From an uncultured Desulfovibrionaceae bacterium (GTDB taxonomy: Bacteria; Desulfobacterota; Desulfovibrionia; Desulfovibrionales; Desulfovibrionaceae), in assembly GCA_949297645.1 (NCBI GenBank), contig CASFUJ010000005.1, positions 1 to 33,874 of the forward strand: 33,874 nt of DNA. The letters run 5' to 3'. The notes under the pieces were generated by a model. That model was not told the origin of the DNA and ran no database searches. It saw only the letters and a program-made list of their open reading frames with translations. Below, one piece after another: positions 1 to 33,874 of this stretch. The number at the start of each line of letters is the position of its first letter. Position 1 is the stretch's first letter. The position numbers were made by a program, and so were the translations under genes.

Positions 1-303
1 ATGGTCAGCGACGCCGCCGCGACCAAGGCGCCGATTGCCAAGGTGGCCGACAAGGTGTCGGGCGTATTCGTGCCGGCTGTAATAACCATCGCGCTGGTAA
101 CCATCGCCGTTTGGCTGCTCCTGGGGCAGACCGCCGGCTTCGCCCTTGCCAGAGGCATTTCTGTTCTGGTTATAAGCTGCCCTTGCGCCCTCGGGCTTGC
201 CACCCCGGTGGCGATCATGGTGGGCAACGGCGTGGGCGCAAAAAACGGCATTCTTTTCAAGACCGCCGTTTCGCTGGAAGAAACCGGCAAGACGCAGATC
301 GTC
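1..303 (+). pseudogene. Copper-type P1B ATPase fragment, both ends missing
   Basis: This fragment encodes about 100 residues of a heavy-metal-exporting P-type ATPase. Visible parts are a conserved stretch before the fifth membrane helix (KAPIAKVADKVSG), that helix, and a sixth helix carrying the metal-binding CPC motif in SCPCALGLATP. It then reaches GKTQIV. In this family the next residues are the phosphorylation motif DKTGT, but here they are absent. The frame instead runs into sequence that makes sense only as the opposite strand of an alpha-2-macroglobulin gene, and stays open to 1647 with no protein-like content. The upstream part lies outside the window. The piece cannot encode a working pump because the catalytic Asp, ATP-binding domain and last helices are missing. 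Assignment to the Cu/Ag class rests on CPC; the break may be biological or an assembly join. Confidence 0.8.
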
Positions 304-3249
304 GTTGCCGGCCACGGTGAAGGGAACCTGCGCCATGACACGGCCTTCAGCGTCGCGCACGGCAAGCAGGTATTCGCCGCTTTTTTCCGTGGGCAGCGCC
401 ATGTGCAGGCTGCCGTCCGCCTCAAAGCTCCGGCGGAACGTCGTCATGACGTTGTCCACCGGCGTCTCCTCGTAGCGGAAACGCCCGTCCTTGTCGCTGA
501 CAAGGCTCGTCACATACCGCCGTGCAAGCACCTGAAAGGAAAGCTCCCCGGGATTCACGCGCTCAAGCGCCGGCCCCAGGGCCACAAATTCCAGTCCGGC
601 CGCACTGCCCTGAGGAATAAAGTCGAGATTGCCGCCCGTTCCCGTGGGCCGGTAGCCCAGTACAGCCCGGAGCGGAGAGACGAGAAAATCAAGCTCATCC
701 GTCACGCTGCGGCCGCCTCCCGCCTCAAAGCCTTCCACCAGCACACGCGCATGCAGCGTACCGCCGCGCAGTTTTTCCAGCGGCAGCGGCAGCACGGCGC
801 AACCTTCGGCGTCGGTACGAAGTTCGGCCAGATTCAGCGTGAGCGGCGAGCCCTGATAGGGCGCGGCGTCATGGAAGGTGAAATCCTCATAGCCGGGGAA
901 GGAAAGCGGCGCAGACCAGACGGAAAGCTGACCGCGCAGACGGCGGTCCGCCGCAGGCAGGCCGTAGAGATTTCTGAGCTTCGCCGTCACCTGAGCCGAA
1001 GAGGCTTCCAGCCAGCCCGTTCCGGGACGCGGCGCAAGCGCAAGGGAAAGCTCCATGGTATCGGGCTGAAATTCCTCCACGCGCACCGCCGCGGAACCCA
1101 GCACCACGTCCACACCCTGCACGCCGGGCGTGCGCACGTTGAGCCGGTAACGCCCGGAAGGCGCGCTTTCCGGCGCGTCCCACGAAAATTCGGCCAGACC
1201 GTCCGGCCCTACGGTGAAGCGGCGCGTAAAAAGCGTGCGCTCCGCCGGGTCGAGAAGCTCGGCGAAAAGCGGCATGTCGGCGGGCAGGGCCTTCCAGTCG
1301 CCCCGGCGCAGAAGCATGCCGAAACGCAGCGTCTCTCCGGGCCGGAACATGCCCCGCTGGCTGAACACATAGGCGTTCACGCCGTCGGCATGACTGGTCT
1401 GCCCCTGCGTGGGAAAGCGGGATACATCCACTCTGCGTGCGTCATCCTCGAGAGAAAGCCACGCCATGTCCTCTCCCTCGGTGCTTTTCAAGAACGCCGT
1501 CACGGCCACGGGACGCTTTTCCCGCACAAGACCGGAAACGGAAGGAAGAACGGCGTGCCCCTCATGATCGCTCACGGCCTCCGCCACGGGCTGTCCGTTG
1601 GCGCCGAGAACGCGCACCACGGCCCCGGCCACGGGCTCGCCCCGTGAAAGGGAACAGAGGAACACGTCGCGCCTGCCGTCCGCGGCTTTCTTGACGAGCA
1701 TGCCCATATCGGTGACCAGCAGAAAACGATCGGTCGCGGTCCGCATCCTGTCGCCGTCCATACCCGTGAGTTCAAGACGTATGAGACCGCGTCCGTCTTT
1801 CAGAAGCGGCGTCACATCCAGCACGGAAAACTGCGGCTCTCCGGGCTCCGTGCGCCTGAGGAAAAGGGTGCCTTCCATGCTGTCCGACATCTCGTCAAGG
1901 GGCAGGTACATGCCCGAAAACGGCGACGGCTGCACGGCCAGAAGGCCGAGATAGGAATCCAGCACGCGCTGCGCCCGCCAGCGTATGGCGGTCAGGCCGC
2001 TGGAATGAATGTCCAGTTTGCGCTCTCCGCCCAGGGCAAGCACGTTGCCGGGCTGAAGGAAATCCAGTTCCGCATGGAACGGCGCGGCATGGAACACCTC
2101 GCGCCACGGTCCGGCCAGCGTATGCTCCGGCGAGGGTCCGAAGCCCGGAGGAAGCTCAAAAAGCACATAGCTGCCCGGCTGTGCGAAGACGCGGAAACTC
2201 ATCCGGCCCGTAAGCGCGTCCGCGCTCTGCAGGGGCTCCACACGCACGGCTTTCGCGCGGCTGAGAACCTCATCGTCGATGACGGGGGCCGCCGTCCATG
2301 CCGTGGGCGAATGGGCGTCGTCATGCAGCGCGCGGGGAAGCTCCACGGCCTTCAGCGCACGGGCCACGTCGCCGGGCCGTACAAGGAGACTCGTCTCCAG
2401 CGTCAGATGGTATTCTCCCGCGAGGTTTTCATCCTGCTTATTCTCAAGCGCGGCGCGCTGCACGGTGAACAGCGTACGTTTCCCGGGTACCGTCACCTGC
2501 TGCACGGCCGTGTCGCGCCCTTCCGGCACGACCCACTCCGTACCGTTGCCGCGCACCTCACCGGCAACGCCGGGCAGAGAGAGCGTAACGGCGGCAGGGC
2601 CCTCCGCCAGCGAACGCACCCGCATCCTGACAAGGCAGGCTCCGCCTTCGCTCCAGACAAATTCCGGCGCACCGAGACGGAGCGCGGTATCGGAAACGGC
2701 GATGACGGCATCGCGCTCCATCACCGCCCTGTCGGGCGGCGTGGTGAAGGAAACATCAAAGGTGACGGCCCGCTCCCCGTCGATGTCCGGGTCAATCCAT
2801 ACGCCGCCTTCCATCCTCAACGCCGTAAGAGGCGGGGTGGAAAAAGAAAGCTGCGTCCGGCCCAACTTCGCGCGGACAGGCAGAAACGTCTCGGAGAAGG
2901 AGACGGTGAAGGTCGTATCCGCCGCCCACGGACTCTTCGGGCGGAAGACAAGGCTGCTGTCGCCTTCCCAGCGCCAGTCTCCGGGAATATCGGGAGAAAG
3001 ACGCACGCCCGCCACGGGCGCGCCGTCCCGCCCGGGACTTACCGCGCAGCGGCTCGCCCACTCGCTGCCGTAATCTCTTCTGCACAGAGGCTCGTCCGGT
3101 ACAAGAGAGAGTCTGAGCGCATCGTCCCCTTCAAGAGGAGCCGTAACCACGGTACGGACATACGCCGGAACATGCTGCGAAGCGCCAGAGGCAGGAACAA
3201 CCATGCAACACCAGAGGAGAAAAGGCAGCAACGCCATACGATAACGCAT
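298..3249 (-). CDS. Alpha-2-macroglobulin family protein, C-terminal half missing
   Basis: Bacterial alpha-2-macroglobulins are large envelope proteins thought to trap foreign proteases. The start at 3249 is supported by GGAGG six bases upstream and a hydrophobic signal peptide (residues 1 to about 23, MRYRMALLPFLLWCCMVV) ending near ASGAS. About 980 residues follow with family-typical macroglobulin-domain phrases, including FRPGETLRFGMLLR and a late GEYLLAVRD followed by VPFTVAG. At that point homologues continue with several hundred more residues, including the bait and thioester-region domains. Here the coding sense ends near base 300, where antisense ATPase sequence begins, although the frame stays open to base 1. 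A canonical lipobox is not evident despite two cysteines in the signal region. The gene is probably broken or artificially joined. No partner penicillin-binding protein gene is visible in the window. Confidence 0.85.
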
Positions 3250-3453
3250 GGAATCCTCCATAGAGACGGGTTTGCCCCATCATAGAATAATTACCTGCCG
3301 CTGACAAGAAACAGTGACCTTTCGTCCGGAAAGGCACGATGTGTCCGAAATTGTGTTTTTGACGCCCCGTCCGTACAAGGCTACACCCTTGACGCCGCTC
3401 CTCTGCTCCTGATGAAAGCCACGCCCCCTCACGCCCGACCGACAGTACAAAGA

Positions 3454-3490
3454 CAAAAAAAGTCCGGTTCCCCGAAGAAAACCGGACTTC
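3454..3490 (-). terminator. Rho-independent terminator after ebfC
   Basis: A perfect 9-bp stem (3461-3469 with 3480-3488, extended by one A-T pair) closes a 10-base loop. It is followed on the minus strand by a run of U encoded by 3455-3460. It lies about 35 bases after the ebfC stop codon and closes the dnaX-ebfC operon. Confidence 0.85.
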
Positions 3491-3522
3491 CGCTCCCGGC
3501 ACATGCCGGAACACACGGGAAA

Positions 3523-3834
3523 CTAGAACATGCCGGGCAGATGAATCCCGCCGGAAATGTTGGCCATTTCGCGGTCAAGATTGGCGCGGCCGATGCGCAC
3601 GGCCTCGTTCACCGCGGTGATGACGAGATCCTGCAGCATTTCGGTGTCGCCGCTTTCCAGAATGGCCTTATCGATGGTGATGGACTTCATTTCCTGGCGT
3701 CCGTTCATGACCACCTTCACCATGCCGCCGCCGGCGGAAGCTTCCACTTCCTTCTCGGCCATTTCCTGCTGAAGCTTCGCTATCTTGTTCTGCATCACCT
3801 GAGCCTGACGCAGCAGGTCGTTCATGTTCTTCAT
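3523..3834 (-). CDS. ebfC: YbaB/EbfC nucleoid-associated protein
   Basis: This 103-residue protein belongs to the YbaB/EbfC family of small dimeric DNA-binding proteins that coat the nucleoid. The family pattern is clear: an N-terminal helix rich in Gln and Lys (LLRQAQVMQNKIAKLQQEMA), then GGGMVKVVMNG, the IDKAILESGDTEMLQDLV core, and a C-terminal GGIHLPGMF close to the family's usual G-[ML]-x-LPG ending. Length is normal. The start at 3834 has AAGGAG seven bases upstream. It lies 48 bases after dnaX, the widely conserved dnaX-ebfC order, and a terminator follows. The recombination gene recR, often third in this operon, is not present here. Confidence 0.95.
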   Translation of the reverse strand: MKNMNDLLRQAQVMQNKIAKLQQEMAEKEVEASAGGGMVKVVMNGRQEMKSITIDKAILESGDTEMLQDLVITAVNEAVRIGRANLDREMANISGGIHLPGMF

Positions 3835-3882
3835 GCCATGTCTCCTTGAAAAGCAAGGGCGTTGGGCCCTTCTGTTGCGATG

Positions 3883-5763
<1,881 letters not shown>

Positions 5764-5853
5764 AGGATATCCGCTCCGGCCGCGCACCAAAACAACGGAG
5801 ACGCGGCGCATGATGCGCCCGTAACGGGCCTGAAAAATGCAAAAGTCAGGGAA

Positions 5854-5882
5854 ACTTTACGGCCTGCCCTTTTTCCGGTCAA
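5854..5882 (-). promoter_or_regulatory. Sigma70-type promoter of dnaX-ebfC
   Basis: On the minus strand TTGACC (5877-5882) is separated by exactly 17 bases from TAAAGT (5854-5859). The predicted transcript would start near 5847, leaving a leader of about 85 bases before the dnaX ATG. The match is good but by eye only. Confidence 0.55.
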
Positions 5883-6072
5883 GCGGGGAAAAAGCGCGGA
5901 TGCCGAACAGGCACAGGGAGCGCGCGGGCCGGCAGCACCGCAAAAATCGCGCCCTTTTCCCCTCGGAAAGATGCTGCCTTCCCGCCCCACTCCCTGAGTA
6001 GTCCGGGAAAATTCTTTCCTGAAAGAAGACCTCACCGGGACAGGTTCGCACGCTCCCGCACGTTCTTCTCCG
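5883..6072. other. Intergenic, no gene seen; possible structured minus-strand RNA
   Basis: No convincing ORF is present. On the minus strand GGGAGCG near 6050 could pair with CGCTCCC near 5915, and several shorter stems lie between, so a folded transcript is conceivable. A small SRP RNA was considered because it often lies next to dnaX, but its diagnostic loop is not intact. I make no functional claim. Confidence 0.25.
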
Positions 6073-6221
6073 TTAGAGCATTTTCAGTTTGAAATACTTT
6101 GCATTTCAAATCATACGGCCTGTCGTTTCGCGGAAAAAACGCGGTTTTTCCGCTCACTTTTGGCCGGGCGGCGCAGCGTCGCCGCCTCGTGTTTTACTTT
6201 TTCAAAGATAAAACGCTCTAA
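6073..6221. repeat. MITE-like element with terminal inverted repeats and internal hairpins
   Basis: Imperfect 12-bp terminal inverted repeats, TTAGAGCATTTT (6073-6084) and AAAACGCTCTAA (6210-6221), differ by one base and enclose about 150 bp. Inside are a TTTGAAAT/ATTTCAAA stem (6088-6095 with 6103-6110), a 9-bp GCGGAAAAA/TTTTTCCGC hairpin (6130-6138 with 6145-6153), a GGCGGCG/CGCCGCC stem (near 6168-6186) and GTTTTA/TAAAAC (6191-6196 with 6209-6214). No ORF is carried. The architecture resembles small non-autonomous palindromic repeats. It occurs once in this window, so its repeat status is inferred. Confidence 0.5.
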
Positions 6222-6386
6222 AACGCGCCCTCTGCCGCCTTCGACAACAGCACCGGACACTTTCCTGCACCCAGCCCCTCCCACGGGCAGACAGTCGGAA
6301 AGGCAGCGCACGAAAAGACAGGAAAAAACCGGCGGGAGGTTTCGGACGCCACGGGGCGACAACGCGCAAACGCCCCGCAAAGACGC
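6222..6386. other. Intergenic, nothing recognised
   Basis: This is a GC-rich stretch downstream of the LysR gene's stop codon. A short GGGGCG/CGCCCC stem (6353-6358 with 6371-6376) could be a weak end-of-gene hairpin, but no U-run follows it on the minus strand. Confidence 0.3.
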
Positions 6387-7340
6387 CTAACGGGCCAGCT
6401 CCTGAATCCTGGCCAGTCCGTCCTTCAGCTCCTCCCGAAGTTTCTCTATGAGGGCGGAAGCCTGCGGACTCAGATGCTTGTGATGCCGGAGCAGAATGCC
6501 GTTGTGCACCGGAGGCAGGATGCCGTCCAGAGGATAGGAGCGCAGCCCTTCGCCGAGATTGCCGTACTTGCTGGCCATGAGGCACAGCTCGTCCATGACG
6601 GCCACGCCCATGCCCTGGTTCACATAGCGCAACATAAGATGGTAGTTGTTTACGCTGAGCACCGTATGAAGCGGCTGGGAAAGCGATGCCAGAGACGTGT
6701 CGAAATACGGGTCGCCGCTCTCCTCCATGTTTTCCGCAAGAAAGGAAATGAAGGGCAGACGTATCAGGTCCTGCTCCGTCGGCCGTTCCGGCAGGCCGAA
6801 CTCGTTGTCCTCCCGCGCGATGAGCAGCGGCCTTGACGTGAACAGTTCCTCAAGCGTGCAGTTGGGTGCATCCCTCGTAATGCCGGTGAGTCCGAAATCC
6901 ACCCGGGAACTGGCCACGTCGTCCACCGTTTCGTAAGGCAGGGCGCGGCGTATCTTGATACGGACTTCCGGATGCTGACGGCGGAAGGCCGCGATAATGC
7001 GGACCACTCGTGCGGAAAAGGGCAAATTGCTGGAAATACTGATGGTTCCGCGCAGTCGCCCTGAAGGGGAGCTGATGTCCGAACGCATGCCGCGCAGAAG
7101 TTCGAAGGTGGAAATCGTCCACGACAAAAGACGCTCCCCTTCCGGAGTAATGCGCAGACGTTTCATGTATCTATCGAACAATACAGTATTTAATTGCTGT
7201 TCAAGCTGCCGGATCTGCCAGCTTATGGTGGACGGGTTGCGGTTCATGAGCTGCGCCGCCTTGCGTATGCTGCCCGTCTTGGCCGTGTAGTAAAACCCGC
7301 GCAGGTGCTGAAAAAAGTCTCCGCTCAGTTCTTCTATCAT
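6387..7340 (-). CDS. LysR-type transcriptional regulator
   Basis: This 317-residue regulator has the LysR layout. A winged helix-turn-helix occupies residues 5-65 (FYYTAKTGSIRKAAQLMNRN, then STISWQIRQLEQQLNTVLFDR), a linker helix follows, and a substrate-binding effector domain starts near residue 90 (GTISISSNLPFSARVVRIIAAF). The start at 7340 has GGAG six bases upstream. A longer in-frame ATG at 7427 has no Shine-Dalgarno sequence and adds non-conserved residues. The gene is transcribed divergently from the TAXI-TRAP-flavoprotein operon, the usual arrangement for a LysR protein controlling its neighbour, so that operon is the likely target and its imported substrate a likely co-inducer. The inducer cannot be read from sequence. 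The variable C-terminal domain has no diagnostic match that I recognise. Confidence 0.92.
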   Translation of the reverse strand: MIEELSGDFFQHLRGFYYTAKTGSIRKAAQLMNRNPSTISWQIRQLEQQLNTVLFDRYMKRLRITPEGERLLSWTISTFELLRGMRSDISSPSGRLRGTISISSNLPFSARVVRIIAAFRRQHPEVRIKIRRALPYETVDDVASSRVDFGLTGITRDAPNCTLEELFTSRPLLIAREDNEFGLPERPTEQDLIRLPFISFLAENMEESGDPYFDTSLASLSQPLHTVLSVNNYHLMLRYVNQGMGVAVMDELCLMASKYGNLGEGLRSYPLDGILPPVHNGILLRHHKHLSPQASALIEKLREELKDGLARIQELAR

Positions 7341-7737
7341 CTTTTTCTCCGTATCGGCTTCTTCGTCTTTTCCGGAAAAAACCACCGGAACAAACGCCTT
7401 CTCATCGCCGTCCGGCATTTGTGCCATTTAAAACAAGTTTAAAAAAAACGACGTCAGTCGCGGACGACACGCCGCATTTTTCCGCATAAGAAAAAACCGT
7501 CGCTCCGGCGCCCGAAAAAATACCCGAAAGTTTCTTTCGAGACACTTTTTCCGGCCGTTCAGCTGCAAACCCCGCACGGAAAAATACTTTTTTTACGGAA
7601 AATAATGCCGGGCCACCCCTTTTCCGCCGGAAAGACGGGAATCACAAAAAACAATCAACTCCGCATATTATGACGGACCTTATTTTGAAATGTCCATTTT
7701 GTATGATTTCATCACACAATAAACAAATCTTTTCAAA
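7341..7737. other. Divergent regulatory region between LysR gene and TRAP operon
   Basis: This non-coding region is AT-richer than its surroundings, with runs of A and T. It contains an inverted pair TGAAAT (7686-7691) and ATTTCA (7706-7711) and the decamer TTTGTATGAT (7698-7707), which recurs in a palindrome at 14630. Both are candidate operator elements upstream of the promoter at 7738. Confidence 0.4.
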
Positions 7738-7766
7738 TTGACAAGACATGTTCGTTTATGGATTAT
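7738..7766 (+). promoter_or_regulatory. Sigma70-type promoter of the TAXI-TRAP operon
   Basis: A perfect TTGACA (7738-7743) lies 17 bases before GATTAT (7761-7766). The predicted start near 7773 leaves a short leader ending in AGGAGG before the ATG at 7794. Confidence 0.6.
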
Positions 7767-7793
7767 TTTCACAATAGCAATCAGGAGGCTACC

Positions 7794-8774
7794 ATGGCTC
7801 GCATTTCTTTCAAATCTCTGGCGGCATTGATACTGGTTCTCGGCCTTTCCACCCCGTCCCACGCGGCAAACGTGGAAATTCAGGCGGGCATTTTCGGCGG
7901 AACCCTTTATCAGATGAGCTATGCTCTGACGGAAATCCTCAAGGTCCACGCTCCCGAAATCACGGCCAGCGCTGTGGAGACCAACGGTACGGGCATGGGC
8001 ATCATCAAGGCTTCCCAGGCGCCTGAACGGCGCATCGTCGCCGGCACGCTGGTTCCCGTCATGGAAGCCCGCGCCGGTATTCCCCCCTACAAGAAGGCTT
8101 TCACGGGCCTGAAGCTCATCGGCAACATGAGCGAAAACATCCAGACCCTCATCACCTTCGACCCCAGCATCAAGACCATTGAAGACCTCAAGGGCAAGCG
8201 CGTCGGCCTCGGCCCCAAGCCCACGGTTCTCGGCCACAACCACGCCTCCATCGTGATGGCCGCCTGCTCCGACCCCAAGTCCATCGACTTCGAATACATG
8301 AACTGGGGCAGCATGCGTGACGCCATGCTCGACGGCTCCATCGACGCCATGATTCTCGGTGTGAGCTCCCGTCAGACTCCGCCCTGGGTCCCCGTCGCCG
8401 TTTATGGTGAACTCATCGCTTCCCGCGGCAATCCTCACTACATCGACATTCCCGTCGAAGCCGTGAAGAAGGCTTCCGAAAACGACAAGATTGCCTACGA
8501 ATGCAAGGACGTGCCCGCCGGCGCCATCGCCGAAAACGTTCCTCCGAAGGACGTTCCCAGCTGGCGCGACCTGCTCGGCCTCTACGCCTTCGACGAACTG
8601 GACGAACAGACCGCCTACACCATCGCCAAGGTTCTCTACGAACACTGCGACGAAATGGCCACCTACTCCGCCGCCGCCAAGGGCGTGTGGCCTGAACTCA
8701 TCGTTCCCACCGTTCCGGACGACATGATTCATCCCGGCGCTCTCCGCTTCTACAAGGAAAAGGGCCTGCGCTGA
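7794..8774 (+). CDS. TAXI-family TRAP transporter solute-binding protein
   Basis: This is the periplasmic substrate-capturing component of a TAXI-type TRAP transporter, 326 residues long. It has a Sec signal peptide (1-24, MARISFKSLAALILVLG to PSHA) and then the family opening IFGGTLYQMSYALTEIL. Further typical phrases are the TNGTGMGI region and a middle segment IKTIEDLKGKRVGLGPKP. The start at 7794 has AGGAGG six bases upstream; an ATG at 7758 in frame would block the signal peptide and is rejected. It is the first gene of the operon and precedes the fused permease by 168 bases. TAXI systems import organic anions such as carboxylates using an ion gradient. The ligand here is unknown but is presumably the substrate of the flavoprotein downstream. 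Confidence 0.92.
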   Translation: MARISFKSLAALILVLGLSTPSHAANVEIQAGIFGGTLYQMSYALTEILKVHAPEITASAVETNGTGMGIIKASQAPERRIVAGTLVPVMEARAGIPPYKKAFTGLKLIGNMSENIQTLITFDPSIKTIEDLKGKRVGLGPKPTVLGHNHASIVMAACSDPKSIDFEYMNWGSMRDAMLDGSIDAMILGVSSRQTPPWVPVAVYGELIASRGNPHYIDIPVEAVKKASENDKIAYECKDVPAGAIAENVPPKDVPSWRDLLGLYAFDELDEQTAYTIAKVLYEHCDEMATYSAAAKGVWPELIVPTVPDDMIHPGALRFYKEKGLR

Positions 8775-8942
8775 TTTCTCTCCCTCCGTGCGTCGGACAC
8801 CCCTCTCCGGCGCACGGTCCATCTCCGCTTCTCTTCATATCATAACACTACGGTCATGGCGTAAACGTCTTCCCTGCAATCGAAAGAGGCAGGGGTCTGG
8901 ATGTTTACTCCCTTTCCCCTTGTCCACCGAAAAGAGGAAACC

Positions 8943-10835
8943 ATGGAAACGGCTAAAAACAATGTGGTACGCATGCTCATGATAGGGGTCGCCCTCATCA
9001 TGGCTCTCTACCATCTGGTTTATACCCAGTGGATGCTCATCGGCCCCATCCAGCATCAGAACCTGCACTACATGATGGCTCTCGTGCTGGTCTTCCTGTG
9101 GGTGTTCACCAGACAGAAAACGAAGTTCGGCAAGGCCATCGTCATAGTGCTCATAGGCCTGTCCATCTATGCCACGGCCTACATGTTCCTGAACTACAGC
9201 GGTCTGCAGGAAGAACGCGGTCCCATGCTGGACCTCACGGGACAGGACATGTTCGTGGGCGTGCTGCTGGTGGGACTCGGCATCGAAGCGTCCAGACGCT
9301 CCTTCGGCTGGGTTTTCCCCATCGTCGCCATGTGCTTCATCGCCTATGCCGTCTTCGGGCATTATCTGCCCGGCCCGCTGCAGGCTCCCAACATCAGCAT
9401 CGATGAACTGCTCGTAAGCTACGGTCTGGACCTGTCCGGCGGCATCTACGGTCAGGTGCTCGGCATCAGCGCCAACTACATCTTCCTGTTCGTGCTCTTC
9501 GGCAGCCTGCTCGGCGCCACGGGCGCGGCCCGCTTCTTCAACCAGGTCGGCATGCTCACCGGCAGCAAGCTGGACGGCGGCCCGGCCATCACCGCCGTGG
9601 TGTCCAGCGCCCTCATGGGTTCGGTGACCGGCAGCGTCATGGCCAACGTGGCCGCCACCGGCGCGTTCACCATTCCCCTCATGAAGAAGGTCGGCTACAA
9701 GCCCTACCAGGCCGGCGCCATCGAAGCCGCCGCCTCCTCCGGCGGACAGATTATGCCCCCCGTCATGGGCGCCACCGCCTTCGTCATGGCGGAACTGGCC
9801 GAAGTGCCCTATGTCACCGTCATGGCCGCCGCGCTCATTCCGTCCCTGCTCTACTTCCTGTCCGTAGGCCTTTATGCCCAGTTCCAGGCAAAGCGCCTCG
9901 GCATCCGCATGGACCCGAGCGACATCGCCGCCTTCTCCCTGCGCGCCTTCATCCACGACGCTCCCATCTTCGTGCTTCCCCTGCTGGCCATCATCGCCCT
10001 GCTGGTCATGGGCTACAGCCCCATGTTCACCATCTTCTGGGCCATGATGCTGCTGCTCGTGCTCAACATCATCGACATCGTCACCTCCAAGAAGTACGAC
10101 CAGCTCAAGAACATCATCCCGGCCTTCATCGACGGCGCCGTCACCGGTGCGAAAATCGGCGTCACCTGCGCCGTGCTCGGCCCCATCATGACCACCGTGA
10201 CCAAGACGCTGCTCGGCATCAAGATTCCCCAGCTCATCGTCATGTGGTCTCACGGCAGCATTCCCATCGCGCTCTTCATCACCATGTGCGTGTGCCTCAT
10301 TCTCGGCATGGGCGTGCCTACGCTGGCGGCCTACCTGCTCGTCTCCATGGTGGGTATTCCGGTGCTCGTGAACATGGGCGTGGACCCCTTCGCCGCCCAC
10401 ATGTTCGTGTTCGTGTTCGCCTGCTTCTCCTGCCTGACCCCGCCCATCGCCCTTGCCGCCCTGCCCGCGGCCGGCATTGCGGAATCCTCGTACATGAGAA
10501 CGGCGCTTGAAGCCTCCATGGTGGGCGCCGTGGGCTTCGCCATCCCCTACCTGGTGGTGGGTCGTCCCGCGCTCATGCTCGGTCAGGGCCCGCTTGCCGA
10601 AACGCTTATCGTCTCCGCCGTGGGTGTGTTCACCGTCATCGCCTTCTGCATGATGATTACCGGCTACGGTCTGCGAGTGCTCAACGTGCTGGAACGCTGG
10701 TGCCTCGGCGGCGTCGTCGCCCTGTGCGGCCTCTGGATTGCCATCGGGCACATCACCTTCCTGCTTACCGGCATCGCCGTGTTCGCCGCCCTCTTCGCCT
10801 TCCAGCTGAAGGGCCGCAAGAAGGCATCCGCTTAG
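8943..10835 (+). CDS. TRAP transporter permease, fused small and large subunits
   Basis: This 630-residue inner-membrane protein is a fused 4TM/12TM TRAP permease, the form that partners TAXI binding proteins. The first quarter has the small-subunit helices (VRMLMIGVALIMALYHLVYT onward). The large-subunit part follows, with characteristic phrases GSLLGATGAARFFNQVG, SALMGSVTGSVMANVAATG and AAASSGGQIMPPVMGATAFV, the last being a family signature. The C-terminal part repeats this pattern with LILGMGVPTLAAYLLVS. The ATG at 8943 with GAGGAA is chosen over an ATG at 8901 whose extension is not family-like. It lies between its binding protein and the flavoprotein gene (74-base gap), so all should be co-transcribed. 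Confidence 0.93.
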   Translation: METAKNNVVRMLMIGVALIMALYHLVYTQWMLIGPIQHQNLHYMMALVLVFLWVFTRQKTKFGKAIVIVLIGLSIYATAYMFLNYSGLQEERGPMLDLTGQDMFVGVLLVGLGIEASRRSFGWVFPIVAMCFIAYAVFGHYLPGPLQAPNISIDELLVSYGLDLSGGIYGQVLGISANYIFLFVLFGSLLGATGAARFFNQVGMLTGSKLDGGPAITAVVSSALMGSVTGSVMANVAATGAFTIPLMKKVGYKPYQAGAIEAAASSGGQIMPPVMGATAFVMAELAEVPYVTVMAAALIPSLLYFLSVGLYAQFQAKRLGIRMDPSDIAAFSLRAFIHDAPIFVLPLLAIIALLVMGYSPMFTIFWAMMLLLVLNIIDIVTSKKYDQLKNIIPAFIDGAVTGAKIGVTCAVLGPIMTTVTKTLLGIKIPQLIVMWSHGSIPIALFITMCVCLILGMGVPTLAAYLLVSMVGIPVLVNMGVDPFAAHMFVFVFACFSCLTPPIALAALPAAGIAESSYMRTALEASMVGAVGFAIPYLVVGRPALMLGQGPLAETLIVSAVGVFTVIAFCMMITGYGLRVLNVLERWCLGGVVALCGLWIAIGHITFLLTGIAVFAALFAFQLKGRKKASA

Positions 10836-10909
10836 ATTTTTCTTCCTTGCAAGAAAACCCGCTTCTTTTCGAACAAGGAATTATCCCTTAACTCATAGAG
10901 GATATTTCA

Positions 10910-12580
10910 ATGAAGATTTCCCCTCATCCGCTTGGCACGCTGATTGAAACAGACGTGCTCGTCATAGGCTCCGGCGCATCGGGCTGCGGTGCCGCTCTCG
11001 GAGCTCGCGAGCAGGGGCTGGACGTCGTGCTGCTGGACAAAGGCAAGCTGGAAAGCTCCGGCTGCATCGGCGGCGGCAATGACCACTACATGGCCATTCT
11101 GAACGAAAAGGGTACTCCTTTCGACACCGCCGACGACCTGGTCAAGTTCTACGCCAAGCCCATCACCGGCTACTCCCCCACCATGCTCGTCAACGGCTGG
11201 TACAACCACATGTACCACATGCTGAAGCGCCTCGAAAAATGCGGCGTGGATTTCAGCAAGAACCCCGACGGCACCTATAAGCGCACCCAGGGCTTCGGCC
11301 AGCCCGGCACCTGGTGGGTGCACATCGCCAACGGCATGACCATCAAGCGCGTCATGGCCCGCATCGTACGCGACTCCGGCGTGCATGTGCTCGACCGCAT
11401 CATGGCCATGAAAATCCTCACCGACGGCGGCAAGGCCTGCGGCGTCCTCGGCTGGAACGTGGTGACCGGCGAATATGTCATCATCCGCGCCAAGACCGTG
11501 GTTTCCGCTCAGGGTCGTTCTTCCACCCGCGGCTACAACAACTCCACGCACAACCCCTACAACGTGTGGATGTACCCCTACAACACCGGCGCGGGCGTGG
11601 TCCTCGGCTATGACGCCGGCGCCGCCGTGACCGAACTCGACACCTATCAGCGCGCCACCATGGAGCCCAAGGGCTACGGCTGCCCCGGCATGAACGGCAT
11701 CAACAGCTCCGGCGCCCACGAACTGAGCGCCATCGGCGAACGCTTCATGGGCAAGTACGACCCCATGTGGGAAAACGGCGTACGCAACAACCAGATTCAG
11801 GGTACCTACCAGGAACAGCTCGAGGGCAATGGCCCGCCCTTCTACATGGACATGCGCCATGTGGACCCCGAAATCGTGCATGAACTGCAGTACATCCTCA
11901 TGCCCGGCGACAAGGCCACCTTCTGCGACTGGGCCGACTGCACCGGCACCGACTTCCAGCACAAGCTCCTGGAAGTGGAAATCGGCGAACTCATCTTCGG
12001 CGGCACCATCGCCGTGAACGACCAGTTTGAAACCACCATTCCCGGTCTGTTCTGCGGCAGCATCTTCCTGTACTGCTCCGGCGCCATGTGCGGCGGCTTC
12101 GAAGCCGGCCGTCAGGCTGCCATGAAGGCTTCCGGCATGACCGAAGCCGGCAAGATTGACGAAGACCTCGCGGCCAAGGTGAAGTCCGACATCTTCGCCC
12201 CGCTCGGCAACGACCAGGAACTGACCTATCAGGAACTGGAAGAAGCCGCCCGCAACGTCATGATGTACTACATGGGCTTCCGCCGCTCCATGGTCGGCAT
12301 GGAACGCGCTCTGGAAAAGATAACCTTCCTGGAAGAACAGATTCCCCAGCTTCACGCCGATTCTCTGCGCGACCTCATGCGCTGCCATGAATCGTGCGAA
12401 GTGCTCAAGATCTGCGAACTTGCCATCAAGGCCACCATGGAGCGCAAGGAAACGGGTCGCTGCGTCTATAAGATCATCGACTACCCCAAGCTCAACCCCG
12501 ACATGGCCAAGCCCCTGCTTCTCATCAAGGGCGAGAACGGCACCACCCAGTATCACTGGGGCAAGGCCCCTCTTCTGTAG
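10910..12580 (+). CDS. AprA-like / fumarate-reductase-type FAD flavoprotein
   Basis: This 556-residue soluble flavoprotein belongs to the succinate dehydrogenase/fumarate reductase/AprA superfamily. It has an N-terminal FAD-binding motif VLVIGSGASGCGAAL (17-30), the LLDKGKLESSG segment, a capping-domain landmark GNGPPFYMD near 305, and a late FAD-binding region (TTIPGLFCGSIFLYCSGAMCGG). Its helical C-terminus has RDLMRCHESCEVLKICELAI, resembling the AprA C-terminal helix. It has no signal peptide or haem motif, so it should be cytoplasmic. It sits after the TRAP importer and before an NAD(P)H-linked ferredoxin protein, the likely electron partner. I infer reduction of an imported unsaturated organic acid, but oxidation is also possible. 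It is the most divergent of the three flavoproteins here. Confidence 0.85.
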   Translation: MKISPHPLGTLIETDVLVIGSGASGCGAALGAREQGLDVVLLDKGKLESSGCIGGGNDHYMAILNEKGTPFDTADDLVKFYAKPITGYSPTMLVNGWYNHMYHMLKRLEKCGVDFSKNPDGTYKRTQGFGQPGTWWVHIANGMTIKRVMARIVRDSGVHVLDRIMAMKILTDGGKACGVLGWNVVTGEYVIIRAKTVVSAQGRSSTRGYNNSTHNPYNVWMYPYNTGAGVVLGYDAGAAVTELDTYQRATMEPKGYGCPGMNGINSSGAHELSAIGERFMGKYDPMWENGVRNNQIQGTYQEQLEGNGPPFYMDMRHVDPEIVHELQYILMPGDKATFCDWADCTGTDFQHKLLEVEIGELIFGGTIAVNDQFETTIPGLFCGSIFLYCSGAMCGGFEAGRQAAMKASGMTEAGKIDEDLAAKVKSDIFAPLGNDQELTYQELEEAARNVMMYYMGFRRSMVGMERALEKITFLEEQIPQLHADSLRDLMRCHESCEVLKICELAIKATMERKETGRCVYKIIDYPKLNPDMAKPLLLIKGENGTTQYHWGKAPLL

Positions 12581-12603
12581 AGCCCTTTTTGCATGAAGCC
12601 GCC

Positions 12604-12625
12604 CGTCGGGGCCATGGCCCCGACG
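12604..12625 (+). other. Perfect intercistronic palindrome
   Basis: A 22-base perfect palindrome (arm CGTCGGGGCCA) lies between the flavoprotein and the GltD-like gene. It has no U-run, so it is more likely an mRNA-stabilising or processing hairpin than a full terminator. Confidence 0.45.
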
Positions 12626-12710
12626 CGGTTTCCCGGCGACGGAGACACGCTTCCGCCGCCCTCCCCCTCCCGGCATACGGGAGAGGAGCAGTCACTCAAG
12701 GAGTATTATC

Positions 12711-14402
12711 ATGCCGCCTAGATATAGTCGTGAAATCACCCTGCCCATCGTCATGGGCGACAGCCTCAAGGAGCAGTTCCGCACCTCGCCGTGCGAGCAC
12801 TTCTGCCCCGCAGGCAATTCCATTCAGAAAATGCAGGCGCTCGTGGAAAAGGGCGAATTCGCCGAAGCCCTGCGCTATCTGCTCGCCAAGAACCCCTTCC
12901 CCGGTGTGACCGGACGCGTGTGCCCGCACTTCTGCCAGGCCAACTGCAACCGCAAGGGCTACGACTCCTGCGTGAACACCCGCGCCCTTGAACGCGCCGT
13001 GTTCGACTTCGCTCCCCGCGACAACGCCCATTTCCAGCGTCGTCCTTCCACGGGCAAGAGCGTCGGCATCATCGGCGGCGGCCCCGCCGGTCTGACTGCC
13101 GCCTATTTCCTGGCCCTTCTCGGCCACGACGTCACCGTGTATGAAGCCAATCCCGTGCTCGGCGGCGTAGCCCGCTACGGCGTGCCGGACTTCCGTCTGC
13201 CCCGCGACGTGGTTGACCGCGAAATCGGCTGGATTCTCGAAACCGGCGTACGCGCCAGAGTCAACACCATGGTCGGCCGTGACATCTCCTTCGCCGCCGT
13301 GCGCGCCGCCCACGATGCCGTCATCGTGACCACCGGCACCCCCAAGGAAAACAGCCTGCCCATCCCCGGCTCCGAAACCGCGGTGAAGGCCGTGGAATTT
13401 CTGCGTGAGGCCGCTCTCGGCCTGCGTCCTTCCGTGGGCAAGCGCGTGGTCGTCATGGGCGGCGGCGGCGTCGGCTTCGACGCAGCGTTCGTGGCCCGTC
13501 GTCTCGGCGCGGAAGAAGTGCACGTCATCTGCCTTGAAAAGGCCGGTGAAATGCGCGCCCCCGAAGAAGACCTTCTGCAGGCCGCCGAGGAAGGCATTCA
13601 GATTCACAACTCCTGCACCATGTCCGCCATCCGCACTGCCGACGGCAAGACCGCCGGTGTGGACTACTTCGAAGTGCAGGAGTGCCGCTTCGACGAAAAG
13701 GGCCGCCTCACCCTGGTGCCCGTGGAAGGAGGGGAACACACGCTTGAATGCGATACCGTCATCTTCGCCGTGGGCATGAAGACGGACCTCGACTTCATGG
13801 CCGAAGCCGGCGTGAACCTCACGCCCCGCAACTGGATTGTGGTGGACGGCAAGCAGGCCAGCTCCGTGGAAGGCATCTTCGCCGCCGGCGACGTCTCCGC
13901 CGGCCCCGCCTCCATTGCCGGCGCCGTGGGCGACGGCCGCCGCGCAGCCTTCGGCGTCCATGCCTGGCTGACCGGTGAAAACTTCCGAGTCTATGTCATC
14001 GGTGAGGACAACACCATCGTGGCCCGCGACGATTTGGCCGGAAACGTGGAACCCTATGTGGTGCCCATGGAGGAAATCTACGGTATTCTCCAGTATGAGA
14101 AGACCGAAGCCCAGAAGCAGGCCTGCGCCAACCACATGGACTTCACGGAAAACAACGCCGGCTACACCGCCGAACAGGCCATGATTGAAGCCGCCCGCTG
14201 CATGCACTGCGGCCACTGCAAGGGCTGCGGCACCTGCGTGGACGACTGCCCCGGCTACGTGCTGGAGCTCAAGCATCTTGAAAACGGCCTCGACCGCCCC
14301 GAAGTGGCCCACGGCGAGGAATGCTGGCACTGCGCCAACTGCCGTACCAGCTGCCCCACCGGCGCCATCGGCTTCCGCTTCCCGCTGCGCATGCAGGTCT
14401 GA
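12711..14402 (+). CDS. GltD-like NAD(P)H dehydrogenase with AprB-like ferredoxin tail
   Basis: This 563-residue protein appears to carry electrons from NAD(P)H to iron-sulfur centres. Residues 20-100 form the GltD-type N-terminal Fe-S domain (Cys 28, 32, 71, 75, 79, 87). An FAD Rossmann motif GGGPAG lies at 122-127, an NAD(P)H-binding GGGGVG at 250-255, and GIFAAGDV at 388-395. The C-terminal 75 residues add clusters at Cys 503/506/509/513 and Cys 538/541/544/548, preceded by an extra CxxC at 497/500. This tail ends in CWHCANCRTSCPTGAI, closely matching the two stand-alone ferredoxins at 17964 and 23161. AAGGAG stands seven bases before the ATG. It is the last gene before a terminator and is the probable electron donor to the flavoprotein upstream. 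It is not glutamate synthase, because no large subunit is present. Confidence 0.88.
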   Translation: MPPRYSREITLPIVMGDSLKEQFRTSPCEHFCPAGNSIQKMQALVEKGEFAEALRYLLAKNPFPGVTGRVCPHFCQANCNRKGYDSCVNTRALERAVFDFAPRDNAHFQRRPSTGKSVGIIGGGPAGLTAAYFLALLGHDVTVYEANPVLGGVARYGVPDFRLPRDVVDREIGWILETGVRARVNTMVGRDISFAAVRAAHDAVIVTTGTPKENSLPIPGSETAVKAVEFLREAALGLRPSVGKRVVVMGGGGVGFDAAFVARRLGAEEVHVICLEKAGEMRAPEEDLLQAAEEGIQIHNSCTMSAIRTADGKTAGVDYFEVQECRFDEKGRLTLVPVEGGEHTLECDTVIFAVGMKTDLDFMAEAGVNLTPRNWIVVDGKQASSVEGIFAAGDVSAGPASIAGAVGDGRRAAFGVHAWLTGENFRVYVIGEDNTIVARDDLAGNVEPYVVPMEEIYGILQYEKTEAQKQACANHMDFTENNAGYTAEQAMIEAARCMHCGHCKGCGTCVDDCPGYVLELKHLENGLDRPEVAHGEECWHCANCRTSCPTGAIGFRFPLRMQV

Positions 14403-14427
14403 TTCCATCCCTGAACAATGAATCCAC

Positions 14428-14464
14428 AAAGCGCCCTGTCCTGAAAACAGGCAGGGCGCTTTTC
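14428..14464 (+). terminator. Terminator of the TRAP-flavoprotein operon
   Basis: A GC-rich stem (AAGCGCCCTG pairing with CAGGGCGCTT) with an inner CCTG/CAGG extension ends in TTTT. It starts 26 bases after the GltD-like stop codon. Confidence 0.85.
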
Positions 14465-15121
14465 CTGTGCCGATAAGGTCGGTCTTCGCCCGTCCCCGCG
14501 CCTGCCCTCAGGTATTCGTAGGCATTTCGTCCAACATTCCGCAACGATTTCAGCCGATGACGTATTGGGAAAACTCCCCTGCGCCCTGCCTGCTGCCCGA
14601 TGCGGAACACCCGGGCCGGCTTTGGTCTGTTTGTATGATGTATTCATACAAAAACAAAAAATTACTGCATTGACCACCTCAGCACAAAACACGATTTTTC
14701 TATCGGCCCTGTTCGCTGCCGATACAGGCAGACGATACGGAAGCAATACGGCCCCGCCGCAGACGGCTTCCGCCCGTTCTGAAGCGTCCGCCCGGACCAT
14801 GGGCTGCCGGAGAAGGCCTCTTTCCTTTCTCCTCCGCCAGCCATCTTCCGCAGCACGAACGCCCGAGGCGCGTCTCCGTCATGCCGGCCCTCCGGACCGG
14901 TGACGCACGCCGCCCCGAAGTCTCAGGCTTCATACCGATATGCCCTTCTTCATACGAAAATGGCGTTCGACCTCGGAAAGCCTGTGCAATCCGCCGAACC
15001 TGGTTTTCCAGGGAAGAAAGAGCTCCCGCTTCGATGACATGCCGGCTGCGCAAAAAACGCTCCGGCATCCCATACAGTTCCAAGAATAGTTATACGACTC
15101 CGGTCCTATCAGGAGAAACTC
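14465..15121. other. Long intergenic region upstream of the first SLC13 permease
   Basis: About 650 bases without a convincing gene. It holds a perfect operator-like palindrome at 14630-14652 and a hairpin at 15039-15068 (ATGCCGG/CCGGCAT with inner GCG/CGC and an A-rich loop), about 55 bases before the permease start. The length suggests a regulated promoter with leader, but I see no strong -35/-10 pair. Confidence 0.4.
14630..14652. promoter_or_regulatory. Operator-like 9-5-9 palindrome
   Basis: Arms TTTGTATGA (14630-14638) and TCATACAAA (14644-14652) are perfect complements around a five-base spacer. Being AT-rich and lacking a terminator context, it looks like a dimeric regulator's site. 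The left ten bases recur at 7698-7707 before the TAXI operon. Confidence 0.5.
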
Positions 15122-16587
15122 ATGGCTGATACCAATGCCGCCACGACGAAAAAACGCCGGGCATCCTGTATTTCATCCATTCCGCCATCTGCCTTGCCGT
15201 CATGTTCGGCGTCGGCCTGATTCCCCCCATCGAACCGCTCACGCCGCTGGGCATGAGCCTGGTCGGCATTTTTCTCGGCGTACTGTACGGCTGGATTTTC
15301 ATCGACATCATCTGGCCCAGCATCGCCGGTCTGCTCGCGCTCATGCTCGTCGGCGGCATGAAGCCCGGCATGCTTCTCAACAAGAGCTTCGGCGACCCCA
15401 TCGTCGTCATGATGTTCTTCATCTTCGTATTCTGCGCCACCATCAACTATTACGGACTGTCCAAGTTCATCTCGCTGTGGTTCATCACCCGCAAGGCCGT
15501 GGCCGGCAAACCCTGGCTGTTCACCTACACCTTCCTCGGCTCCATCATGCTGCTCGGCGGCCTGACCAGCGCATCCCCCGCGGCGGTCATCGGCTGGAGC
15601 ATCCTGTACGGCGTGTGCGAAGTGTGCGGATACAAGAAGGGCGACGGCTACCCCACCATGATGGTCTTCGGCATCGTCTATGCCGCTCAGGTGGGTATGG
15701 CGCTCATTCCCTTCAAGCAGGCCGCCCTCACCGTGATGAGCGCCTATGAAACCATGTCCGGCACGCACATCGACTACGCCAAGTACATGTTCATCGCGCT
15801 TGTCGCCTGCGCTCTCTGCTCCCTGCTCTTCCTGCTCATCGGCAAATACATCTTCCGTCCCGACGTGAGCAGGCTCGCCAACCTCGACGCCAGCCAGCTC
15901 GACAAGGACCAGAGCCTCAGCCTGAACAAGGTGCAGAAGGCCGTTCTCGGCTTTCTCTTCGCCCTGGTGGCCCTGCTGCTCATTCCCGCCTTCCTGCCCA
16001 AGGACCTGTTCTTCGTCCGCTTCCTCCAGAGCATCGGCAACACCGGCATCTGCATGTTCCTCGTGGGCGTGATGTGCTTCATCAAGGTCAACGGCAAGCC
16101 GCTGCTCCGCTTCAAGGCCATGGTCGATGACGGCGTGGCCTGGGGCATCATCTTCATCCTCGCCATGGTTCAGCCTCTCTCCGGCGCCATGGCCAACCCG
16201 GCCAGCGGCATCACTCCCTTCCTCATGTCCGTGCTTGAACCGCTGTTCGGCTCCGGCTCCCCGCTGTTCTTCGCCGTGTGCATGGGCCTTCTGGCCACCA
16301 TCCTCACCCAGTTCATCAACAACGGCGCCGTGGGCGTGGCCCTCATGCCCGTCATCTTCAGCTACTGCACCAACATGGGCGTCGGACCGGAACTGCCCGT
16401 CATCATGGTGGTCATGGGCGTGCACCTTGCCTTCCTCACTCCTGCCGCCAGCTCCAGCGCCGCGCTTCTGCACGGCAACGAATGGGCCAGCACCAAGAGC
16501 ATCTGGAAGTCTTCCCCCATCGTCATCCTGCTCTCCTGGATACTGATGAGCGCCGTCACCGCCATCCTCGGCTCCATGATCTTCTAA
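15122..16587 (+). CDS. SLC13/DASS-type anion permease, frameshifted near its start
   Basis: This multi-spanning permease resembles the SLC13/DASS group that imports di- and tricarboxylates, with about 12 hydrophobic segments. The continuous frame starts at ATG 15202 (461 residues), but that ATG has no Shine-Dalgarno sequence and falls inside the first membrane helix. Upstream in the same frame is a protein-like GILYFIHSAICLAV, while a well-placed ATG at 15122 (AGGAGAAACTC before it) begins MADTNAATTKK in another frame. The two frames meet at six A (15149-15154), and one added A would join them. I take the gene as starting at 15122 with a one-base deletion or slippage site. It stands alone between its own leader and a terminator. 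The substrate is unknown. Confidence 0.8.
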
Positions 16588-16648
16588 ACTCCGTCTTTCA
16601 GAAAAACACTCTTCTGCGGGCCGCATAAGCCACAAGCCCGCCCCCGGG

Positions 16649-16680
16649 GCCCCGTCTCGCCATGCGAGGCGGGGCTCTTT
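16649..16680 (+). terminator. Terminator after the first SLC13 permease gene
   Basis: A 12-bp GC-rich stem (16649-16660 with 16664-16675, one G-U pair) with a short loop is followed by CTCTTT. It lies about 60 bases after the permease stop codon. Confidence 0.75.
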
Positions 16681-16873
16681 CATACGCCGCATCCCGCCGT
16701 CTTCTCCGACGGCTCTCAATTTTCACTCTGCGTCTTGCCTTTTTCCCCGCATACCTGCTAGAGGTTTTTACAGGTCGGACGCGTAGGAAGATTCTCCTGC
16801 CAATCTCTTCTTCGACTGTTTTTCCGAAATACGCTCTCAACATCAACTTGCAACGTTGACCGGGAATCAGACC

Positions 16874-17599
16874 ATGACGGCATCCACAGGTTCTGAAACA
16901 GAAATGCCCCTTGCTCCGTCCGGCTTCATGCCCTTCGCCATACCCATCATACAGGGAGAGACAGACATGAACTCCCCGGTGTGGCAGGAAATTCAGCGCG
17001 AAGGCACAAAAATCGTCTGCCGCGCCGGAACCTACATCGACATTTCGGGAAAGCACCAGCTTGACATGTACTGCCTGGAAAAAGGCAGCGTGCGCATCAT
17101 CTTCGATACGCTGGAGGGCAGACACCGGGCACTCATGACCTTCGAGGCAGGCGGCATCTTCAACCTGGCCTGCGCTCTGACGCAAAAAGACGCTTCCGGC
17201 CTGTACCAGTGCATACAAGACAGCGTGGTCTGGCGTGTACCCGGGACGCTCCTGCACGACCAGAGCGGCGTCACAGCATGCCCCGCTCTCGCCGCCTACG
17301 CCCTTCGACAGATGGGTACCGTGGCCCTCATACACAGCACGTTTCTTTCCGACATGCTCATGGACGACTTCGTCATCCGCTTCTGCCGCTATCTCGTCTC
17401 CCTGACCACGCGGCACGGCGGTACGGAATTTCCCCTCGGCATGACTCAGGAACGTTGTGCCGCCATGTTCGGTGTGCACAGAGCCACTCTCGGCAGAGCC
17501 GTCCAGTACCTGAAACAGAACGGTATTATTGAAAGCTTCCGCCGAGGCCAGGTGCGCATCCTCGACCCGGTAAAGCTGCGCTCCCTCGCGGACATGTAG
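16874..17599 (+). CDS. Crp/Fnr-family transcriptional regulator
   Basis: This regulator of about 241 residues has an N-terminal cyclic-nucleotide-binding-type beta-roll (from GTKIVCRAGTYIDISGKHQL through the MTFEAGGIFN turn), a dimerisation helix, and a C-terminal winged helix-turn-helix (MTQERCAAMFGVHRATLGRA, then VQYLKQNGIIESFRRGQVRI). No FNR-type N-terminal cysteine cluster is seen, so it is not a classic oxygen-sensing FNR. The start is uncertain. ATG 16874 is used; ATG 16967 with AGGGAG nine bases before it would give 210 residues and still keep the whole sensor domain. It lies alone between the SLC13 gene and the five-gene redox operon, with about 360 non-coding bases before the latter. 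That operon and the SLC13 gene are its likely targets. Confidence 0.9.
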   Translation: MTASTGSETEMPLAPSGFMPFAIPIIQGETDMNSPVWQEIQREGTKIVCRAGTYIDISGKHQLDMYCLEKGSVRIIFDTLEGRHRALMTFEAGGIFNLACALTQKDASGLYQCIQDSVVWRVPGTLLHDQSGVTACPALAAYALRQMGTVALIHSTFLSDMLMDDFVIRFCRYLVSLTTRHGGTEFPLGMTQERCAAMFGVHRATLGRAVQYLKQNGIIESFRRGQVRILDPVKLRSLADM

Positions 17600-17963
17600 C
17601 CCGCCGCCGCTGTCTCTGCCAAAACAGCAGCATATGCGGTCCTGCCCCTTTCCTGAACCTGGCCGCGCTCTCTCGCACCAGCCTCCTTTTCTCAAAAAGC
17701 AGATGGCGGCTTTCTCTCTCGCACGCTTTTCTTTTCCCAGGTATGAACGCTTCCCCGGTCTCAGAGAGCCTGCGCAGACTCCCCTTCAAACTCCGCAAAA
17801 ATAATCTTATATCTTATTGTTATTCTTATTAAAAAATTAAACTCCCAAAAATATGAAAATGTCGTATGCGCGATATTTTTATTCTCCACTTTGTGAAAAC
17901 ATGTACGCAACATTGCACGATACGCCCCGCCAGGCAGGTTGCATTTTCACAAAGGAGAAAGAC
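17600..17963. other. Regulatory region of the five-gene redox operon
   Basis: No gene is seen. Bases 17800-17860 are unusually AT-rich for this window, with TCTTAT repeated three times, and are a likely promoter zone. An 11-bp inverted repeat (CTTTGTGAAAA 17889-17899, TTTTCACAAAG 17944-17954) contains TTGTGA/TCACAA half-sites of the Crp/Fnr type. Its right arm overlaps the ribosome-binding site of the ferredoxin gene. Confidence 0.45.
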
Positions 17964-18218
17964 ATGCCCCCGGTAATCGACAGAAATAAATGCCTTGGCT
18001 GCGGCCTATGCGCCGACGTATGCCCTCTGCAGGTCTTCCGCCACGACAGGGACCATGACAAGGTTCCCGAAGTCAAACGTCCCTATGAATGTTGGCACTG
18101 CAACGCCTGCGTCCTGGACTGCCCGGCCCACGCCATTGAACTGCGTCTGCCGCTCACCCACATGCTGCTGTATGTGGACGCCGACACGCTGAAGCCCAAA
18201 GACCTGCCCGTACGCTGA
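17964..18218 (+). CDS. AprB-like ferredoxin with two [4Fe-4S] sites
   Basis: This 84-residue cytoplasmic ferredoxin has two complete cluster motifs, Cys 10/13/16/20 (CLGCGLCADVCP) and Cys 43/46/49/53 (CWHCNACVLDCP). The second, preceded by RPYE and followed by AHAIELRLPL, recalls the AprB subunit of adenylylsulfate reductase, but the long AprB C-terminal tail is absent. The start at 17964 has AAGGAG before it. An upstream in-frame extension from 17853 or 17901 is not ferredoxin-like. It is the first gene of the operon and lies 68 bases before the AprA-like flavoprotein, so the two probably form a flavoprotein/ferredoxin pair like AprBA. The source of its electrons is not encoded next to it. 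Confidence 0.9.
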   Translation: MPPVIDRNKCLGCGLCADVCPLQVFRHDRDHDKVPEVKRPYECWHCNACVLDCPAHAIELRLPLTHMLLYVDADTLKPKDLPVR

Positions 18219-18286
18219 GCAACGCTTCCGCCCCGCACGAAGACGAACAGCACACTCTCCCCCCAACTTTTCTCTGGAGGCACTCC

Positions 18287-19957
18287 ATGATTCCTCTTAA
18301 AGGACAATATGACGCCGATGTCGCCGTTATCGGCGGCGGTATCGCCGGACTCATGGCCGCCATTGCAGCGGCGGACAAAGGCGCAAAGGTCGTTCTTCTG
18401 GACAAGGCCGACACCAGGCGCAGCGGCGCCGGCGCCACAGGCAATGACCATTTTCTGTGCTGGATTCCTGAAAAGCACGGCGACATCGGCGTTGTGTACA
18501 ACGAATTCATGGACAGCCAGAACGCCACCAGCAACGATACGCCTCTGGTCATGCGCTTTCTGGAAACCAGTCCGCACATCGTGAACATGTGGAACGAATG
18601 GGGCATCAACATGAAGCCCACAGGCGACTATCATTTCGAAGGTCATGCCTACCCCGGCCGCCCGCGCATTTTCCTCAAATACGACGGCCACAATCAGAAA
18701 AAAGTGCTTACCGAACAGGCAAAAAAGCGCGGCGTGAAGATTCTGAACCACGCTCCGGTTCTGGAAATGTTCCGCAACGATGAAGGCGTCACCGGCGTAC
18801 TGGCCCTTGACGTATCCGGCGACGAGCCATCCTTCATCATGGTCAGGTCCAAGGCCGTAGTTGCCGCCACAGGCTATGTGAGCCGCCTGTTCACCACCGA
18901 CCCCACCCCCAGTCAGATGTTCAACACCAACATGTGCCCTTCCGGCACCGGTGATTCCATCGCACAGGCCTGGCGCATCGGAACATACCTTGTGAACATG
19001 GAAAAAACCTACCGGCATGCCGGTCCCCGTTTTCTCGCCCGCTGCGGCAAGGCGACCTGGATAGGCGTCTATCGCTATCCCGACGGTCGCCCCGTGGGAC
19101 CGTTCATCACGAAGCCCGACGTGGAAACAGGCGACATGACGAGCGACGTATGGTCCTCCGCCTTCACCGACCTCAAGATGAGCGGCCGCGGCCCCGCCTA
19201 CATGGACTGCTCGGGTGCCACCAGAGAAGAACTTGAACACATGCGCTGGGCCATGAAGTGCGAAGGGCTCACCGCGCTTCTGGACTACATGGACAAGGAA
19301 GGCATCGACCCCGGCAGGCACGCCGTGGAATTCGGTCAGTATGAAGCCAACCTCGTCACCAACGGCATAGAGATAGACATCAACGGAGAGAGCAACGTAC
19401 GCGGTCTTTTCGCCGCCGGGGATATGATGGGCAACATCAGCGGCGACATCGGCGCCGCGGCCGTGTACGGCTGGATAGCAGGCCATCATGCCGCGGACTA
19501 CCGGAACCGGGCCCTGCCCGAAGCCGTGCCGGACAACGCCGAAGAGCGCATGACCTTCTACAGCGGCATCTATGAACGAAAGAGCGGCGCCTCATGGCAG
19601 GAAGCCAACTTCGCCCTTCAGCAGATTATGACCGAATACGCCGACTGCGGCCCGCACCGCGTGCGTTCGGACACCATGCTCACCGCGGGTATCAAATACC
19701 TCGGCGACCTGCGCCGGAACATCGAAAGCCAGCTATACGCCACGGACGCCCACGAACTCATGCGCGCCGCCGAAGTCGTGAATCTGCTCGACCTCGGGCA
19801 GGCGCTCATGATCTCTGCCAGAGAACGCAAGGAAAGCCGCGGCCGCCACATCCGTTCCGACTACACGTTCACCAATCCTCTCCTGCGCGACAAATTTCTC
19901 CGTATCTGGAAGGAGGGAAACGAAGTGAAAACGGCGTGGCGTGACAGGCTGCACTGA
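18287..19957 (+). CDS. AprA-like FAD flavoprotein (second copy)
   Basis: This 556-residue soluble flavoprotein has its FAD motif GGGIAG at residues 16-21, LLDKADTRRSGAGATGNDHF (37-56), SGRGPAYMD in the capping/catalytic region, and the late NVRGLFAAGD nucleotide-contacting segment. The C-terminus (HELMRAAEVVNLLDLGQALM, then RERKESRGRHIRSDYTFTN) parallels the AprA ending of HELLRC followed by REESRYPGFYYRADF. That places it nearer AprA than fumarate reductase. It has no signal peptide. It sits between the small ferredoxin and an SLC13 permease. Since the operon has no APS-related genes, a role on an organic anion is inferred rather than sulfate reduction. Close similarity to the flavoprotein at 21494 indicates duplication. 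Confidence 0.87.
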   Translation: MIPLKGQYDADVAVIGGGIAGLMAAIAAADKGAKVVLLDKADTRRSGAGATGNDHFLCWIPEKHGDIGVVYNEFMDSQNATSNDTPLVMRFLETSPHIVNMWNEWGINMKPTGDYHFEGHAYPGRPRIFLKYDGHNQKKVLTEQAKKRGVKILNHAPVLEMFRNDEGVTGVLALDVSGDEPSFIMVRSKAVVAATGYVSRLFTTDPTPSQMFNTNMCPSGTGDSIAQAWRIGTYLVNMEKTYRHAGPRFLARCGKATWIGVYRYPDGRPVGPFITKPDVETGDMTSDVWSSAFTDLKMSGRGPAYMDCSGATREELEHMRWAMKCEGLTALLDYMDKEGIDPGRHAVEFGQYEANLVTNGIEIDINGESNVRGLFAAGDMMGNISGDIGAAAVYGWIAGHHAADYRNRALPEAVPDNAEERMTFYSGIYERKSGASWQEANFALQQIMTEYADCGPHRVRSDTMLTAGIKYLGDLRRNIESQLYATDAHELMRAAEVVNLLDLGQALMISARERKESRGRHIRSDYTFTNPLLRDKFLRIWKEGNEVKTAWRDRLH

Positions 19958-20065
19958 ACCCCCTCCCGGTTTCTCTGAAAAAACGGGCCAGGTCGTATCC
20001 CGGACAGACTGCGACATTCTCCGTCGTCCAACCTCCCGCCCTCCCCTCTACTGCACGAGGTTCCC

Positions 20066-21445
20066 ATGAAAAAGTCCTCCGTTTTCTGGCTGCTGACCTT
20101 CCTCATCCCCTGCGCCGTCTATATCGCGGCCCCGCAGGACGTCTCTCCGAAGCTGCCCCTGTACATGGCCATGACCAGCATGGCGGTGACCGCATGGGTT
20201 TTCAACATCTTCCCGGCCATCGGCGTGGCGGCGCTTCTCACCTTCGGTTACCTTCTGGGCGGCGTCGCCGGGCCCGATGCGGTGTTCAAGCCCTGGACCA
20301 CCGTGCTGCCCTGGCTGTCCTTCGGCGCCATCATTCTTGGACAGGCCATGGAAAAAACCGGACTCGCCCGTCGTGTCGCCCTGCGCTGCATACGTCTCTG
20401 CGGCGGCAGCTTCTTCGGGCTGGCCTGCGGCTTTCTCATAGGCGGTATCGCTCTCGCTTCCTTCATGTCGTCCATTCTGGCCCGCATGGTCATTCTCTGC
20501 ACCATTGCTGCCGGCATTGTAGACGCACTGAAAATCAGGGAAAATTCCCGCCTGTCCTCAGCCGTCATCTTCATGGCCTTCCTTGCCGGCGCAGGACCGC
20601 AGTTCCTCTTTCTCCACTCTTCGGAATCCAACATCTGGGCTTTTCAGGAATTGTTCAAAGGCACGGACGTCGTCATTGATTTCTGGACCTACGCCCTGCA
20701 CAGCACGCTCTTTTCCGTCATCTATACCGCCTCGTCCCTTTTCTTCATCTATATGGTCAAAGGCGGAGAGAAACTGACCAGTTCCGAGGTCATGGCGTTT
20801 CTCTCCGACAGTTGCGACCAGCTCGGCGCCATGACCGCAGGAGAGAAAAAACTCTCCGGTATATGTTTCATACTGGTGGCGGCCTTCATGGTTCAGCCGT
20901 GGACGGGAATCGACCCCGTGTATGTCTTCTGCGTGCTGTCCCTAATGTGTTATATGCCCCGCGTGAACATTCTCGACCCTAAAACCATAGGCGATGTGGG
21001 CATCATGTTCCTGGTCTTCGTCACCGGCTGCATGTCCATCGGCTTCGTCGGCGGAGCCGTCGGGTTCAATACCTGGGCCGTACAGCAAATCGTACCGCTG
21101 CTTTCCGGCTGGAGCGAAACCGTCTCCATTCTCATGTCCTACCTGCTCGGCCTCGTCATCAACTTTCTGCTCACGCCGCTGGCTGCACTCGGAGCCATCA
21201 CTCCGGCCATCGGTGAACTCGGCAGAGCCATGAACGTCAACCCGCTTCCCGTTTTCTACGCCTTCAACTACGGACTCGATCAGTATCTGTTCCCGTATGA
21301 AACGGTCTATCTGCTCTACATCTTCATCACCGGCAAAATCACCCTCAGGCACATCATGCCCGCCCTGTTCGTCCGCATGCTGACGACCGGACTTCTCATC
21401 GTCTGCATTGCCATTCCGTGGTGGAGCTTCATCGGTCTCATATAA
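20066..21445 (+). CDS. SLC13/DASS-type anion permease
   Basis: This 459-residue inner-membrane protein has around 12 hydrophobic segments and an SLC13-like layout, including a FPAIGVAALLTFGYLLGG segment, GAIILGQAMEKTGLARRVAL typical of the first re-entrant half, and NFLLTPLAALGAITPAIGEL in the second half. It is probably a sodium- or proton-coupled importer of an organic dianion. It lies at the centre of the operon, flanked on each side by a flavoprotein and a ferredoxin, so its substrate is probably handled by one or both. It resembles the permease at 15122 only distantly. The start follows a purine-poor region (ACGAGGTTCCC before the ATG) but is supported by an immediate N-terminal membrane helix. 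Confidence 0.85.
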   Translation: MKKSSVFWLLTFLIPCAVYIAAPQDVSPKLPLYMAMTSMAVTAWVFNIFPAIGVAALLTFGYLLGGVAGPDAVFKPWTTVLPWLSFGAIILGQAMEKTGLARRVALRCIRLCGGSFFGLACGFLIGGIALASFMSSILARMVILCTIAAGIVDALKIRENSRLSSAVIFMAFLAGAGPQFLFLHSSESNIWAFQELFKGTDVVIDFWTYALHSTLFSVIYTASSLFFIYMVKGGEKLTSSEVMAFLSDSCDQLGAMTAGEKKLSGICFILVAAFMVQPWTGIDPVYVFCVLSLMCYMPRVNILDPKTIGDVGIMFLVFVTGCMSIGFVGGAVGFNTWAVQQIVPLLSGWSETVSILMSYLLGLVINFLLTPLAALGAITPAIGELGRAMNVNPLPVFYAFNYGLDQYLFPYETVYLLYIFITGKITLRHIMPALFVRMLTTGLLIVCIAIPWWSFIGLI

Positions 21446-21493
21446 TTCCGTTCTCGGCCCGTCCTGTCATACCAGGAAACAAGGAGGAGATTC

Positions 21494-23158
21494 ATGTCAC
21501 AACATCCGTTCACCATTTTCCGATACCACACGGATTTTCTCATCATCGGCGGCGGTATCGCGGGACTCATGGCGGCCATACACGCCGCAGACTCCGGCCT
21601 GAAGTGCACCATCGTGGAAAAAGCCAACATCAGACGCAGCGGGTCCGGCGGCCTGGGGAACGACCACTTCATCTGCTACATTCCCGAAGTGCACGGCGAA
21701 TATGAGGCCTTCATCGAAGACGTTATGCGCCTTCAGAACGGAGACCGCCTGCGTCAGATGGGACCGGAATGGGCACGCAAGTTTTTCTTCAAGACGAACG
21801 ACATCGTAAAGATGTGGGAGGAGTGGGGTATTCCCATGAAGCATGAGGGGGCATACTACTTTGCCGGCCACTCCCTTCCCGGCAGAACCCGCGCCTTCCT
21901 CAAGTATAACGGACGGGACCAGAAAATCGTACTTACCAATCAGGCAAAAAAGCGCGGCGTGGAAATCCATAACCGGCACATGGGCTATGAACTTCTGCTC
22001 AATGCAGACGGCAGCGTAGCGGGAGCCGTGGCCGTGGACACCCGGGAAAAAGCGCTGCATGTCTATTATGCAAAAACAGTGCTGCTCAGCACGGGCCTGG
22101 TAAACAACCTCTGGCCTTTCTGTCGTCAGGGAGCCGTAGGCGCAACGCCGGACATGCTCAACCTTACAGCCGACGGTCGCATGATGGCATTCCGCGCCGG
22201 TGCGGAACTGTGCAATCTGGAGCTGCCTTCCCTCCACTCGGGTATCAAATATTTCTCCCGCAACGGTCAGGCCACATGGGAAGGCGTGCTGCGGGACACT
22301 ACGGGCAAGCCTCTCGGCCCCTTCCTCGACGCCCCCAACCCCCTTTACGGCGACATTACCATGGAAGTCCGCAAAGAATTCATAGAAGAGGCCAACCGGG
22401 AAGGGCGCGGCCCCATCTTCATGGACATGACGGGCCTCACGGAACAACAACTGGAAACCATGCATCACTGGCTGCGGCAGGAAGGCAACTACACACTGCT
22501 GCGCCACTTCGGGCAGGAAGGGGTGGACCTTATGGATACGGCCGTGGAATTTTCCACCTATCCCCTGCTCATGCCGCCTTCCGGAGGCATCGCCTTCAAC
22601 GACAGGTCGGAGACCTGCGTTCCCGGTCTTTATGCGGGAGGCGACGAAGGCTACGGCGGCATTGCCGGAGCCGCCGTCACGGGCTGGTGGGCGGCGGATG
22701 CGGCCGCCGACTATGTCCTGGTCAAGAAGAAGGCGAATGAGCCTGCCGTACACGAAACGGTGGTGAATACACTCGCGACACGCCTCGGCGCCATGCTGGA
22801 GCGGGAACACGGAGCGCACTGGACCGAAGCGCTTCAGGCGCTTCAGAACATTACCTGGGACTACTGCGGCGAGATACGCAGCGCCTCCGGTATGGAACAC
22901 GGCCTGAACCACCTGCGCCGCGTACACGCCCACGCCCTCACCTCGCTCAGGGCGGAAAATCCCCACGAGCTTGCCCTGTGCCTCGGCGTGCTCAACCTGT
23001 ACGAGCTTGCCGACATCATGTTTCAGATGGCTCTCGAGCGCCGGGAAAGCCGGGGATACCACAAACGGGCCGATTTCCGACTGCCGGATCTCCGCCTGAA
23101 CGGTAAGAAACACTACATCCGCAAGGATGGCGACCACAATATCATGAGCTGGAGATAA
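21494..23158 (+). CDS. AprA-like FAD flavoprotein (third copy)
   Basis: This 554-residue flavoprotein has FAD motif GGGIAG (19-24), VEKANIRRSGSGGLGNDHF (41-59), REGRGPIFMDMTGL in the region that reads REGRGPIYMD in AprA, and a late VPGLYAGGDEGYGGIAGAAV segment. Its C-terminus (NPHELALCLGVLNLYELADI, then ERRESRGYHKRADF) matches the AprA pattern best of the three copies. AAGGAGGAGATTC precedes the ATG. It is followed only two bases later by the ferredoxin gene, so the two are probably translationally coupled. No signal peptide or membrane anchor is seen. It is clearly related to the copy at 18287. The reaction is unknown; APS reduction itself is unlikely without accompanying sat or qmo genes in the window. 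Confidence 0.88.
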   Translation: MSQHPFTIFRYHTDFLIIGGGIAGLMAAIHAADSGLKCTIVEKANIRRSGSGGLGNDHFICYIPEVHGEYEAFIEDVMRLQNGDRLRQMGPEWARKFFFKTNDIVKMWEEWGIPMKHEGAYYFAGHSLPGRTRAFLKYNGRDQKIVLTNQAKKRGVEIHNRHMGYELLLNADGSVAGAVAVDTREKALHVYYAKTVLLSTGLVNNLWPFCRQGAVGATPDMLNLTADGRMMAFRAGAELCNLELPSLHSGIKYFSRNGQATWEGVLRDTTGKPLGPFLDAPNPLYGDITMEVRKEFIEEANREGRGPIFMDMTGLTEQQLETMHHWLRQEGNYTLLRHFGQEGVDLMDTAVEFSTYPLLMPPSGGIAFNDRSETCVPGLYAGGDEGYGGIAGAAVTGWWAADAAADYVLVKKKANEPAVHETVVNTLATRLGAMLEREHGAHWTEALQALQNITWDYCGEIRSASGMEHGLNHLRRVHAHALTSLRAENPHELALCLGVLNLYELADIMFQMALERRESRGYHKRADFRLPDLRLNGKKHYIRKDGDHNIMSWR

Positions 23159-23160
23159 CC

Positions 23161-23403
23161 ATGCCCCCCATCATCAATAAGGAAAAATGCATACGCTGCG
23201 GACAGTGTGTCGATATCTGCCCCATGGACGTGTTTTACGGCTCGCGCAAAGGCGAATTCCCCGTTGTCCGGTATCCTGAAGAGTGCTGGCACGCGGAAGC
23301 CTGCGCTCTGCACTGTCCGGCAGGAGCCATTGACTTCCGTATTCCTCTGTCGCTCATAGTGCCCGTCAGAAAACTTCCGCATGACTCTGTGACAAAGCCG
23401 TAG
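23161..23403 (+). CDS. AprB-like ferredoxin lacking one cluster cysteine
   Basis: This 80-residue ferredoxin starts [10 protein letters not shown] like the one at 17964. The first cluster motif is complete (Cys 10/13/16/20). The second reads [12 protein letters not shown], with Cys 42, 48 and 52 but Ala at 45 where both relatives have Cys. Either the second site holds a [3Fe-4S] or otherwise altered cluster, or it is lost. Everything around it ([16 protein letters not shown]) is conserved, so the gene looks functional. It begins two bases after the flavoprotein stop codon and is the likely partner of that protein. It is the last gene of the operon. Confidence 0.9.
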
Positions 23404-23447
23404 TTCTTTTTCCGTCACAACCTCCGGTCTGTCTGCGCGGGAATATC

Positions 23448-23473
23448 GGAAGGCCCCGGAGCGCGGGCCTTCC
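23448..23473 (+). terminator. Hairpin at the end of the redox operon
   Basis: A 9-bp stem GGAAGGCCC/GGGCCTTCC closes an eight-base loop 45 bases after the last ferredoxin. No U-run follows, so it may act with Rho or only stabilise the mRNA end. Confidence 0.45.
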
Positions 23474-23488
23474 GCCCTGCACCCGACA

Positions 23489-23517
23489 TTGACGCTCCGC
23501 CACTGTCGGGCTAGAAT
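23489..23517 (+). promoter_or_regulatory. Sigma70-type promoter of serS
   Basis: TTGACG (23489-23494) is 17 bases before TAGAAT (23512-23517). A 7-bp inverted repeat, CCCGACA (23482-23488) and TGTCGGG (23504-23510), brackets the -35 box and spacer. Confidence 0.65.
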
Positions 23518-23584
23518 ATTCGTTCCTTGCAAATGCCCGGGCACGACGCCCTTCCGCATATCACGCAGACCCGAGGAATCACTC

Positions 23585-24865
23585 ATGCTTGATCTCAAAC
23601 TTCTCCAGAAGCAGCCCGAAGTGGTGGCCAAGGCTCTCGCCGACCGCCATTCCAACATTTCCGTCGACGAATTTCTTGAACTGGACGCCCGCCGCCGCGC
23701 CGCCCTCACCGAGGTGGAGACGCTCAAGAGCCGCCGCAACTCCGAATCGGCCGAAGTCGCCCGCAGAAAGCGCGCCGGCGAAGACGCCTCCGAACTGGTG
23801 GCCGAACTCGGCAAGCTCTCCGACCGCATCAAGGAGCTTGACGCCGAAACCTCCGAGATCAAGGAGCAGGTCTATCAGTGGCTGCTCAGGGTGCCCAACA
23901 TCCCCGACGCCTCCGTGCCCGTGGGGCTGGATGAAAACGACAACCCCGAACTGCACCGATGGGGAACCCCGCGGGAATTCACCTTCCCGGTGAAGCAGCA
24001 CTTCGAAGTGGGCGCGGCCGCCAGAGGTCTCGACTTCGAGCGCGGCGCAAAGCTCGCCGGTTCCCGCTTCTGCGTGTCTCACGGCGTGTTCGCAAGGCTT
24101 GAACGCGCGCTCATGAACTTCTACCTCGACACCCAGACCACCGAATTCGGCGCTACGGAAATCCTGCCGCCCTTCATGGTCAACGCCGCCACCATGCAGG
24201 GCACGGGCCAGCTGCCCAAGTTCGAGGAAGACCTGTTCAAGATGCCCGCATGGGACTACTATCTCATCCCCACCGCCGAAGTGCCCGTCACCAACCTGCA
24301 CGCCGGGGAAATCCTCGAAGAGGACCAGCTTCCTCTGCGCTATACCGCGGGCACGCCCTGCTTCCGCTCCGAAGCCGGCTCCGCGGGCAAGGACGTGCGC
24401 GGCCTCATCCGCCAGCACCAGTTCATCAAGGTGGAAATGGTGCGCTTCGCTCATCCCGACAAGTCGTGGGAAGAGCTGGAAAACATGCGCCGCTGCGCCG
24501 AAATCCTGCTGGAAAAGCTGGAACTGCCCTACCGCACCATTACGCTCTGCACCGGCGACATGGGCTTCGGTTCCGCCAAGACCTACGACGTGGAAGTGTG
24601 GCTGCCCGGCCAGAACACCTACCGCGAAATCTCTTCCTGCTCCAACTGCGTGGACTTCCAGGCCCGTCGCGCCAACATCCGCTTCCGCCCGAAGAGCGGC
24701 GGCAAGCCCGAATTCGTGCATACCCTCAACGGCTCCGGCCTGCCCACGGGCCGTTCTCTGGTGGCCGTCATCGAAAACTACCAGCAGGAAGACGGTTCCA
24801 TCGTCATCCCCACGGTTCTTCGTCCCTACATGGGCGGCCTTGAAGTCATCACTCCCGATATGTAA
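23585..24865 (+). CDS. serS: Seryl-tRNA synthetase
   Basis: This 426-residue class II synthetase charges serine onto tRNA-Ser, and also onto tRNA-Sec as the first step of selenocysteine insertion, which this genome appears to use (see 26819). The N-terminal helical arm (1-110, [18 protein letters not shown], then a Lys/Glu-rich coiled coil) precedes the catalytic core. Motif 2 reads [16 protein letters not shown] and motif 3 reads [20 protein letters not shown]. The start at 23585 matches the family N-terminus (MLDLK) and has GAGGAA upstream; an earlier in-frame ATG at 23489 overlaps the promoter and is rejected. It is flanked by its own promoter and terminator, so it is monocistronic. Confidence 0.97.
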
Positions 24866-24880
24866 TCGGAATTCTCCCCA

Positions 24881-24926
24881 GGCATAAAAAACGGGAGACG
24901 GCATGCCGTCTCCCGTTTTTTATGCC
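24881..24926. terminator. Perfect 46-base palindromic terminator after serS
   Basis: Each 23-base half is the exact complement of the other. The GC-rich centre is flanked by A6 on one side and T6 on the other, which would terminate transcripts from both directions. It starts 15 bases after the serS stop codon. Confidence 0.9.
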
Positions 24927-24972
24927 TTCCCATACGCTTTTTGCGCACTTCTTCGAAAAAAAAGAAAAATTG

Positions 24973-25001
24973 TTGCCTTTCTTAGAACAGACAGGTAAAA
25001 T
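24973..25001 (+). promoter_or_regulatory. Sigma70-type promoter of the carboxylesterase gene
   Basis: TTGCCT (24973-24978) lies 17 bases before TAAAAT (24996-25001), about 95 bases ahead of the ATG at 25095. Confidence 0.55.
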
Positions 25002-25094
25002 TTTGAGCTTTACCTCGAGGCGTCTTTCGCTTTTCCTGAATAACGCGGTACCGGCTTCTTCCGAATCGCAAGAATCGAACATCAGGAGCTTTGC

Positions 25095-26627
25095 ATGAAC
25101 AGACGTCAGTTTTTATATGGAAGCGCGGCCATGGCCTTCATGAGCGCCATGCCGTTTCACGCTCATGCCGCGGAAGGCCCTGTGGTCAAAACCGCCAAAG
25201 GCAGCGTACGCGGCCTTGTGCTGGACGGCGTGCATGTGTTCAGGGGCGTGCCCTGCGGCATGCCGCCCTATGAGGGAAAGTACCGTCTGGCCCTGCCGGA
25301 ACCCGTGGCGCCGTGGAGCGGCGTCGTGGATGCCGTCGAATTCGGCGACATTCCGCTTCAGCTCGGGCAGGGAAAGCCCGTGGGCGGAGGCGACTGCCTG
25401 CGCCTCAACATCTGGACGCCTGCGCCCGGCAAAAGCAACTGCCCTGTCATGGTCTATATCCCCGGCGGCGGCAGCACCACCTGCAACAATAACGACGTGC
25501 GCTTCGACGGCACGGCCTTTGCGAGGGACGGCGTGGTGCTCGTCACCGTCAACTACCGCGTGAACGTGGACGGCTTTCTGAAAATCCGGGGCGTTCCGGC
25601 CAACCTGGCCCTGCGCGACATGATGTTCGCCCTGCGCTGGGTGCAGGACAACATCGCCTCCTTCGGCGGCAACCCCGACAACGTCACGGTGTTCGGGCAG
25701 TCCGCCGGCGCCACGCACATCACCTCCCTGCTCTCCTCGCCCATGGCGAAGGGCCTTTTCAGGCGCGCCATACTCCAGAGCCCCGCGGCTCTGGCCCAGT
25801 ACGACGCCCCTCTGGCCTCCAGAGTGGCGGAAGCGCTGCTTGCCTTCTACGGCGTGGAAAACAGCCGCGAAGCCGTGGCCGCGATTCCTGCGGAAAAGCT
25901 GCTTTCCTTCCCCGCCTTCCTCGCAAAGCAGAACAAAAACCCGGAATGGACCCGCATGCTGGGCGGAAACGTGGCCCTGTTCAAGCCCTATTACGACGGG
26001 GAAATCCTGCCGAAGCGGCCTGTGGACGGCATTGCCGAAGGCGCCGCCCGCAACGTGGACATCATGGTGGGGTCCGCTGAAGAGGAATGGCGTCTCTACA
26101 CCGTACAGAGCGGCGCCATCGACAAGATAACCGAAAACGACGTGAAGAGCTTCGTGGAATCCACGGGCTTCCCCGCCGACATCGCGGAGCGTTACCGCAA
26201 GGCCGGACGCGGCGAAAAGGCGGGCGACCTGTTCTCCGCCCTCCAGTCCGATTTCATTTTCAGGATGCCGGCCAACAAGGTGCTGGAAAGCCAGATGGCC
26301 GCCGGAGGCCGTGCCTTCGCCTATTCCTTTGCCTGGAAAAGCCCGGCGTACGACGGCAAGCTGGGCGCGGCCCACAGCGTGGATGTGCCCTTCGTCTTCA
26401 AGACGCACCACAGGGATTCCCCGAGAGTGAAGAACACCCTCGGCACGACTCCCCCGGATTCCCTGGCCGAGGCCATGCACGGCGCCTGGGTGCGTTTCGC
26501 CACCGAAGGCAATCCCGGCTGGACGCCCTTCGACCTTGAGAAGCGCATGACCATGCGCTTCAACGCCGAAAGCGCCCTCGTCTCCGACCCGTGGAAGACC
26601 GAACGCGAAAACATGCCTCTGAAATAA
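25095..26627 (+). CDS. Exported type-B carboxylesterase
   Basis: This 510-residue alpha/beta hydrolase of the carboxylesterase/lipase type-B family hydrolyses carboxylic esters; the natural substrate is unknown. The N-terminus NRRQFLYGSAAMAFMSAM resembles a twin-arginine signal, with cleavage near HAHA-AE, so the enzyme is probably periplasmic. Landmarks are FRGVPCGMPP (49-58), GGDCLRLNIW (98-107), the oxyanion region YIPGGG (121-126), where HGGG is more usual, and the nucleophile elbow FGQSAGA with Ser 203. A late GAAHSVDVPFVF holds the probable catalytic His. The start has CAGGAG upstream. It has its own promoter and terminator, so it is likely monocistronic. The Pro in place of the usual His in the oxyanion motif is uncommon but not disabling in principle. 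Confidence 0.92.
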   Translation: MNRRQFLYGSAAMAFMSAMPFHAHAAEGPVVKTAKGSVRGLVLDGVHVFRGVPCGMPPYEGKYRLALPEPVAPWSGVVDAVEFGDIPLQLGQGKPVGGGDCLRLNIWTPAPGKSNCPVMVYIPGGGSTTCNNNDVRFDGTAFARDGVVLVTVNYRVNVDGFLKIRGVPANLALRDMMFALRWVQDNIASFGGNPDNVTVFGQSAGATHITSLLSSPMAKGLFRRAILQSPAALAQYDAPLASRVAEALLAFYGVENSREAVAAIPAEKLLSFPAFLAKQNKNPEWTRMLGGNVALFKPYYDGEILPKRPVDGIAEGAARNVDIMVGSAEEEWRLYTVQSGAIDKITENDVKSFVESTGFPADIAERYRKAGRGEKAGDLFSALQSDFIFRMPANKVLESQMAAGGRAFAYSFAWKSPAYDGKLGAAHSVDVPFVFKTHHRDSPRVKNTLGTTPPDSLAEAMHGAWVRFATEGNPGWTPFDLEKRMTMRFNAESALVSDPWKTERENMPLK

Positions 26628-26682
26628 GGCTGCACACGCGGCATATGCGCCGTGCGCGCGGACACCATGGATACCGACCAGG

Positions 26683-26719
26683 AGAAGGCGGAGCCTGCAA
26701 CAGGCTCCGCCTTCTTTCC
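26683..26719 (+). terminator. Terminator after the carboxylesterase gene
   Basis: A 15-bp stem (26683-26697 with 26701-26715) closes a three-base loop and is followed by TTCC. It lies 55 bases after the esterase stop codon and faces the convergent selenoprotein gene. Confidence 0.8.
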
Positions 26720-26818
26720 ATGCTGCGGCCTTCTGCCGGAACGGTGCGGATATTCTTTCTGCCGTCCATGCGGAACGTCACATATTTCCTTTCCGACAGC
26801 GCTGCCGTTTACGCCCTG

Positions 26819-28651
26819 TTACTTGACGACGATGGGCGTCTTCCAGGGCTCGAGGTCCTCCACGAGCTTCTTCCAATTGCCGGGCAGTTCCACCTTATGC
26901 GTGGTGGTGTAGCTGCCGCCCGCTCCCCAGCGGTCGATGACGAGGCTGGCGTCCGCGCCGTTGCCGCCGCCCACGATGATGCGGATGTCCTGAGGAGTGG
27001 GCACCACGGGGACGCGGCCGTCAAGAGGCTGGTCATCCCATTCCGGGGGAACGCCCTTCACCTCGGCAAAATGTCCCAGAGGCACATGTCCCCACATGTC
27101 GCGCCTGATGCCGGTGCGTTCCCACACTTCCTGCTGAATCTTCTCCGGCGTATAGCCCCAGCTCGCCCAGCGGGCCGCCATTCCGGCGCTGAGGTCGAGA
27201 ATGATGTCCTTGCCCCACTGTTCAATGGACGTACCGAGAGTGGTGTTCACCAGGTTAATCACCATGGGGTCGATAAACTTCTGATAGGGTTTGTGACTTC
27301 TGTTCTTCTGCGAATCGTTGAACTGCCGGAAGGACTGTGCGGCATAAAGCGTCACCGTGCTGTCCTCCTTCGAAAAGCCCAGGCGCTCACGCCAGGTGGA
27401 CCAGCCTTCGGGAGTCTGCTCTTCGTTTTCCGCAAGCACCATGCCGAACTTGGCGGGATTGCCGGCGTCCTTCATGTCGTTGACGCCGGGCCAGGACTTG
27501 CCGATGTTGATGCAGAACAGACGGGAGGCGCGGCCGATGGTGCTGTTGGCTCTCCAGCCCGGACCAAGAGCGCTGAAACTGTAATTGAGATTGAGGTCCC
27601 TGACGATGGGACCGCTGATGATGACCAGCGGAGCCGTAAGACCGGCGGTGCTCATGACGCCGTGCATGTCGAAATGCGGATCGCAGAAGGCACGGGCCAT
27701 GGCCACGAGAACGGGCATATACGCCGGACGGCAACCGGCCATGACGCCGTTGATGGCTATCATCTCCACGGTGGCGAGCCCCTTGCGGGGTTCCATGACG
27801 CCGAGAATTTCATCCCCGGGCAGTCCCGAGGCCGCAATCATCTCATCCACCTTCTCCCGGGTGGGCGGCACCACGGGGTAGCCGTCGCTCATGCGGTGGG
27901 ACAGGAAGAACTTGTCCATATTGTCCACGGCATCCTGATAGGTCTTCCCCTTGAACACCAACTCGCCTACGGGCTTGGCTTTCCGCTCTTCAATAATACG
28001 GTTCTTCGCCGCGTCCGTCATCCTGGTCAGACCTGCCAGAACGGCGGGTTCCACTTCCTGTCCAAGTTTAACAAGTTCCTCGTGGGACAACCCGTTTGTG
28101 GACGCCACGGAAAGGGCCACCACCGGCATATCGGGCAGTCCCATGGCCTGCACGGAGGCCTGCGCATCTTCGGCGAACACCGAAGCCACCATCATCACAC
28201 TGGGCTTCTTATAAAGAATGTCATACTGGCCTGCGTCACGCGCAGACTTGGAGGTGCACGAACCTCAGTCGCCCAGCATTTCCACAACGCCGTCCGCCCA
28301 TTCGGCGACGGCCTTCATATCCTCCTCTTTTTTGGCATAGTCGAAGAAGGACACCTTAAACTTTTTGAATTCCGTTTTGGGATACCTGGCGGACAAAACC
28401 TCCAGCATGGGACCTATCATATGGTCTCCGCCGGCCTTTCCGTTGTTGACCAAAGCTATTTTCTTGCCGTCCAGAGTATCCAGACGGGGGCATAACTTCT
28501 GCGCCTGCGGTCCCCAGAACTGAGCCCGGGGGTCAAGAACCTTCAGGACCACTTCGTCCTGCGCCGCAGCTGCCGCGATGGCCTGCGTCTCACCGGCAAA
28601 CGCCGTTACCGCAATGCCCAGAAAAAGAAGGGAGAGCCAGAATTTTCTCAT
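26819..28651 (-). CDS. Exported UGSC-motif selenoprotein (in-frame UGA = Sec)
   Basis: Two open stretches, 28651-28268 and 28264-26819, share one frame and are separated only by a TGA at 28267-28265. Reading it as selenocysteine gives 610 residues with Sec129-Gly-Ser-Cys132, exactly the UGSC motif that names a known (seleno)protein family of unclear function. Residues 1-19 are a signal peptide (MRKFWLSLLFLGIAVTAFA), so the protein is likely periplasmic. The N-terminal domain (30-150) leads into GDUGSC, and a long second domain follows with HRMSDGYPVVPPTREKV and VEMIAINGVMAGCRPAYMPV. A SECIS-like hairpin follows the UGA. The start has AAGGAAGG upstream. If the UGA were a real stop, the second part would lack a signal peptide and a plausible start. 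The reaction is unknown; redox chemistry at Sec/Cys is inferred. Confidence 0.88.
28229..28267 (-). promoter_or_regulatory. Putative bacterial SECIS element with its UGA codon
   Basis: On the minus strand a 7-bp stem, GTCTGCG and CGCAGGC with one U-G pair, closes the loop CGTGA, beginning 17 bases after the UGA. The distance and a G in the loop fit SelB-dependent SECIS elements. A second small stem, GAGGT/ACCTC, overlaps the UGA itself. Confidence 0.65.
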
Positions 28652-28668
28652 GATGACCTTCCTTGTTC

Positions 28669-28704
28669 CAGGGATTCGTCATAAACATGACGAGAGGGTC
28701 CCTG
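28669..28704 (-). promoter_or_regulatory. Leader hairpin upstream of the selenoprotein gene
   Basis: A perfect TCGTCAT/ATGACGA stem with a four-base loop (28676-28693) is extended by CAGGGA/TCCCTG arms. It lies just upstream of the ribosome-binding site and could be an operator or an RNA leader structure. Confidence 0.35.
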
Positions 28705-28794
28705 AGTTAAAATGTTTTCCCTGTTTCACAGCGTACCGGGAACCGGACTTTCCACGGCAACGCTTTTTATCCCCAAAGCCGGTTCGGTCCCTGC

Positions 28795-29115
28795 CTAGCA
28801 GTTGCAGTCCGTCTTCAACGGGTCAACGGAAATGTACGGACGTATGCCGTTCAGAATCTCTTCAGTAAAGCCGGGCACTTCCAGAAGCTCGTCCACGCTC
28901 TGCAAATCGCCCAGCGTTTCACGGTACCCCACAACGGCCATGGCCAGTTCCCTGTTCATACCGGGCAGAGAGGCCAGCATTTCCACGCTGGCGGTATTGG
29001 GACTGATGAGCTTGTCCTCGTCACCGCCGTCCGCCATGGCCGACACGGCGAAAGCGCAGAAAGACAGGGACAGGACGCAGGAACATACGACTTTTCTGAG
29101 AAATACTGTTTTCAT
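28795..29115 (-). CDS. Small exported helix-hairpin-helix (ComEA-like) protein
   Basis: This 106-residue protein has a signal peptide (about 1-28, MKTVFLRKVVCSCVLSLSFC to VSAMA) and then a double helix-hairpin-helix domain of the ComEA type: LISPNTASVEMLASLPGMNR, then ELAMAVVGYRETLGDLQSVD and ELLEVPGFTEEILNGIRPYI. Such domains bind DNA non-specifically; exported forms are known in DNA uptake, but no other competence gene is in the window. It ends in an unusual DCNC with two cysteines. The start at 29115 has GAGGTGG upstream; the ATG at 29130 lacks one. It is transcribed toward the selenoprotein gene 144 bases away and may share its transcript, and diverges from the two-component operon. Confidence 0.85.
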   Translation of the reverse strand: MKTVFLRKVVCSCVLSLSFCAFAVSAMADGGDEDKLISPNTASVEMLASLPGMNRELAMAVVGYRETLGDLQSVDELLEVPGFTEEILNGIRPYISVDPLKTDCNC

Positions 29116-29185
29116 AACCACCTCTTTCATTGCAGCACTCTGAAAAAAAACACTTTCTTCTTATCTGTATGTATAAAGAAACGTC

Positions 29186-29223
29186 TGTAAGTAAAATTTC
29201 ATCCCTTTGTAAAGAAGTGTAAA
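29186..29223. promoter_or_regulatory. Phased TGTAA(A/G) repeats upstream of the two-component operon
   Basis: TGTAAG (29186-29191) and two TGTAAA copies (29208-29213 and 29218-29223) lie on one strand at spacings of 22 and 10 bases. Tandem sites about one helical turn apart are typical of OmpR-family response regulators, suggesting self-regulation of the operon at 29306 and possibly of the divergent gene. Confidence 0.45.
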
Positions 29224-29292
29224 TCTGTCCCGGTCTTTTTACGAACAGGGAAATTTCATGTACATTTTCAGTAAAGGTACGGTATATTCTAA

Positions 29293-29301
29293 GGGGGGGG
29301 G
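29293..29301 (+). repeat. G9 homopolymer in the response-regulator start region
   Basis: Nine consecutive G lie four bases before the ATG at 29306 and replace a normal Shine-Dalgarno sequence. If translation begins instead at the in-frame ATG 29258, the tract lies within coding sequence. Such runs can change length by slipped-strand replication. Confidence 0.75.
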
Positions 29302-29305
29302 AAAC

Positions 29306-30046
29306 ATGAAGATGAACTGCCGTTCACCCCATATTCTGCTTATCGACGACGACGAAAAGCTGTGCGCACTGATGCAGGACTACCTTGCCCCTCAGGACAT
29401 GGAAGTCAGCATCGCTCTGAGAGGCGCGGACGGACTGCGCATGGCCCGGGAGGAGCCCTGCGACCTCATACTGCTCGACCTCATGCTTCCCGACATGAAC
29501 GGGCTGGAAATTCTGCGGGAACTGCGGCGCACAAGCACCGTTCCCATCATCATCCTTTCCGCACAGGACAGCGAAGCCGACCGCGTGGCCGGACTGGAAA
29601 TGGGCAGCGACGACTACATCTCAAAACCCTTTTCCCCCAGAGAACTGCTTGCCCGCCTGCGCGCGGTCCTGCGTCGTATTTCCCAGACGGAACAGGGAGA
29701 GCAGGCTCCGTCTTCTTCCGCCGGACATCTCGCACTGTGCGGACTCGAGGTGGATCTCGACAGTATGGAAGCCTCTCTGGACGGCAGGCTCATTCCTCTC
29801 ACGTCCTATGAGTTCCGCATCCTCGCCGAAATGATGAAGCGCCCCGGCCATGTGTTCACCCGGGAATATCTCATGGACTGCGTGGCGGAACGGGACATGG
29901 GAGCCTTCGACCGCTCCATAGACATGCACATCTCCTCCATCCGGCGAAAACTGGGCGACTCGCCCCGCTTTCCGCGCTATCTGAAAACCATACGGGGCAC
30001 GGGCTACATACTTCTGAAAAAGGAAAGCCGGAGGGAAGAGGACTGA
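29306..30046 (+). CDS. OmpR-family response regulator
   Basis: This 246-residue regulator has a receiver domain (acidic pair D14/D15, phospho-acceptor D58 in LILLDLMLPDMNG, switch residue S85, K107 in SKPF) followed by an OmpR/PhoB winged-helix DNA-binding domain (LTSYEFRILAEMMKRPGHVF, then FDRSIDMHISSIRRKLGDSP and TIRGTGYIL). The ATG at 29306 fits the family N-terminus; an in-frame ATG at 29258 would add 16 residues. Its stop overlaps the kinase start by one base (TGATG), so the two are translationally coupled. It is presumably phosphorylated by that kinase. Target genes are unknown; the phased repeats upstream suggest autoregulation. Confidence 0.95.
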   Translation: MKMNCRSPHILLIDDDEKLCALMQDYLAPQDMEVSIALRGADGLRMAREEPCDLILLDLMLPDMNGLEILRELRRTSTVPIIILSAQDSEADRVAGLEMGSDDYISKPFSPRELLARLRAVLRRISQTEQGEQAPSSSAGHLALCGLEVDLDSMEASLDGRLIPLTSYEFRILAEMMKRPGHVFTREYLMDCVAERDMGAFDRSIDMHISSIRRKLGDSPRFPRYLKTIRGTGYILLKKESRREED

Positions 30047-31503
30047 TGCGCGTCAACCTCTACCAGAAGTTCTTTATCTGGGGCCTGCTCAATCTTCTGC
30101 TCATCGCCCTGGTACCCGCCGTACTGGCGGCGTGGATGCTGCTCGGCCCGGCGGAAAAGCTGTATCCTCCCTCCTGGTTCAGCGAACGCATACATGCGCG
30201 TATCCGCAGTATTGCCACGGAACTGCAATACAAGTCCGTGGCTGACTGGTACCGCATTCTCGAAGAGAACAGCTCCGACAGGCTCGAGTTCTACCTGGCG
30301 GATTTGAACTACGACATGTTCGTGAAAAAGGCCGACGTGCCCGAAGCCGTCATCCGTCTGGCCCGGAGCATCCCCCGGGCGCCCTATGAGCTGTGTCCCG
30401 AACCGCAGATGGCAGCCAACAACTCCATACGCATCTTTTCCATCAAGGACCTTCACGCGGGCATGACGCCCGACGCCAGCGTCATCTTTCTCTACGACAG
30501 GCAGTCGCGCCGGTTCTGGTTCGGCCGCCCGCTCTTCGTCATGGACGAAGAGGAAAACCCCAACCGCATGCTGCTTGCGGTCTCCTCGCCCTCCATCACC
30601 GGCAGCGGCTTCTTCAACATCATGCCGGGACTGGCCGCGCTTCTCGCCGTCATTGCAGGCTCTTTCTTCTGGTGGCTGCCCTTTCTTCTGCATATCACAC
30701 GTCCCATTCATCAGCTCGTGGCATGCTCGGAACATATCAGCCGGGGAGACTACGACGAAGAAAAAATGCCCGCTCCCGCATCCGGGCGGACGGATGAAAT
30801 CGGCGTGCTCATCACTTCTTTCCGCTCCATGGCCGGACAAATCAGCCACAAGATACGCACCCAGCAGAACCATCTCAACCACATCGCCCACGAACTCAGC
30901 TCTCCGCTCACACGCATCCGGCTGGGGCTGGCCGTACTGGAAGACCTGTCCCCTCCCGGCATGACGGACAGAATACGGGACCTTGAAACGGATATCGGCT
31001 GCGTGGAAAGCCATGTGCAGAACCTCATGGCCTTTCTGAAGGCGGAAACCGCCTCCGTCGCCTCACCCAAGGCGCTGACCGCTCTGGAGCCGCTTCTCCG
31101 CCATCTCGTGGAAAAGGACGGCAGAGGAAAAGAGGTACGCCTGCATGTGGAAAAAGACCTTCAGGCCAGCATCGACGTGGAAAACGTGTGCAGAGCCGTA
31201 AGCAACGCCCTGCGCAACGCCGTGCAGTATGCCGGAAAGGACGGTCCTGTGGACATCCGGGCCTTCCGCCGTGACAGAACCCTCGTTCTGGAAATTCTGG
31301 ACAAAGGCCCCGGCGTCAGAAACGAGGAGCTGAGCCTTATCACCAGCGCCTTCTATCGAGGCAGCAACTCCGCCGAAACCGGAGGAACCGGACTGGGGCT
31401 GACCATCGTCAGAAACAGCGTGGAAAACATGCACGGCACTCTCCTGTGCCGGAACCGGAGTCCCCGCGGTTTTGCCGTCATCATCAGCATACCGGTACCA
31501 TAA
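30046..31503 (+). CDS. Two-component sensor histidine kinase
   Basis: This 485-residue membrane kinase has a first helix at about 13-33, a periplasmic sensor region to about 190, a second helix at about 193-215, and a HAMP linker (ITRPIHQLVACSEHISRGDY). The H-box is HIAHELSSPLTRI with His 282, in place of the commoner HELRTPL. The ATP-binding domain has an N-box (NALRNAVQYA), a G1 box DKGPGV and a G2 box GGTGLGL. Overall order resembles CpxA/EnvZ-type kinases that sense envelope conditions. It overlaps the response regulator gene by one base. The periplasmic domain matches nothing I recognise, so the signal is unknown. Confidence 0.94.
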   Translation: MRVNLYQKFFIWGLLNLLLIALVPAVLAAWMLLGPAEKLYPPSWFSERIHARIRSIATELQYKSVADWYRILEENSSDRLEFYLADLNYDMFVKKADVPEAVIRLARSIPRAPYELCPEPQMAANNSIRIFSIKDLHAGMTPDASVIFLYDRQSRRFWFGRPLFVMDEEENPNRMLLAVSSPSITGSGFFNIMPGLAALLAVIAGSFFWWLPFLLHITRPIHQLVACSEHISRGDYDEEKMPAPASGRTDEIGVLITSFRSMAGQISHKIRTQQNHLNHIAHELSSPLTRIRLGLAVLEDLSPPGMTDRIRDLETDIGCVESHVQNLMAFLKAETASVASPKALTALEPLLRHLVEKDGRGKEVRLHVEKDLQASIDVENVCRAVSNALRNAVQYAGKDGPVDIRAFRRDRTLVLEILDKGPGVRNEELSLITSAFYRGSNSAETGGTGLGLTIVRNSVENMHGTLLCRNRSPRGFAVIISIPVP

Positions 31504-31689
31504 CCGCCGTACCACGCGCCGTCTCTTCCGTCCTGAGCGACTTCGTCACGGCCTCCCGTGACGGCGGGACTCTTCTCCATGAAAAATCCGCCCTTACCTG
31601 CCGCGTTCTCTTTCCGGCCGTCCTCCCGTCGTGTACTGTAAAAAACAGTTCCGGCACGAGCCGGACCAGCCGGTACAAAAAGAGGTCCC

Positions 31690-32190
31690 ATGCCTTTCAA
31701 GGAAAAAGAACAACAGCTGCTGCAATGCTGTCTGGCCTGCCCGCCGGACATGGACGGAATCTGCCGGATGCTCGCGGAGGAGGTGAACGTCAACGCCTGC
31801 GACGGCGACGACACGCTGCTTTCCGAGGTCATAGCCGGATTCGGTCGTCATGAGCAGACCACAGGGCAGCCCTGCAACGGAAAGGCGCTTGCGGACATCG
31901 TCCGGCTTTTTCTGCAGCGCGGTTTCGACGTGCGCGGACAAAACGGCCGCACAGGCGCCGTCTGTCTCGTCATGCTCATGTTCGCCCTTTATGACGACGC
32001 CATGCTGAGCATTGCGGACATGCTGCTCGAAGCGGGCGCCGACCCGTGCTACCTTTTTGAGGACGATGGAGAAACGCTGCTTGAAGCGGTGCGTTTCGAA
32101 GCCGTCTTTCTCATGGGCGAAGGCTTTGAGCAGGAAGCCGGGTATGTCGAACGCCTGTACGAGAAGCTGAAGGCCGCCGCAGAAACATGA
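31690..32190 (+). CDS. Small ankyrin-like hypothetical protein
   Basis: This 166-residue soluble protein has no signal peptide or membrane segment. Short segments resemble ankyrin repeats (VNVNACDGDDTLLSEVI, then IVRLFLQRGFDVRGQNGRTG and MLLEAGADPCYLFEDDGETL), so it is probably a helical repeat protein for protein binding. There are three cysteines near the N-terminus (CCLAC). GAGGT precedes the ATG. It follows the kinase by about 190 bases and may or may not share its transcript. No function can be assigned beyond a likely protein-interaction role. Confidence 0.75.
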   Translation: MPFKEKEQQLLQCCLACPPDMDGICRMLAEEVNVNACDGDDTLLSEVIAGFGRHEQTTGQPCNGKALADIVRLFLQRGFDVRGQNGRTGAVCLVMLMFALYDDAMLSIADMLLEAGADPCYLFEDDGETLLEAVRFEAVFLMGEGFEQEAGYVERLYEKLKAAAET

Positions 32191-32235
32191 GCCTCCCGCC
32201 CGGGAAGGGGGCGCGAAAAACGCGCGGAGAATTAA

Positions 32236-32271
32236 AAGAAAAAAGGGCCTGCGGCTTACCGCAGACCCTTT
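32236..32271 (-). terminator. Terminator downstream of tRNA-Ala
   Basis: A 13-bp stem (AAAGGGTCTGCGG with CCGCAGGCCCTTT, one U-G pair) is followed on the minus strand by a U-rich run. It lies eight bases after the tRNA CCA and may also stop transcripts coming from the convergent ankyrin-like gene. Confidence 0.85.
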
Positions 32272-32278
32272 CAAATTC

Positions 32279-32354
<76 letters not shown>

Positions 32355-32365
32355 GTTGCGCAGAT

Positions 32366-32395
32366 ATTTCTGCCAGAATGCCCCGGCATAGTCAA
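32366..32395 (-). promoter_or_regulatory. Probable promoter of tRNA-Ala
   Basis: TTGACT (32390-32395, minus strand) is a good -35 box. The -10 region (AGAAAT at 18-base spacing) is weak. The distance to the tRNA 5' end is appropriate. Confidence 0.4.
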
Positions 32396-32570
32396 GTAAA
32401 AATTCTTCCCCCGCAACGTATTCCCGAAATTTTCTTCCGTCCGGAAAAAACGCCCTGTCGGCTCCTGCGCTTCCGTCCGTACCGTGTCCTCCCTGAAAGA
32501 CTCTCCGCAGGACGCCCCGTCTCTTCTTCCCCAACATGATGCTTCCGATCCCCGACGGCCGGATGAAACC

Positions 32571-33752
32571 CTAAGTCCTGCCCACACGCCAGCGGGCCAC
32601 AAGACGGGCGAAAGGCTCATACAGAGGCCGAAACGCGGCATCGCTGATGCCTCCCGGCGACGGCACGGCAAAGGCGAAGATAAGTACCGCGTGCAGTCCT
32701 TCCGCGGAATAGAAGGGTTTGGCGAAGTAGGAGCGCACGCCGCAGGGAATAAACATGGCCCAGTCTATGGACTTGATGCTGTCGAGCGTGTCCTCCACAA
32801 TGAGGGAATCCAGGCTGAAACGCTCGATATCCTGCGCAATGGTGCCTTCATACGCATGAGAGGTTCCCCAGGCGAGAGAGGAAAAAAGCCTGCCCACGCC
32901 GTACACCTCTACCCTGCCCCGTGTAGACTGGATATCGGAAAACATGAGCCCTTCCACCCCCGAACAGAGAGAAAGCAGCTTTTCCAGCCCCTCCTTCAGT
33001 GAAAAAGGCATACCGTCCGGTTCCACACAAGGAGCAAGGGAGCAGGAGGCCGGAGTCTTGGGGATATTCAAGAGCGCGATGCGCACGATGTCCTTTCCCG
33101 TGGAACAGGGAGAAATGCGCACCTTCGAACCGAGTATGCTGCCGGTGCCGCTGCGCAGCATCAGCGTACCCGCCCATATTTCTTCGTCCACAGCGTGGCG
33201 GGAAGCGTTGAGAAGTGTCTCCCCCATGTCTCCTGGGGCAATGTCCTCAAGCATGAAATCCCCGCCTCCTCTGGCCGCGCCCTCGAACAGTGTCTGCGCC
33301 GCCTCGTTGCAGGTAACGATTTCCCTCTCGTCCAGACTGAGCACAAGGACGGGATACTGCGCCCGGCCCAGCGCAAGCTGGCAGGTACCTGCCGCACCAT
33401 TGGAAACGAACGTCACCGGCGAGACGGCGTCCTTGAGCAGTCCGAAATACTTTTCCGTATCCTGCGGACAAGGCCAGCCCTGAAGCAGATAGGACTGATG
33501 CGGGTTGCCCTCCAGACGGAAGGATACCATGGCTGACTGGCGACTCGTCATCATTTCCCAAAATTCCCCCAAAAGCGTGTGGTCGGACTTCATGACCACG
33601 CGATGGCGGAACCTCGCGTCCTTGAGCAGGCGGGGAGTGTCCTCGCCAAGCGAAGGAAGCTGCCAGCCGTTCAGCATGCGGATACGCGAACGGCGGTGTT
33701 CTATCTCCCATAACAAGCCGGGGAAGCCTGACGCCCAAAGAGAGAAATCCAT
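32571..33752 (-). CDS. PAS-like sensory protein without output domain
   Basis: This 393-residue cytoplasmic protein shows a PAS-like segment in the middle (VLVLSLDEREIVTCNEAAQT, then LFEGAARGGGDFMLEDIAPG), a pattern seen in PAS folds of signal-transduction proteins. The C-terminal 150 residues (AQDIERFSLDSLIVEDTLDS, then AMFIPCGVRSYFAKPFYSAE and GLHAVLIFAF) resemble a GAF domain. No kinase, GGDEF, EAL, HTH or methyl-accepting region is seen, so how it would signal is unclear. The start at 33752 has GGAGG six bases upstream and a promoter-like pair beyond it. The family is not recognised with confidence. Confidence 0.7.
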   Translation of the reverse strand: MDFSLWASGFPGLLWEIEHRRSRIRMLNGWQLPSLGEDTPRLLKDARFRHRVVMKSDHTLLGEFWEMMTSRQSAMVSFRLEGNPHQSYLLQGWPCPQDTEKYFGLLKDAVSPVTFVSNGAAGTCQLALGRAQYPVLVLSLDEREIVTCNEAAQTLFEGAARGGGDFMLEDIAPGDMGETLLNASRHAVDEEIWAGTLMLRSGTGSILGSKVRISPCSTGKDIVRIALLNIPKTPASCSLAPCVEPDGMPFSLKEGLEKLLSLCSGVEGLMFSDIQSTRGRVEVYGVGRLFSSLAWGTSHAYEGTIAQDIERFSLDSLIVEDTLDSIKSIDWAMFIPCGVRSYFAKPFYSAEGLHAVLIFAFAVPSPGGISDAAFRPLYEPFARLVARWRVGRT

Positions 33753-33789
33753 AACCCGCCTCCGCGAAGTAGTGCAATACCTTTCCGTT

Positions 33790-33818
33790 AATCTATAAAA
33801 AAGGGAAAAGGTTGTAAA
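33790..33818 (-). promoter_or_regulatory. Possible promoter of the PAS-like gene
   Basis: On the minus strand TTTACA (33813-33818) is 17 bases before TAGATT (33790-33795), in an AT-rich stretch about 40 bases ahead of the start codon. Confidence 0.45.
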
Positions 33819-33874
33819 TTGGTTAAACCAAATTTTCGATAATCGCCAAAGATCTTTTCTTTTATGGTCAAAAT

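Follow-up and report, generated by a model that had tools for sequence, protein, structure and literature searches.

A putative exported UGSC-family selenoprotein with a GrdB-like selenocysteine domain in an uncultured Desulfovibrionaceae bacterium

Proteins with the UGSC motif are among the commonest selenoproteins of aquatic metagenomes, according to the Global Ocean Sampling study (PMC2398784). The label that the literature gives the UGSC protein is thioredoxin-like (Trx-like) (PMC2398784; PMC13188914). A 2026 review still counts UGSC among the families with largely uncharacterised functions (PMC13188914), which agrees with the statement in a preliminary description of the locus studied here that the family lacks a well-defined reaction. 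Two other described systems are close to UGSC proteins: GrdB of glycine, sarcosine and betaine reductase (PF07355), and PrdB of D-proline reductase, which is a known homologue of GrdB (PMC13188914). Our literature search found no paper stating a link between UGSC and GrdB, which is not proof that none exists, and none on selenocysteine in Mailhella.

Here we analyse computationally a UGSC-fusion gene, its selenocysteine (Sec) site, downstream hairpin, domain pairing, relation to GrdB and association with a sensor kinase. The gene lies in a 33,874-nucleotide stretch of DNA, the window, which is positions 1 to 33,874 of contig CASFUJ010000005.1 of an uncultured Desulfovibrionaceae bacterium. The window protein shares with the UGSC family (PF24696, NF041046; PMC2398784) the UGSC motif and the exchange of Sec and Cys among relatives. 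It differs from the family described there in being apparently exported, in its fusion to a second domain, and in belonging to a divergent four-member subtype. With GrdB it has in common a Sec domain that is very probably homologous, with the motif U-G-(S/T)-C-T and, in most UGSC proteins, a PHP-LG stretch. However, no GrdA, GrdC or GrdE was seen alongside the window protein, there is no pyruvoyl partner, the protein appears to be exported, and its second domain is different. PrdB has a single small Sec domain like that of UGSC, a likeness of descriptions rather than of compared sequences, but no PrdA partner was seen in the window system.

The UGSC-fusion gene and its in-frame UGA

The UGSC-fusion gene is located on the minus strand (26819..28651) and extends over 610 codons from an ATG at 28651 to a stop codon that ends at 26819. 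Its single in-frame TGA, at 28267-28265, occurs in the context LGD-U-GSCTSK when read as Sec (U), which is residue 129, and 482 codons are counted from the UGA onward. The Sec-read precursor has a calculated mass of 66.9 kDa. Under genetic-code table 11, the locus yields two open reading frames in the same frame, one of 128 residues (28265-28651) and one of 459 residues (26819-28198, GTG start), so that standard annotation splits the gene in two and misses the selenoprotein. The preliminary description had claimed two same-frame stretches separated only by TGA, the context GDUGSC, a plain gene caller reporting two fragments and a protein of about 67 kDa, all of which were recovered here. The N-terminus of the protein, MRKFWLSLLFLGIAVTAFAG, is hydrophobic and contains an AFA-G site. 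It looks like a cleavable signal peptide (residues 1-20; 28592..28651, minus strand), as had been proposed, and a hydrophobic N-terminus is also present in most Sec-type relatives. The window protein is therefore likely to be exported, to judge from its sequence.

The differences from relatives accumulate in the order of codon positions 3 > 1 > 2 on both sides of the UGA, which is a coding pattern. Amino acid identity to the three nearest relatives is 0.43–0.46 upstream of the UGA and 0.51–0.53 downstream. We drew the relatives from two sources: 69 loci that came up when 84,980 species genomes were scanned with two short patterns, which provides a sample and not a count, and whole-genome searches in the family. 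In the codon alignment with these relatives, which include the homologues with Cys in place of Sec that the preliminary description had suggested aligning, the UGA of the window gene (28265..28267, minus strand) falls on a UGA or a Cys codon. TGA is present in Desulfovibrionaceae, Syntrophaceae, Nitrospiraceae, Chloroflexota, Syntrophomonadaceae and a few other groups, and TGC or TGT in Actinomycetota, Alphaproteobacteria, haloarchaea and others. Residues D128, U/C129, G130 and C132 are invariant in all 59 aligned proteins. On the grounds of reading frame, PF24696 match and conservation, the window gene is almost certainly a real UGSC selenoprotein gene.

A SECIS-like hairpin with a stem of 7 bp and the loop CGUGA (28229..28247, minus strand) starts 17 nt after the UGA, where the preliminary description had placed it. 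The folding energy of the hairpin is unremarkable (z = -1.2 for 48 nt and -2.2 for the 25-nt hairpin alone), and it is covariation, not energy, that lifts it above chance. Within the four-member subtype of the window protein, 96% of the pair cells are standard, and compensatory changes on both sides were found at four of the seven pairs, whereas controls slid by 1–3 columns were 11–54% paired. In the larger subtype, a stem occupies almost this position, with its 3′ side displaced by two bases. Six pairs of this stem are kept in 94–100% of 36 Sec copies, and in Cys copies five of them reach 35–40% and the sixth 81%. Part of this pair conservation reflects protein constraint, since the amino acids encoded at the stem are nearly constant. 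The L103 stem has GC replaced by AU at one pair. Sec and Cys copies have similar folding energies (mean z of -0.3 and -0.4, respectively), and energy was therefore left out of the evidence. A search of the window against Rfam returned a tRNA as the sole match, with no riboswitch and no SECIS family, and promoter and terminator scans remained at chance level. Covariation, together with the decoding machinery of the genome, suggests that the hairpin is the SECIS used by SelB and tRNA-Sec.

The metagenome-assembled genome (MAG) encodes tRNA-Sec on contig C68 (78.1 bits, cut-off 47), selB on C11 (346.9 bits, cut-off 242) and selD on C108 (269.2 bits, cut-off 125). The selD gene itself contains an in-frame TGA, in the context KGAG-U-AAK, at the position corresponding to Cys17 of E. 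coli SelD. The profile match of selD (L113:1484-2310, G000:C108) stops at position 283 of 311, and the sequence beyond it looks unrelated, as if the gene were misassembled or truncated. In the contigs of the MAG, selA was found neither by profile nor with a SelA from the same genus as the query. The MAG is 88.6% complete and fragmented into 372 contigs, and selA is present in 34 of the 41 genomes of the relatives search; therefore, the absence of selA probably reflects an assembly gap. The search for selA, selB, selC and selD that had been put forward as a check thus succeeded for all of the genes except selA. Decoding of the UGA as Sec in vivo is probable, and the PF24696 match, the pairing of Sec with Cys in relatives, the covarying hairpin and the Sec genes support the original proposal of an exported UGSC-family selenoprotein.

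Domain architecture and the relation to GrdB

The window protein is a fusion of two domains, of which the preliminary description had recognised only the first; it had also overlooked the relationship to GrdB and the divergent subtype. The UGSC domain (residues 38-209; 28025..28540, minus strand) matches PF24696 with 83.6 bits against a gathering cut-off of 25, and all 59 aligned relatives also match this profile. The score for the NCBI equivalog NF041046 is 58.9 bits, below the curated cut-off of 125. The protein is thus a relative within the UGSC family and not this equivalog, and even with a joined frame it might escape automatic naming.

The conserved C-terminal partner domain of about 390 residues (residues 222-610; 26822..27988, minus strand) gave no clear Pfam match in the family scan of 59 relatives. 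In all 70 loci examined, it either forms a fusion with the UGSC domain or has its gene no more than 9 kb away, and in aerobes and haloarchaea the two are often overlapping or adjacent genes. The UGSC/Unknown_1 fusion of PMC2398784 (Figure S1A) likewise combines UGSC with one unnamed conserved domain. The C-terminal domain is probably Unknown_1, a fit of architectures and not of compared alignments. A stand-alone exported copy of the C-terminal domain (L037:6647-7912, 422 residues) occurs beside UGSC fusions, and similar copies in many Sec clusters suggest a second subunit. AlphaFold models had a pLDDT of 86 and pTM of 0.88 for the whole protein and 85.5 and 0.90 for the C-terminal domain. Foldseek and VIA searches with both models identified no confident fold. 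The matches to the C-terminal domain were weak: the first in Foldseek was a class I fumarase (E 2e-4, TM 0.23), cyclic-amide hydrolases also occurred, and Z values in VIA were at most 5.7. We make no claim that the fold is novel. A sequence search of the PDB returned, at the thresholds used, no relative of the fusion and none of GrdB.

The motifs U-G-S-C-T and, further on, V-P-H-P-(L/I)-G of UGSC proteins recall GrdB. We compared a UGSC-domain profile of 59 proteins with an alignment of 17 GrdB sequences from true Desulfovibrionaceae grd loci, in which the UGA lies in T-U-G-T-C-T-R. In the match, which had a probability of 97.1% (E 1.3e-10), Sec aligned with Sec and the VPHP-LG stretch with IPHP-LG. 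The reversed GrdB alignment gave 0.04% and the C-terminal domain 0.06%. In single-sequence comparisons with hhalign, GrdB scored 82% and 17 other proteins at most 4%, with the one thioredoxin sequence used at 1%. GrdE reached 66% as an alignment and 1% as a single sequence. On this profile evidence, we consider homology between the UGSC domain and the C-terminal, Sec-bearing part of GrdB very likely. The window protein is not filed as GrdB proper, since PF07355 did not match it at E 0.1; the genome contained no PF07355 match, and no grdA, grdC or grdE was recognised in the window by reading of its open reading frames and family scans of part of it. The candidacy of the C-terminal domain as a GrdE- or PrdA-type partner was rejected (0.1% against GrdE). 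In other families of the order, L116:1330-1917 and L119 are weak GRDB matches with a small, PrdB-like look, possibly with an in-frame TGA.

In the predicted model, strands 64-69, 94-99, 121-127 and 151-155 alternate with helices 75-89, 105-118 and 130-145, and Sec129 is positioned between strand 121-127 and helix 130-145. The structural neighbours of the N-terminal domain are Rossmann- or flavodoxin-like (Z up to 10.7), tied among unrelated families, and such matches are common. Together with the profile comparison, the predicted model speaks for a GrdB-like alpha/beta domain and not a thioredoxin order, to the extent that one thioredoxin sequence can represent that family.

The window copy groups with L099, L042 and L043 in the phylogenetic tree, with full support and on a long stem. 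Two motif elements kept in most relatives are missing from this subtype, namely the HP of VPHP and the His of PEHA, and its reaction may therefore differ from that of the main group. Hydropathy in the region upstream of U129 exceeds the threshold in 31 of 37 fused Sec copies and in none of 43 Cys copies (L042-L110). We rejected this distribution as repeated evidence that Sec forms are exported and Cys forms are not, because the tree requires only a single change between Sec and Cys; location and residue changed together once, or the pattern results from sampling.

Two further UGSC-type proteins were observed. The same genome encodes a second UGSC-type selenoprotein (L015:1465-2199, G000:C143:6020-6754) with a Tat-like signal, a TGA in AAUGGCS and a PF24696 match of 60 bits; a TAG directly after the domain, near the contig end, makes it either a stand-alone form or a cut fusion. 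Locus L043 contains a separate exported single-domain protein (2268-2900) with CGHC replacing UGSC, which adjoins a rhodanese-like gene and lies between two UGSC-fusion selenoprotein genes.

Neighbouring genes and the sensor kinase

Upstream of the UGSC-fusion gene and on the same strand is a gene for a small, putatively exported HhH (ComEA-like) protein (28795..29130; PF12836, E 1e-14), which is a possible operon partner. The HhH protein ends in DCNC, with two cysteines at the very C-terminus, and HhH genes are also found near the UGSC genes of L067 and L103. Divergent from the UGSC gene are an OmpR-type response regulator (29258..30046, plus strand) and a sensor histidine kinase with a HAMP domain (30046..31503, plus strand).

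Among the genomes tested, full-length homologues of the kinase occur only where there are UGSC genes. The UGSC search matched seven of 149 genomes, namely the window genome and six relatives. The full-length kinase homologue was found in eight of eight UGSC-positive genomes, which are those six relatives, the window genome with two kinase copies, and G153, whose contig C51 carries a UGSC fusion. In each of the eight, at least one kinase copy is on the same contig as UGSC genes, within about 6 kb. None of 16 UGSC-negative genomes, hand-picked from the genus and family and not random, had more than matches to the general half of the kinase. The second regulator and kinase of the window genome (L142; G000:C264, 3021 bases) are of the UGSC-associated type, have 36% identity to those of the window, and are not accompanied by a UGSC gene there; the assembly may lack an additional UGSC cluster.

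Genes near Sec loci include DUF6282 (8/31), a rhodanese-like gene (11/31) and a molybdenum oxidoreductase with Fe-S and cytochrome b subunits (4/31). DUF6282 is near the pair of UGSC and C-terminal domains in 13 of 70 loci, from haloarchaea to Deltaproteobacteria, and our search found no paper on it. The HhH gene recurs weakly (3/31). The preliminary description had called it unusual to find a periplasmic selenoprotein next to the HhH protein and the two-component system; the two-component system is, beyond that, a conserved partner.

Elsewhere in the window (7758-23158), uptake genes are dense (TAXI-TRAP and two DASS-type symporters) and alternate with three flavoproteins that are fumarate/APS-reductase-like and with a GltD-like protein. 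The region could be a carboxylate or sulfonate respiration island.

Proposed mechanism and alternatives

The reading that we prefer, with a probability of roughly 0.55, is that the protein is a GrdB-like selenol enzyme, regulated and located in the periplasm, that cleaves a bond reductively. SelB and tRNA-Sec would insert Sec at codon 129 using the hairpin just downstream. After export, the UGSC domain would present Sec129 at the start of a helix, as the Sec domain of GrdB does, with Cys132 of U-G-S-C as its conserved partner. The C-terminal domain, which is always encoded along with the UGSC domain, most likely supplies the substrate site, in whole or in part. The selenolate of Sec129 may attack a small periplasmic substrate that contains a carboxylate or carbonyl group, or accept a group from it, in a GrdB- or PrdB-like reductive cleavage. 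Cys132 could then assist release by forming a selenenylsulfide, which would be re-reduced by the cell. The adjacent kinase and regulator would switch the system on, presumably in the presence of the substrate. For GrdB-like cleavage as the reaction, we put the odds at about even. Homology of one domain does not prove a reaction. The C-terminal domain is unrelated to GrdE and there is no pyruvoyl partner, which precludes a wholesale transfer of the GrdB mechanism. The Cys forms of aerobes, which look cytosolic and are located among CoA-type genes, do not demand a reductase.

It is less probable that the protein acts in the periplasm as an oxidoreductase of the thiol-disulfide or peroxide type, with a Trx-like fold and a UxxC redox motif, in line with its classification in the selenoproteome literature, and with the C-terminal domain as a docking module. 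The rhodanese-like genes near Sec loci would fit such a function, but under the same conditions thioredoxin scored 1% and GrdB 82%, and the predicted alternation of strands and helices, with its Rossmann- or flavodoxin-like though common neighbours, is not the thioredoxin order. We consider equally doubtful an isomerase, lyase or hydrolase in which Sec or Cys acts as a nucleophile without net reduction, together with the C-terminal domain and, in several lineages, a DUF6282 hydrolase. The recurrence of DUF6282 near the pair, the fumarases and cyclic-amide hydrolases among the best weak fold matches of the C-terminal domain, and the retention of the Cys form in aerobes are consistent with this chemistry. 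However, those fold matches (Z at most 5.7, TM about 0.2) may be meaningless, the C-terminal domain has no invariant Cys, and both the U-x-x-C pair and the reliance of anaerobes on Sec argue for redox chemistry. A UGA that really terminates translation, or a decayed gene, with a 128-residue secreted fragment as the product, is highly improbable: selA is missing from the contigs of this MAG and the window copy lacks two motifs kept by most relatives, but the codons from the UGA onward show coding-type conservation equal to that upstream, for which we rejected a pseudogene, relatives have UGA or Cys at exactly this codon, the hairpin covaries, and tRNA-Sec, selB and a Sec-type selD are in the same MAG, with selA in most of the genus.

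Extending the GrdB-like reading, we tentatively speculate that UGSC proteins form a third branch of selenol reductases alongside GrdB and PrdB. The exported fusions might then be enzymes of a respiratory type that work in the periplasm and rely on Sec for the cleavage of a small molecule in the gut; each cluster would have a sensor kinase of its own, and some also a molybdenum oxidoreductase. The window subtype might act on a different substrate. The probable homology to GrdB, with Sec aligned on Sec, offers an assayable reaction class in place of the vague label of Trx-like redox protein. The constant partner domain and the matching kinase provide handles for a substrate search, starting from what induces the kinase. 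The host is most likely a gut-type relative of Desulfovibrio, for which the gene would add a secreted protein of a known but unexplained family.
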